From assembly GCF_004364245.1 (NCBI RefSeq), contig NZ_SOAV01000003.1:310001-374000 (forward strand): a stretch of 64,000 nt of DNA. The letters are read 5' to 3'. This DNA is from Streptomyces sp. BK208. Lineage in GTDB: Bacteria; Actinomycetota; Actinomycetes; Streptomycetales; Streptomycetaceae. The notes below the pieces were generated by a model. It searched no databases. It saw nothing but the letters and a program-made list of their open reading frames with translations, and was not told the DNA's origin. The position numbers and the translations under genes were made by a program. Shown here piece after piece: positions 1 to 64,000 of the stretch. Position 1 is the first letter of the stretch; every line of letters starts with the position of its first letter.

Positions 1-63
1 CGCCCCCGGCTGGGCCGCGCGGCGACGGCTCCGGCGTCGCCGCGCGGGGATGCGGCGCGCGGT

Positions 64-110
64 GGGGAGGCGGTGCGCGGCGGGGAGGCGGTGCGCGGCG
101 GGGAGGCCGG
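64..110. repeat. 18-bp tandem repeat upstream of the oxidoreductase
   Basis: The 18-base unit GGGGAGGCGGTGCGCGGC occurs at 64-81 and 82-99, with a partial third copy from 100. It lies just upstream of the first gene. Nothing else is recognisable in bases 1-110, which may be the tail of a region continuing off the window. Confidence 0.7.
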
Positions 111-124
111 CGGAGAGGACTGAA

Positions 125-154
125 ATGCCCCGCCCGCGTAGCGTGTTCGCATGA
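125..154 (+). other. Possible 9-codon leader ORF coupled to the oxidoreductase
   Basis: A short frame MPRPRSVFA starts at ATG 125, six bases after a good ribosome binding site GGAGAGG (112-118). Its TGA (152-154) overlaps the ATG of the oxidoreductase at 151. That gene has no good binding site of its own, so the mini-frame could deliver ribosomes by termination-reinitiation. This may be chance; no experimental support is known to me. Confidence 0.35.
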
Positions 155-1548
155 GCATGAGCGTTGCGGGTGGTACGAGGGAACGACTGGTCGTCGTGGG
201 TGGCGACGCCGCGGGGATGTCCGCGGCGTCGCAGGCGCGCCGGCTGAAGGGGCCGGACGAGCTGGAGATCGTGGCCTTCGAACGCGGTCACTTCAGCTCC
301 TTCTCGGCGTGCGGCATCCCGTACTGGGTCGGCGGCGACGTGGACGAGCGGGACCGGCTCGTCGCCCGCACGCCCGAGGAGCACCGCGCCCGCGACATCG
401 ACCTGAGGATGCGCACCGAGGTCACGGAGATCGACGTGGCCGGCGGCCGGGTACGCGCGCGTGACGTCGATTCCGGGACGGAGTCCTGGACGTCGTACGA
501 CAAGCTCGTGATCGGGACCGGGGCGCGGCCGATCCGGCCGGAGCTGCCGGGTGTCGACGCGCCCGGCGTGCACGGGGTGCAGACGCTGGACGACGGGCAG
601 GCGCTGCTCGACACGCTGGCGCGCTCACGTGGCCGTCGCGCGGTCGTCGTCGGCGCCGGGTACATCGGCGTGGAGATGGCCGAGGCGCTGATCAAACGCG
701 GCTACGAGGTGACGGTCGTCAACCGCGGCCGGGAGCCGATGTCGACGCTCGACCCGGACATGGGCCGCATGGTGCGCGAGGCGATGGAGGGCCTCGGCAT
801 CACCATGGTGAACGGCGCGGAGGTCACCGAGGTGCTGACCGGTGACGACGGCCGGGTCCGGGCGGTGGCGACGCGGGACGCGGAGTTCCCGGCGGACGTG
901 GTGGTGCTCGGCATCGGGGTACGGCCCGAGACGCGGCTCGCCGAGGCCGCGGGGCTGCCGCTCGGCGCCCACGGCGGGCTGCTGACCGACCTGGCGATGC
1001 GGGTGCGCGGCCACGAGAACATCTGGGCGGGCGGCGACTGCGTGGAGGTGCTCGACCTGGTCTCCGGACAGCACCGGCACATTCCGCTGGGCACGCACGC
1101 CAACAAGCACGGGCAGGTCATCGGCACCAACGCGGGCGGCGGTTACGCGACCTTCCCCGGCGTGGTCGGTACGGCGGTCAGCAAGGTGTGCGACCTGGAG
1201 ATCGCGCGGACCGGTCTGCGGGAGAAGGACGCGCTGCGCGCGGGGCTGCGGTTCGTGACGGCGACCATCGAGTCCACCAGCCGCGCGGGCTACTACCCGA
1301 ACTCCTCCCCCATGACGGTGAAGATGCTGGCCGAGCGGCGCACCGGGCGGCTGCTCGGGGTGCAGATCGTGGGCCGTGAGGGCGCGGGCAAGCGGGTCGA
1401 CATCGCCGCGGTGGCCCTCACGGCCGGGATGACGGTCGAGCAGATGACCGCCCTGGACCTGGGCTACGCGCCGCCCTTCTCGCCGGTGTGGGATCCGGTG
1501 CTGGTGGCCGCCCGCAAGGCGACCCGGGCGGTCGAGCGGCAGGGCTGA
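151..1548 (+). CDS. FAD-dependent pyridine nucleotide-disulfide oxidoreductase (CoA-disulfide reductase-like)
   Basis: A 465-residue flavoprotein of the class-I disulfide reductase superfamily. The N-terminal FAD-binding Rossmann motif is VVVGGDAAGMSA (residues 14-25). A single cysteine (C54 in FSACGIPYWVGG) sits where CoA-disulfide reductases and NADH oxidases carry their one redox-active Cys, rather than the CxxxxC pair of lipoamide dehydrogenase. A second NAD(P)-binding motif, VVVGAGYIGVEMAE, is near residue 166. The C-terminal dimerisation domain is present, so length is normal. Expected to be cytosolic and to reduce low-molecular-weight disulfides or oxygen with NAD(P)H; the true substrate cannot be read from sequence. 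The start at 151 fits the first Rossmann strand and overlaps a mini-ORF stop. Confidence 0.85.
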   Translation: MSMSVAGGTRERLVVVGGDAAGMSAASQARRLKGPDELEIVAFERGHFSSFSACGIPYWVGGDVDERDRLVARTPEEHRARDIDLRMRTEVTEIDVAGGRVRARDVDSGTESWTSYDKLVIGTGARPIRPELPGVDAPGVHGVQTLDDGQALLDTLARSRGRRAVVVGAGYIGVEMAEALIKRGYEVTVVNRGREPMSTLDPDMGRMVREAMEGLGITMVNGAEVTEVLTGDDGRVRAVATRDAEFPADVVVLGIGVRPETRLAEAAGLPLGAHGGLLTDLAMRVRGHENIWAGGDCVEVLDLVSGQHRHIPLGTHANKHGQVIGTNAGGGYATFPGVVGTAVSKVCDLEIARTGLREKDALRAGLRFVTATIESTSRAGYYPNSSPMTVKMLAERRTGRLLGVQIVGREGAGKRVDIAAVALTAGMTVEQMTALDLGYAPPFSPVWDPVLVAARKATRAVERQG

Positions 1549-1565
1549 GCGCTACGCCGCCGAGC

Positions 1566-1670
1566 GGGACGCCGGAGCCCACGGCACCGCGCGGGGCATC
1601 GGAACCACGACGCCCAGCGGGGACGCCGGAACCCACGGCACCGCGCGGGGACGCCGGAGCCTGCGGCGCC
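1566..1670. repeat. 31-bp degenerate direct repeats
   Basis: The unit beginning GGGACGCCGGAGCCCACGGC and ending CACCGCGCGGGG appears at 1566-1596, again at 1620-1650 with one mismatch, and in truncated form from 1648. It fills the convergent gap between the oxidoreductase and the small gene at 1685. GGCGCC-rich hairpins near 1665-1680 could act as a terminator. Confidence 0.7.
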
Positions 1671-1684
1671 GGGGGCGCCCGGCC

Positions 1685-2029
1685 CTACGCCGTCCCGTTG
1701 ATGCGGTCGATGGCCTGCCGTGCCTGCTCGGCCGGGGGCCGGGACGGCAAGGAGGACACCGAGCCCGGGGCGGTCATCGGCCCCGGAGCGGCCACCGCGG
1801 GCGGCTGCTCGCCGGCGGGCCTCGCGTGCGTCGCGGGCCGGGTGGAGCGCAGCCGGTGGCTGACCGCCTCGTCCAGGGTGACCGGCCGCTGCGTCTGCGC
1901 GGCCAGCCGCCCGGCCTCCTGACCGAGCCGGGCGACGTCCTCCCAGGGCAGCCGCAGCACGAGGGCGACCTCGGCCTCGCCGTCGGGCAGGGCGTGCATC
2001 GCCGGAGCCGGTGTGACCCGTTCGTTCAT
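1685..2029 (-). CDS. Small conserved-looking protein of unknown function
   Basis: A 114-residue protein that I do not recognise. The start at ATG 2029 is preceded by GAGGAA at suitable spacing; longer upstream starts look non-coding. Residues about 15-65 are likely folded (DGEAEVALVLRLPWEDVARL, then an alpha-helical stretch with a LDEAVSHRLRS segment). The rest is Pro/Ala-rich, ending in a short helix EQARQAIDRINGTA. There is no signal peptide or membrane segment. It is transcribed alone, downstream of a strong hairpin (2119-2153) that ends the five-gene operon above it. Codon use matches its neighbours. Confidence 0.6.
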   Translation of the reverse strand: MNERVTPAPAMHALPDGEAEVALVLRLPWEDVARLGQEAGRLAAQTQRPVTLDEAVSHRLRSTRPATHARPAGEQPPAVAAPGPMTAPGSVSSLPSRPPAEQARQAIDRINGTA

Positions 2030-2118
2030 CGCCTGTTCCTCACGTCGTCCCCGCGCTCCGCCTTCCCCGGGCCGCGGGCGGTTGAGAGGGCATACGTACG
2101 TGCGGGCGGGGGCGTTCA

Positions 2119-2153
2119 ACGGTCCGCCGCCGGTCCGGTCGGCGGCGGACCGT
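2119..2153. terminator. Hairpin after the MFS gene
   Basis: A perfect 14-bp stem (2119-2132 with 2140-2153) encloses a 7-base loop. It lies 76 bases beyond the stop of the minus-strand MFS gene and is the probable terminator of the five-gene operon. Confidence 0.65.
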
Positions 2154-2228
2154 CCGGCCGGAGCGCGGAACGCGGAGCACGGCTGGGGCCGGGCCGGGGG
2201 TGGCGCGGGGCGACGGGGTGCGGTGAGG

Positions 2229-3425
2229 TCAGGCGGGGGTCGCCTCGCCCTGCGTGACGGGGGCCGGGGCGGTCCAGCGGATGCGGGTGCTGCACAGTGC
2301 GACGGCCCCCGCCGAGGCGGCCACCGCTCCCATGCCCCACGCCAGGTCGCTCGCCCCGGCGATGAAGCCGATGAGCGGCGGCCCGGCCAGCAGCCCCGTG
2401 GTGCCCATGGCCGCGACCAACGTCAGCGCGTCCGAGCCCTGCCGGGCGGCGGCGGCGTAGACGCAGGGGGTCACGGCGGCGATGCCCAGGCCCATGCAGG
2501 CGAAGCCGGCCAGCGCCGGTGCGATGCCGCCGCTGACCAGGGCGACGGCGAGACCGGTACCGGCCACGGCACTGCCCAGCAGGACGACCCGCCCGTCGCC
2601 CCAGCGGCTGCGCCAGCCGTCGGCGAAGAGACGGGCGACGACCATCATCCCGGACACCACGGCGATGCCGAGCGGGGCGAGTTCGGCCGCCGCCTCGGCG
2701 ACGTCCTTCAGGTAGAGGGCGGACCAGTCGTTCATGGCACCCTCGGCGACCGTGCCGAACACCATGGCGCAGCACATCCACAGGGTCGGCCGGGCGGGGA
2801 CGGTCCAGCGGCGGCGGGCCGGCTTCGGGCCTGCGGGGGCGGGTGCGGCGGCCGGGGCGTCGTCGTCGAGCAGTCCGGTGCGGGCCGTCGCGCCGAGCGC
2901 GGCGAGCAGGACGACGGCGACGCCGAAGTGTGCCGCGACCGATCCGGTGGCGGCGGTCATGCCGGAGGCGAGCAGGGCCGCGAGCAGGGAGCCGGCGCTG
3001 AAGACGGCGTGCAGCCGCGCCATCGTGTTGCGCGCGTGCCGCGCCTCCAGCGCCGCGCCCTGCGCGTTCATCGCCACGTTCAGGCAGCCCACGAGGACAC
3101 CGTCGACGCACATCACCAGCAGGGCCACCGGGTAGTTCGGGGCCACCGCGAGGGCGAGCAGCAGCAGCGCCAGGCCCAGTTGGGACAGGAGTGCCAGCCG
3201 GCGCGAGCCCATCCGGCGCATCAGCCAGGCCACCGCCGGGAAGGACACCGCCGCGCCGACCCCCGCGGCCATCAGGAGCACCCCCACCTCGGCCGCGCTC
3301 AGGTCCAGGTCGGCCTTGACGGCCGGGATCCGCGCGGCCCAGGTGGCGTACTGGAAGCCGAGGGACAGGAACAGCGCGGCGATCGCCACCTGGCCGCGCA
3401 GGAAGGGGTCGTGGAGACGGGACAC
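2229..3425 (-). CDS. MFS transporter (YbjJ/fucose-permease-like), probable exporter
   Basis: A protein of about 398 residues with some 12 hydrophobic segments, typical of major facilitator transporters. The stretch ARHARNTMARLHAVFSAGSL and the loop after TM2 (MRRMGSRRLALL) resemble the YbjJ subgroup. It is the last gene of a five-gene operon, where a product exporter or precursor importer would be expected. The start is uncertain: a TTG at 3431 immediately follows the TGA of the upstream gene, and a GTG two codons later (3425) is the more usual choice. No strong ribosome binding site is visible, so translation probably depends on coupling to the acetyltransferase gene. Confidence 0.85.
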   Translation of the reverse strand: MSRLHDPFLRGQVAIAALFLSLGFQYATWAARIPAVKADLDLSAAEVGVLLMAAGVGAAVSFPAVAWLMRRMGSRRLALLSQLGLALLLLALAVAPNYPVALLVMCVDGVLVGCLNVAMNAQGAALEARHARNTMARLHAVFSAGSLLAALLASGMTAATGSVAAHFGVAVVLLAALGATARTGLLDDDAPAAAPAPAGPKPARRRWTVPARPTLWMCCAMVFGTVAEGAMNDWSALYLKDVAEAAAELAPLGIAVVSGMMVVARLFADGWRSRWGDGRVVLLGSAVAGTGLAVALVSGGIAPALAGFACMGLGIAAVTPCVYAAAARQGSDALTLVAAMGTTGLLAGPPLIGFIAGASDLAWGMGAVAASAGAVALCSTRIRWTAPAPVTQGEATPA

Positions 3426-3431
3426 GCGCAA

Positions 3432-4001
3432 TCAGCTCACTTCGCGCAGGGTGGGGGCGGACGGGGAGAGGACGGTGGGGGCGGGGGTCTGGCGGGCGGC
3501 GGGCACCGGCCCGGACATGTAGACGGCGCCGCCGCCGTACTCGCCGACCGGCACCACCCCCGGCTCGGCCACGAAGCCGCGGGCCGACCAGAACCGCTCG
3601 GTACCGCCCACGGCCACCAGGGAGATCCGCTCGTCGCCGCGGGCCCGGGCGGTGGCGGTGAGGTGGTGCAGGAGATGCCGGGCGAGCCCTCTGCGGCGCA
3701 GGCCCGGGGCGACGACGATGTCGTGGAGGTGGAGGTTGCCCGGCGGGTGCCCGGCCGTCGCCTCCTCCGTGCCCGCCAGGTCCGGGTAGCGGCGCGGCGG
3801 GTAGGGCAGCGCGAGGACGTACCCGGCGGTGCGCGCCCCGACGTCCACGACGAAGCAGGTGTCCGGCGACACCGCGGCCCTGGACTGCAGCGCGGCCCGG
3901 CCCTCCGACAGGCCGAGGCCGCCGTAGGCGTCCCGCTCCAGCTCCACGACCGCGTCCCAGTCCCCGTCGGCGAGGGGACGCACGCGTACGGCGTCAGTCA
4001 T
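3432..4001 (-). CDS. GNAT-family N-acetyltransferase
   Basis: A 189-residue single-domain acetyltransferase. The acetyl-CoA-binding motif A is VVAPGLRRRGLARHLL (around residues 94-109), followed by a typical motif-B strand-helix (GTERFWSARGFVAEP). It would transfer an acyl group from CoA to an amine. In this operon the obvious candidate is the amine made by the upstream PLP decarboxylase, which is an inference from context. The ATG at 4001 overlaps the end of the decarboxylase gene by 8 bases, so the two are translationally coupled. The Pro/Thr-rich C-terminal 25 residues are outside the fold. Confidence 0.85.
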   Translation of the reverse strand: MTDAVRVRPLADGDWDAVVELERDAYGGLGLSEGRAALQSRAAVSPDTCFVVDVGARTAGYVLALPYPPRRYPDLAGTEEATAGHPPGNLHLHDIVVAPGLRRRGLARHLLHHLTATARARGDERISLVAVGGTERFWSARGFVAEPGVVPVGEYGGGAVYMSGPVPAARQTPAPTVLSPSAPTLREVS

Positions 4002-5238
4002 CGGCGCCGGTCCCCTCGGGGCCGTGCGCCCAGGCGTACGGGAGCGGGGCGAAGCCGTTGAAGCCCAGGGTGGTGTAGCTGGTCGCGTAGGCGCCGCAGG
4101 ACAGCACCCAGACCGGGTCGCCCGAGGCCAGCGCCTCGGGCACCGGGACCAGACCCTCGTCGTGGGCGTAGGCGTCGTCGCTGTCGCAGGTGGGACCGGC
4201 GACGACGGCCGGGACGTACGGGCCGCCCGGGTGACCGGGGAAGACCAGCCGGTACTGAAGGGCGTCCATCTCGTACAGCCCGTTGAACTTGCCGCAGCTC
4301 AGGTACAGCCAGTGCCGCCGTTGGCCGTCGGCCGTCCGGCGTTCGGTGAGGCGGGTGACGTGGGCGCGGATCGCGCCGTGGTCGGCGACGAGGTACCGGC
4401 CCGGTTCGACGACGAACTCCAGGGGACCGCCGTGGATCAGGCGCAGTTCGTCCATGCCCTCCCGGATCACCGCGAAGATCTTGTCCAGCGGTGGGTCGAG
4501 GGGGTTGCCGCGCCGGTCGCGGTAGCCGAGCGCGGGCAGGCCGCCGCCGAGGTTGACGTGGTCGACGCGGATGCCGCGCCGGCCGAGGGCGCGCAGGACC
4601 TCGCCCAGGTCCTCGACGGCGGTGTGCCAGGCCTCGCCCGTCATCTGCTGGGAGCCGACGTGCACGGACAGGCCCGCAGGCACCAGTCCCGCCTCCCGGG
4701 CCGCCGCCAGCACCCGGACGGCGTCGCCGGGCGGGCAGCCGAACTTGTGGCTCAGGCCCCACACCGCCCCCGCCCCGCCCGTCGCCACCCGGCAGAACAC
4801 CCGGGCGCCGGGGGCGTGGACGGCGAGGGCGGCCACGTCCTGGACGCTGTCGGTGGCGAAGGTGCGGACGCCGAGCCGGTACGCCTCGGCGATGTCGCGG
4901 TCGGACTTGACGGTGTTGCCGTAGTGCACGCGTCCGGCCGGCACCCCGGCCCGCAGCGCCTGCTCGACCTCGCCGGGACTCGCCGCGTCGGCACCGGCGC
5001 CCCGGCGCGCCAGCGCGGCGAGGACCTCGTCGAGCGGACAGGCCTTCATCGCGAACCGCACCTGTACGCCGGGCAGTTCGCCGCGCAGCGTGTCGTGGCT
5101 CCGTTCGATGCCGGCCAGGTCGTACACCAGCCGGTCCTCGGTGGCGCCGGCGAGCGCGGCGGCCAGGGGCGCGCTGAGGCCCGCGCCCGTCGCCGTGTTC
5201 GCCGTGTTCGCCGTGTTCGCCGTGCCCACCGCGCTCAC
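3994..5238 (-). CDS. Fold-type III PLP-dependent decarboxylase, ornithine-decarboxylase-like
   Basis: A 414-residue alanine-racemase-fold enzyme. The Schiff-base lysine is K65 (RFAMKACP). Phosphate- and pyridine-binding segments are LSVHVGSQ, NLGGGLP and EPGRYLVAD. The C-terminal signature GPTCDSDD carries C351-D352, as in ornithine/lysine decarboxylases, whereas diaminopimelate decarboxylase has CES. The substrate is therefore likely a basic or neutral L-amino acid without a second alpha-amino-acid centre, giving an amine. The start is GTG 5238, overlapping the stop of the upstream gene as GTGA. The first 20 residues include (Ala-Asn-Thr)n encoded by a 9-bp tandem repeat, probably disordered. 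It is not next to other polyamine genes, so a specialised pathway role is likely. Confidence 0.85.
   Translation of the reverse strand: MSAVGTANTANTANTATGAGLSAPLAAALAGATEDRLVYDLAGIERSHDTLRGELPGVQVRFAMKACPLDEVLAALARRGAGADAASPGEVEQALRAGVPAGRVHYGNTVKSDRDIAEAYRLGVRTFATDSVQDVAALAVHAPGARVFCRVATGGAGAVWGLSHKFGCPPGDAVRVLAAAREAGLVPAGLSVHVGSQQMTGEAWHTAVEDLGEVLRALGRRGIRVDHVNLGGGLPALGYRDRRGNPLDPPLDKIFAVIREGMDELRLIHGGPLEFVVEPGRYLVADHGAIRAHVTRLTERRTADGQRRHWLYLSCGKFNGLYEMDALQYRLVFPGHPGGPYVPAVVAGPTCDSDDAYAHDEGLVPVPEALASGDPVWVLSCGAYATSYTTLGFNGFAPLPYAWAHGPEGTGADD
5196..5226. repeat. 9-bp microsatellite inside the decarboxylase gene
   Basis: CGTGTTCGC is repeated in tandem about three times, encoding Ala-Asn-Thr repeats in the non-conserved N-terminus of the PLP decarboxylase. 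Slippage here would change length by whole codons without shifting frame. Confidence 0.7.
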
Positions 5239-6560
5239 CGGGGCCGTCCCGCGGCCGGGGCGAGGGCGGTGGCCTTGGCCGCGGCGACCATCCCCTCCCA
5301 GGCCTCGGTGAGCAGCGCGAAGTCCGTCATGTCGCCGCGTGCCTCGTCGAGGAGGCGCTCGCGGCGGCCGGCCAGGTGGTCGGCGACGTCGGCGTACTCG
5401 CCGCCGAGCTGGCGGTAGGCGGCGTCGAGGGCGTCGAGCCGGCGGACGTTCTCCGCGGTGTCGAGACCGGTGCTCTCCCGGGCCAGGGCGGCGACGGCGG
5501 CGGGGCGGGCCCGGCCGTGCTCGTCCAGCAGGTCGTCGCCCGCCTCCGCCATGCGGTCGTAGACGTGGTGGAAGTAGAGCATCGAGAGCAGGAACTTGGC
5601 GAAGCGGGTCTGGTAGGCGAGGAAGCCGGGTCCCGTTCTGCGTTCGCCGGTGTAGTAGTTGACGATGTGCCGGTTGTGCAGCACACCCGGCAGCCGGGCG
5701 TCGTGCACGAGGTGGATGAGGAAGTAGTCGCTGCCGATGGTGTCCCGGGCGGGCGGCAGCGGGACGCGTTCGCTCACCGTGGCGCCGTGGAAGGCGATGT
5801 TGCACATGTCGACGCGCATCGGGTCGACCACCGTGAGCAGTGCGTGGTCCCGTGCGAAGGCGGTGGTGCCCGCACCCGTGAAGGACTCCTCGACCAGCTC
5901 CCGTTTCCGTTCGGCCGGCCAGTGCTCGGGCGCCCACAGGGAGACGACGTCCTGGTAGACACCGGGGTCGGCGTCCCGTATCCGGGCGATGTCCACGGAC
6001 AGTTCACCCACGAAGGAACCGCCCACCATGGCGACCCGCCGTGCGAGGAGCGGCTCGGGCAGGGCCGACTCGGTGACGTGGGGCACGGCGTCGGCGGCGG
6101 GCCGGCCGAGGGACAGCAGCTCGTGGTGGACGGGGAAGACCGTACGGCCGGCCACGCGCTGGTAGCGGCTGTCGGAGTCCCGACGGTGGACGGAGTCGCA
6201 GCCGAGCGCGGCCGCGATCAGGAAGGCGCGGTTGGTGCAGGCGCCGTAGGACAGTCCGTCGGGGAGCATGAGGTCGAGCAGCAGCTCGGGCTTGGCGCTG
6301 CCGGAGTTCTGCGCCACCCGGGTCAGGAAGGCGCGCTGGGCGGTCTCGTCGAGGTGGTGTGCCGTGATCCGGGGGTGGACCGGCAGGCGCCGCAGCGCGT
6401 CGGCGTGGGTGGCCCGGTCCTGGGGCGGGCAGGAGTCGAGGACCACGAGGTGGACATCGATGTCGAAGTGGTCGGCGGCGTAGGCGGCTTCCGCGCCGAG
6501 GGCCGTGACGGTGTCCGGGCAGGGCCGGTCGGTGGGAAGGGTCAGGCAGATGCTGCGCAT
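5235..6560 (-). CDS. Putative GT-A-fold glycosyltransferase-like protein of unknown function
   Basis: A 441-residue protein that I cannot assign to a characterised family. The N-terminal third resembles a nucleotide-sugar GT-A fold: an opening strand (MRSICLTLPT), then YGACTNRAFLIAAALGCD leading into RRDSDS, a DXD-like metal site at D128/D130. Glycosyltransferases place the donor-binding DXD after just such an N-x-A...G-x-D helix. The C-terminal half is helical (FAKFLLSMLYFHHVYDRM). There is no signal peptide or membrane segment. It overlaps the dioxygenase gene by 19 bases and the decarboxylase by 4, so it is made with them. The sugar donor, the acceptor and even transferase activity are inference. 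Confidence 0.6.
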   Translation of the reverse strand: MRSICLTLPTDRPCPDTVTALGAEAAYAADHFDIDVHLVVLDSCPPQDRATHADALRRLPVHPRITAHHLDETAQRAFLTRVAQNSGSAKPELLLDLMLPDGLSYGACTNRAFLIAAALGCDSVHRRDSDSRYQRVAGRTVFPVHHELLSLGRPAADAVPHVTESALPEPLLARRVAMVGGSFVGELSVDIARIRDADPGVYQDVVSLWAPEHWPAERKRELVEESFTGAGTTAFARDHALLTVVDPMRVDMCNIAFHGATVSERVPLPPARDTIGSDYFLIHLVHDARLPGVLHNRHIVNYYTGERRTGPGFLAYQTRFAKFLLSMLYFHHVYDRMAEAGDDLLDEHGRARPAAVAALARESTGLDTAENVRRLDALDAAYRQLGGEYADVADHLAGRRERLLDEARGDMTDFALLTEAWEGMVAAAKATALAPAAGRPR

Positions 6561-7624
6561 GCGGCGTCCCCGGTGGCCTCGTCGGCGTCGCCGCCGTCGG
6601 TGTCGGTGTCGGCGTGCCAGGACCGCAGGCCCAGCAGCCTGGCGCCCAGGTCGGTCAGTTCGGCGGGTCCGTAGCGCTCGGACTCGTGCCGGTGGGCGTC
6701 GCCGAGCAGGGTGGCGTTCCAGTCGGGGGTGGCGAGGGTGCGCCAGGAGTCGACGCGGGAGTCGCGCAGGGCGCGGTGGGTCTCCAGCGCGGGCATCATC
6801 GACAGGTACTGGACCGCGCGCACGCCCTCGCCGGAGACGTTGGGCGCGACGCCGTGGGCCAGCAGCCCGTTCCAGATGAGCAGGTCACCGGCCTCAAGGT
6901 CGGGCCGTACGACGGGCATGTCCGCGCGGTCGATCGCGGGCCGGATCGGGTCGCGGTCGTCTGGCTGGAGGGCCTTCCAGCGGTCGAAGCGGCGGAACAG
7001 CTCGGGACAGCACTGGAAGCCGCCGTGGTCGGGCTTGGTGTCGTTGAGGGCGATGATGCCCTGCACACGCTGCGGCAGGACGCCCTGGGAGGTGTCGACG
7101 TCCCAGTGCAGCTCGATGTCGAAGCCGCGGTCGGGCTTGTCGATCAGGGCGCGGTCGCGATTGCCCACGTTGGGCGGGTTGAGGTTGAGCCGGTCCAGGG
7201 TGACCCACAGCTCCTCGCAGTCCCAGACGTCGACGAAGGCGTCGTACACGCGCTGCGTCTGGCGGCTGTCCCAGATGAGCTGGTGGTGGTACGCCTCGAC
7301 GAAGCCGTAGATGTGCAGCTCGCGGTCGAGATCGGAGCGGTACTCGCGCTCCTGGTACCAGGTGTCGGGGCGTTCGGGGTCGAGTCCCTGGAACTCCCAG
7401 GCGAAGTCCAGCAGTCGGCGTGCGGAGTCGGCGGGTATCGCCTCCTTCACGACGACGTAGCCGTACGTCTGCCAGTGGGCGAAGTCCTCCTCGGACAGCA
7501 CCCGCAGCGGACGTGTCTTGTGGAGGTCGCGCAGCTGGGTGCGGGCCAGGTAGGTGTCGGCGTCCGCGCTGAAGTAGGGCAGGTCCGACGGGGCTCGGTG
7601 GAGGTGGGAATCGGGCGTCGCCAT
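6542..7624 (-). CDS. Phytanoyl-CoA dioxygenase (PhyH)-family Fe(II)/2-oxoglutarate oxygenase
   Basis: A 360-residue non-haem iron oxygenase and the first gene of the five-gene operon. The facial triad is visible: H173-x-D175 (ELHWDVD) and distal H257 (LLAHGVAPN), with R269 placed to bind the 2-oxoglutarate carboxylate. PhyH-family members hydroxylate or otherwise oxidise small molecules such as ectoine or free amino acids. Here the substrate could be the amino acid or amine handled by the downstream decarboxylase (inferred). The ATG at 7624 has GGAG six bases upstream; a longer in-frame extension is not conserved-looking. It is soluble and probably cytosolic. Confidence 0.85.
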   Translation of the reverse strand: MATPDSHLHRAPSDLPYFSADADTYLARTQLRDLHKTRPLRVLSEEDFAHWQTYGYVVVKEAIPADSARRLLDFAWEFQGLDPERPDTWYQEREYRSDLDRELHIYGFVEAYHHQLIWDSRQTQRVYDAFVDVWDCEELWVTLDRLNLNPPNVGNRDRALIDKPDRGFDIELHWDVDTSQGVLPQRVQGIIALNDTKPDHGGFQCCPELFRRFDRWKALQPDDRDPIRPAIDRADMPVVRPDLEAGDLLIWNGLLAHGVAPNVSGEGVRAVQYLSMMPALETHRALRDSRVDSWRTLATPDWNATLLGDAHRHESERYGPAELTDLGARLLGLRSWHADTDTDGGDADEATGDAACAASA

Positions 7625-8130
7625 GTGGTGCTCCAGATCCTCGCCGTCGCCCCGTGCGGGCAACGGCGGTGTGCGCGACGGTGGTCGGCCGTCGCACATG
7701 AGGTCGGTGGTGGCAGCGGGCCCGCCCGCCGGCACGGGGCGGAAGCGGGCGACGGGGGCGGCTCGGACGGACGGGGTGGTCCCGCTCGGGGAGGGCCCCG
7801 CTCAGGGGTCGCCCCGGTCCGCGCCCCCGTCCGGAGTGGTCGTCTCGTCCGGGGTGGTCGTCACGGAAGTCGTCGTACGGAAGTCGTCGCCGCGACGGCG
7901 GTCTGCGCAGTCCGGCCGCGGCTGGTGCCCGGCGCGGAAACTGGAGTCACAGGGGCCCCTCGCCGAACATGCGCCTCACAATGGACTAGACCAGGGGAGG
8001 GTGTCAACACCCCTCCCGACGAGGTGAGTTGTTACTTCCGAGTTAGGCGACAGGCACCCTTGACACGTCTGGTTAACCTGAACGCGCCCTCCTTGGTCCG
8101 TACCAAGAAACGACCCGAAAGGCGCTGCCG
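7625..8130. promoter_or_regulatory. Divergent control region with two DasR-like (dre) sites
   Basis: 506 bases separate the dioxygenase operon from the GH3 gene. TGGACTAGACCA (7982-7993) matches the DasR core TGGTCTAGACCA at 11 of 12 positions. CTTGGTCCGTACCAAG (8092-8107) is a 6-4-6 inverted repeat that is more weakly dre-like and lies just before the GH3 start. GGGTGT-CA-ACACCC (7999-8012) is a further inverted repeat, and TTGACA is at 8060-8065. Around 7829-7887 are short direct repeats (GTCCGGRGTGGTCGTC twice, ACGGAAGTCGTCG twice). No gene was seen. Confidence 0.5.
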
Positions 8131-9660
8131 ATGCCCTCCAACATGCCCGGCGGCGAGTTGCGCCGGCTCGCGCTCTCCGTCCTGCAGCCGGGTTTCGTGG
8201 GCACCGAGGCTCCCGACTGGATCCTGCGCGACATCGGCGACGGACTGGCCTCCGTCGTGCTCTTCTCCCGCAACATCGTCTCCCCCGAGCAGGTCGCCCG
8301 CCTGACCGCCAGGCTCCGCGCCGAGAATCCCGACCTGATCGTCGCGATCGACGAGGAGGCGGGCGACGTCACCCGCATCGAGTCCGCGACCGGCTCCTCC
8401 CGGCCGGGCAACTTCGCGCTCGGCACCGTCGACGACACGGAGCTGACCGAGGCCGTCGCCGCCGACCTGGGCCGGCAGCTGCGCGCCGCCGGGGTCAGCC
8501 TCGACTACGCCCCGAGCGCGGACGTCAACTCCAACCCGGACAACCCGATCATCGGCGTGCGTTCCTTCGGCTCGGACCCCGACGTGGTCTCCCGGCACAC
8601 CGCCGCCTGGATCCGCGGCCTCCAGTCGTCCGGCGTCGCCGCCTGCGCCAAGCACTTCCCCGGCCACGGGGACGTCGCCGTCGACTCCCACCACGACCTG
8701 CCGGCGTACCCGGCCGGGCGGGACGAGATCGCCGCCCAGGCGCTGCCCCCGTTCCGGGCCGCCGTCGCGGCCGGCGTGCGCGCGGTCATGAGCGGTCACC
8801 TGCTGGTGCCCGCCTACGACCCCGACCTGCCGGCCACACTGAGCCGGCCCGTCCTCCAGGGCCTGCTCCGCGAGGAGTTGGGCTTCGACGGCCTCGTCGT
8901 CAGCGACGCCATCGAGATGGGCGCCGTCACCCGCCGGTACGGCATCGACGGCGCCACGGTGAAGGCCGTCGCCGCCGGCGTGGACGCCGTCTGCGTGGGC
9001 GGCGAGAGCGCCGACGAGGCCACCGTCGCGCGGCTGGCCGAGGCGCTGGTCGCCGCGGTGAGGGGCGGGCGGTTGCCGCCGGAGCGACTGGCCGGGGCGG
9101 CGGACCGGGTACGGGAGTTCGCCCGCTGGTCGGCCGGGCTGCGGGCGGCGGGGGCCGCCGGGGAGGCGGCCGGGGACGGCATCGGGCACGTCGCCGCGCG
9201 CCGGGCCGTGCGGCTCACCGGCGCCGCGCGGGCCGCCCTGCCGCTGACCGCCGCGCCGCACGTGGTGGAGCTGGTCCCGGTGACCAACATGGCCGTCGGC
9301 AGTCAGACGCCCTGGGGCGTGGCCGGTCCGCTGCGCGAGCGCCTGCCGGGCACGACCTCCGTACGGGTGCGCGGGCAGGAGCTGGAGGACGGGGCGGTGG
9401 CGCTGGACCGCTGCGCCCTGGAACCGGCGGCGGGACGCCCGCTGGTGATCGTCGCCCGCGACGCGGCCCGGCACGCGTGGATGAGCCGCGCCGTGACCGG
9501 TCTGACCGCCGCCCGCCCGGACGCGATCGTCGTGGAGATGGGCCTGCCGGGCACCGTCACCGCGGCGGCCGCGCAGATCTTCACCCACGGCGCGAGCGCG
9601 GCCTCGGGGGTGGCCGCGGCGGAGGTCCTCACGGACGCGTCGGCAGGCCGGGCCGGGTGA
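8131..9660 (+). CDS. Glycoside hydrolase family 3, NagZ-like beta-N-acetylhexosaminidase
   Basis: A 509-residue GH3 enzyme with the NagZ signature: K174-H-F-P-G-H-G-D leading to D185-S-H187, whose His/Asp dyad is the general acid unique to NagZ-type enzymes. The nucleophile is D259 in VVSDAIEMGA. No signal peptide is present, so it should act in the cytoplasm on GlcNAc-containing fragments from chitin or muropeptide recycling. It is longer than NagZ of proteobacteria (about 340) because of a C-terminal alpha/beta domain, as in Gram-positive NagZ relatives. The ATG at 8131 lies 10 bases after GAAAGG. A DasR-like inverted repeat (8092-8107) suggests GlcNAc-responsive control. Confidence 0.85.
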   Translation: MPSNMPGGELRRLALSVLQPGFVGTEAPDWILRDIGDGLASVVLFSRNIVSPEQVARLTARLRAENPDLIVAIDEEAGDVTRIESATGSSRPGNFALGTVDDTELTEAVAADLGRQLRAAGVSLDYAPSADVNSNPDNPIIGVRSFGSDPDVVSRHTAAWIRGLQSSGVAACAKHFPGHGDVAVDSHHDLPAYPAGRDEIAAQALPPFRAAVAAGVRAVMSGHLLVPAYDPDLPATLSRPVLQGLLREELGFDGLVVSDAIEMGAVTRRYGIDGATVKAVAAGVDAVCVGGESADEATVARLAEALVAAVRGGRLPPERLAGAADRVREFARWSAGLRAAGAAGEAAGDGIGHVAARRAVRLTGAARAALPLTAAPHVVELVPVTNMAVGSQTPWGVAGPLRERLPGTTSVRVRGQELEDGAVALDRCALEPAAGRPLVIVARDAARHAWMSRAVTGLTAARPDAIVVEMGLPGTVTAAAAQIFTHGASAASGVAAAEVLTDASAGRAG

Positions 9661-9666
9661 GCCGAG

Positions 9667-9702
9667 CGGCCCACCGGGGTGGGCCGCGGCCTCGCGCGAG
9701 GC
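9667..9702. terminator. Tandem hairpins between convergent GH3 gene and hemE
   Basis: CGGCCCAC/GTGGGCCG (9667-9674 with 9679-9686) is followed by GCCTCG/CGAGGC (9689-9702). The pair lies in a 49-base convergent gap and can terminate both genes. Confidence 0.7.
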
Positions 9703-9709
9703 GCCCGGG

Positions 9710-10777
9710 TCAGCGCTCGGTCTGCGTGTGGACGTACTCCACGAGGCGGGTCAGGGCGTCGGGGTCGGTGGTCGGCAGGACGCCGTGACCGAGGTTGAAG
9801 ACGTGGCCCTCCAGGCCGGCCGCCGCGTCCAGGACCTCGCGGGTCTTGGCCTCGACCGCTTCCCGGCCGGCGAAGAGGACGGCCGGGTCCAGGTTGCCCT
9901 GGAGCGCCTTGCCGGGGCCGACGCGACGGGCCGCCTCGTCCAGCGGGACGCGCCAGTCGACGCCGACGACGTCCGCGCCGGCCTCGCCGAGGAGGCCGAG
10001 CAGCTCGCCGGTGCCGACGCCGAAGTGGACGCGCGGCACGCCGTACCCGGCGACGGCCTCGAAGACCTTGCGGGAGGCGGGCAGCACCGAGCGGCGGTAG
10101 TCGGCCGGGGACAGCGCGCCGACCCAGGAGTCGAAGAGCTGGACGGCGCTCGCGCCCGCCTCGATCTGCACCTCGAGGAAGGCCGCCGTGATGTCCGCGA
10201 GCCGGTCCAGGAGGTCGGCCCACAGCTGCGGGTCGCCGTACATGAGGGCCTTGGTGTGCTCGTGGTTGCGGGACGGGCCGCCCTCCACGAGGTAGCTCGC
10301 GAGGGTGAACGGCGCCCCCGCGAAACCGATCAGCGGGGTGGCGCCGAGTTCGCGGGTGAGCAGGCCGAAGGCCTCGGTGACGTAGGTGACGTCCTCGGGG
10401 GTGAGGTCCCGCAGCTGCGCCAGGTCCGCGCGGGTGCGGATCGGGTTCGCGACGACCGGGCCGACGCCGGGCTTGATGTCGAGGTCGATGCCGATGGCCT
10501 TGAGGGGGACCACGATGTCGCTGAAGTAGATCGCCGCGTCCACGCCGTGCCGGCGCACCGGCTGGAGGGTGATCTCGGCGACCAGTTCCGGCCGCGTGCA
10601 GGACTCGAGCATCGGAATGCCCTCGCGCGCCTTCAGGTACTCCGGCAGTGAGCGCCCGGCCTGCCGCATGAACCACACGGGGGTGTGCGGCACCGGCTCA
10701 CGCCTGCACGCCTTGAGGAACGCGGAGTCGTACGTGGCGGTCGGCTGCTGGCCCGCGGGGCTCTGGTTGGCACTCAC
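9710..10777 (-). CDS. hemE: Uroporphyrinogen decarboxylase
   Basis: A 355-residue enzyme that removes four acetate carboxyls from uroporphyrinogen III to give coproporphyrinogen III in haem synthesis. Diagnostic motifs are [15 protein letters not shown] near the N-terminus, [12 protein letters not shown] (catalytic Asp) and [13 protein letters not shown]. The length is normal. The GTG at 10777 is chosen because the family N-terminus begins a few residues before [10 protein letters not shown]. No clear ribosome binding site is seen, and GAGACT lies seven bases upstream on the minus strand, so the mRNA may be leaderless. The divergent DUF3000 gene is its usual actinobacterial neighbour. Confidence 0.97.
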
Positions 10778-10972
10778 ACCGGCAAGTCTCGCATGCCCCC
10801 CGGAGGGCGCCGGACCACGGGTGGGCGGCCCGCGAACGCGGCCCGGTCGGTTCGCGGAGCACGGGCGGGGCGGCTCCCGCGCGCCCCCACGAGGCCGTGT
10901 GATCCGGACATCGCGCCCGCACGCGGGTGTCCCTCCCTGCGCCGGGCCGCCGTTCCGCTTAATGTTCCCCGC

Positions 10973-11659
10973 ATGGCTGCGGCTCAGGGACGACTGTCGG
11001 ACGGCGCTGGCGGAATGGACGACGCGAAGGGGACCGAGGAAGAGGCCCGGCACAAGGGGGGCGACGGGAGCACGGCTCCACCCGCCTTCACGGCCGCCGT
11101 GGAGGCGCTGCGCGTCGCGCGGCTGCGGCCGCAGATCGAGGTGGAGGCGACCCGCGCACCGCAGCGGCTCGCCCCGCACGCGTACGCGCTGGAGGCCGCG
11201 GTCGTCGACGGCGACGAGGACCTGGCGGACGGTCGGCTGGTGCTGCTGCACGACCCGGCCGGGCACGACGCCTGGCACGGCACCTTCCGCCTGGTGACGC
11301 TGGTACGGGCCGAACTGGAACCGGAGATGGCGGCGGACCCGCTGCTGCCCGACGTGTGCTGGTCCTGGCTGACCGGGGCGCTCCAGGCGCGCGGGCTGTC
11401 GTACGGCGAGCCCAGCGGCACGGTCACGCGTGCGAGTTCCCACTACTTCGGGGGGCTCTCGGCGCGTCCGGCCGCCTCGCAGATCGAGATCCGGGCGTCC
11501 TGGACGCCGCGCGAGGGCCTGGGCGGCGTCCCGGACACCGCGGCGCACCTGTCCTCGTGGTGCGATCTGCTGGCCCAGGTCGCGGGCCTGCCGCCGGCGG
11601 CGCCGGGCGACGCGTCCATCGTGACGCTGCCGCAGCGGCGCGGTCCGCAGTCGCGCTGA
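10973..11659 (+). CDS. DUF3000-family protein
   Basis: A 228-residue protein of a family confined to actinobacteria, typically found between hemE and a ribonuclease D gene, as here. The conserved part starts at [20 protein letters not shown] and runs through [26 protein letters not shown] to [15 protein letters not shown]. The first 35 residues are variable. Function is unknown; there is no signal peptide or membrane segment. The ATG at 10973 has no Shine-Dalgarno sequence, but TAATGT (10960-10965 region) sits where a -10 box would make a leaderless transcript. A second ATG is at 11015. Confidence 0.85.
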
Positions 11660-11677
11660 CGCCCCAGGCGTCGTTCA

Positions 11678-11712
11678 CCGTTCCGGACAGCGGGTCCGCA
11701 CGCCCGGAACGG
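11678..11712. terminator. Hairpin after the DUF3000 gene
   Basis: CCGTTCCGG (11678-11686) pairs with CCGGAACGG (11704-11712) across a 17-base loop, just after the DUF3000 stop. Confidence 0.5.
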
Positions 11713-11719
11713 GTTCCGT

Positions 11720-11763
11720 CACTTTGTCGACACGGCCACTTTCGGGCTCGTATCGACAAAGTG
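11720..11763. promoter_or_regulatory. 11-bp inverted repeat upstream of whiI
   Basis: CACTTTGTCGA (11720-11730) and TCGACAAAGTG (11753-11763) are perfect inverted copies separated by 22 bases. The spacing of two helical turns suits cooperative binding of a dimeric regulator, but the pair could also form an RNA hairpin. It lies about 80 bases upstream of the WhiG-type promoter. Confidence 0.4.
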
Positions 11764-11842
11764 TGAAACCGTTCGATCTTCGAATGATCGACAGCGTGTC
11801 CGAATTGCTCGGATTGTTACTCACCAGATCGTGATCATTCTC

Positions 11843-11870
11843 TAAAGGCGGACGCGTTCGGTGCCGAAGA
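11843..11870 (+). promoter_or_regulatory. Sigma-WhiG promoter of whiI
   Basis: TAAA (11843-11846) and GCCGAAGA (11863-11870) are separated by 16 bases. This matches the flagellar-type sigma-WhiG consensus TAAA-N15/16-GCCGATAA with one mismatch in the -10. whiI is an established direct WhiG target in Streptomyces. Transcription would start near 11877, leaving a leader of about 70 bases. Confidence 0.8.
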
Positions 11871-11949
11871 CGACTGTGACCTTGAAAGCACGGTTCGTCC
11901 CGGCTTCACCCCCATGAGCCGGCTCCGTCCCCGCACCCCAGGAGGCCTG

Positions 11950-12612
11950 GTGTCCGTTCTCCTCGAGCAGCCTGCAAGCCTGGTCGCCTACCGCCCGAAC
12001 AAGCCGACCGCCATGGTGGTCGTGGCCGACCCGCGCGTCCGTTCCACCGTCACCCGCCACCTGTGGGCGCTCGGTGTGCGCGACGTCATCGAGGCCTCGT
12101 CCGTCGCGGAGGCTCGTCCCCGCATCGGCAACCCCCGCGACATCTGCGTCGCCGACGTCCACCTCCCCGACGGCTCGGGCCTGACCCTGCTGTCGGAGAC
12201 CCGCGCCGCGGGGTGGCCCAACGGGCTCGCCCTGTCCGCGGCCGACGACATCGGCGCCGTGCGCAACGCCCTCGCCGGCGGCGTGAAGGGCTACGTCGTC
12301 ACCGGTACCCGCACCAACGTCGGGCTCCCCACCCGGCCGGGTGCCGCTCCCATCGGCGCCGCCGCCGCCCGCCTGCACCGCCGCCCCCCGGGTGCCCCGA
12401 GCCACCCGGGCGGCTACCGCGAGCTCTCCGGCCGCGAGGTGGAGGTGCTGCGACTGGTCGCGGAGGGCCAGTCGAACAAGGCGATCGGCGTCTCGATGGG
12501 CCTGTCCGCCCTGACCGTCAAGAGCCACCTGGCCCGCATCGCGCGCAAGCTCGGCACGGGCGACCGCGCCGGGATGGTCGCGGTGGCCCTGCGCACGGGC
12601 ATCATCCACTGA
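11950..12612 (+). CDS. whiI: Atypical response regulator WhiI, sporulation regulator
   Basis: A 220-residue receiver plus LuxR-type helix-turn-helix protein needed for sporulation septation; WhiI is known to act as a heterodimer with BldM. In the receiver the usual paired acidic residues are reduced to A26-D27. The acceptor-position D69 (VADVHLPDG) and K113 (GGVKGYV) remain, fitting an atypical receiver that does not rely on normal phosphorylation. The DNA-binding domain starts at YRELSGREVEVLRLVAEGQ and contains TVKSHLARIARKLG. GTG 11950 follows AGGAGG (11940-11945); an in-frame ATG at 11914 is less well placed. No partner kinase gene is nearby. Confidence 0.93.
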   Translation: MSVLLEQPASLVAYRPNKPTAMVVVADPRVRSTVTRHLWALGVRDVIEASSVAEARPRIGNPRDICVADVHLPDGSGLTLLSETRAAGWPNGLALSAADDIGAVRNALAGGVKGYVVTGTRTNVGLPTRPGAAPIGAAAARLHRRPPGAPSHPGGYRELSGREVEVLRLVAEGQSNKAIGVSMGLSALTVKSHLARIARKLGTGDRAGMVAVALRTGIIH

Positions 12613-12788
12613 CCGCCCCGACCCGCCCGCCAGCCCCGGTCCTCTCCGCGCCGCACCGGCCTTCCCCTCCCCCGGCCAGCCCCTTCCGCTCCTTCACCTC
12701 TTCCCCCCTCTCCTGCTCCTCAAGGCCGTGCCGCGTCGCCGCTCATGACGACGAGGTTTCACCGACCTGACTGGTTTACGACCCCCCG

Positions 12789-12822
12789 GCGCCCGCCGAC
12801 GGAACGTTCCGTCGGCGGGCGC
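12789..12822. terminator. 34-bp perfect palindrome between whiI and the RNase D gene
   Basis: Two 17-base arms (12789-12805 and 12806-12822) are exactly complementary with no spacer and are centred on AACGTT. It would form a very strong hairpin after whiI. It also ends only 14 bases before the -10-like TACCCT (12837-12842) of the RNase D gene, so it may double as an operator. Confidence 0.6.
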
Positions 12823-12848
12823 GGTCGATCCACCGATACCCTTGACAG

Positions 12849-14135
12849 GTGACCGACGCCCACGAAACCGCAGCAGACCGTTCACTGCGAACCACCGGAG
12901 GCGCCCCTCCGGACGACGCCGGATCTTCTGCGAGTCAGGCGCCGATCCCCTTGCTCGAACCTCGGGAGGGCATTCCGCCGGTGATCGCCGACGCGGACGC
13001 CCTCGCCGAGGTGATCGCCGCCTTCGCAGCCGGCAGCGGCCCCGTCGCCGTCGACGCCGAGCGCGCCTCGGGGTACCGCTACGGCCAGCGCGCCTACTTG
13101 GTGCAGCTGCGACGCCACGGTGCGGGGACGGCCCTCATCGACCCGGTGGGCTGCCCCGACCTCTCCGCCCTCGGCGCGGCGATCGCCGACGCGGAGTGGG
13201 TGCTGCACGCGGCCACCCAGGACCTGCCGTGCCTGCGGGAAATAGGGATGGTGCCCACCCGCATCTTCGACACCGAGCTGGCCGGGCGGCTCGCCGGGTT
13301 CCCGCGCGTCGGTCTCGGCGCGATGGTGGAGAACGTCCTGGGCTTCGTCCTGGAGAAGGGCCACTCGGCCGTCGACTGGTCCACCCGCCCGCTGCCCGAG
13401 CCCTGGCTGCGCTACGCCGCGCTCGACGTCGAGCTGCTGGTCGACCTGCGGGACGCCCTGGAGAAGGAGCTGGACCGGCAGGGCAAGCTGGAGTGGGCCC
13501 GGCAGGAGTTCGACGCGATCGCCTCGGCCCCGCCGCCCGAGCCGCGCAAGGACCCCTGGCGCCGTACCTCCGGCATGCACAAGGTGCGCCGGCGCCGCCA
13601 GCTCGCGGTGGTGCGCGAGCTGTGGCAGACCCGGGACCGCATCGCGCAGCGCCGGGACGTCTCCCCCGGCAAGGTGCTCGGGGACGCGGCCATCGTCGAG
13701 GCGGCGCTCGCCCTGCCGGCCAACGCGCACGCGCTGGCCGCGCTGCACGGGTTCGGGCGGGTGAACCGCCGGCAGCTCGAGCAGTGGCAGGTGTCGGTGG
13801 ACCGGGCCAAGGCGCTGTCCGAGTCGCAGCTGCCGCAGCCCGGCCAGCCGGTGACCGGCCCTCCGCCGCCGCGGGCCTGGGCCGACAAGGACCCGGCCGC
13901 CGCGGCCCGGCTGGCCGCGGCACGCGCGGCGGTGACGGCGCTGGCCGAGCAGCTGAACATGCCCCAGGAGAATCTGATCACCCCGGACACGGTGCGCCGG
14001 GTCTGCTGGGAGCCGCCGGCGACGCTCGACACCGAGTCCGTGAGCGCGGCCCTCGCCGGGCACGGTGCCCGGCCCTGGCAGGTGGAGCAGGTGGCACCGG
14101 TCCTGGTGACGGCGCTGGGCGAGACGGCGCCGTAG
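12849..14135 (+). CDS. Ribonuclease D-like 3'-5' exonuclease with HRDC domain
   Basis: A 428-residue DEDD-family exoribonuclease. ExoI is VDAERASGY (D and E metal ligands), ExoII is the HAATQDLPCL region, and ExoIII is RYAALDVELL (YxxxD). The HRDC domain follows (VVRELWQTRDRIAQRRDVSPGKVL). The C-terminal 120 residues are Pro/Ala-rich and then a second helical domain, usual for actinobacterial members. The role is 3' processing of structured RNAs such as tRNA precursors. The GTG at 12849 lies six bases after TACCCT with no ribosome binding site, indicating a leaderless mRNA. Confidence 0.9.
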   Translation: MTDAHETAADRSLRTTGGAPPDDAGSSASQAPIPLLEPREGIPPVIADADALAEVIAAFAAGSGPVAVDAERASGYRYGQRAYLVQLRRHGAGTALIDPVGCPDLSALGAAIADAEWVLHAATQDLPCLREIGMVPTRIFDTELAGRLAGFPRVGLGAMVENVLGFVLEKGHSAVDWSTRPLPEPWLRYAALDVELLVDLRDALEKELDRQGKLEWARQEFDAIASAPPPEPRKDPWRRTSGMHKVRRRRQLAVVRELWQTRDRIAQRRDVSPGKVLGDAAIVEAALALPANAHALAALHGFGRVNRRQLEQWQVSVDRAKALSESQLPQPGQPVTGPPPPRAWADKDPAAAARLAAARAAVTALAEQLNMPQENLITPDTVRRVCWEPPATLDTESVSAALAGHGARPWQVEQVAPVLVTALGETAP

Positions 14136-14640
14136 CACGGGAACGGCGGGTTCCGGCCAGATCACGGAGGTGGGCGGCGCGGTCGGGCGGACGACCGGGG
14201 GCGAGCCGTCGGCCGGCCCGGTGGCGGACGCGCGGGTCGACTCGACGACGCCCGACTCGTCGACTCGGCGGCGTGTGAGCGGCCGGCCGGGGTGTTGGAC
14301 GAACAGCCGGGTGGCATGGCGGGCGAGCGGCCGGGCGGAACGGCCGACGAACAGCCGGGCGTCATGGCGGACGACCGGCCGGACGGAACGTCGGACGACC
14401 GGTCGACCCGCGCGACGGAGGACCCTCAGGCCCGCTCGACGGCGGCCGGTCGGGCGGGGCGACGGCGGCCGGTCGGGCGGGGTGAGCGGTGCTCCAGCGG
14501 TGTGACGGGCGGTGTGACCTTCGCCGCTCCGGCCGGGGGGACTGGGCAGCTACGTTACTCATAAGTAGCATGGGACTGAGCGCGCGCTCAGTGCATGCGT
14601 GCCGCAGCAGTGCCATCCCGCACCCTGGAGGAGAGCCATC
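14136..14640. other. 505-bp gap with degenerate repeats before fadA
   Basis: No credible gene was found. 14298-14345 and 14346-14393 are imperfect 48-bp tandem repeats beginning GACGAACAGCCGGG. GACGGCGGCCGGTCGGGCGG is repeated at 14438 and 14461 with a 23-bp period. Short frames crossing these repeats encode low-complexity peptides and look spurious. The last 80 bases are AT-richer and hold the fadA control region. Confidence 0.6.
14575..14592. promoter_or_regulatory. 18-bp palindromic operator upstream of fadAB
   Basis: ACTGAGCGCGCGCTCAGT is a perfect palindrome, 48 bases before the fadA start. TGAGCGC/GCGCTCA half-sites are typical of TetR-family fatty-acid regulators, so an acyl-CoA-responsive repressor is plausible (inferred). 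Just upstream, GCTAC and GTAGC flank an AT-rich stretch (TTACTCATAA) that may contain the promoter. Confidence 0.55.
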
Positions 14641-15858
14641 GTGCCTCGTACCGTCAGGGACGTCGTCTTCGTCGACGGCGTCCGCACCCCGTTCGGCAAG
14701 GCGGGCCCGAAGGGCATCTACCACGAGACCCGCGCCGACGACCTGGTCGTGAAGGCGATCCGGGAGCTGCTGCGCCGCAACCCCGGTCTCGACCCGAAGA
14801 AGATCGACGAGGTCGCCGTCGCCGCGACCACGCAGATCGGTGACCAGGGCCTGACCATCGGCCGCACCGCCGGCATCCTGGCGGGCCTGCCGACCTCGGT
14901 CCCCGGTTACTCCATCGACCGCATGTGCGCGGGCGCCCTGACCGCCGTCACCTCGGTGGCCGGCTCGGTCGCCTTCGGCGCCTACGACGTCGCCATCGCC
15001 GGCGGCGTCGAGCACATGGGCCGCCACCCGATGGGCGAGGGCGTGGACCCGAACCCGCGGTTCGTGAGCGAGAAGCTGGTCGACGAGTCCGCCCTGTTCA
15101 TGGGCATGACCGCGGAGAACCTGCACGACCGCTACCCGAGCATCACCAAGCAGCGCGCCGACGAGTACGCGGTGCGCTCGCAGGAGAAGGCCGCGAAGGC
15201 GTACGCCAACGGCCAGATCCAGGCCGACCTGGTGCCGGTCTCGGTGCGTCGCACCAACGAGGAGGCGGGCGAGACCGGCTGGGGCCTGGTCACCGCCGAC
15301 GAGCCGATGCGCCCGGGCACCACGCTGGAGAACCTGGCGGGCCTCAAGACGCCGTTCCGCGTGCACGGCCGGGTCACCGCGGGCAACGCGGCCGGTCTGA
15401 ACGACGGCGCGACGGCGTCGCTGATCGCGAGCGAGGACTTCGCCCGCGAGAACGGCCTCCCGGTCAAGATGCGCCTGGTCTCCTACTCCTTCGCGGGTGT
15501 CGAGCCCGAGGTCATGGGCTACGGCCCGATCCCGGCCACCGAGAAGGCCCTGGCCCAGGCCGGGCTGTCGATCTCCGACATCGGCCTGTTCGAGATCAAC
15601 GAGGCCTTCGCCGTCCAGGTCCTCGCGTTCCTGGAGCACTACGGCATCGCCGACGACGACGCCCGCGTCAACCAGTACGGCGGCGCCATCGCCTTCGGCC
15701 ACCCGCTGGCCTCCTCCGGCGTCCGTCTGATGACGCAGCTGGCCCGCCAGTTCGAGGAGCAGCCGCACGTCCGCTACGGCCTGACCACCATGTGCGTCGG
15801 CTTCGGCATGGGCGCGACGGTCATCTGGGAGAACCCGCACTTCGAGGGGGACAAGTGA
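14641..15858 (+). CDS. fadA: Acetyl-CoA acyltransferase (3-ketoacyl-CoA thiolase)
   Basis: A 405-residue thiolase catalysing the last step of beta-oxidation. Catalytic residues are C96 (DRMCAGAL) for acyl transfer, H354 (FGHPLASSG) and C385 (TMCVGFGMG). The GTG at 14641 is five bases after GGAGGAGAG. Its TGA overlaps the GTG of fadB (GTGA), so the two subunits of a soluble fatty-acid oxidation complex are co-translated. A palindromic operator lies upstream. Confidence 0.95.
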   Translation: MPRTVRDVVFVDGVRTPFGKAGPKGIYHETRADDLVVKAIRELLRRNPGLDPKKIDEVAVAATTQIGDQGLTIGRTAGILAGLPTSVPGYSIDRMCAGALTAVTSVAGSVAFGAYDVAIAGGVEHMGRHPMGEGVDPNPRFVSEKLVDESALFMGMTAENLHDRYPSITKQRADEYAVRSQEKAAKAYANGQIQADLVPVSVRRTNEEAGETGWGLVTADEPMRPGTTLENLAGLKTPFRVHGRVTAGNAAGLNDGATASLIASEDFARENGLPVKMRLVSYSFAGVEPEVMGYGPIPATEKALAQAGLSISDIGLFEINEAFAVQVLAFLEHYGIADDDARVNQYGGAIAFGHPLASSGVRLMTQLARQFEEQPHVRYGLTTMCVGFGMGATVIWENPHFEGDK

Positions 15859-17984
15859 GCACCACCGCAGAGCTGCTGAAGGGGGCGGCCGAGCTGTTCC
15901 CCGGCGAGGTCGTCACGAGCGCGCACGTACGCCACTTCGACCTGCCCCTGGGCGTCGGGCGCTTCGCGCTCATCACCCTGGACAACGGTCACGACCACAC
16001 CAAGCCGACCACGCTCGGCCCGCAGTCGCTGGCGAACATCGACGCCGCGATCGACCAGGTCGAGAAGGAGGCCGCGGACGGCGACATCGTCGGCGTCGGC
16101 GTCACCGGCAAGCCGTTCATCTTCGCGGTCGGCGCCGACCTCAAGGGCGTCGAGCTCCTGAAGCGGCACGAGGACGCGCTGGCCATCGGCAAGGGCGGCC
16201 ACGACGTCCTCAAGCGCCTGGCGAACCTGGCCGTGCCGTCCTTCGCGTACTACAACGGCGCCGCCATGGGCGGCGGCGTGGAGATCGGCCTGCACTGCAC
16301 CTACCGCACGGTGTCGGCGGCCCTCCCGGCGTTCTCCCTCCCCGAGGTCTTCCTCGGCCTGGTCCCCGGCTGGGGCGGCTGCACGCTGCTGCCGAACCTG
16401 ATCGGCGCGGAGAAGGCCGTCTCGGTGATCATCGAGAACAGCCTGAACCAGAACAAGCAGCTCAAGGGCGCGCAGGTCTACGAACTCGGCATCGCGGACG
16501 CGATCTTCGAGGGCGCCGACTTCCTGGAGCAGTCGCTGATCTGGACGGCGTCCGTCCTCAAGGGCGAGATCGCCGTCGAGCGTCCGGCGATCGACCGCGG
16601 CGAGGCCTGGGACCAGGCCGTCGCGAAGGGCCGCTTCGTCGCCGACGGCAAGGTGCACGGCGCCGCCCCGGCCGCCTACCGCGCCCTGGACATCATCGCC
16701 GCCGCCAAGAACGGCGACCTCCAGCAGGGCTTCGACGCCGAGGACCAGGCCCTCGCCGACCTGATCATGGGTGGCGAACTGCGCTCCGGCATCTACGCCT
16801 TCAACCTGGTGCAGAAGCGCGGCAAGCGCCCCGCCGGTGCCCCGGACAAGTCGCTGGCCCGCCCGGTCACCAAGGTGGGCGTCGTCGGCGCCGGCCTGAT
16901 GGCCTCCCAGCTCGCGCTGCTCTTCCTGCGCCGCCTGGAGGTCCCGGTCGTCCTCACGGACATCGACCAGGAGCGCGTCGACAAGGGCGTGGGCTACGTC
17001 CACGCGGAGATCGACAAGCTGCTCGCCAAGGGCCGGGTCAACCAGGACAAGGCGAACCGGCTGAAGGCCCTCGTCTCCGGTGTCCTGGACAAGGCCGAGG
17101 GCTTCGCGGACGCCGACTTCGTCATCGAGGCCGTCTTCGAGGAGATGGGCGTCAAGCAGAAGGTCTTCGCGGAGGTCGAGGCCGTCGCCCCGGCGCACGC
17201 GATCCTCGCGACGAACACCTCCTCCCTCTCGGTCTCGGAGATGGCGTCGAAGCTGAAGCACCCCGAGCGGGTCGTCGGCTTCCACTTCTTCAACCCGGTC
17301 GCGATCCTGCCGCTGCTGGAGATCGTCCGCGGCGAGCAGACCGACGAGGCCTCGCTGGCCACGGCGTTCGGCGTCGCCAAGAAGCTGAAGAAGACCGCGG
17401 TCCTGGTCAAGGACGCCCCGGCGTTCGTGGTCAACCGCATCCTGACCCGCTTCATGGGCGAGATCCAGAACGTCATCGACGAGGGCACGCCGGTCGAGGT
17501 GGCGGAGAAGGCGGTCGAGCCCCTCGGCCTGCCGATGTCGCCCCTGGTCCTCCTCGAACTGGTCGGCCCGGCCATCGGCCTGCACGTCTCGGAGACCCTC
17601 AACCGGTCCTTCCCCGAGCGCTTCACGGTCTCCCCGAACCTCAAGGCGGTCGTCGAGGCGGGCAAGCGCGGCTTCTACGTCTACGACAGCGGCAAGCCCG
17701 AGCTGGACCCGGAGGTCGCCGCCCTCCTCAAGCAGGGCGACTCCGTCCTGTCCGAGGAGCAGGTCCGCGACCGCGTCCTGGACGCGGTGGCCCAGGAGAT
17801 CGGCCTGATGCTCGACGAGGGCGTCGTCGCCGAGGCCCAGGACATCGACCTCTGCCTGATCACCGGCGCCGGCTGGCCCTTCCACCTGGGCGGTATCACG
17901 CCGTACCTGGACCGCGAGGGCGTCTCGGAGCGGGTGAACGGGAAGCGGTTCCTGGAGCCGGGCGTGGCGTCGGTTCCGGCGTAG
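15855..17984 (+). CDS. fadB: Multifunctional fatty-acid oxidation protein (enoyl-CoA hydratase / 3-hydroxyacyl-CoA dehydrogenase)
   Basis: A 709-residue bifunctional alpha subunit. The N-terminal crotonase domain has the oxyanion-hole segment FAVGADLKG and the catalytic region SLPEVFLGLVPGWGG. A Rossmann dehydrogenase domain starts at VGVVGAGLMAS (about residue 345) with the GFHFFNPV dehydrogenase signature. The C-terminal helical domain contains PLGLPMSPLVLLELVG. It converts enoyl-CoA to 3-ketoacyl-CoA, which FadA cleaves. Length matches the family. A strong hairpin terminator follows. Confidence 0.95.
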   Translation: MSTTAELLKGAAELFPGEVVTSAHVRHFDLPLGVGRFALITLDNGHDHTKPTTLGPQSLANIDAAIDQVEKEAADGDIVGVGVTGKPFIFAVGADLKGVELLKRHEDALAIGKGGHDVLKRLANLAVPSFAYYNGAAMGGGVEIGLHCTYRTVSAALPAFSLPEVFLGLVPGWGGCTLLPNLIGAEKAVSVIIENSLNQNKQLKGAQVYELGIADAIFEGADFLEQSLIWTASVLKGEIAVERPAIDRGEAWDQAVAKGRFVADGKVHGAAPAAYRALDIIAAAKNGDLQQGFDAEDQALADLIMGGELRSGIYAFNLVQKRGKRPAGAPDKSLARPVTKVGVVGAGLMASQLALLFLRRLEVPVVLTDIDQERVDKGVGYVHAEIDKLLAKGRVNQDKANRLKALVSGVLDKAEGFADADFVIEAVFEEMGVKQKVFAEVEAVAPAHAILATNTSSLSVSEMASKLKHPERVVGFHFFNPVAILPLLEIVRGEQTDEASLATAFGVAKKLKKTAVLVKDAPAFVVNRILTRFMGEIQNVIDEGTPVEVAEKAVEPLGLPMSPLVLLELVGPAIGLHVSETLNRSFPERFTVSPNLKAVVEAGKRGFYVYDSGKPELDPEVAALLKQGDSVLSEEQVRDRVLDAVAQEIGLMLDEGVVAEAQDIDLCLITGAGWPFHLGGITPYLDREGVSERVNGKRFLEPGVASVPA

Positions 17985-18001
17985 CTCCTCCCGCGGTTCT
18001 G

Positions 18002-18030
18002 AAGGGCCCCCGCCCGAGGCGGGGGCCCTT
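18002..18030. terminator. Intrinsic terminator between fadB and the glycosyltransferase cluster
   Basis: A perfect 13-bp stem (18002-18014 with 18018-18030) with a CGA loop is flanked by A and T residues on both sides. It can serve both convergent transcripts. Confidence 0.85.
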
Positions 18031-18050
18031 TCGCGTGCCGTGGACCGGTG

Positions 18051-20792
18051 CTACGCCTGCTGCGCGGCGAGCTCCGTGATCGCGGCCGTGGCACGGGCGC
18101 AGTTGTCGCGGTCCTCGAAGGCGAAGAAGGCACGCGCCCGGTAGTCGTACTCGGGCTCGCGGACACAGCCGTTGCCGAGATAGCGGATCACTTCGGTCAC
18201 CACTTCCTCGACGTTGCCGCACACCGGCCCGAACCCGTCGTACGCGGCTTCGAAGTACCCCTTCCTGGCGTGCTTGGCCCAGTACTCGTCGGGGTCGAAC
18301 CGTGCGTAGACGAGCGGCGTACCGAGATAGGCCATGTCGAAGTGGACCGAGGACCAGTCGGTGATGAACAGGTCGCACTGGCGCAGGGCCGTCTGGACGC
18401 TGACCTTCGTCTGGTCCAGGCGCTGCACCCGGGGATGGTCCGGTACCACTCCGTCGACCATGTTCCGCATCTCGTAGTGCGGAAGGAAGTCGAGCACGTA
18501 GTCGTAGTGCTCCAGCGCCTCCAGCAGTTTCGGGTGGCGCAGCAGCTGCACCATGAACTCCCGGTAGGTCGACTCGCGGAAGATCTCGTCCACCGCGTCC
18601 CGGTCGGCACCGTCCTGCTGGAGGTAGGAGGGGATCGTCAAGTACTTGCGCCAGGTGGGCATCAGCAGGACGCGCCGCCGGCCGCGGTCCGGCTGCAGTG
18701 CGTCGAAGCGCGGAAAGCCCAGCGCCTTGGCCTGGTCGCCGTAGTGCATGTGCTCGGAGAAGTACTGGGCCTCCCGGTCGCTGGTCGCGAACACCAGGTC
18801 CACGCCTGTCCGGTTGCGGTGCAGTGCCTTGCTGCCGTCCTCGTCGGTGACCCCGTGCTGGAGGAAGACCCGTCGGGCACCGACGCGCCAGTTCAGGTGC
18901 TTGAGGTACTTCGTGCGGTCCCAGCCGTCGGGGAGCATGTACGAGTCGATGTCGTAGGCACTGACGAGCAGCGACGCGTGCAGCATGAGCAGCTTGTGCT
19001 TCCAGGAGCTGTGCGCCACCACGTTCCCGAGGCTCTTCAGTTTGGCGTGGTCCGCGCTGCCCTTCTCGATGATGTAGTAGGCCTTGCGGCGGCGCTCGTG
19101 CCGGCGCAGATAGGTGAACAGGTGCAGGCTGTTGTCCTGTGCGGTGTCCCTGCGCTCGCCGATCAGCCAGATCTCCTTGTGGCGGAAGAAGCGGAGCGTG
19201 GCCCGTCTGATGGCGCGGGCGCGCCAGAAGGGCGCCTTGCGCTTCTTCTGGTCCCGGTCCAGGCCCTCGAGGAACTCCTCGAAGTCCTTGTCACCGTCCT
19301 GGCCCTCCGCTTCCCGGACGACCAGCACGGCATTGTCCTTGCCCTTGGACTGCGGAAGGATCCAGCGGTCCGCGACCTTCATGGGACGGGCACCGCGCAA
19401 CATGGCCGTGGTGGTCATGCACGGTCGGGAGACGTCTCGGCCGGTGGTGCAGAACACCAGTTTCAGCGGGAACTCGCCGTCCTTGAGGGCGCCTGCCGGC
19501 ACGACCGCCTCGAACCCGCCCCAGGCGAGGTCGTCACGGGTGGCGAGCAGGTCACTGCGCCAGACCTGCTTCGCGGGAACCATCTGCCCGCTCTTCTCCA
19601 CCCACAGTTGCAGCCGGTTGCGCATGGGCCGGCCCATAGGGAGGCCGTTGAGGACGAACCGGCCGGCGACGAGGACACCGTCGGTTTCCCGGTCCGCCTG
19701 GATGCGTTCCACGTGCACGCTGGTGGACGAGATCTTGGTCAGCGGAAGCAGCGCGCTCGGCACCGCTATGTCGAGGTAGAGGTCCCCACCCCGTCCGTAC
19801 ACGCCGTTGACCGCCTGGTCCGGGCGGGCGAAGAGCTCGTACCAGTTCATGTACATCGCGAGGAACGGGACTCGGTGGCGGGCGTCGTGGGTGGAGCCGA
19901 TGACCGCGTCGGGCGTCACCAGCGTGTAGACCGCGCGGGCGCGCTGGAAGAGCTGGAACAGCTCGTCCTCGGGCAGCACCTGCGGCGCGCGCAGGGCGAA
20001 ACCCTGGTAGCTGCGCACCAGGAACCGATTGAGGACCTCCTGGCGATGCCCGGAAAGGCGGGAGCGGAAGGTCATCAGGTACTCCTCCAGCAGGAGGTGG
20101 TCCCAGTAGTTGGCCGTGCGCTCCCACAGCTTGTCCATCGTGGAGTCCTCGGCCGCGCGCTTGCGGTACTTGTAGACCGTGTTCGGCACCATCGCTATGC
20201 GGTCCGCGAGCAGCATGGCGGGAACGGAGAAGAACGCGTCCTCGAAATGCACGCCCTCGCGGAAGCGGATGTTGTTGGCGCGGACGAACTCGAGGTCGAA
20301 GAGCTTGTGGCAGGCGCTTCCGCCGTGAATCATCTCCGGGATGTTCTCGATTCCAGGATGCACCTGGACCTGCTTGCCGAAGTAGCGCAGCCAGGGCCAG
20401 CTGGTCTCCTCCGGGAACGTCTCCATCCGTCCGATGGTGAGCGGCACCCGCTCCTTGACCGCGGTCCGCCACATGTTCTCCAGGGCGTCGTCCGGCAGTA
20501 CGTCGTCGGAGTCGCAGAACGTGATGTAGCGCGCGCTGACCAGGTCCATCCCCGCGTTCCTGGCCCCGCCGGCCTTCCCCTCCGCGTGCACGAACGCCCA
20601 TACGTTGGGATGCCGCGCGGCGAACTCCGCGGCGATCGCGGCCGAGCTGTCGCTGCTGCCGTTGTCGACCAGCACCACCTGGCACCGGTCGAAGATCGTC
20701 TGGCGGGCCAGCGAGTCCAGGCACTCCGGGAGATACCTCTCCACGTTGAAGATGGGGACGACGACGGCGACGGCGTAGAGGGGATCGAACAC
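18051..20792 (-). CDS. GT2 glycosyltransferase fused to CDP-glycerol glycerophosphotransferase (TagF-like) domain
   Basis: A 913-residue fusion. Residues about 5-230 form a family-2 glycosyltransferase (VVVPIFNVERYLPECLDSLA, VDNGSSDSS, DSDDVLP metal site). A middle beta-rich linker follows. The C-terminal 350 residues match the polyglycerolphosphate polymerase fold of TagB/TagF: EIWLIGERRDTAQDN, HSSWKHKLLMLHAS, FLQHGV, FITDWSSVHFDMAYLGTPLVY. It probably adds sugar and polyol-phosphate units to a wall polymer at the inner membrane face. The GTG at 20792 has GGAG six bases upstream. It is 50 bases downstream of the next GT2 gene, so probably one operon with the following three genes. Confidence 0.88.
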   Translation of the reverse strand: MFDPLYAVAVVVPIFNVERYLPECLDSLARQTIFDRCQVVLVDNGSSDSSAAIAAEFAARHPNVWAFVHAEGKAGGARNAGMDLVSARYITFCDSDDVLPDDALENMWRTAVKERVPLTIGRMETFPEETSWPWLRYFGKQVQVHPGIENIPEMIHGGSACHKLFDLEFVRANNIRFREGVHFEDAFFSVPAMLLADRIAMVPNTVYKYRKRAAEDSTMDKLWERTANYWDHLLLEEYLMTFRSRLSGHRQEVLNRFLVRSYQGFALRAPQVLPEDELFQLFQRARAVYTLVTPDAVIGSTHDARHRVPFLAMYMNWYELFARPDQAVNGVYGRGGDLYLDIAVPSALLPLTKISSTSVHVERIQADRETDGVLVAGRFVLNGLPMGRPMRNRLQLWVEKSGQMVPAKQVWRSDLLATRDDLAWGGFEAVVPAGALKDGEFPLKLVFCTTGRDVSRPCMTTTAMLRGARPMKVADRWILPQSKGKDNAVLVVREAEGQDGDKDFEEFLEGLDRDQKKRKAPFWRARAIRRATLRFFRHKEIWLIGERRDTAQDNSLHLFTYLRRHERRRKAYYIIEKGSADHAKLKSLGNVVAHSSWKHKLLMLHASLLVSAYDIDSYMLPDGWDRTKYLKHLNWRVGARRVFLQHGVTDEDGSKALHRNRTGVDLVFATSDREAQYFSEHMHYGDQAKALGFPRFDALQPDRGRRRVLLMPTWRKYLTIPSYLQQDGADRDAVDEIFRESTYREFMVQLLRHPKLLEALEHYDYVLDFLPHYEMRNMVDGVVPDHPRVQRLDQTKVSVQTALRQCDLFITDWSSVHFDMAYLGTPLVYARFDPDEYWAKHARKGYFEAAYDGFGPVCGNVEEVVTEVIRYLGNGCVREPEYDYRARAFFAFEDRDNCARATAAITELAAQQA

Positions 20793-20842
20793 GAAAGACT
20801 CCTGATTTCTGCTGAATACCCCATTTCTGGAGCGGACGTTGC

Positions 20843-22318
20843 TCAGTACTGACCGGACTCGACGACCAGTTGGGCGCTTCCGCCCTCGGCGGCGATCCGT
20901 GCGAGGCCGTGGAATCCGTTGACGGGCGGGTGCTGGGCCAGGGCCGGGGAGACGGTGCAGGGGCGCGAGACGTCCCGGCCGCGGGTGCACACCACCAGCC
21001 GTACGGGGAAGGCGCCGGCAGGAAACTGCCGGGGGTCGACGGTGACGCTGAAGACGGCTCCCGCCTGGTCGGGCCGGTCCTGCGGCTGCCCGTGGTTCAC
21101 CGCCGGAAGCGTCTTGCCGCTGCGCTCGAACCAGACCTGCAGTTCCAGCTTGGCCAGCAGTTCGTCGGGAATCCCGTTGACCGAGAAGCGGCCGTGGATC
21201 AGGGCGGTACCACCGTCTCCCGCGGAGACGCCCTCGATGCTGGCCGGGACGGACGTGACCTTCGTGAGCGGCAGCCCCCAGGAGGTGCCCGGGTAGTCGA
21301 CGTAGAGGTCCCCTTCCCGGCCGAAGACCGGGCCGAGGACGGCGGCCGGACGGTAGAAGAGGTCGAAGTCCCCGTAGTGCAGCGCGAGGTAGGGCAGTCG
21401 GTGCCGGGTGTCGTTCGTGCTGCGGGCGAACTGCTCGGACGTGATGCCCCAGTAGAGCGCGCGGCAGCGCTCGAAGAGCTGCCGGCAGTCGGCTTCGCCG
21501 AAGACGCGGGGCGCCCTCAGCAGGAATCCCTGCATGCTGCGGACGAGGAACCGCTCCAGTGTTTCCTGTTCATGGGGTGTGAGCGTCTGACGCATGGCCG
21601 CCAGGTACTCCAGCATCACCAGCTGGTCGGCGTAGTTCTGGGGGAGATCCCAGATGGTGTCCATGACGGAGGTGCCGTCACCGCGCCTGCGGTACTCGTA
21701 GACGGGGGCGTCGACCAGTGCGATGCGCTCCGACAGCAGCAGCGCGGGCACGGAGACGTAGGCGTCCTCGAAGGCGGTGCCGGCACCGAATCGGATGCCC
21801 TGGGAGCGCAGCAGGTCGAGGTCGAAGATCTTGTTCCAGCAGGACGCCGAGTGGATCAGGTCGGGAAGGTCGACGACACTGCTCACCGTCTTGACGTTCT
21901 TGCCGAAGTATTTGTGCCATGGCGCCTTGACCGGCTTCGGAACGTGCTTCTCCCGGCCCACGACGACCGTTGCCCGGGTTTTGACGATGGTGTTCCGGAG
22001 CACTTCCAGGGACCGCTCGGGCACGATGTCGTCCGCGTCCCAGAAGACGATGTACGGCGTGGTAGCCATGTCCATGCCCATGTTGCGCGCGTCACCGGCC
22101 CGGCCTTCGGGCTGGGCGACCAGGTCGACATTCGGGTGCCCGGCCGCGAACTCGCTCGCGATCGCCACCGACTGGTCACTGCTGCCGTTGTCGACGAGGA
22201 TCACATGAGCACGTGCCAGAGCCGTCTGCGCGGCCACCGAATCCAGGAACTCGGCGAAATAGTTCTGGACGTCGCGGAACGGCACGACGACTGTCACGTC
22301 ACGGTTGGCTTGGGACAT
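20843..22318 (-). CDS. GT2 glycosyltransferase lacking the TagF-like domain
   Basis: A 491-residue paralogue of its two neighbours. It has the GT2 domain (VVVPFRDVQNYFAEFLDSVA, VDNGSSDQS, FWDADDIVP) and the same middle beta-rich region (LTKVTSVPASIEGV, FSVNGIPDEL). It stops where the neighbours begin their glycerophosphotransferase domain, so it is either a dedicated glycosyltransferase or a derived truncated copy. The ATG at 22318 follows GGAGGAAGT, and its upstream gene ends 21 bases away. The reading frame is intact and ends cleanly at a stop, with no visible decay beyond. Confidence 0.85.
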   Translation of the reverse strand: MSQANRDVTVVVPFRDVQNYFAEFLDSVAAQTALARAHVILVDNGSSDQSVAIASEFAAGHPNVDLVAQPEGRAGDARNMGMDMATTPYIVFWDADDIVPERSLEVLRNTIVKTRATVVVGREKHVPKPVKAPWHKYFGKNVKTVSSVVDLPDLIHSASCWNKIFDLDLLRSQGIRFGAGTAFEDAYVSVPALLLSERIALVDAPVYEYRRRGDGTSVMDTIWDLPQNYADQLVMLEYLAAMRQTLTPHEQETLERFLVRSMQGFLLRAPRVFGEADCRQLFERCRALYWGITSEQFARSTNDTRHRLPYLALHYGDFDLFYRPAAVLGPVFGREGDLYVDYPGTSWGLPLTKVTSVPASIEGVSAGDGGTALIHGRFSVNGIPDELLAKLELQVWFERSGKTLPAVNHGQPQDRPDQAGAVFSVTVDPRQFPAGAFPVRLVVCTRGRDVSRPCTVSPALAQHPPVNGFHGLARIAAEGGSAQLVVESGQY

Positions 22319-22339
22319 ACTTCCTCCTGGAACACCACA

Positions 22340-25093
22340 TCAATGATTCGACCCCCGAACCAGGCGATCGATCGCTTCCGAGGCCCTCACATTGTTCTGC
22401 CGGTCCCGGTACTCGAAGAATCTCTCCGCGCGGCGCTGGTACTCGGGTTCCCTCGCGCAGCCTCCCCGCAGATAACGGACCACTTCGGCGACGACCTCTT
22501 CGACTGACTCGCGGACCGGCCCGAATCCGTCACGGCGGGCATCGAAGTAGCCCTTCTGGTAGTGCCCGTCCCAGTATTCGTCGGCGTCGAACTGCGCGTA
22601 GACCAGGGGAGTCCCCAGGTATGCGACGTCGAAGGCGGTGGACGACCAGTCCGTGATGAACAGGTCGCAGCGTCGCATGGCCTCCTGCACACTGACCTCG
22701 TTCTGGTCGATGACCCGTATGCGCTCCCGGTCCGGCACCATCTCCCCGACCATCGCGCGCATCTCGTAGTGCGGCAGGAATTCCAGTGTGTAGTCGTACC
22801 GGTCCAGGGCGGCGGCGAGATCCGGGTCGTTCAGGAAGCGGACCATGAACTCCTGGTAGCTGGAGGCAAGGAACCGGTCACGCGCGGCCCGTCGCGCCTC
22901 CCGGTCCCTGCCGTCACGGCTGTACGAGGCGACGGTCAGGTAGGCGCGCCAGGTCGGCATGAACAGGATGGTGCGCCCGCCCCTGGCGGGGGTAAGGGCG
23001 TCGAAGCGGGGGAAACCGGCGACCGCCACCTGCCCCTCGTAGCCGAGTTCCTCAGCCAGGAACCGCCCCTCGTCCCTGCTCACGGCGAGGATGAGGTCGA
23101 CGCCCGTGCGGTTGCGGTGCAGGCCCTTGCTGACGTCCTTGTCCGTCACGCCGTGCTGCAGGAAGACGCGGCGGGCGCCCACGCGCCAGTCCAGGTGCTT
23201 GAGGTAGCGGGTCCGGTCCCAGCCGTCGGGCAGCATGTAGGTGTCGATGTCGTAGGCGTTGACCAGTGCCGACGCGTGCAGCATCAGCAACTTGTGCTTC
23301 CAGGAGCTGTGCGCCACGACGTGCCCGAGCCCCGCGAGGCGGGTCCGGTCCGGGCTTGTGGAGCGGATGACGTAGTACACCCCGCGCCGCTTCCCGACCG
23401 TGCGCAGGTGCCGGAACAGGTGCCAGCCGTTGTCCTGCGCGGTGTCGCCCCGCTCGCCGATCAGCCAGAGGTCCCGCCCCAGGAGCAGCGGTGCCAGCGG
23501 CCGGGTCAGCAGACGGATCAGCCGCTGCTTCCAGAACGGCCGACGGCGGAGTACGTGCTTGGCGTCCTTGGCGACGAGGCCGCCCAGCACGGTGCGCCTG
23601 CCGGGCCTGCGCGCCGGGCCGAGGACCATCAGAACCGCCCGGTTCTTCCCTTTCCAGTGCGGCACCACCCGGATCCCGCCGTGCCCGACGACGCGCGCCC
23701 CGCGCAGGTATCCCGCGGCGACCAGGCACGGTGTGATCGCCTGACCGCCCTCGGCGTCGACGACGAACTCGAGGTCGTGCACACCCCGCCGCAGCGCGTC
23801 CAGGGGCAGGTCGGCGGTGAAGCCGCCCCACTCCGTGTCGGGCCGGGTGTTCTTCATGTCGCGCCGGCGGACCTGCGTGGCGGGGACGCTGAGGCGGCTG
23901 CCGCGCACCCGCAGGCTCAGATGCCCCTCCAACGGTCGGAACATCGGCATGCCGCCCACCTCGAACCGTCCCGCAAGCCTCAGCGTGCCGGTCCCCGGCA
24001 CCTTGCGTACGTGTTCCAGGCGGGCGGTGAACGGCGTGGCCCGTGCCAACGGGGACAGCCGGCCGGGAAGGTCGCCGAAGAGGTACGGAATGCCGTCGCG
24101 CACGGAGACCTTGTGCACCCTGGCGGCGCGGTCGGCGAAGAGGCCGAAGTCGCCGGTGAGGAAGGCCAGGTAGGCCACCCGGTGGCGCGTGTCGGCGGTG
24201 CCCCTGACGACCAGGTCGGGCTCGACGTCCCGGTAGACGGCGCGGCAACGGGAGTAGATGTCCTCCAGTTCGGCGCCCTGGAACAGCTCGGGTGCCCGCA
24301 GCGCGAAGCCCTGGTAACTCCTCACCAGGAAGAGATCGAGCACGGCCCGCGAGAGGTCCGGGAGGGCCGCGCGCATGCGGTGCAGGTACTCCACCAGCTG
24401 GAGGTGGTCCCAGTAGTTCTGCCGCCGCGTCCAGATGGCGTCCATGGTCGAATTGCCCGCGGCGCGCTTGCGGTACTGGTACACGCACTGGTCGACCAGG
24501 GCGAGGCGGGTGGCCAGGACGAGCGCGGCGACGCCGACATAGGCGTCCTCGAAGTGGACGCCCTCCGCGAAGCGGATGCCGTGGGAGCGCAGGTACGCGA
24601 TGTCGAAGAGTTTGTTGCAGGCGCTCGCGCTGTGCACCAGCTCGGGCATCTCCGCGACGCTGGCGAAGGTCCGGTCGCCTTGGCCGAAGTATCCCCTCCA
24701 TGCCCAGTTGGTCGGTCTGGGGAACGTCTCCATCATGCCCACCACGACCTGGGCGCCGGTCCTCTCGGCCGCGTCGAGCATGCGCTCCAGAGCGGTGGGC
24801 GGCAGTACGTCGTCGGAGTCGCAGAAGGTGATGCGGCCGCCGGTAGCCCGGTCCATCCCGAGGTTGCGGGCCGCCCCGGCGCCCCCGCCGCGGCGCACCA
24901 GCACCGTGGCGTTCACGTGCCGACGGGCGAACTCGGCGCAGATCCGGTAGGAGCCGTCCGTGCTTCCGTTGTCGACGAGCAGGACCTCGCAGCGCTCGAA
25001 CGCCGTTTGCGCAGCGATGGACTCCAGGCACTCCTGGAGGTACTGCTCCACGTTGTACACCGGCACGACCAGCGTGACGTCATAGGCGTTCAT
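22340..25093 (-). CDS. GT2 glycosyltransferase fused to CDP-glycerol glycerophosphotransferase (TagF-like) domain
   Basis: A 917-residue protein with the same architecture as the 913-residue gene 1.5 kb downstream. The GT2 part shows VVPVYNVEQYLQECLESIA, VDNGSTDGS and CDSDDVLPP. Then come the middle beta region and the TagF-like part: DLWLIGERGDTAQDN, HSSWKHKLLMLHAS, FITDWSSTAFDVAYLGTPLVY. The two are clearly paralogous but diverged. The ATG at 25093 overlaps the stop of the Stealth gene (ATGA), coupling them. Likely role: building repeating units of a phosphate-linked cell-wall glycopolymer. Confidence 0.88.
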   Translation of the reverse strand: MNAYDVTLVVPVYNVEQYLQECLESIAAQTAFERCEVLLVDNGSTDGSYRICAEFARRHVNATVLVRRGGGAGAARNLGMDRATGGRITFCDSDDVLPPTALERMLDAAERTGAQVVVGMMETFPRPTNWAWRGYFGQGDRTFASVAEMPELVHSASACNKLFDIAYLRSHGIRFAEGVHFEDAYVGVAALVLATRLALVDQCVYQYRKRAAGNSTMDAIWTRRQNYWDHLQLVEYLHRMRAALPDLSRAVLDLFLVRSYQGFALRAPELFQGAELEDIYSRCRAVYRDVEPDLVVRGTADTRHRVAYLAFLTGDFGLFADRAARVHKVSVRDGIPYLFGDLPGRLSPLARATPFTARLEHVRKVPGTGTLRLAGRFEVGGMPMFRPLEGHLSLRVRGSRLSVPATQVRRRDMKNTRPDTEWGGFTADLPLDALRRGVHDLEFVVDAEGGQAITPCLVAAGYLRGARVVGHGGIRVVPHWKGKNRAVLMVLGPARRPGRRTVLGGLVAKDAKHVLRRRPFWKQRLIRLLTRPLAPLLLGRDLWLIGERGDTAQDNGWHLFRHLRTVGKRRGVYYVIRSTSPDRTRLAGLGHVVAHSSWKHKLLMLHASALVNAYDIDTYMLPDGWDRTRYLKHLDWRVGARRVFLQHGVTDKDVSKGLHRNRTGVDLILAVSRDEGRFLAEELGYEGQVAVAGFPRFDALTPARGGRTILFMPTWRAYLTVASYSRDGRDREARRAARDRFLASSYQEFMVRFLNDPDLAAALDRYDYTLEFLPHYEMRAMVGEMVPDRERIRVIDQNEVSVQEAMRRCDLFITDWSSTAFDVAYLGTPLVYAQFDADEYWDGHYQKGYFDARRDGFGPVRESVEEVVAEVVRYLRGGCAREPEYQRRAERFFEYRDRQNNVRASEAIDRLVRGSNH

Positions 25094-26883
25094 GTGTGGA
25101 CGGACTCGCTCGCGGGCTCGATGGCCTCCTGGTGGCGGTCCGCGACCTCGTAAGGACTGGGCACCGGGAAATACGCTTCGAGGAAACGATTCAGCATGAT
25201 CCTTTGCGCGTCCGGGTCAGCCACTTCCACCGTGTCGTTGAGGCAGAAGGTGTCCATGTTCCGGTTGGCCAGGAGCGTATTGAGGCGCCGCTCGGCCAGA
25301 TCTGCGGAGAGGTCGATGTACCGGTACTGGATCTCGCCCACCGTGGCCCGTGCGGAGTGGTATGCGAAGTAGTGGTGCAGCGACGAGGCGATCGGCACGT
25401 CATCGGGCGAACGGAAGCGTGAGTGCTGGGTGGACGCGTGCTCCTGGCCGAACGTCTCCTCGATCTCCTGCAGCACACTTCTGCGCAGCGCGTGCGGAGT
25501 GTGCTTCATCTTCTGGGAAATGGCGGTACCGAATTTCTGCGCGATGAGCCAGCGGCTGTTCTTGCCCGCGGCATTGACCGGGAGGTCGTCCGGAGACGCG
25601 GCACCACCCGGGATCAACGCGGGCGAGGTGAAGAACTTGGTGATGCCGTTCGGGTGGAAGAAGTGCGCGGGCGTGACCGGCCGGCCGAAGAACACGTCGT
25701 CGTTCAGGTAGAGGAAGCACTCCGAGAGCCCCTCGATGTGGTGCAGCTGGCTCTCGATGGCGTGCGAATTGAATGTGGGCAGCGCGTCCGGCTCGGAGAA
25801 TATCTCCCGGTGGTCCACCACTCGGAGGTTGGCGTGCCGCCGCTGCAGCCAGGACGGCACCTGTCCCGCTGTCACCAGATAGATGTTCCGCACCCAGGGG
25901 GCGTTCTGGTGAAGTGATCGCAGTGAGTAGCGCAGTTCGTCACGGCTGGTGAACCGGGAGTCGTTCGCCGCCTGCTCGTGCAGCCCGTCCTCGGCGAGAC
26001 CCCGTCGTGCGCTGTCGCGGGACGCCCGCCAGGCCGGGTCGGAGTCGTCCACCCACGTGTAGACGACGTCGATGGGAAACTGGTGGTCCTCGGGGAGCGG
26101 TACGGCGAACTCGGCCAGTGTCCGCGCCTCCCCCGTGCGGTAGGCGGGAGGTATGGGGCTGAACAGACTCTGCGGGGCCGACTTGCGCGCGGCCCCCGCC
26201 GGCACCGCGTCGATGACCCGGTTGGGACGCGGAGCGCGCAGTTCCCCGTCCCGCTCCGTCCACATCTCGATGTCACAGCCGCTGGCCGCGCCGAAGACCA
26301 TCTGCTGGGTCGGGTCGCACACGTACCAGGCGACACGCAGCACCTTGTGGTTGCGCAGCTGGCGCCAGGACCGCTCCTCGTCACCGGGCTCCATGCGACC
26401 CTCGTCGCCCCCGGCCGGACCCACGTATCCCGGGGCCTGCGCGAAGGCCAGCTGGAGCATCTCCTCCGCAAGAGCGCGGGACGCGGCGGGAACGGCGACG
26501 GCGGGCAGGCCGCTGTTCGTGCCCCGCACGCAGAAGTAGTCGATGCCCGCCGACTCCAGAACGGAGACCACCAGGTTGAGGTTGCGGGCGCGGGCCGCCC
26601 AGTCCGTCGCCCCCTCGACCAGCAGCGCACGCATGTGACGGCGGCCGACGCGGACGACTCGCCGGCTGTGAGCAGGGCTGTGCCGGGGGGCGTTGCGCTT
26701 GCCTCCCATCGCCCAGACCACCGCGGCCGAGCGCATGGAGTCGGCGGCGGTGAGGGAGGTCTTCACCGCCTTGCGGACCGGGGTCGGCACCCCCCGGACG
26801 ATGCGCCGTCTCGCACCGGTCGGAACCGCAGACCGGTACGCCGAAATCAGCGCTCCGGCTTCAGGGTTGTCCGAGCCACCCAC
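25090..26883 (-). CDS. Stealth-family sugar-phosphate transferase
   Basis: A protein of about 597 residues of the Stealth family (hexose-1-phosphoryltransferases that build phosphodiester-linked capsular or wall glycans). Conserved region 1 is FPIDVVYTWVDDSDPAW. Region 2 contains SRFTSRDELRYSLRSL, NSHAIESQLHHIEGL and the acidic LNDDVFFGRPV. Region 3 is SSLHHYFAYH. The N-terminal 250 residues form an accessory domain. The start is uncertain: GTG 26883 is preceded by GGTGGA, whereas further upstream the frame is AT-richer and non-coding-like. It heads the four-gene glycopolymer operon. Together with TagF-like partners it implies a polymer with both sugar-1-phosphate and polyol-phosphate bonds. 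Confidence 0.87.
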   Translation of the reverse strand: MGGSDNPEAGALISAYRSAVPTGARRRIVRGVPTPVRKAVKTSLTAADSMRSAAVVWAMGGKRNAPRHSPAHSRRVVRVGRRHMRALLVEGATDWAARARNLNLVVSVLESAGIDYFCVRGTNSGLPAVAVPAASRALAEEMLQLAFAQAPGYVGPAGGDEGRMEPGDEERSWRQLRNHKVLRVAWYVCDPTQQMVFGAASGCDIEMWTERDGELRAPRPNRVIDAVPAGAARKSAPQSLFSPIPPAYRTGEARTLAEFAVPLPEDHQFPIDVVYTWVDDSDPAWRASRDSARRGLAEDGLHEQAANDSRFTSRDELRYSLRSLHQNAPWVRNIYLVTAGQVPSWLQRRHANLRVVDHREIFSEPDALPTFNSHAIESQLHHIEGLSECFLYLNDDVFFGRPVTPAHFFHPNGITKFFTSPALIPGGAASPDDLPVNAAGKNSRWLIAQKFGTAISQKMKHTPHALRRSVLQEIEETFGQEHASTQHSRFRSPDDVPIASSLHHYFAYHSARATVGEIQYRYIDLSADLAERRLNTLLANRNMDTFCLNDTVEVADPDAQRIMLNRFLEAYFPVPSPYEVADRHQEAIEPASESVHT

Positions 26884-27180
26884 GCGGCATCCACCATCCG
26901 TACCCGGCAGCTCCGCCGTCCGAGGGCACCCGCACCTCGCTGTGAGGGGGCCCTGAACCGTGAGAAGCATGCGTTTCCAGACACGGGGGCCCATCACCCC
27001 CGATTGCACAGCGATCGCCGCACACCGGCAATCCATCAAACTTTCACATAATGGTTTCTTAAAAGTCCAGATCAAGACAGCTGACGGACAGCTTCCGGCG
27101 CGTGACGATCACCACATGCAACGGATACAACCATTTGTGTGTCTGGACTTTCGGCACGGCCCGATGTAAGGGACGGGCCG
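26884..27180. promoter_or_regulatory. AT-richer control region of the Stealth operon with a long inverted repeat
   Basis: About 300 bases, the AT-richest stretch of the window around 27030-27070. AAAGTCCAGA (27062-27071) and TCTGGACTTT (27142-27151) are perfect 10-base inverted repeats 70 bases apart. They could be paired operators or a hairpin after the beta-propeller gene at 27181. No gene seen. Confidence 0.45.
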
Positions 27181-28311
27181 TCAATCGCTCGAAAGACGGT
27201 CCCAGTCGGCCAGAGCGAGACCGGGCTCCGGCCGCTGCCTGTTCACCAGGACGGCGCCGTCCGCCGCGACGATCGCCATGACGATCCGGCCGTGCCCGTC
27301 CAGTGCCAGCGCAGGAGTGCCGGTGCAGGTCAGTCCGGTGTCGGTCCACCACAGACCACCGGACTCCGCGCCGGTCCCGCAGACCCCGAACACGGCTGTC
27401 CCCGTCCGCCCCCGGTGGGCCAGGATCGTGCAGTCGTAGCCGTCGACGGCGGCACGGAGCGTGGCGTGAGACCCCTCCCCCGGAGCTCCGCCCGCCGGGA
27501 AGGCCCACTCACCGGGACGCTGCGCGTAGACGCCCGTCCCGCTCTGCTCGGACCAGTACGCGGTGAACACCCCGGGCGCGGTCTCCAGGAGGGCGGCTGA
27601 GCCGGGGACGGGAGCGGGCGTGAGGTCCTGCGCCCGGCGCATGTCGGCCCCGGGCTCCGTCTGCACCCAGCGCATGACCGCGCGGTGTCCCGGCGCGAGG
27701 AGCTCGACCAGGCCCGCGGTGTTCGCCGAGGCACTCAGCCCGCCCGCGACCGCACCACCGCGCAGGTCCTTCCACGCCTCCCACGCCCCGCTCCTGGCCT
27801 CACGTCGCAGCATGACGCCGCCGGGGCCTCCGGAGACGAAGACATGGACCGTGCCCTGGCCGTCGATGGCGGCGGTCGGCGCGCCGAGCGTCACCGCCTC
27901 ACCCGCACCCCGGTACGGGTTGCCGAGTGAACGCCAGTCCCCCAGCGTCCGCCCTGACTGGTACTGCACGGCGTAGAGCAGATCGACCTTCGGCCCCTCC
28001 CCGCCCGTCCGCCTCTCCCGCCGCCCGAGGAAGTGCGCGTAGCGGTTGGCCCCTTGGGCCACGGCGAGATCGGTCAGACCTTCGGCGGGAAAGAAGTCCG
28101 GCCCGCCCCACCGGCCGGTACCGACCGCGGTCTCCGTCCAGCGGCGGACCCCGCCGGGGGCAAGCGCGTACACACTGAGGCGGTCGTCGTGCCCGCGCAG
28201 CAGCCAGGCACCCGTGGCCGCCGCCGTCACGGACGCGCGCGCGGGCTGCACCTCGGCCGCGACACGGGACCGGGACCCCCGGTCCACCGCCTGCGCACCT
28301 CTGCCGCGCAT
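27181..28311 (-). CDS. Predicted beta-propeller protein, paralogue of the gene at 29817
   Basis: A 376-residue protein with repeated blades of the kind WxxWxxLGG...A.DG.G..HVFV (for example DWRSLGNPYRG, GTVHVFVSGGPGGVML, AWEAWKDLRGG). This suggests a sialidase/lectin-like beta-propeller. There is no recognisable signal peptide; the first 20 residues are Arg-rich. About half of the blades align by eye with the 341-residue protein two genes away. It may bind glycans made by the adjacent cluster (inferred from position only). The ATG at 28311 is preceded by a purine-rich GGAAGGGGCGG. It stops before a long inverted repeat. Confidence 0.6.
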   Translation of the reverse strand: MRGRGAQAVDRGSRSRVAAEVQPARASVTAAATGAWLLRGHDDRLSVYALAPGGVRRWTETAVGTGRWGGPDFFPAEGLTDLAVAQGANRYAHFLGRRERRTGGEGPKVDLLYAVQYQSGRTLGDWRSLGNPYRGAGEAVTLGAPTAAIDGQGTVHVFVSGGPGGVMLRREARSGAWEAWKDLRGGAVAGGLSASANTAGLVELLAPGHRAVMRWVQTEPGADMRRAQDLTPAPVPGSAALLETAPGVFTAYWSEQSGTGVYAQRPGEWAFPAGGAPGEGSHATLRAAVDGYDCTILAHRGRTGTAVFGVCGTGAESGGLWWTDTGLTCTGTPALALDGHGRIVMAIVAADGAVLVNRQRPEPGLALADWDRLSSD

Positions 28312-28653
28312 GTGCGCCGCCCCTTCCTACGCCATGCCTGGTGTCCACAGATGACTCCAGAATTCGCCACATCATACGCACACCCGAACAGGTGTCCCAG
28401 TGCTGCTGCGGCGGCCCATCGGCCTCGTACGACAGCCGCGGCAACGCCCGCCGGGACGGGTGGAGCCCCGATCAGGCCGGCCGCTTCGGTGCGAGCGTGG
28501 GGGCACACAACCGGGCACATCGCTCGTAGGGGTGCTCGATCACGTGTCTATAGTTCAATGCCAACCAAGCGTCAGCCGAGCAGCACCGACCCGGCCCCTC
28601 ACGGGAGCGGCCGCTGCCCTTGCCCTCTGGGCACGAGTTGCGAGGACCCCGCC
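28312..28653. promoter_or_regulatory. Divergent promoter region between the beta-propeller gene and the LCP gene
   Basis: TATGAT on the minus strand (28370-28375) is a good -10 for the beta-propeller gene, preceded by ACACC-TGTTCG-GGTGT, a short inverted repeat. TATAGT (28549-28554) is a strong -10 for the LCP gene; transcription would begin just after an in-frame ATG at 28558, favouring the GTG start at 28654. No gene seen. Confidence 0.45.
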
Positions 28654-29754
28654 GTGAGCCACGACCTGAGCACCCCTGTGCCGCCTGCCCGCCATTCCCC
28701 GCCCGGCGGGCGCGGGAGCCGCAGAGCCGAGAAGAAGAAGCGCCACACGGGCCGAAACATCCTGATCGGTCTGGGTGTTCTCGTCGTGGCCGCGTCCGGC
28801 ACCGCCTACTGGCTCTACAGCGACCTCAACGGCAACATCGAGGGCGTCGACATCGACGAGGCGATCGGCAAGGACCGGCCGGAGAAGCTTCCCACCTCCG
28901 GGCAGAACATCCTGATCCTCGGCTCCGACTCGCGCGCGGGCGACAACGCCGAGCTCAACACCGGCAAGGTCGCGGGGGCCCGTTCGGACACGGCGCTGGT
29001 GATGCACATCCCCGAGGGCCGTACCGAGGCCGTCGCGGTCAGCATCCCGCGTGACACCCTGGTGACCCGGCCCGCGTGCACCAAGCCGGACGGCTCCGAG
29101 GTGGCCTCCGCCGAGCGTGTGATGTTCAACTCGGTCTACTCGCAGGTCGGTCCGGCCTGCGTGGTCAAGACGGTGGAGAAGATGTCCGGGGTCCGCATGG
29201 ACCACTACGTGGAGATCGACTTCGCCGGGTTCAAGGACCTGGTGGACGCGATAGGCGGCGTCACCGTCACCGTCGACCAGGACATCCACGACAAGTCCAG
29301 CGGGCTCGACCTGGCCGCCGGCACGCACAAGTTGAACGGCACGGACTCGCTGGCCTTCGTGCGCACCCGGCACGGCATCGGCGACGGCAGCGACCTGGGG
29401 CGGATCGGCCTCCAGCAGGAGTTCATGATCGCTCTGCTGAGCGAGATCAAGAATCAGGACCTGCTGGGCAGCCCCACCAAGACCTACAAGATCGCCGACA
29501 CGCTCACCGCGGCCCTCACCACCGACTCCGAACTCGCCTCGCTCACCGCACTCGCGGACTTCGGACGCAGCCTGAACGGTGTCGACCCGTCCACGATGGA
29601 GACCATCATGCTGCCGGTGGCGTACGACAAGGTCGACCCGAACCGGGTGGTGGCCGCGGAGCCGCAGGCGTCCACGCTGTGGAAAGCGATCCGCAGCGAC
29701 CAGGAGATTCCGGAGTCGGCGAAGAAGTCCCCCGCGGGCGGCAAGGCTTCCTGA
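28654..29754 (+). CDS. LytR-CpsA-Psr (LCP) family glycopolymer ligase
   Basis: A 366-residue membrane-anchored enzyme. A basic cytoplasmic tail (EKKKRHTGR) is followed by one transmembrane helix (residues about 35-55) and an extracellular LCP domain: NILILGSDSRAGD with a key Asp/Arg, AVAVSIPRDTLV with the polyprenyl-phosphate-binding Arg, LAFVRTRHGIGDGSDLGRI. LCP enzymes move wall teichoic acids or other glycopolymers from the lipid carrier onto peptidoglycan. Next to the Stealth/TagF-like operon, it is the likely attachment enzyme for that polymer (inferred). GTG 28654 has GAGGA seven bases upstream. Confidence 0.9.
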   Translation: MSHDLSTPVPPARHSPPGGRGSRRAEKKKRHTGRNILIGLGVLVVAASGTAYWLYSDLNGNIEGVDIDEAIGKDRPEKLPTSGQNILILGSDSRAGDNAELNTGKVAGARSDTALVMHIPEGRTEAVAVSIPRDTLVTRPACTKPDGSEVASAERVMFNSVYSQVGPACVVKTVEKMSGVRMDHYVEIDFAGFKDLVDAIGGVTVTVDQDIHDKSSGLDLAAGTHKLNGTDSLAFVRTRHGIGDGSDLGRIGLQQEFMIALLSEIKNQDLLGSPTKTYKIADTLTAALTTDSELASLTALADFGRSLNGVDPSTMETIMLPVAYDKVDPNRVVAAEPQASTLWKAIRSDQEIPESAKKSPAGGKAS

Positions 29755-29816
29755 GCGGACCGGCTCCCGGCCCTCCCAAGGGCTCTCTCCTCCCGAGGGG
29801 ATTCGGCGCTCCCCCC

Positions 29817-30842
29817 TCAGACCGCCTCCCACGCCCCCAACGCCAGCCCCGCCTCGTCCTTGCGTCGGCTCAGCAGCAGTTGCCCGCTCGACGGGGACAG
29901 GGACCCTGCGACCAGGCGGCCGTCGGCGTCCAGGGCCAGGGAGACGGTGGCGTCGGCGGGCAGGGCGGGGCCCGACTCGGTCCAGGACGCGCCCATCTCC
30001 TCCAGTTCCGAGGGGTACGCGGCGAAGGCGACGCGGCCGCCGGCCGCCGAGCGCTGGGCGACGAGCGTGCAGTCGTGGCCGTCTATGACGGTGCGGACCG
30101 CGGACACGGGGCCGGGGCCGGCGGCGGGCACCAGGGGCGCGGGCTTGCCGCCGGGGCGCCAGGCGCACAGTTCACCCGTGTCGTCGTCGGTGAAGAAGAC
30201 CGTGGTGTGCTCCGCGGAGGTCGCCAGGGCGCGCAGGGTGCCGGGTCGGACCGCCGCGTCGAGGCGCTCCCCCAGTACCGGTCGCTCGCCCGGCTTGTCC
30301 TGGCGCCAGTGCAGGATGCCGCCCTCGACGGGCGCGTACAGCTCGACCAGGCCGGAGTCGGCCGTCACGGCCGCGGGCGACTCCTGGACGCCGCGGCCCT
30401 TCAGGTCCCGCCACGGCTCCCAGCCGCCCTTCTCCTGCTGGGCCACCATGCTCATGCCGCCGCCCCCGTTGCGGACGAAGACGTGGGCGCGTCCCTGCGC
30501 GTCGACCGCGACGGCCGGGGTTCCGGTGCGGTCGCCCTGCTTGTTGGGGTGGCCGGCGGGCTGCCAGTCCAGCGGCGCCAGCAGCGGCCGGAAGTGCGTG
30601 GTGTGCACGAGGTCGCAGCGGCCCGCGCCGGTGCGGCGCCAGGCGACCAGGTGGGTGTAGCCGTCGGGGCCGCGGCCGGCCGCGAGGCCCTCCGGGCGCA
30701 CTTCCCGGTCGCCGCCGATGCGGCGTGGCGCCTCCCAGGCGCCTCTGGGCACGCGTTCGGCCCGCCACAGGGCTGCGTCGTTCGACGGGAGGTACACACT
30801 GAGGCGGCCGTCGCGGCCGAGGAGAAGCCAGTCGCCGTTCAC
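29817..30842 (-). CDS. Predicted beta-propeller protein, paralogue of the gene at 27181
   Basis: A 341-residue beta-propeller-like protein. Recurrent blade motifs are WLLLGRDGRLSVYLP, GRAHVFVRNGGGGMSM, GGWEPWRDLKGRG and GLVELYAPVEGGILHW. The same order of blades occurs in the 376-residue protein at 27181, so they are duplicates now flanking the LCP gene. No signal peptide or catalytic motif. GTG 30842 lies six bases after a TAGAGT -10 box (30849-30854, minus strand), with TCGACA as a -35, and has no ribosome binding site, so a leaderless mRNA is likely. Function unknown. Confidence 0.6.
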   Translation of the reverse strand: MNGDWLLLGRDGRLSVYLPSNDAALWRAERVPRGAWEAPRRIGGDREVRPEGLAAGRGPDGYTHLVAWRRTGAGRCDLVHTTHFRPLLAPLDWQPAGHPNKQGDRTGTPAVAVDAQGRAHVFVRNGGGGMSMVAQQEKGGWEPWRDLKGRGVQESPAAVTADSGLVELYAPVEGGILHWRQDKPGERPVLGERLDAAVRPGTLRALATSAEHTTVFFTDDDTGELCAWRPGGKPAPLVPAAGPGPVSAVRTVIDGHDCTLVAQRSAAGGRVAFAAYPSELEEMGASWTESGPALPADATVSLALDADGRLVAGSLSPSSGQLLLSRRKDEAGLALGAWEAV

Positions 30843-30960
30843 CGGATCACTCTAAGCGGGGCCGCCCCCTCCGTGTCGATCGGGTACGGCCCTGGCCGTA
30901 CCGGGGACGGCGGGTGGGCGTACCGGCGAGGACGGCGGGCGGGCGTGGGACCCTGGCGGA

Positions 30961-31338
30961 ATGGAAGACAACGCGCCGCTGCTCGTGGTCGTCGACGCCG
31001 CGAACGTCGTCGGTTCGGTGCCCGACGGCTGGTGGCGGGACCGGCGCGGAGCCGCCGAGCGACTGCGGGACCGGCTGGCGGCGGACGGGGTGCCGGGGCG
31101 GGACGGGCCGGTGGAGATCGTGCTCGTCGTCGAGGGCGCGGCCCGCGGAGTGGAGTCCGTGCCCGGCGTACGGGTGGAGTCCGCGCCGGGCAGCGGGGAC
31201 GACCACATGGTCGGGCTGGTCGAGCGGGCCGGGGAGGACCGGCCCGTCCTGGTGGTGACGGCCGACCGCGAGCTGCGCCGCCGGGTGACGGAGCTGGGTG
31301 CCCGGGTGGCGGGGCCCAGGACGGTGCGGCCCGGGTGA
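30961..31338 (+). CDS. NYN/PIN-like domain protein, putative ribonuclease
   Basis: A 125-residue single-domain protein with the acidic motifs of the NYN (PIN-like) nuclease fold: VVVDAANVVGS near the N-terminus, SAPGSGDDHMV in the middle and VVTADRELRRRV near the C-terminus. Small stand-alone NYN proteins are thought to cleave RNA; no target is known. It is divergent from the beta-propeller gene. ATG 30961 follows GGACCCTGGCGG, in which GACCCT could be a -10 box for a leaderless transcript. Confidence 0.75.
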   Translation: MEDNAPLLVVVDAANVVGSVPDGWWRDRRGAAERLRDRLAADGVPGRDGPVEIVLVVEGAARGVESVPGVRVESAPGSGDDHMVGLVERAGEDRPVLVVTADRELRRRVTELGARVAGPRTVRPG

Positions 31339-31383
31339 GAGCCGGCCGCGCGCGACGCCGACGCCCCGCAGGGCGGGTACGCG

Positions 31384-31491
31384 CGCGGCGCGGGGGCCCC
31401 GCACACACAACGCGATGCCGGGACCCCGCACACGGAACGCGACGCCGGGACCCCGCACACACAACGCGACGCCGGGGCCCCGCACGTCGGT
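31384..31491. repeat. 27-bp tandem repeats grading into a terminator arm
   Basis: Units start CGCGACGCCGGGACCCCGCA and end CACACAA. Two near-identical copies are at 31411-31437 and 31438-31464, a third (31465-31491) becomes the left arm of the following hairpin, and a degenerate one lies at 31384-31410. They appear to be amplified copies of the terminator arm. Confidence 0.8.
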
Positions 31492-31508
31492 ACGTGCGGG
31501 GCCCCGGC
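31471..31508. terminator. Strong bidirectional terminator
   Basis: A perfect 17-bp stem (31471-31487 with 31492-31508) with a CGGT loop lies between the convergent NYN gene and amino-acid permease gene. Confidence 0.85.
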
Positions 31509-31528
31509 GCGACGGGTCGGGGGGCGGG

Positions 31529-33043
31529 CTACGGTCCGCTCGGGGCGGAGGGCTCGGCCGGTGTGTCCTCGCCCCGGGCCAGGCGGCTGTGGGTGCGGCC
31601 GTAGAGGAAGTACACGACGAAGCCGATCGCCATCCAGATGCCGAACCGGACCCAGGTCTCGGCGGGCAGGTTCAGCATCAGCCACAGCGAGGCGGCCACG
31701 GACACGATGGGCAGCACCGGGACCAGCGGCGTGCGGAAGGCGCGGGGCAGGTCGGGGCGGGTCCTGCGCAGGATGATCACGCTGATCGCGACGACGACGA
31801 AGGCGAAGAGCGTGCCGATGTTCACCAGCTCGGCCAGCTCGCTCAGGCTGGTGAAGCCGGCGACGATCGCGATGACGACGCCGAGCAGGATGGTCGGCCG
31901 GTAGGGGGTGCGGAACTTCGGGTGGACGTGGGAGAAGAAGCGGGGCAGCAGTCCGTCGCGGCTCATCGCGAAGAACACCCGGGTCTGGCCGAGCAGCAGG
32001 ATCATGCACACCGTGGTGAGGCCGACGGCGGCGCCGAAACTGATCACGCCCGCGAAGAAGGGGTGCCCGGTGGACTTGAAGGCGTCGGCGAGCGGGGCGT
32101 CGACGGACAGTTCGCTGTAATGCTGCATGCCGGTGACCACGATGGAAACGGCCACGTAGAGCACGGTGCAGATGAACAGGGAGCCGAGGATGCCGCGGGG
32201 CATGTCGCGCTGCGGGTTCCTGGTCTCCTCGGCGGCGGTGGCGACGATGTCGAAGCCGATGAAGGCGAAGAAGACGACCGAGGCGGCGGTGAAGATGCCC
32301 ATGACGCCGAAGTTGGACGGGGCCCACCCGAACATCAGCTGGACCAGGGGGGAGTGCAGCCCTCCGCCCGCCTCCACCGGCTGGGACTTCGGGACGAAGG
32401 GGTCGTAGTTGGAGCCCTTGACGAAGAAGGCGCCCGCGATGATCACGACGAGGACGACGGCCACCTTGATGGCGACGACGAGCGAGGTGATCCGCGCCGA
32501 CAGCTTCATGCCGAGGACGAGGATGCCGGTGAGCACCAGGACCAGGGCGGCGGCGAGGATGTCGAAGCCGAAGCCCTCGGCCCCGTCCCGGCCGCTCAGG
32601 GCCTCGGGGAAGGTCACGCCGGCGTTCTCGAAGAACGAACGGATGTAGCCCGACCAGCCGACGGCCACCACCGCCGTGCCGAGTGCGAACTCCAGGACCA
32701 GGTCCCAGCCGATGATCCAGGCGGGCAGTTCGCCGAGCGAGGCGTAGGAGAAGGTGTAGGCGGAGCCCGCCACCGGAACCGTGGAGGCGAACTCGGCGTA
32801 GCAGAGCGCGGCGAGCGCGCAGACGACACCGGCGACGACGAAGGCCAGGGCCGTGGAGGGGCCGGCGGTGTCCTTGGCGACGGTGCCGGTCAGGACGAAG
32901 ATGCCGGTGCCGATGACGACACCGACGCCGAAGACGGTCAGATCCAGCGCGGACAGGGATTTCTTGAGCGCGTGCTCCGGTTCCTCCGTGTCACGGATGG
33001 ACTGTTCGATCTTCTTGGTTCTGAAAAGGCTGCTGCTGCTCAC
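31529..33043 (-). CDS. APC-superfamily amino-acid permease (cationic amino-acid transporter type)
   Basis: A 504-residue permease with about 12-14 membrane segments. The family signature is FGVGVVIGTGIFVLTG in TM1, with GSAYTFSYASLGELPAWIIGWDLVLE around TM3 and FFAFIGFDIVATAAEETRNP between TM6 and TM7, typical of YfnA/CAT-type transporters. Amino-acid specificity cannot be read. GTG 33043 has GGAGG six bases upstream. It appears monocistronic: the dxs gene ends 138 bases upstream after its own hairpin. Confidence 0.9.
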   Translation of the reverse strand: MSSSSLFRTKKIEQSIRDTEEPEHALKKSLSALDLTVFGVGVVIGTGIFVLTGTVAKDTAGPSTALAFVVAGVVCALAALCYAEFASTVPVAGSAYTFSYASLGELPAWIIGWDLVLEFALGTAVVAVGWSGYIRSFFENAGVTFPEALSGRDGAEGFGFDILAAALVLVLTGILVLGMKLSARITSLVVAIKVAVVLVVIIAGAFFVKGSNYDPFVPKSQPVEAGGGLHSPLVQLMFGWAPSNFGVMGIFTAASVVFFAFIGFDIVATAAEETRNPQRDMPRGILGSLFICTVLYVAVSIVVTGMQHYSELSVDAPLADAFKSTGHPFFAGVISFGAAVGLTTVCMILLLGQTRVFFAMSRDGLLPRFFSHVHPKFRTPYRPTILLGVVIAIVAGFTSLSELAELVNIGTLFAFVVVAISVIILRRTRPDLPRAFRTPLVPVLPIVSVAASLWLMLNLPAETWVRFGIWMAIGFVVYFLYGRTHSRLARGEDTPAEPSAPSGP

Positions 33044-33127
33044 GGGTTACCTCCGACGCGTCGTCCCCGACATGATCGAGAGGGGGGCGTACTGCGTATG
33101 CCCCGGCGTGAGCGGATTCACGCGGAT

Positions 33128-33167
33128 GGGCAGGTTTCACCACCCCGACGAGTGGGGGAACCTGCCC
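33128..33167. terminator. Hairpin after dxs
   Basis: GGGCAGGTT (33128-33136) pairs with AACCTGCCC (33159-33167), with an inner CACC/GTGG-type extension, just past the dxs stop on the minus strand. Confidence 0.6.
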
Positions 33168-33180
33168 GTCCGGTCGTACG

Positions 33181-35109
33181 TCAGTCGCGCGCGGCCTCCA
33201 CCTGGTCCACCCCGGCGCCGGCGCGGTCGTACCGGCCGTCGAGCTTGGCGACCAGGCCGGTGACCTGGCGGGCGATGTCGGGTGCGGTGAGCCCGATCTC
33301 GGCCAGGACCTCGGCGCGGGAGGCGTGGTCGAGGAAGCGCGGCGGGATGCCGAAGTCGCGCAGCGGCACGTCGACGCCGGCGTCGCGCAGGGCCTGGGCG
33401 ACGGCGGAGCCGACCCCGCCGACGCGGGAGTTGTCCTCGACGGTGACGACCACGCGGTGCCGCTCGGCGAGCGGGGCCATGGCCTCGTCGACGGGCTTGA
33501 CCCAGCGCGGGTCGACGACGGTGGTGGAGATGCCCTGCTTGTCCAGCAGGTCGGCCACCTCCAGGCACATCGGCGCGAGGGCGCCGACCGAGACCAGGAG
33601 CACGTCCGGGGTGTCGGTGCCGGGGGCGCGCAGCACGTCCATGCCGCCGACGCGGCCCACGGCGGGCACGGCGGGTCCGACGGCGCCCTTGGAGAAGCGG
33701 ACCACGGTGGGCGCGTCGTCCACCTCGACGGCCTCGCGCAGCTGGGCGCGGACCTGGTCGGCGTCGCGCGGGGCGGCGAGGCGCAGGCCCGGGACGACCT
33801 GGAGGATCGACATGTCCCACATGCCGTTGTGGGAGGCGCCGTCGGTGCCGGTGACACCGGCGCGGTCCAGCACGAACGTCACGCCGCACTTGTGCAGGGC
33901 CACGTCCATCAGCACCTGGTCGAAGGCGCGGTTGAGGAAGGTGGCGTACACGGCGAAGACCGGGTGGACGCCGCCGTGCGCGAGGCCGGCGGCGGAGACG
34001 GCGCCGTGCTGCTCGGCGATGCCGACGTCGTAGACGCGGTCGGGGAAGGCCTTGGCGAACTTGTCGAGGCCGACCGGCTGGAGCATGGCGGCCGTGATGG
34101 CGACCACGTCGTCCCGTTCCCTGCCGAGCTTGACCATCTCGTCGCCGAAGACGCTCGTCCAGTCGGCGCCGGAGGTGGAGATGGGCAGGCCGGTGTCGGG
34201 GTGGATCTTGCCGACGGCGTGGAAGCGGTCGGCCTCGTCCTGGAGGGCGGGCTGGTAGCCGCGGCCCTTCTCGGTGAGGCAGTGCACGATCACCGGGCCG
34301 CCGAAGCGCTTGGCGCGGGTGAGGGCGGACTCCAGGGCTTCGAGGTCGTGGCCGTCGATCGGGCCGACGTACTTGAGGCCGAGGTCCTCGAACATGCCCT
34401 GCGGGGCGATGAAGTCCTTCAGCCCCTTCTTGGCGCCGTGCAGGGTGTCGTAGAGCGGGCGGCCGACGACCGGGGTGCGCTCCAGGAGGTCCTTGCCGCG
34501 GGCCAGGAAGCGCTCGTAGCCGTCGGTGGTGCGCAGGGTCGCCAGGTGGTTGGCGAGGCCGCCGATGGTGGGCGCGTAGGAGCGCTCGTTGTCGTTGACG
34601 ACGATGACCAGGGGGCGGTCCTTGGCGGCGGCGATGTTGTTCAGCGCCTCCCAGGCCATGCCGCCGGTGAGGGCGCCGTCGCCGATGACGGCGACGACGT
34701 GGTCGTCGCGCTCCAGGACCTGGTTGGCCTTGGCGATGCCGTCGGCCCAGCCCAGGACGGTGGAGGCGTGGCTGTTCTCGATGACGTCGTGCTCGGACTC
34801 GGCCTGCGAGGGGTAGCCGGACAGGCCGCCCTTCATCTTCAGCTTCGAGAAGTCCTGGCGTCCGGTGAGCAGCTTGTGCACGTAGGACTGGTGGCCGGTG
34901 TCCCAGAGCACCTTGTCCTTCGGCGAGTCGAAGACCCGGTGCAGGGCGAGGGTGAGTTCCACCACGCCGAGGTTGGGGCCGAGGTGGCCGCCGGTCTTGG
35001 ACACGGCCTCGACGAGGAAGGTACGGATCTCCTCGGCCAGCTGGTTCAGCTCTTCCAGGCTGAGCCGGTCCAGATCGCGCGGTCCCGTGATGCGGGTCAG
35101 CAGCGGCAC
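33181..35109 (-). CDS. dxs: 1-Deoxy-D-xylulose-5-phosphate synthase
   Basis: A 642-residue thiamine-diphosphate enzyme joining pyruvate and glyceraldehyde-3-phosphate, the first step of the MEP isoprenoid pathway. Seen are the ThDP motif GDGALTGG...NDNERS, the catalytic Glu in [13 protein letters not shown], and the pyrimidine-domain [15 protein letters not shown]. Full length. The GTG at 35109 follows AAGGAGG at good spacing. A -10-like TAGACT (35149-35154, minus strand) directly follows an inverted repeat GTTCCGC/GCGGAAC (35157-35174), a possible operator. It is convergent with the permease. Confidence 0.97.
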
Positions 35110-35489
35110 CCGTGCCTCCTTGCAGTAGAGCTGTTGCCGGGCTCGTCGAGTCTAATGTTCCGCTCCGGCGGAACGTGTCCGGGCGGTGCGTCGTACGTCA
35201 CGCGTTCGGCCTTACCCAGCGGCGGGCCCTTCTACGTCTCTGCGGTGGTGTCTTCCCCGTCCGTGGCGTCCGGCACGTCGCCGTCCGGCTTGGGGACACC
35301 TTTACCCGGGTGGTCCAGTGCCCCGGGCGCACGGTGTCCAGGCCGGGCGGGGTCCGGCTCGGCCAATTGGTCTAGTCCCATTTTGGTCCAGACCATTGCG
35401 TCCCCCGATGCTCCGGCGATATCCCCGTACCCGGCAACACCGCAGCGCAGCACGGGATTCGACGTCCACCCACACACACCGGGACTGAC
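35110..35489. other. 380-bp divergent region between dxs and the chitinase gene
   Basis: Contains the dxs promoter (minus-strand TAGACT at 35149-35154 and GTTCCGC-TCCG-GCGGAAC at 35157-35174), then 190 bases without visible signals, then the chitinase promoter with its DasR-like repeats (35367-35396). No gene seen. Confidence 0.6.
35367..35396 (+). promoter_or_regulatory. Chitinase promoter overlapped by two DasR-like repeats
   Basis: TTGGTCTAGTCCC (35367-35379) and TTGGTCCAGACCA (35383-35395) are direct repeats 16 bases apart. The second matches the dre core TGGTCTAGACCA at 11 of 12. A -35 TTGGTC (35367) and a -10 GACCAT (35391) with an 18-base spacer fit inside them, the arrangement known for Streptomyces chitinase promoters. 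DasR (GlcNAc-sensing) is the expected regulator. Confidence 0.7.
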
Positions 35490-37013
35490 ATGAGACGCAT
35501 GCGTTCCATCCGCGCGGCCCTGACCGCGGCCGCCACCATCGTGGCCGCGACGGGCCTCGCCCTGTCCGGCACCGGCACGGCCCAGGCGGCGACCCCGCTG
35601 CCGGACCGGGTCTTCGCCCCCTACTTCGAGGCCTGGACCGGCGAGAGCCCGGCCGCGCTGGCCGCCCAGTCGGGTGCCAAGCACCTGACCATGGCCTTCC
35701 TCCAGACGGCGACCCCGGGCTCCTGCACGGCGTACTGGAACGGCGACACGTCGATGCCGGTCGCCCAGTCGACCTTCGGCGCCGACTTCGACACCATCCA
35801 GGCGAACGGCGGCGACGTCATCCCGTCGTTCGGCGGCTACACGGCCGACACCACCGGCACCGAGATCGCCGACAGCTGCACCGACGTGCAGCAGATCGCC
35901 GCGGTCTACGAGAAGGTCATCACGACCTACGACGTCAGCCGGCTCGACATGGACATCGAGATCGACTCGCTGGACAACACCGCGGGCATCGACCGCCGCA
36001 ACAAGGCGATCAAGCTGGTCCAGGACTGGGCCGCCGCCAACGGGCGCGACGTCGAGATCTCCTACACGCTGCCCACCACCACCCGGGGCCTCGCGAGCAA
36101 CGGCGTCGCCCTGCTGGAGAACGCGGTCAAGAACGGCACGAAGGTCGACGTCGTCAACCTCATGACGTTCGACTACTACGACAACCAGCAGCACGACATG
36201 GCCAAGGACACCCAGACGGCGACGCAGGGCCTGCACGACGTGCTGGCCCGGCTGTACCCGCAGAAGTCCTCCGCCGAGCTGTGGCACATGATCGGCGTCA
36301 TCGAGATGATCGGCGTCGACGACTTCGGACCGGCGGAGACCTTCACCCTGGCCAACGCCCGCACGGTCTACGACTGGGCCCTGAAGCAGGGCATCAACAC
36401 GCTGTCCTTCTGGGCGCTGCAGCGGGACAACGGCGGCTGCGCGGGCGGGGCGGCGGCCGACAACTGCTCCGGCATCCAGCAGAACACCTGGGACTTCTCG
36501 CACGTCTTCGCGCCGTTCACCGGCGGCAGCACCGCCCCGGCGAACGACTTCACCCTCTCCGCGGCCCCGGCCGCCGGCACGGTGAAGGCGGGCGCCTCGG
36601 CCACCACCACGGTGAAGACCGCGGTGAAGTCGGGCGCTGCCGAGACGGTGCGGTTCACCGCGAGCGGGGTCCCGGCGGGGGTCACCGCGTCCTTCAGTCC
36701 CGCCTCGGTCACGGCGGGCGGGCAGTCGACGCTGACCCTCGCCACCACCGACAAGGCCGTGTCGGGGACCTACTCCGTCACCGTCACCGGCACCAGCCCG
36801 TCCGGCAGCCACAGCGCCACGTACGCGCTGACCGTCACCGGTGGCAACGGCAGCCAGTGCACGGCCGCCCCGTGGAACACCGGCGCGGTCTACACCGGCG
36901 GGCAGCAGGTCTCGCACGCGGGGCACACCTGGAAGGCCAAGTGGTGGACGACCGGCGAGGAGCCCGGGACCACCGGTCAGTGGGGCGTCTGGCAGGACCT
37001 CGGCGCCTGCTGA
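35490..37013 (+). CDS. chiH: Secreted GH18 chitinase with C-terminal chitin-binding module
   Basis: A 507-residue secreted enzyme. A Sec signal peptide (residues 1-34, cleavage near AQAA) precedes a GH18 catalytic domain with the DxDxE motif D153-M-D155-I-E157, whose Glu is the acid/base. After residue 350 comes an immunoglobulin-like module (FTLSAAPAAGTVKAGA...SGTYSVTVTG). A C-terminal CBM5/12-type module follows (PWNTGAVYTGGQQVSHAGHT, WWTTGEEPGTT). It cleaves chitin outside the cell to oligosaccharides that NgcEFG could import. By context it corresponds to ChiH of S. coelicolor. No strong ribosome binding site; ATG at 35490 or 35499. Confidence 0.9.
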   Translation: MRRMRSIRAALTAAATIVAATGLALSGTGTAQAATPLPDRVFAPYFEAWTGESPAALAAQSGAKHLTMAFLQTATPGSCTAYWNGDTSMPVAQSTFGADFDTIQANGGDVIPSFGGYTADTTGTEIADSCTDVQQIAAVYEKVITTYDVSRLDMDIEIDSLDNTAGIDRRNKAIKLVQDWAAANGRDVEISYTLPTTTRGLASNGVALLENAVKNGTKVDVVNLMTFDYYDNQQHDMAKDTQTATQGLHDVLARLYPQKSSAELWHMIGVIEMIGVDDFGPAETFTLANARTVYDWALKQGINTLSFWALQRDNGGCAGGAAADNCSGIQQNTWDFSHVFAPFTGGSTAPANDFTLSAAPAAGTVKAGASATTTVKTAVKSGAAETVRFTASGVPAGVTASFSPASVTAGGQSTLTLATTDKAVSGTYSVTVTGTSPSGSHSATYALTVTGGNGSQCTAAPWNTGAVYTGGQQVSHAGHTWKAKWWTTGEEPGTTGQWGVWQDLGAC

Positions 37014-37058
37014 CGGCGGCACGGAGGCATCGGTAGGGAGAAGGCGGTAGGGCGAAAG

Positions 37059-37105
37059 CGGTCCGCCCGCCGGCCCAGGGCTCAGCTGGGCGGGCGGGCG
37101 GACCG
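37059..37105. terminator. Hairpin between convergent chitinase and xylH genes
   Basis: Thirteen-base arms (37059-37071 with 37093-37105) enclose an inner GCCCAG/CTGGGC stem, so it can end both transcripts. Confidence 0.7.
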
Positions 37106-37124
37106 TCGTCGGCCGTGCGAGAGG

Positions 37125-38414
37125 CTACGCGCGGCCGGCCGACTTCTGCGTCTTGCGGGTGACCGCGTCGATGACCACGGTCGCCAGCAGCACGCCACCG
37201 GTGATCATGTACTGGACCGGCGAGGCGATGCCCTCCAGGGCGAGGCCGTACTGGATCGAGACGATGACCATCACACCGAGCAGCGCGTCCCAGGTGCGGC
37301 CGCGGCCGCCGAACAGGGACGTACCGCCGATCACGGCCGCGGCGATGACGTTCATCAGGAACTCGCCGGTGCCCGCGCCCTGGTTGGCGGAGGCGATCTT
37401 CGAGGCCACGAAGAGGCCGCCGATCGCGGCGAAGCCGCCGGCGATCGCGAAGACCGAGATCCGGACCAGCTCCACGTTGATACCGGCACGGCGGGACGCC
37501 TCGACGCTGCCACCGAGGGCGAAGATCTTGCGACCGTAGGCGGTGCGGCGCAGGACGAAGTCCGTGAGCAGCAGGAACGCCAGGAAGATCACCACGGCCA
37601 GCGGCAGGCCCTTGTACTGGTTGAAGACGATCGCCACGGCGAAGGCCAGGATCGCGAGCAGCACCGTGCGCACGATGATCTCGTTCAGCGGCCGGGAGGG
37701 CACCTGGGCGGCCTCGCGGCGGCGGTTGTCGAAGAACGCGGTGAGGAAGTACCCCGCGGTCACGACGATCGCCAGGCCGTACGCGGCGGCCACGTCGCTG
37801 AAGTAGTAGCTGGTCATCTTCACGACCACGCCCTCGGAATCGAGGTTGATCGTGCCGTTGTCGCCCAGGATCTGCAGCATGAAGCCCTGCCAGAACAGCA
37901 GTCCGGCCAGCGTCACGGCGAAGGCCGGCACGCCGATGCGGGCGAAGACGAAGCCGTGCAGGGCACCGGCCACGGTGCCGGTGAGAACGGCCAGCACCAG
38001 GGCGAGCCACTCGTTCATCCCGTGCGTGACGCTGAGCACCGCGAAGGTGGCGCCCGCGACACCGCTGACGGAGCCGACCGACAGGTCGATCTCGCCGAGC
38101 AGCAGGACGAAGACGATACCGACGGCGATCATGCCGGTGCCGACCATGGCGACCGACATGTCGGAGAAGTTGCCGGCGGTGAGGAAGTTGGAGTTCAGGC
38201 TGGTGAAGATGGCCCAGATGATCAGCAGTCCGACGACGACCGGGATGGAGCCGAGGTCACCGGCCTTCATCTTCCGCTTGAACTCGCCGATGTAGCCCGC
38301 GAGGCCCTGCTCGCGCACCAGCAGCCGCGGGTCGACCACGGTGGCCGCCCCGGCGGCGGCCGCGGGGTTCTCCACCGAGTCCGCGGCGGGGGTGGAGGTC
38401 TTGTCGATGCTCAC
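37125..38414 (-). CDS. xylH: Xylose ABC transporter permease
   Basis: A 429-residue ribose/xylose-class permease (BPD_transp_2 family) with about 10-12 membrane segments. Typical segments are GMIAVGIVFVLLLGEIDLSVGSVSG, shortened here to its core GEIDLSVGS, and AAAVIGGTSLFGGRG before the last helices. It forms the membrane channel for pentose uptake with XylF and XylG. The GTG at 38414 overlaps the xylG stop as GTGA. The C-terminus ends in a basic tail. It is the last gene of the operon and is followed by a terminator. Confidence 0.95.
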   Translation of the reverse strand: MSIDKTSTPAADSVENPAAAAGAATVVDPRLLVREQGLAGYIGEFKRKMKAGDLGSIPVVVGLLIIWAIFTSLNSNFLTAGNFSDMSVAMVGTGMIAVGIVFVLLLGEIDLSVGSVSGVAGATFAVLSVTHGMNEWLALVLAVLTGTVAGALHGFVFARIGVPAFAVTLAGLLFWQGFMLQILGDNGTINLDSEGVVVKMTSYYFSDVAAAYGLAIVVTAGYFLTAFFDNRRREAAQVPSRPLNEIIVRTVLLAILAFAVAIVFNQYKGLPLAVVIFLAFLLLTDFVLRRTAYGRKIFALGGSVEASRRAGINVELVRISVFAIAGGFAAIGGLFVASKIASANQGAGTGEFLMNVIAAAVIGGTSLFGGRGRTWDALLGVMVIVSIQYGLALEGIASPVQYMITGGVLLATVVIDAVTRKTQKSAGRA

Positions 38415-39193
38415 TTCTTTATCTCCCCATTGGTGCGCGCCGCACGACGGGTCACGGCGTTCTCCGTGGCGCCCGTGATGGCGGAGATGATCTCTTCCTG
38501 CGAGGTCGACTTGACCTCGAAGATGCCGTTGTTGCGCCCGAGGCGCAGGACGGCGACCTTGTCGGCGACCGCCTTGACGTCGGCCATGTTGTGGCTGATG
38601 AGGATGACGGCGTGGCCGCGCTCGCGCAGCCGCTCCACGAGGTCGAGGACCTGTGCGGTCTGCTCGACGCCGAGAGCCGCGGTGGGCTCGTCGAGGATGA
38701 CCAGCTTGGGCTCGCCGAGCATGGACCGGGCGATCGCCACCACCTGGCGCTGACCGCCGGAGAGCGAGGCGATCGGGATGCGGACGCTCGGGATGCGGAT
38801 GGACAGCGTGTCGAGGAGCTCGCGGGAGCGGCGCTCCATCTCCACCTCGTCCAGGACACCGCGCCGGCGGATCTCCCGGCCCAGGAAGAGGTTGCCGACC
38901 ACGTCGATGTTGTCGCACAGCGCGAGGTCCTGGTAGACGGTCGCGATGCCCAGGTTCTGGGCGTCGTGCGGCTTGTTGATCGTGACGGACCTGCCGTCCC
39001 ACTCGATGGCGCCTTCATCGATGGGGTGCACGCCGGCGATCGTCTTGACCAGCGTGGACTTTCCGGCTCCGTTGTCGCCCACCAGGGCGACCACCTCACC
39101 GGCGTGGACCTCAAGCTCTACGTCGGTGAGCGCCTGGACGGCACCGAATCGCTTGGAGACCCCGCGCAACGCCAGCACGGGCGTAGCGGACAC
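38411..39193 (-). CDS. xylG: Xylose ABC transporter ATP-binding protein (single ABC domain)
   Basis: A 260-residue ATPase: Walker A GDNGAGKST (residues 39-47), Q-loop YQDLAL, signature LSGGQ, Walker B LVILDEPTAALG, H-loop ISHNMAD. E. coli XylG and RbsA carry two ABC domains in about 500 residues; this version has one and must dimerise. The start is GTG 39193 because AAGGAG lies nine bases upstream; an ATG three codons earlier directly abuts that site and cannot use it. The gap to xylF (169 bases) holds competing hairpins. Confidence 0.93.
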   Translation of the reverse strand: MSATPVLALRGVSKRFGAVQALTDVELEVHAGEVVALVGDNGAGKSTLVKTIAGVHPIDEGAIEWDGRSVTINKPHDAQNLGIATVYQDLALCDNIDVVGNLFLGREIRRRGVLDEVEMERRSRELLDTLSIRIPSVRIPIASLSGGQRQVVAIARSMLGEPKLVILDEPTAALGVEQTAQVLDLVERLRERGHAVILISHNMADVKAVADKVAVLRLGRNNGIFEVKSTSQEEIISAITGATENAVTRRAARTNGEIKK

Positions 39194-39262
39194 GTGAACC
39201 ATCTCCTTCGCCGCCTGACCCGGCGGGAGGTTGTGCAGAAGTTTGTTGGGGGGTTGTTCCGT

Positions 39263-39308
39263 CCGGCGCCCCGCGTAGCTTGCGGGGCTGATGAGTGCGG
39301 GGCGCCGG
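39263..39308. promoter_or_regulatory. Competing hairpins between xylF and xylG
   Basis: CCGGCGCCCCGC (39263-39274) can pair with GCGGGGCGCCGG (39297-39308), or its 3' part with GCGGGGC at 39282-39288. The two pairings exclude each other. The likely effect is partial termination or 3' stabilisation, giving more binding protein than transporter. Confidence 0.55.
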
Positions 39309-39362
39309 AGGAGCCGGGGCGGCCGGCCCGGGGCGCTCACGCGGCCCGGGACGCGGATCCGC

Positions 39363-40478
39363 TTACTTGAGGCCGATCTTGTCGCAGGCGGCCTTGTACT
39401 TGGCGGTGCAGATCTCGTCGATCGTGTAGAAGCCGTCCTTGATGACGGTCTCCTTGATGTTGTCCTTGGTCAGCGAGACGACCGGGACGATGACCGCGGG
39501 AACGCCCTTGGCGGTGGCGCTGTCGACCTTGTCGTTGGCGATGGAGTCGAGCGACTCGCCCTTGGCCAGCGCGACGGCCATCTCGGCCGCGGTCTCGGCC
39601 TCCTTCGGGTAGGACTTGAAGACGCTCATGTACTGCTCACCGGTGACGATGCGCTGCACACCCGCGAGTTCGGCGTCCTGGCCCGTGACCGGGACGTTCG
39701 CGATGCCGGCGGCCTTCAGGGCGGTGATGATGCCGCCCGCCATGCCGTCGTTGGCGGAGTAGACGCCCTGGATCTTGCCCTTGCCGAGGGCGGAGATGGC
39801 GCCCTCCATGTTGGCGTTGGCGTTCTCCGGCTTCCACTCCTTGGTGTCGTACTCGCGGCCGACCTTCACCTTGCCGTCGAGGGCGGAGTGGGCGCCCTCC
39901 TTGAACTGGGCGGCGTTCGGGTCGGTGGAGGAGCCGTTCATCATGACGATCTGGGCGTCCTTGGCCTTGTCGCCCAGGGCCTGGAGGAGGGCCTCGCCCT
40001 GCGTCTTGCCGACGGTGACGTTGTCGAACGACGTGTAGGCGTCGATGGGGCCCTCGGCCAGGCGGTCGAAGGCGACGACCTTGATGCCGGCGTCCTTGGC
40101 CTTCTTCACCGAGCCCGCGATGGCCTTGTAGTCCACCGCGTCGATGATCAGCACGTCGACCTTGTTGGTCACCATCGTGTCGACCTGCTGGTTCTGCAGG
40201 CTGGCGTCCTGCTTGGCGTTGGCGTAGACGACCTCGCCCTTGTTGTTCGTGAGCTCCTTGACCTTCTTCTCGATCATGGGCTTGTCGAACTTCTCGTACC
40301 GCGCGGTCTGGTTCTCCGGAAGGAGCAGGCCGACCTTGATGTCGTCGCCCTTCTTGGCCGCGGAGTCCGACGAGTCGTTCTTGTCGCCGGACTCCTTGGC
40401 GCTGCCGCAGGCGGCGAGAGAGACGGCCATGGCACCGGCGGCGAGAGCTACGGCGGCGCGACGCATACGCGTGTTCAC
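39363..40478 (-). CDS. xylF: Xylose ABC transporter substrate-binding lipoprotein
   Basis: A 371-residue periplasmic-binding-protein-like lipoprotein. The signal peptide ends in lipobox LAAC with acylated C24. A Lys/Asp-rich linker (SAKESGDKNDSSDSAAKKGD) precedes the fold. The mature part (VGLLLPENQTARYEKFD, VDVLIIDAVDYKAI, GVYSANDGMAGGIITAL, VTGQDAELAGVQRIVTGEQY) matches XylF-type pentose receptors. It is anchored outside the membrane and feeds XylHG. GTG 40478 has GGGAGG eight bases upstream. It is first in the operon and directly downstream of rok7B7, which is reported to control xylFGH in S. coelicolor. Confidence 0.95.
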   Translation of the reverse strand: MNTRMRRAAVALAAGAMAVSLAACGSAKESGDKNDSSDSAAKKGDDIKVGLLLPENQTARYEKFDKPMIEKKVKELTNNKGEVVYANAKQDASLQNQQVDTMVTNKVDVLIIDAVDYKAIAGSVKKAKDAGIKVVAFDRLAEGPIDAYTSFDNVTVGKTQGEALLQALGDKAKDAQIVMMNGSSTDPNAAQFKEGAHSALDGKVKVGREYDTKEWKPENANANMEGAISALGKGKIQGVYSANDGMAGGIITALKAAGIANVPVTGQDAELAGVQRIVTGEQYMSVFKSYPKEAETAAEMAVALAKGESLDSIANDKVDSATAKGVPAVIVPVVSLTKDNIKETVIKDGFYTIDEICTAKYKAACDKIGLK

Positions 40479-40599
40479 TTCACAAACCTCCCTGACGAGG
40501 CCGCGACGTTGCGGCCGAGGTGGCTGGAAGTCAACTCGGCCACACGTGCGACGTCAAGAAGTAAATCCTTAACGAGATGACAACGGTGCCATCCGTGCT

Positions 40600-41811
40600 C
40601 TAAGTGAAGGCAGGCGTGGCCGCCGGCAGGGCGCCGGTCGCAGATCCGTCCAACAGCGTCGAATCGCCCATCTCGCTGAGGGCGAGGGCGAGGGCCCCCA
40701 GCACCTCCGCACGGCCCCCAAGGGCCCCGGGAAGTACGGAGAGTTGACGCGCCGCGCTGGGGATGGCGTACCGCCCGACGGACTCCCTTATGGGCCCGAG
40801 CACCAGCTCGCCGGCCTCGGCGAGATCGCCGCCGAGGACGACTCGGCTCGGGTTGAGCAGGTTGCAGAGGTTGGCGACTCCGCTGCCGATGTGGCGGCCG
40901 ACGTCGGCGATCACCCGACGGCAACCGGGGTCACCGTCACGTGCCAGGCGGACGACGCCCTCCATCGTCAGGTCGGTGCCGTGGCTGGGCTGGAGGAGCG
41001 GAAGCACATAGCGTGCTGCCGCGAAGGTCTCCAGGCAACCCCGGTTGCCGCACCGGCAGACGGGACCGGCCTCATCGAGGGTGATATGCCCGATTTCACC
41101 CGCTGTGCCGCCCGGGCCGCGATAGATCTTCCCGTTGATCACCAGACCGGCGCCGACGCCGCTGGCGACCTTGATGTACGCCAGGTCCCGCACCCCCCGG
41201 CCGCTGCCCCAGACGAGCTCGCCCAGGGCGCCCAGGTTGGCGTCGTTGTCCACGTGCACGGGCACGCCGAGCCGCCCCCGCAGCTCCTCGGCGGGCCGGG
41301 TGCCGCCCCAGCCGGGCAGGATGGCGGTCGAGCCCAGCGTCCCGGACTCCACGTCGATCGGTCCTGGCACGCCGAGACCCACCCCGGCGATCTTGGCGCG
41401 GTCCACGCCGGTGGCCGCGATCAACCTGCTGACCAGCTGCTCCGCCCGGTCGAAGCCCTGGGCCGCGGACGCGTCGACGTCCAGCGGCTCGGACTCCTCG
41501 GCGAGCACCTGGTGGGCGAGGTTGCCGACCGCGACGCGCAGGTGGGTGTGGCCGAAGTCCACGCCGATGACGATCCCGGCGTCGCCGCTCAGCGAGACGC
41601 TGCGGGCTCGCCGGCCGCCCGCGGAGGTGGGTGTGACCTCGACCGTTCCGCCGTCCTTCAGCTCCCGGACGATGTTCGAGACGGTGGCCGCGGACAGACC
41701 CGTCGTCCTCGCGATCTCCGCCTGCGTGAGCGAACCGGCGAGCCGCACCGCTCGCACGACCCGTTCCAGGTTGGCTCGGTGCAGCGACGACTGCGACCCG
41801 GGAGTCTCCAT
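40600..41811 (-). CDS. rok7B7: ROK-family transcriptional regulator Rok7B7
   Basis: A 403-residue ROK repressor. The N-terminal winged helix-turn-helix is LTQAEIARTTGLSAATVSNI. The sugar-kinase-like domain has the ROK signature and zinc site in CRCGNRGCLETFAA, plus GHITLDEAG and phosphate-binding GVDFGHTHLR. In S. coelicolor Rok7B7 affects xylose transport, carbon control, antibiotic production and development. Here it sits between xylFGH and ngcEFG, as in S. coelicolor. ATG 41811 is used. A palindrome CTTGTACAAG lies 50 bases upstream. Confidence 0.93.
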   Translation of the reverse strand: METPGSQSSLHRANLERVVRAVRLAGSLTQAEIARTTGLSAATVSNIVRELKDGGTVEVTPTSAGGRRARSVSLSGDAGIVIGVDFGHTHLRVAVGNLAHQVLAEESEPLDVDASAAQGFDRAEQLVSRLIAATGVDRAKIAGVGLGVPGPIDVESGTLGSTAILPGWGGTRPAEELRGRLGVPVHVDNDANLGALGELVWGSGRGVRDLAYIKVASGVGAGLVINGKIYRGPGGTAGEIGHITLDEAGPVCRCGNRGCLETFAAARYVLPLLQPSHGTDLTMEGVVRLARDGDPGCRRVIADVGRHIGSGVANLCNLLNPSRVVLGGDLAEAGELVLGPIRESVGRYAIPSAARQLSVLPGALGGRAEVLGALALALSEMGDSTLLDGSATGALPAATPAFT

Positions 41812-41861
41812 TGACTCTCACCCTCATCCCCTGGGTCCGCGTCACCCGGTGCGATGCGGAC

Positions 41862-41871
41862 CTTGTACAAG
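41862..41871. promoter_or_regulatory. Palindrome upstream of rok7B7
   Basis: CTTGTACAAG is a perfect 10-base palindrome in an AT-richer stretch 50 bases before the rok7B7 start. It could be an autoregulatory site or part of the promoter (CATAAC on the minus strand overlaps it). Confidence 0.3.
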
Positions 41872-41968
41872 TTATGAACCCCAAACTCCGCTGAGTCGCC
41901 CAGTGGCGTCAAGCCCTTGAAAGAAATCGGTTCCAGGCCGTGTCCACGACCGGCTGCCTGCGGTGCAC

Positions 41969-42018
41969 CGCAGGGGTCCGTCCCCGGAGAGCTGTCTCTC
42001 CGGGGACGGACCCCTGCG
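41969..42018. terminator. Very strong terminator after ngcG
   Basis: Two 23-base arms (41969-41991 and 41996-42018) are perfectly complementary around a CTGT loop. It lies directly downstream of the ngcG stop on the minus strand and insulates rok7B7 from the ngc operon. Confidence 0.85.
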
Positions 42019-42044
42019 TACGACGGGTGAAGCGGCAGTGGGCG

Positions 42045-42953
42045 TCAGCGGAAGGTGCCCTGCGACACCGAACCGGCGATGCGCCGCTGGAAGACGCAAT
42101 ACACGAGGAGTACGGGCACCACCGTGATAACGATCGCCGCGAACAGCGCACCGTAGTCGATGTCGTAGACCTGCGAGGACGCGTAGGCGGCCATGCCTTG
42201 CGTGAGGACCCACTTGTCCTGGTCGGTGTTGAGCGCCACCGGCAGCAGGAACTGGTTCCACAGGCCCAGGAAGTTGAAGATCGCCACGGCCGCCATGCCC
42301 GGACGGGCCATCGGCAGCATCACCTGGAAGAACGCCCGCCAGTCCCCGGCGCCGTCGATCAGCGCGGCCTCGTACACGTCGTGCGGCAGCGACCGGAAGA
42401 ACGAATAGAGGAAGAACATCGTGAACGGCAGCGCGAACGCGACGTAGGTGAGGATCAGTCCGGGACGCGTGTTCAGCAGTCCGAAGTTCTGCAACTGGAA
42501 GAAGAGCGGAACGATCGCCAGGAAAACCGGGAAGGTCAGGCCGGCGAGCATCACGTAGTAGATCAGCCGGCGTCCGGGGAACTCGAACCGGGCGAGAACG
42601 TAGGCGCACATCGCGCCGAGCAGCATCACCAGGATCAATGCCGAGACCACGACGATCACGGAGTTCAGGAAGTACTTCCCGATGTTCGCGTCGGTCCACG
42701 CGTTCGCGTAGTTCTCGAAGCGCCAGTGATCCGGCAGTGAGAACGGCGACGAAAGGATCTCGCCGGTCGATTTGAACGACGACACCAGCACCCACAGCAT
42801 GGGCACGATCACGATCACGGACCACAGGATCAGCAGGGCGTGCGAGATCGCCGCGAATCTGCGGTCGCTGCTCGCGGCGGCCCTCGTCAGCTTGCGGTCG
42901 CTCGCCGGTTTCCGGTCACTGGCCGGTTTCCGGTCGGCGGCGATGACGCTCAC
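42045..42953 (-). CDS. ngcG: Sugar ABC transporter permease NgcG
   Basis: A 302-residue MalG-type permease with six predicted membrane helices. The EAA loop that contacts the ATPase is YEAALIDGAGDWRAFFQVMLP. The N-terminal cytoplasmic tail contains the repeated pentapeptide KPASD, encoded by a duplicated 15-bp segment. It pairs with NgcF to import N-acetylglucosamine/N,N'-diacetylchitobiose. No ATPase gene is in the operon, so the shared ATPase MsiK is presumably used, as is usual for Streptomyces oligosaccharide importers. GTG 42953 overlaps the ngcF stop (GTGA). Confidence 0.92.
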   Translation of the reverse strand: MSVIAADRKPASDRKPASDRKLTRAAASSDRRFAAISHALLILWSVIVIVPMLWVLVSSFKSTGEILSSPFSLPDHWRFENYANAWTDANIGKYFLNSVIVVVSALILVMLLGAMCAYVLARFEFPGRRLIYYVMLAGLTFPVFLAIVPLFFQLQNFGLLNTRPGLILTYVAFALPFTMFFLYSFFRSLPHDVYEAALIDGAGDWRAFFQVMLPMARPGMAAVAIFNFLGLWNQFLLPVALNTDQDKWVLTQGMAAYASSQVYDIDYGALFAAIVITVVPVLLVYCVFQRRIAGSVSQGTFR

Positions 42954-44011
42954 CGGGCACCTCCCTTGGCTGCGGCACGCCGAGCTCTGGACCCAGGCGT
43001 TTTCCTCTTGCTCTCGCCCTCGCCGCCGCCCGTGAGACGGTTCACGAGGAACACCAGCGCCGCGAACACCAGGGTGACGGCGGCGAGGACGACGCCCATC
43101 GCGGTGGCGTATCCGAACTGCTGCTTGGCGAAGGCGACGTTGAACAGACGCTGGCTGATCGTCAGGGTCGAGTTGTCCGGGCCGCCGTTCGGCACCATCG
43201 CCTGGACGTAGACGAACGCGTCGAGGGCGGCGATGCCCAGGTAGATGTACGCCGTCTGCACGCTGTCCCGGATCGCCGGCAGGGTGATCGAGATCGTGGT
43301 GCGGAACCGGCCGGCCCCGTCGATCTTCGCCGCCTCGTACAGTTCGCCGGGAACGCCCTTGATCGCGGCGATGAAGAGCACCGCGTAGAATCCGACGAGC
43401 CCCCAGATGATGACGAACATCACGGCCGGCATCGCGGTGGCCTTCTCGCCCAGCCAGGCGAACGTGTCGAACTGGTCGAGGCCGAGGCCGGTGAGGACGC
43501 CGTTGAGCAGGCCGGCGTTCGGGTCGTACATCTGCGCCCAGATCAGACCGACGATGATCGCAGGCACGACATAGGGGAAGAACGAGATGATCCGGTAGAA
43601 CGACGCTCCCCGGATCCCTCGGACGGGGCCCTTGCTGGGCCCGCCCAGGGTGATGGCCACGGCGACCCCGAGGGCCAGCGTCAGCGTCACCAGCGGCACG
43701 AAGGCCGCGAGGAGTGCGACGTTGCGCAAGGCCTTCAGGAAGATGTCGTCGTGGAACATCTTCGTGAAGTTGTCGAAGCCGACGAAGTTGTAGTCCGGGC
43801 TGAAGCCGCGCCAGTCGGTCATCCCCCAGAAGATCGCCTGGCCGAACGGGATCAGAACGAAGATCACGAAGATGGCCAGCGGGACACCGAGGAACGCGAG
43901 GAAGAACGTCACCCGGTCGAACGTGAGCTTGCGGCGCCATGGCCGCCCGCCGCGAGCGGCCGGCTCGGGCCGGCGGCTCGCGGTTTCGGCAGTGGGGATC
44001 GTGTCTTTCAT
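42950..44011 (-). CDS. ngcF: Sugar ABC transporter permease NgcF
   Basis: A 353-residue MalF-type permease. A basic cytoplasmic N-terminus precedes six or seven membrane segments (for example FFLAFLGVPLAIFVIFVLIP). The EAA loop is YEAAKIDGAGRFRTTISITLP. The C-terminus is Lys/Arg-rich. It forms the NgcFG channel for chitin-derived sugars. ATG 44011 is only 7 bases after the ngcE stop, so these are one transcript. Confidence 0.92.
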   Translation of the reverse strand: MKDTIPTAETASRRPEPAARGGRPWRRKLTFDRVTFFLAFLGVPLAIFVIFVLIPFGQAIFWGMTDWRGFSPDYNFVGFDNFTKMFHDDIFLKALRNVALLAAFVPLVTLTLALGVAVAITLGGPSKGPVRGIRGASFYRIISFFPYVVPAIIVGLIWAQMYDPNAGLLNGVLTGLGLDQFDTFAWLGEKATAMPAVMFVIIWGLVGFYAVLFIAAIKGVPGELYEAAKIDGAGRFRTTISITLPAIRDSVQTAYIYLGIAALDAFVYVQAMVPNGGPDNSTLTISQRLFNVAFAKQQFGYATAMGVVLAAVTLVFAALVFLVNRLTGGGEGESKRKTPGSRARRAAAKGGAR

Positions 44012-44018
44012 CGCGGTG

Positions 44019-45428
44019 CTAGCTGACCTTGACCTTGTCGACGGAGTCGTCTTCCCGGACCTTGTCGGAGATCTTCTGCAGCGCCGAGGTCAGCCCCTTG
44101 CCGTCGAGGTCACCGGCGAGGAACGAGTTCCACGGCACCAGCTGGTCGGTGTTCAGCCCGTAGGTCTCGACGAACATGTAGTTGAAGATGTTGGTGCCCG
44201 CGGCCTCCAGCATCTTCGTCTGCGAGACGAGCGCCGTCGATCCGTAGCCGTCGGCGGGCACGGTGCCCTTGACGATCGTCGGGGCCAGCTTCGTCTTGGA
44301 GAAGTTGGCGGCCGCCTTCTCCGACAGCATCGCCCGCAGCACTTCCTTGCCGCCGGCCCGGTTCTTGCCCTGCTTGGGCACGATGAACGGCTCACCGGCG
44401 GCCGCGCGGAGCGCCTCGTAGGGCAGCGCCGGCTTGTCGGTGAGCGTCATCGACGGGATTCCGGTCATCTGGAAGTCCGCCTTGGTGGCCTTCTTCATCT
44501 CGTTCTCGATCCAGCCACCGGACGGGTAGAGCAGCGCCTTCTGGTCGTTGCTCCAGATCGCCTGCGCCTTCTGGAACTGGGTGCCGGAGCCGCCGGGGAC
44601 GAACATCTTCTGCTTGACCATGGTCTCCATGACCTTGATGACGCCCTGGACGGCCGGGTGCGACCAGCAGCCCTTCTCCAGGTTCTCCAGAGCGAGCCGG
44701 ACCTCGTCACCGCCCTCCTTGATCGCCGAGTCGATCAGGAGCGTGCGGTAGTAGGTCGCCGCCTCCTTGCCGTGGACGAAGAGGTACTTGCCCTTCTTCT
44801 TCGCCTCCTGGCCGAGGTCGAGCGCCTCGTCCCAGGTCTTCGGCGGGGTCCAGCCGTTCTGCTCGAAGAGCGTCTTCGAGTACCAGACGCCGTACACCGT
44901 CATCACGTAGTTGAGCGCGACGAACTTGTCCTTGAACGTGCCGGGGTCCTTGACGCCGGGGTAGACGATGTCGGCGATCTTCTTGCCCTCGTAGGTGCTG
45001 GCCTCGAAGAGGTCGTCGAGCTCCTCCAGCTGGTCGAGGATGCCGAGGAAGCCGATCTGGTCCTCACCGGAGTTGTCGATGAGGTCCGGCGGGTTGCCGC
45101 CGACGAAGCGGGGCTGGAGCTGGGGGGCGATGTCGACGACCGGCTTGACCTGGACCTTGAGTCCCTTGACGTGGCTGCCGAGCACCTGGTTGGTGTAGTC
45201 GACGTAGTCGGTGCCGTAGCCGCCGTCGAAGATGGCCGCTTCGATCGTGGAGTTCGCGGCGACACCGAACGGGTTCTGGGCGCTCTTCTCGCCCTTCGGG
45301 CCGCCGTCGCTGTCGTTGTCCTCGCTGGAGGGAGAGCTGCACGCGACCGCGAACGAGCCCATCGCCGCGGTGGCGATGGCGCCGCGCAGGAGCGTCCGCC
45401 TGTCAAGAGAGCCGGCACGAATGGTCAT
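44019..45428 (-). CDS. ngcE: N-acetylglucosamine/chitobiose ABC transporter binding lipoprotein NgcE
   Basis: A 469-residue extracellular solute-binding protein (family 1). The signal is Tat-type: R10-R11 in LDRRTLLRG, ending at lipobox AVAC with C30, so it is exported folded and acylated. The mature domain (NPPDLIDNSGEDQIGFLGIL, KYLFVHGKEAATYYRTLL, YPSGGWIENEMKK) fits the NgcE group; the S. coelicolor orthologue was shown to bind N,N'-diacetylchitobiose. ATG 45428 has GAGGA seven bases upstream. It is first in ngcEFG. Its upstream 500 bases contain no clear DasR site. Confidence 0.92.
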   Translation of the reverse strand: MTIRAGSLDRRTLLRGAIATAAMGSFAVACSSPSSEDNDSDGGPKGEKSAQNPFGVAANSTIEAAIFDGGYGTDYVDYTNQVLGSHVKGLKVQVKPVVDIAPQLQPRFVGGNPPDLIDNSGEDQIGFLGILDQLEELDDLFEASTYEGKKIADIVYPGVKDPGTFKDKFVALNYVMTVYGVWYSKTLFEQNGWTPPKTWDEALDLGQEAKKKGKYLFVHGKEAATYYRTLLIDSAIKEGGDEVRLALENLEKGCWSHPAVQGVIKVMETMVKQKMFVPGGSGTQFQKAQAIWSNDQKALLYPSGGWIENEMKKATKADFQMTGIPSMTLTDKPALPYEALRAAAGEPFIVPKQGKNRAGGKEVLRAMLSEKAAANFSKTKLAPTIVKGTVPADGYGSTALVSQTKMLEAAGTNIFNYMFVETYGLNTDQLVPWNSFLAGDLDGKGLTSALQKISDKVREDDSVDKVKVS

Positions 45429-46021
45429 CTTTGCATCCTCACTGATCGATTGGTTCTGTCCGGGTGTGCTGCATGTGCGGCCGCCGTGACCGGACCGGTC
45501 CTGCGCCGGCCACACGTGAGGCGTTGTCGCCGTCGTCTCGGAGCCGCGGTGCGGCGCCGATGATCAGCTGAGCGATGCCGGCACAACAGTCGCCGGGGCC
45601 GGAGCGACGGTCGCGCTCCGCCTGATCAGATCGTGATAACCCACGCCGGTGGTGGATCCCATGCTCAAGTCCTCGCCTTCTCCAGGACTCAGGCGGTGAA
45701 CCGGATCCTCGCCGGCACCGCGATCGGGTCACGCTGGGTCGTGCTGGGTCGTGCTGGGCCTTGCAGGAAAAGCGGGTACCGCCTGTGCAGTCACGATGGT
45801 GTCACTGCTGTTCGGGCGCGTGGGCGGTTCCTCGTCGCGGTTCCCCCCGTATCCCCCGGTGGCCGACAGGTATAGTCCACTTTCCGTCGGCGGAGCAAGA
45901 TCGAATGCAAGGTTCCCGGTACGTCTTTTCCGAGTTGAGACCTCCCGGAAATATGAGTGGCCTGTGTATCGCATGCCGTAAGAATCCCTGGCATAACCCC
46001 CGAACGCCACATCCAACACCC
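45429..46021. other. About 590-bp gap upstream of ngcE and the GH92 gene
   Basis: No convincing gene was found on either strand; short frames here have poor codon bias. GGGTCRYGCT is repeated three times in tandem (45726-45755). GGACCGGTCC near 45492 is a palindrome in the ngcE leader. From about 45900 the sequence is AT-richer and leads into the GH92 promoter. Confidence 0.55.
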
Positions 46022-46082
46022 TTGACATCACTTACCACTTGACCCCTACTGGTCCTTGCGCGATCGAATTGACAACGTTGTC
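46022..46082 (+). promoter_or_regulatory. GH92 gene promoter with LacI-type operator
   Basis: TTGACA (46022-46027) and CCTACT (46045-46050) are separated by 17 bases. GACAACGTTGTC (46071-46082) is a perfect palindrome, the usual Streptomyces LacI-family operator form (TGACAACGTTGTCA), placed just downstream of the expected start point as in classical repression. Confidence 0.65.
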
Positions 46083-46108
46083 CCCAGCGCAGGGAGGGTG
46101 GCCAGGAC

Positions 46109-49100
46109 ATGCAGGACAGAGTTCGGCACAGATGGGGTCCGGCGGTCGTGATGACGACCGCCTTCGCCTTGGCGGTGGGCTCTCAGGGGGCGGCCGTCGC
46201 CCTGCCCGGCGCGCCCGCGAAGGCCGACCGGGAGTTCTCGTCGTCGTTCGAGGCCGGCGACCCGGCTCCGGACTGGCTCGACACCGTGGACACCGACGCA
46301 CACGGCCGCAAGCGGGCCTCCGGCGTGGACGGCGGCTTCAGCACCGGCATACCCGGCAACGTCACGGAGCACGTCACCGAGGTGCGGGCCAGTGCCGAGA
46401 ACACGGGCGGCGGGGAGGTGAAGGAGAACCTCTTCGACAACGAGCCGGGCACCAAGTGGCTGACCTTCGCCCCGACCGGCTGGGTCGAGTTCGACCTGGA
46501 CGCCCCCCAGAAGATCGCCAAGTACGCGCTCACCTCGGCCAACGACCACGACGAACGCGACCCGGTGGACTGGACGCTGAAGGGCTCGGCGGACGGCGAG
46601 GACTGGCAGACGCTGGACACCCGCGGCGGGGAGTCCTTCGGCGAGCGGTTCCAGACCAAGACCTACGAACTGGCCGAGACCGCCGAATACCGGCACTTCC
46701 GGCTGGAGATCACCAAGAACAACGGGGCCGGCGACGCGCTCCAGCTCGCCGACGTCCAGCTGGCCACCGGCGACACCGAGGTCCCCACCCCCGAGGACAT
46801 GCTCTCCTCCGTCGACGACGGCCCGGCGGGCTCACCCACCGCCAAGGCGGACGCGGGATTCACCGGCACCCACGCGCTGCGCTACGCGGGCCGCCACACC
46901 GCCGACGGCCGGGCCTACTCGTACAACAAGGTCTTCGACGTCGACGTCAAGGTCGACCGGCGCACCGAGCTGTCGTACAAGATCTTCCCGTCGATGGCGG
47001 ACGGCGACCTCGACTACGACGCCACCAACGTCTCCGTCGACCTCGCCTTCACCGACGGCACCTACCTGAGCGGCCTGAACGCCACCGACCAGCACGGGTT
47101 CCCGCTGACGCCGCGCGGCCAGGGCGACGCCAAGATCCTCTACGTCAACCAGTGGAACAGCGTCGAGTCCGGCATCGGCTCGGTCGCGGCCGGCAAGACC
47201 GTCGACCGGATCCTGGTGGCGTACGACTCCGCCAAGGGCCCCGCGAAGTTCCGCGGCTGGCTGGACGACGTGGAGATCAGGCAGGCCGCGCCGGAGCGCC
47301 CCGAGGCCCATCTGTCCGACTACGCGCTCACCACCCGCGGCACCAACTCCAGCGGCAGCTTCTCGCGCGGCAACAACTTCCCCGCGACCGCCGTACCGCA
47401 CGGCTTCAACTTCTGGACGCCGGTGACCAACGCCGGCTCGCTCAGCTGGCTCTACGAGTACGCGAGCGGCAACAACGACGACAACCTGCCCACCGTGCAG
47501 GCGTTCAGCGCGAGCCACGAGCCGAGCCCGTGGATGGGCGACCGGCAGACCTTCCAGGTGATGCCCTCGGCCGCGGCCGGCACCCCGGACACCGGCCGCG
47601 AGGCCCGCGAGCTGGCCTTCCGCCACGAGAACGAGACCGCGAAGCCGTACTACTACGGCGTGCGGTTCGAGAACGGCGTCAAGGCCGAGATGACGCCGAC
47701 CGACCACGCGGCGATGATGCGCTTCACCTACCCGGGTGACGACGCGAGCGTGCTCTTCGACAACGTCGAGGACCAGGCCGGCCTGACCCTGGACAAGGAG
47801 AACGGCACCTTCACCGGCTACTCGGACGTCAAGTCCGGTGGCTCCACCGGCGCCACCCGGCTCTTCGTCTACGGCGAGTTCGACAGCAAGGTCACCGGCG
47901 GCGACTCCAGCGGCGTCAAGGGCCACCTGCGCTTCGACGCCGGCCGGGACCACGCCGTGACGCTGCGCATCGCGACCTCGCTGATCAGCGTCGACCAGGC
48001 GAAGGACAACCTGCGCCAGGAGATCCCGAAGCGCGCCTCGTTCGACAAGGTCAAGCGCGACGCCCAGAAGCAGTGGGACGAGATCCTCGGCAGGGTCGAG
48101 GTGGAGGGCGCCACGCGGGACCAGCTGACCACGCTGTACTCCAGCCTCTACCGCCTCTACCTGTACCCCAACTCGGGCCACGAGAAGGTCGGCGGAAAGT
48201 ACCGGTACGCCTCCCCGTTCTCCAAGGCGGTCAAGGCGGACACGCCCACGGAGACGGGCTCGAAGATCGTGGACGGCAAGGTCTACGTCAACAACGGCTT
48301 CTGGGACACGTACCGGACCACCTGGCCCGCGTACTCCTTCCTCACCCCCTCCCAGGCCGGTGAGCTGGTCGACGGCTTCGTGCAGCACTACAAGGACGGC
48401 GGCTGGACCTCGCGCTGGTCCTCCCCCGGCTACGCGGACCTGATGACCGGCACCTCCTCCGACGTGGCCTTCGCCGACGCCTCCGTCAAGGGCGTCGACT
48501 TCGACACGAAGGCGGCGTACGACGCGGCCGTCAAGAACGCCACCGTCGTACCCCCGTCCTCGGGCGTGGGCCGCAAGGGCATGGAGACCTCGCCGTTCCT
48601 CGGCTACACCGGCACCGAGACGCACGAGGGCCTGTCGTGGGCGCTGGAGGGCTACCTCAACGACTACGGCATCGCCAAGATGGGCGAGAAGCTCTACAAG
48701 GACACCGGCGAGAAGCGGTACAAGGAGGAGTCCGCGTACTTCCTCAACCGCGCCCAGGACTACGTCAACCTCTTCGACGCGAAGGCCGGCTTCTTCCAGG
48801 GCAAGGACGCCAAGGGCAACTGGCGCGTGGACTCCGAGAAGTACGACCCGCGCGTGTGGGGCTACGACTACACGGAGACCAACGGCTGGGGCTACGCCTT
48901 CACCGCTCCGCAGGACAGCCGCGGCCTCGCCAACCTGTACGGCGGCCGCGGCGGCCTGGGCGACAAGCTCGACGAGTACCTCTCCACCCCGGAGACGGCC
49001 TCCCCCGAGCTGAAGGGCTCCTACGGCGGCGTCATCCACGAGATGGTCGAGGCGCGGGACGTCCGCATGGGCATGTACGGGCACTCCAACCAGGTCGCCC

Positions 49101-49915
49101 ACCACGCCCTGTACATGTACGACGCGGCCGGGCAGCCGTACAAGACGCAGAAGAACGTCCGCGAGGTGCTCCAGCGCCTGTACACCGGCAGTGACATCGG
49201 GCAGGGCTACCACGGTGACGAGGACAACGGCGAGCAGTCGGCCTGGTTCCTCTTCTCCTCGCTCGGCTTCTACCCGCTGGTGATGGGCAGCGGCGAGTAC
49301 GCCGTCGGGTCCCCGCTGTTCACCAAGGCCACGGTCCACCTGGAGAACGGCCGCGAGCTGGTCGTCAAGGCGCCGAAGAACAGCACGCGGAACGTCTACG
49401 TGCAGGGCCTGAAGGTCAACGGCAAGCGCTGGAACTCCACGTCGCTGCCCCACTCGCTGCTCGCCAAGGGCGGCGTCCTGGAGTTCGACATGGGCGCGAA
49501 GCCGTCCTCGTGGGCCACCGGCGAGAACGCGGCGCCGCCGTCCATCACCCGGGACGACGAGGTGCCGACGCCGCGCGCCGACGCGATCGAGGGCGAGGGC
49601 GCGCTGTTCGACAACACCTCGGCGACGGACGCGAAGGTGACGTCGGTGGACCTGCCCGTGTCGGGGGAGGGCGCCGAGGCGGTCCAGTACACGCTGACCT
49701 CTTCGGCGGACCGCACCGCGGCACCGGCCGGCTGGAAGCTGGAGGGCTCGGCCGACGGCACGACCTGGCGGACGCTGGACGAGCGCTCGGGCCAGTCCTT
49801 CGCCTGGGACCGGCAGACGCGGGCGTTCTCGGTGAAGTCGCCGGGCACGTACGCGAAGTACCGGCTGGTCCTGGACGGCGAGCACACGCTGGCGGAGGTG
49901 GAACTGCTGGCGTAG
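46109..49915 (+). CDS. Secreted GH92 alpha-1,2-mannosidase with two discoidin/CBM32-type domains
   Basis: A 1,268-residue exported enzyme. A Sec signal peptide (residues 1-39) is followed by an F5/8-type C domain (about 90-215, ENLFDNEPGTKWLTF...YRHFRLEI). The GH92 N-terminal beta-sandwich (DYALTTRGTNSSGSFSRGNN) and the (alpha/alpha)6 catalytic domain come next. The GH92 hallmark GYHGDEDNGEQSAWFLFSSLG holds catalytic Asp/Glu residues. A second, partial discoidin-like domain ends the protein (ALFDNTSATDAKV...YAKYRLVL). It would trim alpha-mannosyl residues from fungal or yeast mannoproteins in a calcium-dependent reaction (family knowledge). It appears to be single-gene, controlled by a LacI-type repressor site. 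Confidence 0.92.
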   Translation: MQDRVRHRWGPAVVMTTAFALAVGSQGAAVALPGAPAKADREFSSSFEAGDPAPDWLDTVDTDAHGRKRASGVDGGFSTGIPGNVTEHVTEVRASAENTGGGEVKENLFDNEPGTKWLTFAPTGWVEFDLDAPQKIAKYALTSANDHDERDPVDWTLKGSADGEDWQTLDTRGGESFGERFQTKTYELAETAEYRHFRLEITKNNGAGDALQLADVQLATGDTEVPTPEDMLSSVDDGPAGSPTAKADAGFTGTHALRYAGRHTADGRAYSYNKVFDVDVKVDRRTELSYKIFPSMADGDLDYDATNVSVDLAFTDGTYLSGLNATDQHGFPLTPRGQGDAKILYVNQWNSVESGIGSVAAGKTVDRILVAYDSAKGPAKFRGWLDDVEIRQAAPERPEAHLSDYALTTRGTNSSGSFSRGNNFPATAVPHGFNFWTPVTNAGSLSWLYEYASGNNDDNLPTVQAFSASHEPSPWMGDRQTFQVMPSAAAGTPDTGREARELAFRHENETAKPYYYGVRFENGVKAEMTPTDHAAMMRFTYPGDDASVLFDNVEDQAGLTLDKENGTFTGYSDVKSGGSTGATRLFVYGEFDSKVTGGDSSGVKGHLRFDAGRDHAVTLRIATSLISVDQAKDNLRQEIPKRASFDKVKRDAQKQWDEILGRVEVEGATRDQLTTLYSSLYRLYLYPNSGHEKVGGKYRYASPFSKAVKADTPTETGSKIVDGKVYVNNGFWDTYRTTWPAYSFLTPSQAGELVDGFVQHYKDGGWTSRWSSPGYADLMTGTSSDVAFADASVKGVDFDTKAAYDAAVKNATVVPPSSGVGRKGMETSPFLGYTGTETHEGLSWALEGYLNDYGIAKMGEKLYKDTGEKRYKEESAYFLNRAQDYVNLFDAKAGFFQGKDAKGNWRVDSEKYDPRVWGYDYTETNGWGYAFTAPQDSRGLANLYGGRGGLGDKLDEYLSTPETASPELKGSYGGVIHEMVEARDVRMGMYGHSNQVAHHALYMYDAAGQPYKTQKNVREVLQRLYTGSDIGQGYHGDEDNGEQSAWFLFSSLGFYPLVMGSGEYAVGSPLFTKATVHLENGRELVVKAPKNSTRNVYVQGLKVNGKRWNSTSLPHSLLAKGGVLEFDMGAKPSSWATGENAAPPSITRDDEVPTPRADAIEGEGALFDNTSATDAKVTSVDLPVSGEGAEAVQYTLTSSADRTAAPAGWKLEGSADGTTWRTLDERSGQSFAWDRQTRAFSVKSPGTYAKYRLVLDGEHTLAEVELLA

Positions 49916-49941
49916 GCGGTCGGCAGCGCTGACGGACGGGC

Positions 49942-49971
49942 GGCGGGTCCGGGCTTCGGCCCGGGCCCGCC
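49942..49971. terminator. Hairpin after the GH92 gene
   Basis: Thirteen-base arms (49942-49954 with 49959-49971, one G-T pair) close a stable TTCG tetraloop 26 bases after the stop. Confidence 0.8.
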
Positions 49972-50057
49972 GTCCGCGCGTTCCGCCCCGTTCCCCGCGC
50001 CCGCCGGATGGACCAGAATGGCCGTGCGCCGGCGGCAGCGCCGGAGGCACACCACTC

Positions 50058-52100
50058 GTGGTCGAAGGGGCGGTCGCTCGACGCATGCGGGACTCGGACG
50101 GCAAGGACATCGACCCGGCGTGGCTCCCGGACGCCGCCTTCCGCGCGATCGGCACCCGGCGCACCCTCGTGCGCGGAACCGGCCCGCTCGCGGAGACGGT
50201 GCGCGGTGAAGTGGCCGCGGCCTGCGAGCGGTTCGGGGGCGCCCTGGTACGCGAGGACGCCCCGGCCGATCTCGTGCTCGAGCTGGCGGGCGGGGGCGCG
50301 GGCGGGGACGGAGCCGGCGGAGGCGCCGAGAACGCCGGGTACGGCTCGGACTTCGGCGACGAGGGGTTCTGGTTCGTCCGCGCGGACGGCCGGGCCACCG
50401 TCACGGCCTCCGGTGGACGCGGGCTGCTGTACGGCCTGTTCCACGTCGTGCGGCTCGGCGAGTCGGCGTTCCTGGGCGGCCCGGTCCGCGAGGGGCACCG
50501 CCCGGCCCTCGCGCTGCGGATGCTGGACCACTGGGACAACGTGGCCGTGCACCCGGTGATGGGCCAGGTCGAGCGGGGCTACGCGGGCGGTTCGCTGTTC
50601 TGGTCCGACGGCCGCGCCCGCGACGGTCTTGACCGGGTGCGGGCCTACGGCAGACTGCTCGCGGCCTGCGGGATCAACGCGGTGTGCGTCAACAACGTCA
50701 ACGTCCACGCGACCGAGGCGCACCTGCTCACCGACCGGATCGGCGAGGTCGCGGCCATCGCCGACGCGCTGCGGCCCTACGGCGTGCGCACGCACCTGTC
50801 GGTCACCTTCGCGGCCCCCGTCGTCCTCGGCGCGCTGCCCACCGCCGACCCGCTGGACGAGCGGGTGCGTCACTGGTGGGCGGGGGCGACCGCGCGGGTG
50901 TACGAGGCGGTCCCGGACTTCGGCGGGTACGTGGTGAAGGCCGACTCGGAGGGCCAGCCGGGCCCGTTCGCGTACGGCCGCACACACGCCGACGGCGCAA
51001 ACCTGCTGGCCGCCGCGCTCGCCCCGTACGGCGGCACCGTGCACTGGCGGGCGTTCGTCTACGACCACCGCCAGGACTGGCGGGACCGGACGACGGACCG
51101 CGCCCGGGCCGCCTACGACCACTTCGTGCCGCTGGACGGCGCCTTCGCCGCGAACGCGGTGCTCCAGGTCAAGCACGGCCCGATGGACTTCCAGGTGCGC
51201 GAGCCCCTGTCACCGCTGATCGGGGCGATGCCGGGCACCAGGCTCGCGGTGGAGGTGCAGGCCACGCAGGAGTACACCGGGCAGCAGCGGCACGTGTGCT
51301 GGCTGGGCCCGATGTGGAGCGAGGTGCTGCGCGCGCGTCCGGACGGCGAGGTGAGCGTCGGGGAGCTGGCGGACGCCCTGGTGGCGGTGTCCAACGCGGG
51401 CGACGACCCGTTCTGGACCGGACACCCGCTCGCCCAGGCCAACCTGTACGCCTTCGGGCGACTCGCCTGGGACCCGGCGGCCGACCCGCGGGCGGTCCTC
51501 GGCGAGTGGATCGCGCTGACCCACCCGGGCGCCGGCCGGCGGCTGACCGAGGGCCTGCACACCGTGCTCGACGGCTCCTGGGCGACGTACGAGAAGTACA
51601 CGGCGCCGCTCGGCGTGGGGTTCATGGTGCAGCCCGGGCACCACTACGGGCCGAGCGTGGACGGCTACGAGTACAGCCCCTGGGGCACCTACCACTTCGC
51701 CGACCGGGACGGTGTCGGCGTGGACCGCAGCGCGGGGACCGGCACCGGCTACGCGGCCCAGTACGCCAAGCGCTGGGCAGAGCTGTACGAGACGCCGGGC
51801 ACCTGCCCCGACGAACTGCTCCTGTTCTTCCACCACGTGCCCTACGGCCATGTGCTGCACAGCGGCAGAACGGTGATCCAGCACATCTACGACACGCACT
51901 TCGAGGGCGTCGAGGAGGCCGAGGAGGCCCGCCGGGTGTGGGCGGGCCTCGCGGACCTGATGGCGCCCGCCCGGCACGCGCGGGTGGCGGAGCTGTACGA
52001 GGAGCAGGTGCGCTCGGCGCGCGAGTGGCGCGACCAGGTCAACAGCTACTTCCTGCGCAAGTCCGGGGTGCCGGACGAGCGGGGGCGGACCATCCACTGA
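50058..52100 (+). CDS. GH67 alpha-glucuronidase
   Basis: A 680-residue intracellular enzyme removing 4-O-methyl-glucuronic acid from xylo-oligosaccharide ends. GH67 signatures are RMLDHWDN...GQVERGYAGGSLFW. The general acid is E298 (VKADSEGQPGP). The paired bases are D377 (VKHGPMDFQVREP) and E405 (VQATQEYTG), 28 residues apart as in the structurally known enzymes. There is no signal peptide, matching import of oligosaccharides by the neighbouring transporter. GTG 50058 follows GGAGG at a long spacing; ATG 50085 is an alternative. A glycine-rich insertion (AGGGAGGDGAGGGAENAG) near residue 76 is unusual but in frame. Confidence 0.93.
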   Translation: MVEGAVARRMRDSDGKDIDPAWLPDAAFRAIGTRRTLVRGTGPLAETVRGEVAAACERFGGALVREDAPADLVLELAGGGAGGDGAGGGAENAGYGSDFGDEGFWFVRADGRATVTASGGRGLLYGLFHVVRLGESAFLGGPVREGHRPALALRMLDHWDNVAVHPVMGQVERGYAGGSLFWSDGRARDGLDRVRAYGRLLAACGINAVCVNNVNVHATEAHLLTDRIGEVAAIADALRPYGVRTHLSVTFAAPVVLGALPTADPLDERVRHWWAGATARVYEAVPDFGGYVVKADSEGQPGPFAYGRTHADGANLLAAALAPYGGTVHWRAFVYDHRQDWRDRTTDRARAAYDHFVPLDGAFAANAVLQVKHGPMDFQVREPLSPLIGAMPGTRLAVEVQATQEYTGQQRHVCWLGPMWSEVLRARPDGEVSVGELADALVAVSNAGDDPFWTGHPLAQANLYAFGRLAWDPAADPRAVLGEWIALTHPGAGRRLTEGLHTVLDGSWATYEKYTAPLGVGFMVQPGHHYGPSVDGYEYSPWGTYHFADRDGVGVDRSAGTGTGYAAQYAKRWAELYETPGTCPDELLLFFHHVPYGHVLHSGRTVIQHIYDTHFEGVEEAEEARRVWAGLADLMAPARHARVAELYEEQVRSAREWRDQVNSYFLRKSGVPDERGRTIH

Positions 52101-52191
52101 GGACGGGCCGCGACGCGTTGCCGACGTGCCGGGCGAGCAGCGCGGGATCGCCGGCGTGGCGCTCGGCGGACCGGGGCGGGAGGGCGGCGGT

Positions 52192-52299
52192 GCCGGCCCG
52201 GGTGACCAGGCGGTGGTCGTCGTCCCGCACGTCCTCCGGTCACTGCTCGGGGCTGTAGCCGCCGTCGTAGGGGACCTTCGGGGTGCGGGGCGCACTCAC
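52192..52299 (-). pseudogene. 5' remnant of a GH42 beta-galactosidase gene
   Basis: Starting at GTG 52299, which overlaps the stop of the YesL-like gene as GTGA, the frame reads MSAPRTPKVPYDGGYSPEQ, then TGA (52240-52242), then PEDVRDDDHRLVTRAG. GH42 enzymes begin with a pattern like PYGGDYNPEQWPEEVWxEDxRL, so TGA replaces the conserved Trp. Similarity ends after about 36 codons; the rest of the roughly 650-codon gene is missing. The frame stays open to 52039 without recognisable homology. The coupled start suggests it was the last gene of the xylan operon. Alternatively the 19-residue peptide is still made. Confidence 0.65.
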
Positions 52300-52979
52300 G
52301 CGGTGAACTCCTCCCGGGCTTCGGTGATCACCGGCCGGCTGCTGTGCAGCAGGGACAGCAGCAGGGGTGCGGCCAGCAGGGCGGGCAGGGCCTCGGTCAG
52401 CAGGGCGGTCAGGGCGGCGGCCAGGAGCAGCAGGGACGCGGCGCCGAGGGTGGCGCGGCCGTGCCGGAGCAGGAAGTACGCGGCGAGGCGGGCGGTGTCG
52501 CGGGCGCGGAAGGTGAACAGGGAGGTCAGGACGAGGGCGTGCGCGCCCCACAGGAGGGAGCCCGCGCCCACCAGCGCGAGCAGCGCCGCCCACCAGCGGG
52601 GCAGGCCGGTGGCCGTGAAGTGGGTGAGCGTGAAGGCGATCACGGTGAGCCAGGCCAGCAGGGGCGTCCACAGCCGCAGTGCGGGCAGGGCGTTCAGCCG
52701 CCAACCGCGCGCGTAGGCGCGGGCGGGGTGGAGTTCGGTGAGGTCGGCGCTGCGGTGGTGCAGGGCGTACGCGGCGGCCGACAGGGCGGGGCCGAGCGGC
52801 AGCAGGCAGAGGGCGGCCAGGGGGAGGTTGGCGGGGTCGGGGGCGAGCAGGAAGAGGACGGCGAGGCCGGGTGCGCCGGTCAGGAGCAGCAGGGCCTCGA
52901 CGGTGAGCAGGGTGTGGATCAGGGCGACGGCGCGGGAGAGGACGCCGCTGCCGAAGTCGGCGCTGCGGGCGGTGCTCAC
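52296..52979 (-). CDS. YesL-like (DUF624) membrane protein
   Basis: A 227-residue protein with five or six hydrophobic segments, rich in Leu/Ala (LLTVEALLLLTGAPGLAVLFLLAPD, quoted here only as its start LLTVEALLLLTG). The order of segments and the motif PLGPALSAAAYALHHRSADL resemble YesL proteins, which accompany LplABC/YtcQP-type oligosaccharide transporters in Firmicutes and actinobacteria. The role is unproven, perhaps transporter assembly. GTG 52979 overlaps the GH39 stop (GTGA). Confidence 0.75.
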   Translation of the reverse strand: MSTARSADFGSGVLSRAVALIHTLLTVEALLLLTGAPGLAVLFLLAPDPANLPLAALCLLPLGPALSAAAYALHHRSADLTELHPARAYARGWRLNALPALRLWTPLLAWLTVIAFTLTHFTATGLPRWWAALLALVGAGSLLWGAHALVLTSLFTFRARDTARLAAYFLLRHGRATLGAASLLLLAAALTALLTEALPALLAAPLLLSLLHSSRPVITEAREEFTA

Positions 52980-54559
52980 GCCGGGTCCCGGCCGGGCTCG
53001 GGGTCGCGGCCGACGTCCTGGGCGCGGCCGACGTCCGGGTCCCCGCCGAGCAGGCGGCGCTCGTCCCACCAGGGCGGGGTCTCGTCCTCGACGGGGCTCA
53101 CCTCGACGAAGGCGACCTCGTGCCGGGCGAGGGTGAGGGGCAGGTCCACCCGGCCGTCCTCGACCGGCAGGCTCCAGTGGCCGCGGGCGGGTTCGGAGGC
53201 CTCGTGGAGGACGTCGAGCTGGTGGGGGCGGGGCGAGCGGGGACTGCCCATGCGGCGCCACGCGGTGTACGCGTTGCCGTGCTCCTCGTCGACGGTGAGG
53301 CGCCGGACGAACGCCTCGCCCCGGCCGCCGGCGGGGCCGACCGGCAGGGACAGCCGCAGGGCGTGCCCGTCGGGGCCGGGGGTGGCGCCCGACGGGTCGA
53401 CGGGCGCCCAGGCCAGGACGGTGACCCGGCCGTCCGGGTGCCGGGTGACGAGGTGGTCGTCGCCGCGGGTCAGCAGCTCGGGGCCGGTCCGGGCCAGGAA
53501 GGCGTAGAGGTGGAACGTCGGTTTCCTGACCTGGCGGTGGGTGAGCAGCCCGAAGCCCCCGTGGAAGAGGGCGGTGGGGACGCCGGCCTCCTCGAAGACG
53601 TCGCTGAACGTCCAGTACGAGAAGGAGTCGACGAGGTCGCCGCCGGCGGCCAGGACGGGGGCGAGGTAGGCGGCGTGGAAGGCGGTGTCGTGGACGTGGT
53701 TGTCGGGCCGGTAGGAGGAGTTGAACTCGGTGATGTGCACGGGCACGTCCGCGAGCCGGGTGCCCTTGAGGGTGCGGCGGGGCTCGGCGAACTGGTCGAG
53801 CAGCCTGCCGGCCGGAGCCAGTGTCTGGTGCACGCCGAAGGGAACGTGCTGGGAGGGCCCGGAGCTGTAGGCGTGGCGGGAGACGAAGTCGACGGGGACG
53901 TCCCGGCGGCCGGTGAAGTCGGCGAACCGTTCCAGCCAGTCGGGCCCGGCGCCGGGTGACAGCGCCGGGCCGCCCACCTGGAGCTCCGCGTCCACTTCCT
54001 TCACGGCGTGCGCGGTGGCCTCGTAGAGGCGGTGGTAGGCGTCCTGGTCCGCGTGCCGCCAGAAGTCGGGCAGGTCGGGTTCGTTCCAGACCTCGATCGG
54101 CCAGGTGCGCACCTCGTCGAGGCCGTAGCGGTCGATGAGGTGGGCGAGGGTCGCCTGGACGAGCGCGGCCCACTCGGCGTGGTCGCGGGGCGGGGTGACG
54201 TTGCCGCGCCACCAGAACACCGTCTGCTCGCCGCTCGCCAGGCCGCTCGGCATGAAGCCCAGTTCGAGGAAGGGCCGGATGCCCGCCGCCAGGCAGGCGT
54301 CGACGACCTGGTCGACGTGGGTGAAGGAGTGGTGCACGTACCGGGCGCCCCGGTGGGTGTAGGGGCGGTGGACGGCCATGCCGTCGCTGAACAGCCCGTG
54401 GCCGCGGACGTACCGGAAGCCGATCTCGCGCTGGAGCAGGGCGAGGGAGTCCTGGTAGTCGCGGCGCAGGGCGAGGTCGAGGCGGCCGGTGCCGACGCAG
54501 TACCGCCACGCGTCGGGGAGGACGCCGACCGCTTCGGCCGGGACGTGGACCCGGCTCAC
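52976..54559 (-). CDS. GH39 beta-xylosidase
   Basis: A 527-residue retaining glycosidase. The acid/base is E160 (WPIEVWNEPDLP) and the nucleophile E278 (VHITEFNSSY), almost the same numbering as the Thermoanaerobacterium XynB enzyme (E160/E277). The (beta/alpha)8 barrel begins at RRDYQDSLALLQREIGFRYV; a C-terminal beta-sandwich follows from about residue 400. The tail has DVGRxxDVGRDPEPGRDP repeats. No signal peptide: it splits imported xylo-oligosaccharides in the cytoplasm. GTG 54559 has AAGGAG five bases upstream and overlaps the binding-protein stop. Confidence 0.92.
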   Translation of the reverse strand: MSRVHVPAEAVGVLPDAWRYCVGTGRLDLALRRDYQDSLALLQREIGFRYVRGHGLFSDGMAVHRPYTHRGARYVHHSFTHVDQVVDACLAAGIRPFLELGFMPSGLASGEQTVFWWRGNVTPPRDHAEWAALVQATLAHLIDRYGLDEVRTWPIEVWNEPDLPDFWRHADQDAYHRLYEATAHAVKEVDAELQVGGPALSPGAGPDWLERFADFTGRRDVPVDFVSRHAYSSGPSQHVPFGVHQTLAPAGRLLDQFAEPRRTLKGTRLADVPVHITEFNSSYRPDNHVHDTAFHAAYLAPVLAAGGDLVDSFSYWTFSDVFEEAGVPTALFHGGFGLLTHRQVRKPTFHLYAFLARTGPELLTRGDDHLVTRHPDGRVTVLAWAPVDPSGATPGPDGHALRLSLPVGPAGGRGEAFVRRLTVDEEHGNAYTAWRRMGSPRSPRPHQLDVLHEASEPARGHWSLPVEDGRVDLPLTLARHEVAFVEVSPVEDETPPWWDERRLLGGDPDVGRAQDVGRDPEPGRDPA

Positions 54560-56205
54560 CCCTGCTCCTTCCTGAACCGCTCGTAGGCCTTGTTGTGCAC
54601 GTCGACCAGCCGGTCCATGTTCTTGGCCTTCAGCTCGGTCAGGTAGGCGTCCCACTCGGTCATGGGGCGCTTGCCGAGGATGAACCGGAGGGTGTTCTGC
54701 CGGACGTGGTCCTTGAGGGGGGTGTCCCAGAGGGTGGCCTGTTCCTGCTCCACCGACTGGAGGGGGTGGGCCGGGTCGACGGGGAGTTCCTTGCGCTGCG
54801 CCATAACCTGCTGGAACTTCTTCTCGTCGGGGCTGAAGGAGGAGGAGACCAGCTCCCAGCTGCCGCCGTAGGAGAAGACGCCGTTGTAGAAGCCGTAGTC
54901 CTTCTGGAGGTCCTTGGGGGCGTCCGGGTCGGAGCCCATGAGGCTGATGCCGTCGGCGACCCGGTAGGTGCCGCCGGACTCGGTGTAGGTGACGCCCTCG
55001 ACGCCCCACTTGGTGAACTTCTGGCCCTCGTCGGAGTACCAGAGCCAGTCCACGAACTGCAGGAGGGCGACGAAGTCGTCGCGGTCCAGGGCGTCGCCGG
55101 AGATCATCATGCCGTTCTCCAGACGGGAGCCGCCGAGCACCACGGGGCCCGCTGGTCCGAGCGGCACCGGGATCATCTCCATCTTCGCGCCCTTGACCTG
55201 CCGCTGGAGGTTGTAGCGGTAGTTCTGGACCAGCTCCTGAGGGTTGGCGCTGATGGCGAAGGACTTCTCGGAGAGCAGCTTCTTGACCGCCTCGTCGTCG
55301 CTCTGGGTGAAGCCCTCGGGGTCCACCAGCTTCTCGTCGACGAGTCCCCGCAGGTACTCGATCATCTGCCGGTAGCCGTCCGTGGCGCCGGTGAAGACGA
55401 ACGTCCCGGCCTTCGCGTCCCAGCTGGTGTTCAGGTACGACCAGCCCGCCCGGACGCCGTGCGCCTGGCCGATGTAGCCGAGCAGCGCGCCGCCCGGCTC
55501 GGGCTGGTTCCAGCGGTCGGAGAAGGGGTGGCTGCCGGGGTACTCCGACTTGAGTGCCCGGAAGACGTCGGCCGTCTCCTCCAGGGTGGACGGCAGGCTC
55601 AGGCCCAGTCTGTCGAGGACGTCGGTGCGCAGGGCGAGGGAGTAGCTGGACTTGGCCTTCTCGTGCAGGCCGGGCAGCAGGTAGTACTTGCCGTCGGACT
55701 GGCGCAGGGAGTCGACCTCGGGTTCCAGCTTCCACCTGCCGACCTTGTCGCGGAAGTTGGGCATCAGCTTCACGTACTCGCTCACGGCCAGGACGGAGCC
55801 CGACGACACGAACGGGGTCTCCTGCCCGGGATAGGTCTTGGGCAGGAGCAGGGGCGCGTCGCCCGCGCCGATGAGCAGGCTGCGCTTCTTCTCGTAGTCG
55901 CTGAGGGGGACGTCGGTGCGCTCGAAGGTGACGCCGGTGCGCTTGCCCAGCTCCTTCCAGAGCAGCCAGCCGTCCTTCGGCGGGTAGTTGGGGTTGCTGA
56001 GGTGCAGCAGCGGGAAGGTGAGCGGCTCGGTCGCCTTGAACGGCTGTCCGGCGCGGTACTCCTTCATGGCACCGTGTCGCTTCTTCGACAGGTCCTTGGA
56101 GTCCCCGCCGTCGTCGCCGCTGCCGCAGCCGGTGAGCGCGGCGAGGCCGGCGAAGCCCGCGGCGGCCAGCATCTGACGTCGCGAGAGCTGTCTGACGTTC
56201 TTCAC
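54556..56205 (-). CDS. LplA-type extracellular sugar-binding lipoprotein
   Basis: A 549-residue solute-binding protein. It has a Tat-like signal with R9-R10 (LSRRQMLAAAG) and lipobox LTGC with acylated C27. The large size and motifs (FPLLHLSNPNYPPKDGWLLW, FVDWLWYSDEGQKFTKWGVE, MTEWDAYLTELKAKNMDRLV) are typical of the LplA/YtcQ group, which bind long oligosaccharides. Given the enzymes beside it, acidic or acetylated xylo-oligosaccharides are the likely ligand. GTG 56205 follows GAGGGAG at five bases. Confidence 0.9.
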   Translation of the reverse strand: MKNVRQLSRRQMLAAAGFAGLAALTGCGSGDDGGDSKDLSKKRHGAMKEYRAGQPFKATEPLTFPLLHLSNPNYPPKDGWLLWKELGKRTGVTFERTDVPLSDYEKKRSLLIGAGDAPLLLPKTYPGQETPFVSSGSVLAVSEYVKLMPNFRDKVGRWKLEPEVDSLRQSDGKYYLLPGLHEKAKSSYSLALRTDVLDRLGLSLPSTLEETADVFRALKSEYPGSHPFSDRWNQPEPGGALLGYIGQAHGVRAGWSYLNTSWDAKAGTFVFTGATDGYRQMIEYLRGLVDEKLVDPEGFTQSDDEAVKKLLSEKSFAISANPQELVQNYRYNLQRQVKGAKMEMIPVPLGPAGPVVLGGSRLENGMMISGDALDRDDFVALLQFVDWLWYSDEGQKFTKWGVEGVTYTESGGTYRVADGISLMGSDPDAPKDLQKDYGFYNGVFSYGGSWELVSSSFSPDEKKFQQVMAQRKELPVDPAHPLQSVEQEQATLWDTPLKDHVRQNTLRFILGKRPMTEWDAYLTELKAKNMDRLVDVHNKAYERFRKEQG

Positions 56206-56231
56206 GGTTACTCCCTCGGTGTGGCTGGGGT

Positions 56232-57110
56232 TCAGCCCTTGACCGCGCCGAGCATCACGCCCGACACGAAGTAGCGCTGGACGAACGGGTACACGCAGAG
56301 GATGGGCAGGGCGGTGAGCACGATGGTGACGGCCTGGATGTTGGCCGCGACCTGGGTGAGCTGCTCGGTTCCCGCGCCCGCGGCGGTGCCCCCGGTGGCG
56401 CCCGCGATGAGGTTGCGCAGATAGACCGTGACCGGCATCAGCTCGATGCGGTCCATGTAGAGGAAGGCGCCGAACCAGGAGTTCCAGTAGGACACCGAGT
56501 AGAACAGCACCATGGTCGCGACGACGGCCTTGGACAGCGGCAGCACGATCCGGAACAGGATGCCGTAGGTGCTCAGGCCGTCGATCTGGGCGGCCTCCTC
56601 CAGTTCGTCCGGCAGGCTCTCGAAGAACGCCTTCATCACCAGCAGGTTGAAGACGCTGATCGCGTTCGGGAGGGCCAGCGCCCACACCGTGTTCTTCAGG
56701 TCGAGGCTGGTGACGAGCACGTAGGTGGGGATGAGCCCGCCGGAGAAGAACATGGTGAACACGGCGACGCCGACGAGGACTCCGCGCCCCTTGAGCTGCT
56801 TCTTGGACAGGACGTAGGCGTAGCAGGTCGTCAGGACCATGGCGACGGCGGTGGAGACGGCCGTGTAGAAGACGGTGTTGCCGTAGTTGCGCCAGAAGGT
56901 GCCGTCCTGAAAGACGATCCTGTACGTGGTGAGGTCGAAGCCCTTGGGCCACAGCGTCACCTCGCCGGCCCGGATCTCGCGTTCCCCGCTGAAGGAGCGG
57001 GCGACGATGTTGAGGAAGGGGTACAGCGTCACCACCACGACAGCGGTGAGGATCAGCCCGTTGACGCCCTGGAAGACGCGGTAGCCGCGGGTGGGCCGGT
57101 CGACGCTCAC
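56232..57110 (-). CDS. Sugar ABC transporter permease (LplC/YtcP type)
   Basis: A 292-residue permease with six membrane helices and the EAA loop EEAAQIDGLSTYGILFRIVLP. It pairs with the LplB-type permease. The start is GTG 57110, overlapping the upstream stop as GTGA; another GTG at 57113 adds one residue. No ATPase is encoded nearby, so a shared ATPase such as MsiK is expected. Confidence 0.9.
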   Translation of the reverse strand: MSVDRPTRGYRVFQGVNGLILTAVVVVTLYPFLNIVARSFSGEREIRAGEVTLWPKGFDLTTYRIVFQDGTFWRNYGNTVFYTAVSTAVAMVLTTCYAYVLSKKQLKGRGVLVGVAVFTMFFSGGLIPTYVLVTSLDLKNTVWALALPNAISVFNLLVMKAFFESLPDELEEAAQIDGLSTYGILFRIVLPLSKAVVATMVLFYSVSYWNSWFGAFLYMDRIELMPVTVYLRNLIAGATGGTAAGAGTEQLTQVAANIQAVTIVLTALPILCVYPFVQRYFVSGVMLGAVKG

Positions 57111-58027
57111 CACAGGCTCGTGCCCACCGTGCGGCGCGAGAGCAGGTTGGCCGAGGTGATCAGCACCAGGCCGATGACCGCCTCGAACAGGCCGATGGCC
57201 GCGGCGTAGCTGAAGCTGTTGGACTCGACACCGGTGCGGTAGAGGTAGGTGGAGATCACGTCACCCGTCTCATAGGTCAGCGGGTTGTAGAGGAGCAGGA
57301 TCTTCTCGAAGCCGACCGCCAGGAACGTGCCGATGTTGAGGATCAGCAGCGTGATCATGGTGGGCCGGATGCCGGGCAGGGTGACGTGCCAGATCTGCCG
57401 CCAGCGGTTCGCGCCGTCGATGCGTGCCGCCTCGTAGAGGTCGTCGTCGATCGTGGTGAGCGCGGTCAGGTAGAGGATGGTGCCCCAGCCCGCGGTCTGC
57501 CAGATCTCCGAGCCCACGTAGACGGTGCGGAACCACTCGGGTTCCTGGATGAACCGGATCGGGTCCTGGCCGAACCAGCCGAGCGCGTGGTTGACGGGGC
57601 CGTCGGTGGCGAGCATCTGCAGGGTGATGCCGGCGACGATCACGACCGACAGGAAGTGCGGCAGGTACGACACCGACTGCACGAACCGCTTCAGTGCCCG
57701 GGTGCGGACCTCGTTGAGGAGCAGCGCGAGGACGATGGGGAGGGGAAAGCAGAAGACGAGCGTGAGGCCGCCGATCCAGAGGGTGTTGCGGAACACCTGC
57801 CAGAAGGTCGGGTCGCTGAGGAACATCTCCACGTAGCGCAGCCCGACCCACTGCTCCCCCAGGATCGACCCGCCGGGTTCGAAGCGCCGGAAGGCGATCA
57901 CGTTGCCGATCATCGGCAGATAGCGGAAGACCAGGAAGAACAGCAGCGGCAGGACGGCCAGTGAGTACAGCTGCCAGTCGCGGCGCAGCGCACGCCGCCA
58001 GCCGGGCGGCGCGGTGGAGGTGCTCAT
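57107..58027 (-). CDS. Sugar ABC transporter permease (LplB type)
   Basis: A 306-residue permease, first gene of the xylan-oligosaccharide operon. Membrane segments start at LYSLAVLPLLFFLVFRYLPM. The EAA loop is YEAARIDGANRWRQIWHVTLP. ATG 58027 has GGGGAGG eight bases upstream. The operon has an excellent promoter and an operator-like palindrome ahead of it. Confidence 0.9.
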   Translation of the reverse strand: MSTSTAPPGWRRALRRDWQLYSLAVLPLLFFLVFRYLPMIGNVIAFRRFEPGGSILGEQWVGLRYVEMFLSDPTFWQVFRNTLWIGGLTLVFCFPLPIVLALLLNEVRTRALKRFVQSVSYLPHFLSVVIVAGITLQMLATDGPVNHALGWFGQDPIRFIQEPEWFRTVYVGSEIWQTAGWGTILYLTALTTIDDDLYEAARIDGANRWRQIWHVTLPGIRPTMITLLILNIGTFLAVGFEKILLLYNPLTYETGDVISTYLYRTGVESNSFSYAAAIGLFEAVIGLVLITSANLLSRRTVGTSLW

Positions 58028-58055
58028 GGATCAGGCCTCCCCGTAAATGCGGATT

Positions 58056-58122
58056 TTCGAAAGTTTCGAATGCCCACCGGTAACTTCGCGGCAACTTAGA
58101 GGCACCGGGAAAGCGCTGTCAA
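58056..58122 (-). promoter_or_regulatory. Promoter and palindromic operator of the xylan-oligosaccharide operon
   Basis: On the minus strand, -35 TTGACA (58117-58122) and -10 TAAGTT (58093-58098) are separated by 18 bases. TTCGAAAGTTTCGAA (58056-58070) is a perfect 7-1-7 palindrome downstream of the start point. It contains CGAAANTTTCG, the element found at Streptomyces xylanase and beta-xylosidase promoters (XlnR/BxlR type), so a LacI-family xylan-responsive repressor is expected. Confidence 0.75.
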
Positions 58123-58321
58123 TGGCCGGTGCAGAGCTGGTTCTTGAGGTGTAAACAGCCGTGTGAAGCTTCGGTCGATCCGTGATCGACGCCTGGGCCG
58201 GGCGGCCGGAAGCTGTTACGGTCGGTCGCACCTTTCTGCACGGACATCGCAACGATCGGTCCTCACGGAACGTCCGTGCTTCATCGTTCCGGCCTCCCCC
58301 GACCCGCTGCGAGGTGCCGCC

Positions 58322-59314
58322 GTGCCCGCGTTCGACCTGCCGCCGACGGAGTTGACCCGCCACCGTCCTCTCCCCGACGAGCCGGACGACTTCGACGCCT
58401 TCTGGCGCGACACCCTCGCGGGGCCCCCGCCGGGCGGTCCCCTGCTGTCGGCGCACCCGGTGGAGACCGGACTGCGCCTGACCCGGACCTGGGACGTGAC
58501 CTTCCGGGGCTTCGCGGGTGACCCGGTGCGCGCCTGGTTCAGCAGACCGGCCGGCCTGGACGGGCCGTTGCCCGCGGTCGTCGAGTACGCCGGGTACGGG
58601 CGCGGCCGCGGCCTCCCCCACGAGCGGCTGACCTGGGTGGCCGCCGGGTACGCCCATCTGCTGATGGACAACCGGGGACAGGGCGACCAGTACGGCTGCG
58701 GGGGCGACACCCCCGACCCGCACGCCGGTGCTCCGGGCGGCCCGGGCCCCGCGGTGCGGGGCCTGCTCGACCCGCACGACCACCACTACCGCCGGCTGAT
58801 CACCGACGCGGTGCGCGCGGTCGAGGCGGCGCGGGCCCTGCCCGGGGTGGACGCGGGGCGCGTCGCGGCGGTCGGCAACAGCCAGGGCGGCGGGCTCGCG
58901 CTGGCCGTCGCGGGTCTGGTGCCGGACCTGGCGGCCGTGCTCGTCTCCGCACCGCTGCTGTGCGGGATCCGACGCGCCCTGGACCTGACGGACGCCGGGC
59001 CCTACGGCGAGATCGCGGCGTATCTGTCGGTGCACCGGGGCGCCGAGAGCGCCGCGTACCGCACCCTTTCCTACCTGGAGGGCGTCTCCTTCGCCCGCAG
59101 GGCGTGCGCACCGGCCCACTTCGGCGTCGGCCTGCGCGACACGGTCTGCCCGCCGAGCGGGGCGTACGCCGCCTTCAACCGGTACGGGGAGCGGTCGGAC
59201 GCGGAGCCCCGCAAGGAGATCCACGCGTACCCCTTCAACGGGCACGAGCACGGGGACGCGGTGCACGTGAGGCGCCAACTGGCGTGGCTGGCGGAGGTCG
59301 CGGGGGCCGCCTGA
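58322..59314 (+). CDS. Acetyl-xylan esterase / cephalosporin-C deacetylase-like esterase (AXE1, CE7-type)
   Basis: A 330-residue alpha/beta hydrolase. The N-terminal DEPDDFDAFWRDTL, RGQGDQYG and nucleophile S187 in GNSQGGG are CE7 signatures. Asp (GLRDTVCPP) and His (NGHEHGD) complete the triad. It has no signal peptide and so would deacetylate imported xylo-oligosaccharides before GH39/GH67 attack. GTG 58322 follows GAGG at seven bases. It is divergent from the transporter operon across 294 bases; no CGAAANTTTCG copy is seen on its own side, so it may share the same regulator. Confidence 0.88.
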   Translation: MPAFDLPPTELTRHRPLPDEPDDFDAFWRDTLAGPPPGGPLLSAHPVETGLRLTRTWDVTFRGFAGDPVRAWFSRPAGLDGPLPAVVEYAGYGRGRGLPHERLTWVAAGYAHLLMDNRGQGDQYGCGGDTPDPHAGAPGGPGPAVRGLLDPHDHHYRRLITDAVRAVEAARALPGVDAGRVAAVGNSQGGGLALAVAGLVPDLAAVLVSAPLLCGIRRALDLTDAGPYGEIAAYLSVHRGAESAAYRTLSYLEGVSFARRACAPAHFGVGLRDTVCPPSGAYAAFNRYGERSDAEPRKEIHAYPFNGHEHGDAVHVRRQLAWLAEVAGAA

Positions 59315-59378
59315 GGCAACTTCGTTGCCCTTTGGGCGCGTTTACGGTGCCTTCCCGTATCAATTTCATCTAATCCGA

Positions 59379-59406
59379 TTGACAGGTAAAGACCATGTGT
59401 AAGGAT
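59379..59406 (+). promoter_or_regulatory. Promoter of the FG-GAP gene
   Basis: TTGACA (59379-59384) and AAGGAT (59401-59406) have a 16-base spacer. Upstream, GGCAAC-TTC-GTTGCC (59315-59329) is a short hairpin that may terminate the esterase gene. Confidence 0.5.
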
Positions 59407-59481
59407 CACGGAGTTATCGGGATCATGCTGTGCCCCACCCGGGCGCCCGATCCCATCGGCATGACCTAACGGAGGACCCAC

Positions 59482-60423
59482 GTGGCCAAAAGCTCTGGCC
59501 TGAACACGCGTCGCGCTCTGGCGCGTGCCACGGCTGCGGCGCTCACTGCCGCACTGGTGGCGACGGGCGCGAGCAGCGCCGTCGCCGCCGACGGACCGGG
59601 AGCCGCCACGGCTCCCCGGCACCAGCTCGACGTCAAGCCCTCGGGCGGCGAGAAGTTCGCAGCCTCCGCCCTGCCCGGCGACGCCCAGATCAACCCGCTG
59701 TTCGGTGTGGACGGCAAGGGTGACCTGTGGAGCTACGACCCGGACTTCGAGGGTGGGCTCGACGCCCGCTGGGACTCCGGCTACGGCTGGGACACCGCCC
59801 GCGCCATGACGCAGGTCGACCAGGACGCCGACGGGTTCTCCGACGGCCTCTTCCACGTCACGTCCGGCGGTCAGCTCTACTACGGCGAGTGGGGCACCGG
59901 CAGCGACGAGCACCTGTTCGTCGGCAACGGCTGGAAGATCTACAACCAGCTCTTCTCGCCCGCCAACGTCGGTGGCGCCGGCGCCGACGACCTGCTCGCC
60001 CGGGACAGCTCCGGCGTGCTGTGGCTGTACCTCGGCTACGGCAACGGCAAGCTGACCCAGCGCTACAAGGTGGGCGCCGGCTGGAACGCCTACACCAACA
60101 TCACCGGCAAGGGCGACCTCACCGGTGACGGCAAGGACGACATCGTCGCCAAGGACAAGTCCGGCGTGCTGTGGCTCTACAAGGGCACCGGCAACTACAA
60201 GGCGCCGTTCTCGTCCCGCACCCGCGTCGGCGGTGGCTGGAACACGTACAACAACATCGTCTCCGTCGGTGACATCGACATCGACGGCATCACCGACCTG
60301 GTCGCGCGCGACAAGAGCGGTGCGCTGTACCTGTACAAGGGCACCGGCAACGCCGCTTCCCCGTACAAGTCCCGCGTGAAGATCGGCAACGGCGGCTGGA
60401 ACACGTACCGCCTGCTGTTCTGA
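59482..60423 (+). CDS. Secreted FG-GAP/VCBS repeat beta-propeller protein
   Basis: A 313-residue exported protein with a Sec signal peptide (residues 1-36, cleavage near AVAA). It then has repeated blades containing calcium-loop motifs such as GDLTGDGKDDIVAKDKSGVLWLY and VGDIDIDGITDLVARD; each ends in LWLYKGTG or similar. No catalytic domain is present, so an adhesive or scaffolding role is possible. GTG 59482 has GGAGG six bases upstream. A strong terminator follows. Confidence 0.85.
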   Translation: MAKSSGLNTRRALARATAAALTAALVATGASSAVAADGPGAATAPRHQLDVKPSGGEKFAASALPGDAQINPLFGVDGKGDLWSYDPDFEGGLDARWDSGYGWDTARAMTQVDQDADGFSDGLFHVTSGGQLYYGEWGTGSDEHLFVGNGWKIYNQLFSPANVGGAGADDLLARDSSGVLWLYLGYGNGKLTQRYKVGAGWNAYTNITGKGDLTGDGKDDIVAKDKSGVLWLYKGTGNYKAPFSSRTRVGGGWNTYNNIVSVGDIDIDGITDLVARDKSGALYLYKGTGNAASPYKSRVKIGNGGWNTYRLLF

Positions 60424-60468
60424 GCACCCGGTGCCTCTCCGGAGGCATGAGGGCCTGAGGGCATGAGC

Positions 60469-60501
60469 GAGGGCCGCACCCCCGACGGGGGTGCGGCCCT
60501 C
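60469..60501. terminator. Bidirectional terminator between the FG-GAP gene and acnA
   Basis: Fifteen-base perfect arms (60469-60483 with 60487-60501) enclose a GAC loop in the convergent gap. Confidence 0.85.
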
Positions 60502-60520
60502 GACTGTTGTGCGCCGCCGC

Positions 60521-63250
<2,730 letters not shown>

Positions 63251-63301
63251 TCATGTGCGCGTACCACCGCATCCTGCCGCCACGGTCCCCGGCCGATCCG
63301 C

Positions 63302-63332
63302 TAAGGTAAGGCTAAGTTAGGTAACCCTTACC
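63302..63332. promoter_or_regulatory. Iron-box-like sites upstream of acnA
   Basis: TAAGGTAAGGCTAAGTTAG (63302-63320) matches the DmdR/IdeR consensus TTAGGTTAGGCTCACCTAA at 13 of 19. An overlapping TTAGGTAACCCTTACC (63317-63332) contains GGTAA-CCC-TTACC. Iron control of acnA by a DtxR-family repressor is plausible for an Fe-S enzyme. Confidence 0.5.
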
Positions 63333-63376
63333 GCCAGACCGACTGGCGGCGCGCGACTGCGGTACGCCTCGGCAGA

Positions 63377-63394
63377 TATCTCGATGTCGAGATA
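63377..63394. promoter_or_regulatory. 18-bp palindrome upstream of acnA
   Basis: TATCTCGATGTCGAGATA has perfect 8-base arms around TG, in an AT-richer stretch 140 bases upstream of acnA. It looks like an operator for a dimeric repressor; I cannot name the regulator. Confidence 0.5.
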
Positions 63395-63540
63395 ACTCTA
63401 GTACATGGGGGCGGCCCGGTCATGTCCGGGCGCAGTGTGGCGTACGCCCCACCCCGGGTGACCCGCGCGGCCATCACTACGCCGAACGGGGGTATCCGAT
63501 GCGTGCCGGACCGACCCGGCACGAATCGGAAGGGGGCACG

Positions 63541-63738
63541 ATGCCACTCACGTTCCGCAAGAGTTTCCGGATCCTCCCCGGAGTGCGCCTGAACATCAAC
63601 AAGCGCTCCTGGTCCATCACGACCGGGGGCAAGAACGGCCCGCGCCACACGCGCAGCAGCACCGGACGTCGTACGACATCGATGGATTTGCCGGGACCTT
63701 TCGGATGGCACCGCACCACGACGAGCAAGCGCCGCTGA
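63541..63738 (+). CDS. DUF4236-family small protein
   Basis: A 65-residue protein whose N-terminal half has the DUF4236 pattern (LTFRKSFRILPGVRLNINKRSWSIT, cited as FRKSFRILPGVRLNINK), a short beta-rich motif found in many bacteria with unknown function. The C-terminal half is basic and Thr-rich. ATG 63541 is preceded by GAAGGGGG. It has no membrane segment. It is divergent from acnA and followed by a short gap before the XRE-domain gene. Confidence 0.8.
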   Translation: MPLTFRKSFRILPGVRLNINKRSWSITTGGKNGPRHTRSSTGRRTTSMDLPGPFGWHRTTTSKRR

Positions 63739-63796
63739 GCCCTCACCTGCGGTTCCTTGACGTCGCGTCACCCGAACGGACCCCCCGAGAGGCGCC

Positions 63797-63817
63797 ATCT
63801 CATATCTGAGATAGCCT
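63797..63817 (+). promoter_or_regulatory. Leaderless promoter with overlapping palindrome for the XRE-domain gene
   Basis: ATCTCA-TATC-TGAGAT (63797-63812) abuts and partly overlaps a TAGCCT -10 box (63812-63817), which is seven bases before the ATG. No ribosome binding site is present. The palindrome could be an autoregulatory operator for the helix-turn-helix protein it precedes. Confidence 0.5.
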
Positions 63818-63824
63818 CAACCTC

Positions 63825-64000
63825 ATGGCAGACGACTACCTCGTACGCATCGGCAGGCTCATCCGTGACGCCCGGCAGCACCGCGGCTGGACGCAGTCAC
63901 AGCTCGCGGAGGCGCTCAACACCAGTCAGAGCGCCGTCAACCGCATCGAGCGCGGCAACCAGAACATCAGCCTTGAGATGATCGCCCGTATCGGCGAGGC
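63825..64000 (+). CDS. XRE-family helix-turn-helix protein, 5' part (probably HTH-MurA fusion)
   Basis: Only the first 58 codons are in the window. They encode a complete XRE/Cro-type helix-turn-helix: LIRDARQHRGWTQSQLAEAL, TSQSAVNRIERGNQNISLEM. In Streptomyces the gene next to acnA encodes a UDP-N-acetylglucosamine 1-carboxyvinyltransferase (MurA-like) with just such an N-terminal DNA-binding domain, so this is probably that gene (from memory and context, not shown by the sequence present). The mRNA is probably leaderless. Confidence 0.75.
   Translation, partial: MADDYLVRIGRLIRDARQHRGWTQSQLAEALNTSQSAVNRIERGNQNISLEMIARIGE

Follow-up and report, generated by a model that had tools for sequence, protein, structure and literature searches.

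The window, the 64,000-nucleotide stretch of Streptomyces sp. BK208 analysed here, carries a run of five minus-strand genes encoding an oxygenase, a DUF6271 protein, a PLP-dependent decarboxylase, an acetyltransferase and a transporter. What such a set of proteins makes, and what switches its synthesis on, is the question that this locus raises.

Organization of the locus

6542..7624, minus strand: PhyH-family Fe(II)/2-oxoglutarate oxygenase, operon gene 1 (Pfam PF05721, 43.1 bits, cut-off 22)
5235..6560, minus strand: DUF6271 protein of 441 amino acids with a predicted GT75-like GT-A fold (PF19787, 744.9 bits, cut-off 25)
3994..5238, minus strand: fold-III PLP decarboxylase of the ornithine/lysine/DAP decarboxylase type, GTG start (PF02784 Orn_Arg_deC_N, 147.4 bits, cut-off 23.4)
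3432..4001, minus strand: GNAT N-acetyltransferase (PF00583 Acetyltransf_1, 48.5 bits, cut-off 20.7)
2229..3431, minus strand: MFS transporter, final gene of the operon, TTG start (PF07690 MFS_1, 81.3 bits, cut-off 33.4)
7980..7995, no strand: dre, a candidate DasR-responsive element, between the PhyH gene and the divergent NagZ-type gene
8131..9660, plus strand: GH3 beta-N-acetylhexosaminidase of the NagZ/DasD type, divergent and outside the five-gene run (PF00933, 238 bits)

The overlaps between consecutive genes, in order from the PhyH gene, are 19, 4 and 8 bases, and the GNAT and MFS genes abut if the TTG start of the latter is used; an alternative MFS start is the GTG at 3425. These coordinates and the Pfam matches of all five genes bear out the closely packed run described in an earlier note on this DNA. 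A scan for sigma-70 promoters and terminators found none (0.1 and 0.8 expected), and the ends of the operon therefore rest on comparison with other genomes. Over the five genes dN/dS is 0.11–0.48 relative to three relatives (L063, L076 and L087). Chance open-reading frames or a spurious operon are ruled out by synteny, dN/dS and motif conservation. The NagZ-type gene was also considered as a sixth member of the run, which is ruled out for the window, since the gene is divergent there.

Conservation and the sister clade

The five genes form one conserved unit. Their order is identical at 19 of 28 relative loci with enough flank, at 73 of 74 named loci, which are the window's nearest (L063–L142, the best 80 of 312 matches, a set that leans to type A, the arrangement of the window), and at 12 of 35 further loci with enough flank; 2, 6 and 5 loci, respectively, with a short flank or no DUF6271 match are left out of these counts. 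The genus set was chosen partly by low scores and long open frames, and some strains are counted under both a G handle and a name (for example L032/L087, L138/L186, L141/L187 and, judged by neighbourhood, L139/L182). Genes were called with our own script; because it missed some GNAT genes, synteny was recounted with tblastn. The gene 3' of the MFS gene falls into 50 families across 75 loci (own blastp clusters), which makes the downstream boundary of the operon a sharp one. The co-conservation on which the earlier note had made its pathway idea depend thus held in other genomes.

A search of 100 relatives with PhyH gave 23 matches, and all 21 strong ones (E < 1e-190) lie in DUF6271-bearing genomes; a diverged relative without DUF6271 occurs in genome G060 (321 bits). 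Of 392 genomes examined across the genus, 123 have DUF6271 itself, a count that includes three, G037, G816 and G788, whose matches are all remote or weak.

In a sister clade, type B, the PhyH–DUF6271 pair is kept together with an aminoacyl-carrier ligase, an ACP, a condensation domain and a different, MFS_3/EntS-like transporter. Clades A and B separate at a single branch of the DUF6271 tree, which was built by a quick method without bootstrap from 91 rows (every third named locus, long rows only) and has long branches at L052, L053 and L058. The D-S motif of the ACP and the HxxxD motif of the condensation domain are each present in 31 of 31 cases, and a PPTase is also present. The ligase and the ACP fall below their Pfam cut-offs (25.8 vs 29.3 and 17.1 vs 32, respectively). 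The ligase resembles amino acid:[carrier protein] ligases, matching Bll0957 at 5.5e-20 and NCBIfam NF005479 with 103.7 bits, below the cut-off of 357, but it was found in the sister clade and the hybrid locus L175 and is absent from the window. Fused open frames of about 565 amino acids join the decarboxylase to the GNAT protein at L129, L134, L138 and L141, and DUF6271 is fused to the condensation domain at seven type B loci; the fusions mark parts that act together.

DasR operator sites

The dre at 7980–7995 is one of two matches in the window with three or fewer mismatches (0.18 expected), scores 19.3 bits with a matrix of 34 published sites, and differs by one base from the S. coelicolor site bound between SCO6032 and SCO6033. 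The genome of the window encodes DasR, as a 74% identical GntR regulator, beside dasABC-like genes and a NagZ-type gene.

A DasR-type site lies upstream of PhyH at 74 of 98 type A loci, type A meaning here not type B by called genes, and at 9 of 9 type B loci, compared with 14 of 815 controls (L086 and L123, with less than 400 upstream bases, are left out). Among further loci the counts are 9 of 12 for type A, 22 of 22 for type B and 1 of 2 for others, with 6 of 282 controls, leaving out L186 for the same reason and L169–L171, which lack PhyH. At 24 of the 98 type A loci no site lies within 500 bases of the start called for PhyH. In eight of these a site precedes a dasA-type run that is upstream and co-directional, and in 13 it precedes NagZ or a different upstream gene or is somewhat more distant; L120 has a site only far away; none was found at L072 or at L138, where the stretch begins about 400 bases before PhyH.

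A NagZ-type gene is found within 12 kb at 81 of 109 type A loci and is co-directional in 24 of the 109. That the sites are kept solely for NagZ is ruled out, as they are carried by 15 of the 24 type A loci without a called NagZ (judged on the fetched stretch, in some cases cut by contig ends) and by 9 of 9 type B loci.

In S. coelicolor, DasR binds the syntenic SCO6032–6033 site in vivo in four of the ten ChIP columns of Table 1 of PMC4398421. In R5 medium binding is seen at T0, is absent at T1–T2 after addition of GlcNAc and returns at T3, and in the minimal-medium induction series there is no binding from T0 to T3. The five-gene operon thus shares with the DasR regulon and the dasABCD chitobiose operon the type of operator and a published target; it also adjoins NagZ/DasD-type genes or follows dasABC. 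It differs in that chitin catabolism uses other enzymes and that the published text, as far as available, names SCO6032 only; the identity of SCO6033 would follow from synteny, with SCO6033–SCO6037 as the putative equivalents of PhyH to MFS. The control sites suggest that chitin-derived GlcNAc switches the operon on. The earlier note had the gene set right, and its pathway reading contained neither this DasR/GlcNAc control nor the sister cluster.

The DUF6271 protein

The predicted model of DUF6271 has a pLDDT of 93.1, and its residues 1–429 superimpose on MtdL with Z 25.1 and rmsd 3.4 over 315 residues and on rice UAM2 with Z 22.1 and rmsd 3.7 over 306; the other listed glycosyltransferases, beyond GT75, reach Z 16.6 or lower. 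In this model the protein has a GT-A fold that shares the core and the C-terminal helices of GT75. The GT-A-like character proposed in the earlier note is thus upheld, with the DSD motif at 128–130, and is narrowed to the GT75 mutase/Arg-glycosyltransferase family as the nearest fold, so that the proposed glycosylation may be either ring mutation or transfer.

D128-S129-D130 and an H-x-R motif are each kept in 150 of 150 rows (some strains twice). The former is in register with the DDD of GT75 in profile alignments that are themselves not significant; the latter was placed by eye on H287-x-R289 of MtdL, whose His binds Mn, against L145 (the residue numbers of L145 coincide with those of MtdL). 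By eye, a Ser stands where MtdL has Asp195, and there are no clear counterparts of its catalytic Arg159, Arg257 and Asp260. DUF6271 is 65 residues longer than MtdL and belongs to its own Pfam family: a Pfam scan gave PF19787 only and not PF03214 of GT75. Sequence kinship with GT75 is not significant (hhalign E 0.99, 0.76 and 0.11, thin alignments), and searches of solved structures with the sequence returned nothing, or only TRAF6 matches at E 0.3–1.5. The known GT75 enzymes with a similar, near full-length fold and a DXD motif are NDP-pyranose mutases (MtdL, Hyg20 and plant UAM/RGP); the characterised bacterial members, MtdL of A201A and Hyg20 of hygromycin, both serve antibiotic pathways, according to the available part of the source (PMC9937993). 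Among the weaker fold matches is lysyl hydroxylase LH3, in which an Fe/2OG oxygenase is likewise paired with a GT-A enzyme for hydroxylation followed by glycosylation. This is an analogy only, as the operon proteins are separate and their small-molecule acceptor is assumed.

The oxygenase and the decarboxylase

The PhyH protein has the intact His/Asp/His site noted earlier: H173-W-D175 and H257, together with R269, are kept in 146 of 146 rows (some strains twice). Its model was set aside at a pLDDT of 49.3, and searches of solved structures with PhyH found nothing.

The decarboxylase has the marks of fold III, the PLP lysine, HVGSQ, EPGR and GPTCD, in common with lysine/ornithine decarboxylases (2plj and 5gjm), the closest PDB match being 2plj; HVGSQ and EPGR are found in 111 of 111 sufficiently long rows (some strains twice). 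The C-terminal Pfam model scores 22.9 bits, just below its cut-off of 23, and no equivalog cut-off of NCBIfam is reached. The enzyme differs from its relatives by its own motif NGLYEMD, in a region that we take to be the specificity loop. In alignments A3–A5 the rows from loci are mostly one residue short at the end.

Proposed pathway and alternatives

The five genes probably constitute one DasR-repressed, GlcNAc-responsive operon for an exported, acylated, sugar-linked hydroxy-amine. DasR would repress the operon until GlcNAc from chitin or cell wall accumulates. PhyH would then hydroxylate a small acceptor molecule, most likely an amino acid, to which DUF6271, as a metal-dependent enzyme with a GT75-like fold, would apply an NDP-sugar; UDP-GlcNAc is our favoured guess, based on regulation and neighbourhood. 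The PLP decarboxylase would take off the carboxyl group, the GNAT protein would acetylate the amine and the MFS protein would export the product. In the sister clade a carrier-loaded amino acid, joined by the condensation domain to the PhyH–DUF6271 product, would replace the decarboxylase, GNAT and MFS steps, and another transporter would be used. The elements established directly are the gene set, its conservation, the predicted fold, the conserved motifs, the DasR-type sites and the DasR gene in the genome; from them we infer the substrates, donor sugar, step order and product, as well as the direction of transport and actual repression. An exported small molecule, as proposed earlier, is still the likeliest outcome.

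A somewhat unlikely variant of this pathway makes DUF6271 a true GT75-type mutase, supplying an NDP-furanose to a glycosyltransferase encoded elsewhere and leading to a furanosylated product. MtdL and UAM2 are indeed far ahead among the fold matches, but neither operon contains another glycosyltransferase (flanking genes are only partly annotated), the nucleophilic Arg159 is untraced by eye, and the fusion with the condensation domain suits an enzyme working on the product itself. An improbable reading is that of a catabolic or salvage operon, whose MFS protein would import an amino-sugar or an amino-acid conjugate freed with chitin for degradation. It would agree with the core targets of DasR, which are chiefly uptake and catabolism in the available part of PMC4398421, with the several operons directly behind dasABC and a NagZ/DasD-type gene, and with an MFS protein that may work in either direction; the building enzymes of type B (aminoacyl-ACP ligase-like protein, ACP, PPTase and condensation domain) and its MFS_3/EntS-like transporter argue against it.

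Modification of a GlcNAc polymer of the envelope, with DUF6271 acting on wall glycan and the type B ACP/condensation set adding an amino acid in a D-alanylation-like manner, is very doubtful. The NDP-sugar-type fold, the GlcNAc control, the NagZ neighbour and the carrier-protein set of type B would fit, but neither operon has a polymerase, flippase or membrane acyltransferase, the sole membrane protein being the MFS transporter. We also know of no case of a PhyH protein or a soluble decarboxylase in wall decoration.

Relation to published work

The literature searched, which includes no bioRxiv preprints and only a minority of subscription papers, has no mention of DUF6271, nothing on SCO6033–SCO6037, a single mention of SCO6032 and nothing joining DasR with phytanoyl-CoA dioxygenase. 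Broader searches, at the level of titles and abstract beginnings, gave no description of the operon, and neither 'dioxygenase' nor 'decarboxylase' appears in the main texts, as far as available, of PMC12370203 and PMC12161575. The chief news is the DasR/GlcNAc control and the sister cluster with its carrier-protein chemistry.

More tentatively, and quite possibly, the two clades represent a large family of specialised-metabolite pathways that respond to chitin/GlcNAc, marked by DUF6271 in about three of ten genomes of the genus. A fixed core of PhyH and DUF6271, the latter representing a new class of NDP-sugar enzymes for small molecules, would be combined with one of two finishing modules that can replace each other, decarboxylase plus acetyltransferase or aminoacyl-carrier plus condensation domain. 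The family would have escaped notice because classic core enzymes are missing from type A, and its product would be a signal or weapon on meeting chitin. If so, DUF6271 would gain a function for a family without one, extending the GT75 fold beyond ring mutation and self-glycosylation. Under laboratory conditions many pathways of Streptomyces stay silent, and what triggers them is not known; for this operon a trigger, GlcNAc acting via DasR, is predicted from the operator ahead of the product. The DasR ChIP peak, which the available text of PMC4398421 ties to the hexosaminidase gene, would likewise gain a second, biosynthetic target.

Organization and Conservation of the Operon

The operon lies on the minus strand, divergent from a NagZ-type gene, with a DasR-type element between them:

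7624-6542, minus strand, first gene: PhyH oxygenase (Pfam)
6560-5235, minus strand, second gene: DUF6271 protein (Pfam), the only DUF6271 match in this genome
5238-3994, minus strand, third gene: fold-III PLP decarboxylase (Pfam)
4001-3432, minus strand, fourth gene: GNAT (Pfam)
3431-2229, minus strand, last gene: MFS transporter (Pfam)
7980-7995: DasR-type element, 371 bases before PhyH; the window holds two such matches, this one included, against 0.18 expected
8131 (start), divergent from the operon: GH3 β-N-acetylhexosaminidase (NagZ-type) gene

The window's genome is Streptomyces-like, its closest named loci being from Streptomyces. The packing described in the earlier note was seen on the minus strand: neighbouring genes overlap by 19, 4 and 8 bases, and the last pair abuts. 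The five genes are conserved together in other genomes, as the note's pathway idea required: the order PhyH-DUF6271-decarboxylase-GNAT-MFS (type A) is kept on a single strand in 19/28 loci from 150 relatives (DUF6271 in 31), in 73 of 74 loci from the best 80 of 312 matches of a named-genome scan, and in 12/35 loci from 392 genus genomes (DUF6271 in 123, three by remote or weak matches only), all with enough flank, 13 loci being excluded for short flanks or no match. DUF6271 was found in 5/396 genomes of a phylum-wide draw, all of the same genus. At 80% identity the DUF6271 proteins fall into 69 groups, 53 of type A and 13 of type B, so this conservation does not stem from a handful of near-copies. 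In a set of 100 relatives, 22 genomes have DUF6271, and 21 of these hold the 21 strong PhyH matches, the exception being G037, whose DUF6271 is remote; PhyH matches in genomes without DUF6271 were those of G060 (diverged, 321 bits) and G057 (22 bits). The five genes show dN/dS of 0.11-0.48. NagZ precedes PhyH in 55/73 loci, and the gene 3' of MFS belongs to 50 families among 75 loci. The operon is real and conserved, and no description of it was found by the searches made in a mainly open-access collection of papers.

A small minus-strand ORF 3' of the operon (1685-2029; 104-114 residues depending on the start) belongs to an 11-member cluster seen among near relatives and lies outside the five-gene unit.

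One Core with Two Finishing Modules

Type B loci (9/28 and 21/35 in the sets of relatives and genus genomes) have, after PhyH-DUF6271, genes for a condensation-domain protein and for a different MFS protein. They also carry a divergent aminoacyl-carrier-protein ligase, an ACP and, in most, a PPTase. The Condensation and PPTase matches score 59.1 and 30.9 bits against cut-offs of 30.6 and 25, respectively; the ligase and ACP score below their Pfam cut-offs. The ligase matches Bll0957 at 5.5e-20, and the HxxxD motif of the condensation domain and the D-S of the ACP are each kept in 31/31 loci. The DUF6271 tree cleanly separates the 59 rows of type A from the 31 of type B (98*, 99*). PhyH-DUF6271 is one core with two finishing modules. 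Three loci fit neither type: L122, whose MFS gene is inverted, L162, which has no match to the decarboxylase, and L175, a hybrid at the base of type B.

The fusions tell which parts act together: decarboxylase and GNAT are fused in L129, L134, L138, L141, L186 and L187 (the last two being copies of L138 and L141) and, by gene call, in L052, while DUF6271 is fused to the condensation domain in L044, L149, L150, L151, L152, L154 and L167.

The hybrid cluster (L175, genome G983, 7488-20000) combines PhyH-DUF6271-decarboxylase with two ABC transporters, an AurF-type N-oxygenase, an aminoacyl-carrier ligase, a nitronate monooxygenase-like gene, an O-methyltransferase and an ACP-like protein; its contig ends shortly past the cluster. 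No DasR-type site was found 5' of its PhyH.

The DUF6271 Protein

The predicted structure (pLDDT 93.1) is most similar to the GT75 enzyme MtdL (Z 25.1, 315 residues, rmsd 3.4), followed by rice UAM2, also GT75 (Z 22.1, 306 residues, rmsd 3.7); mannosyl-3-phosphoglycerate synthases and others come well below, with Z of at most 16.6 among the 50 entries listed. In MtdL (PMC9937993), a DXD motif together with His287 and Arg289 binds Mn and the NDP-sugar; the proposed nucleophile is Arg159. D-S-D and H-x-R occur in 150/150 DUF6271 rows, and by eye PT-x-R, SFVGELSVD and CNIAF align with VVPTIR, the GLWLGDPDVD stretch and MCGMNLAF of L145 and L148, the residue numbers of L145 coinciding with those of MtdL. 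DUF6271 resembles GT75 in fold and in D-S-D, and by eye its H-x-R may correspond to that of MtdL, but profile comparison gave no significant match and by eye no clear counterpart of Arg159 was found in DUF6271, and it is therefore left outside GT75. It probably acts on an NDP-sugar in the manner of a GT75-fold enzyme.

Probable Regulation by DasR

The window element differs by one base from that of S. coelicolor SCO6032-6033. In published ChIP data (PMC4398421) the latter is DasR-bound in 4/10 columns, namely those for 24 h and 54 h and, for R5 medium, T0 and T3, whereas T1-T2 after GlcNAc show no binding; the minimal-medium series there is without binding. Elements identical to that of S. coelicolor lie 279-280 bases 5' of PhyH in L066 and L068 and 278 bases in L177 and L181, 278 being one of two distances given in that paper. 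Because of these identities, the shared distance and a window element (45866-45881) identical to the SCO6004-6005 element published there, SCO6033 is most likely the PhyH of this operon by synteny. The element at 45866-45881 has a run of sugar ABC transporter genes (42045-45362) close by, and a further DasR-type pair (35366-35397) precedes a secreted chitinase-like gene (35499-37013), both named by inspection. Elsewhere in the genome are genes for DasR and dasABC, accompanied by a NagZ-type gene.

A matrix built from 34 published elements, the SCO6032-6033 site left out, gave sites of at least 14 bits within -500 to +60 of the called PhyH start at 74/98 type A and 9/9 type B loci, against 14/815 upstreams of other genes there. 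Further loci, including a few strains of the named set, gave 9/12 type A, 22/22 type B and 1/2 others, against 6/282 controls. When the 24 type A loci lacking a near site were scanned at a threshold of 13 bits, 8 had the element in front of a dasA-type gene that opens a co-directional run reaching into the operon, 13 had it before NagZ, before another upstream gene or somewhat farther off, one had it only far away, and two had none in the stretch covered. Type A and type B have elements of different sequence, and NagZ was found near 0/31 type B operons, so the element seems to be kept for the PhyH-DUF6271 core itself.

Proposed Pathway

GlcNAc relieves DasR repression (PMC12370203), so the operon would be a chitin/GlcNAc-induced pathway and comes with a predicted inducer. 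The simplest order fitting the fusions would start with hydroxylation by PhyH, followed by use of an NDP-sugar; finishing may then proceed by decarboxylation and N-acetylation in type A, or by aminoacylation out of the carrier protein in type B, and the product would finally be exported. A catabolic role, the chief alternative, is made less likely by type B with its biosynthetic enzymes.

Remote Relatives

Remote DUF6271 proteins occur without PhyH at L060:8933-10297 (28% to that of the window) and L169 (92% to L060), beside an ABC transporter set resembling glycine betaine uptake by inspection. At L143:8826-9716 a diverged PhyH relative sits in another cluster, whose further members are, by inspection, a radical SAM-like protein, two carbamoyltransferase-like proteins and an MFS protein. 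In genome G818, the stretch (L170:7708-8505) around a weak second DUF6271 match of 85 bits, which gene calling did not resolve, includes genes for a family 2 glycosyltransferase and for a histidine phosphatase whose N-terminus is kinase-like.
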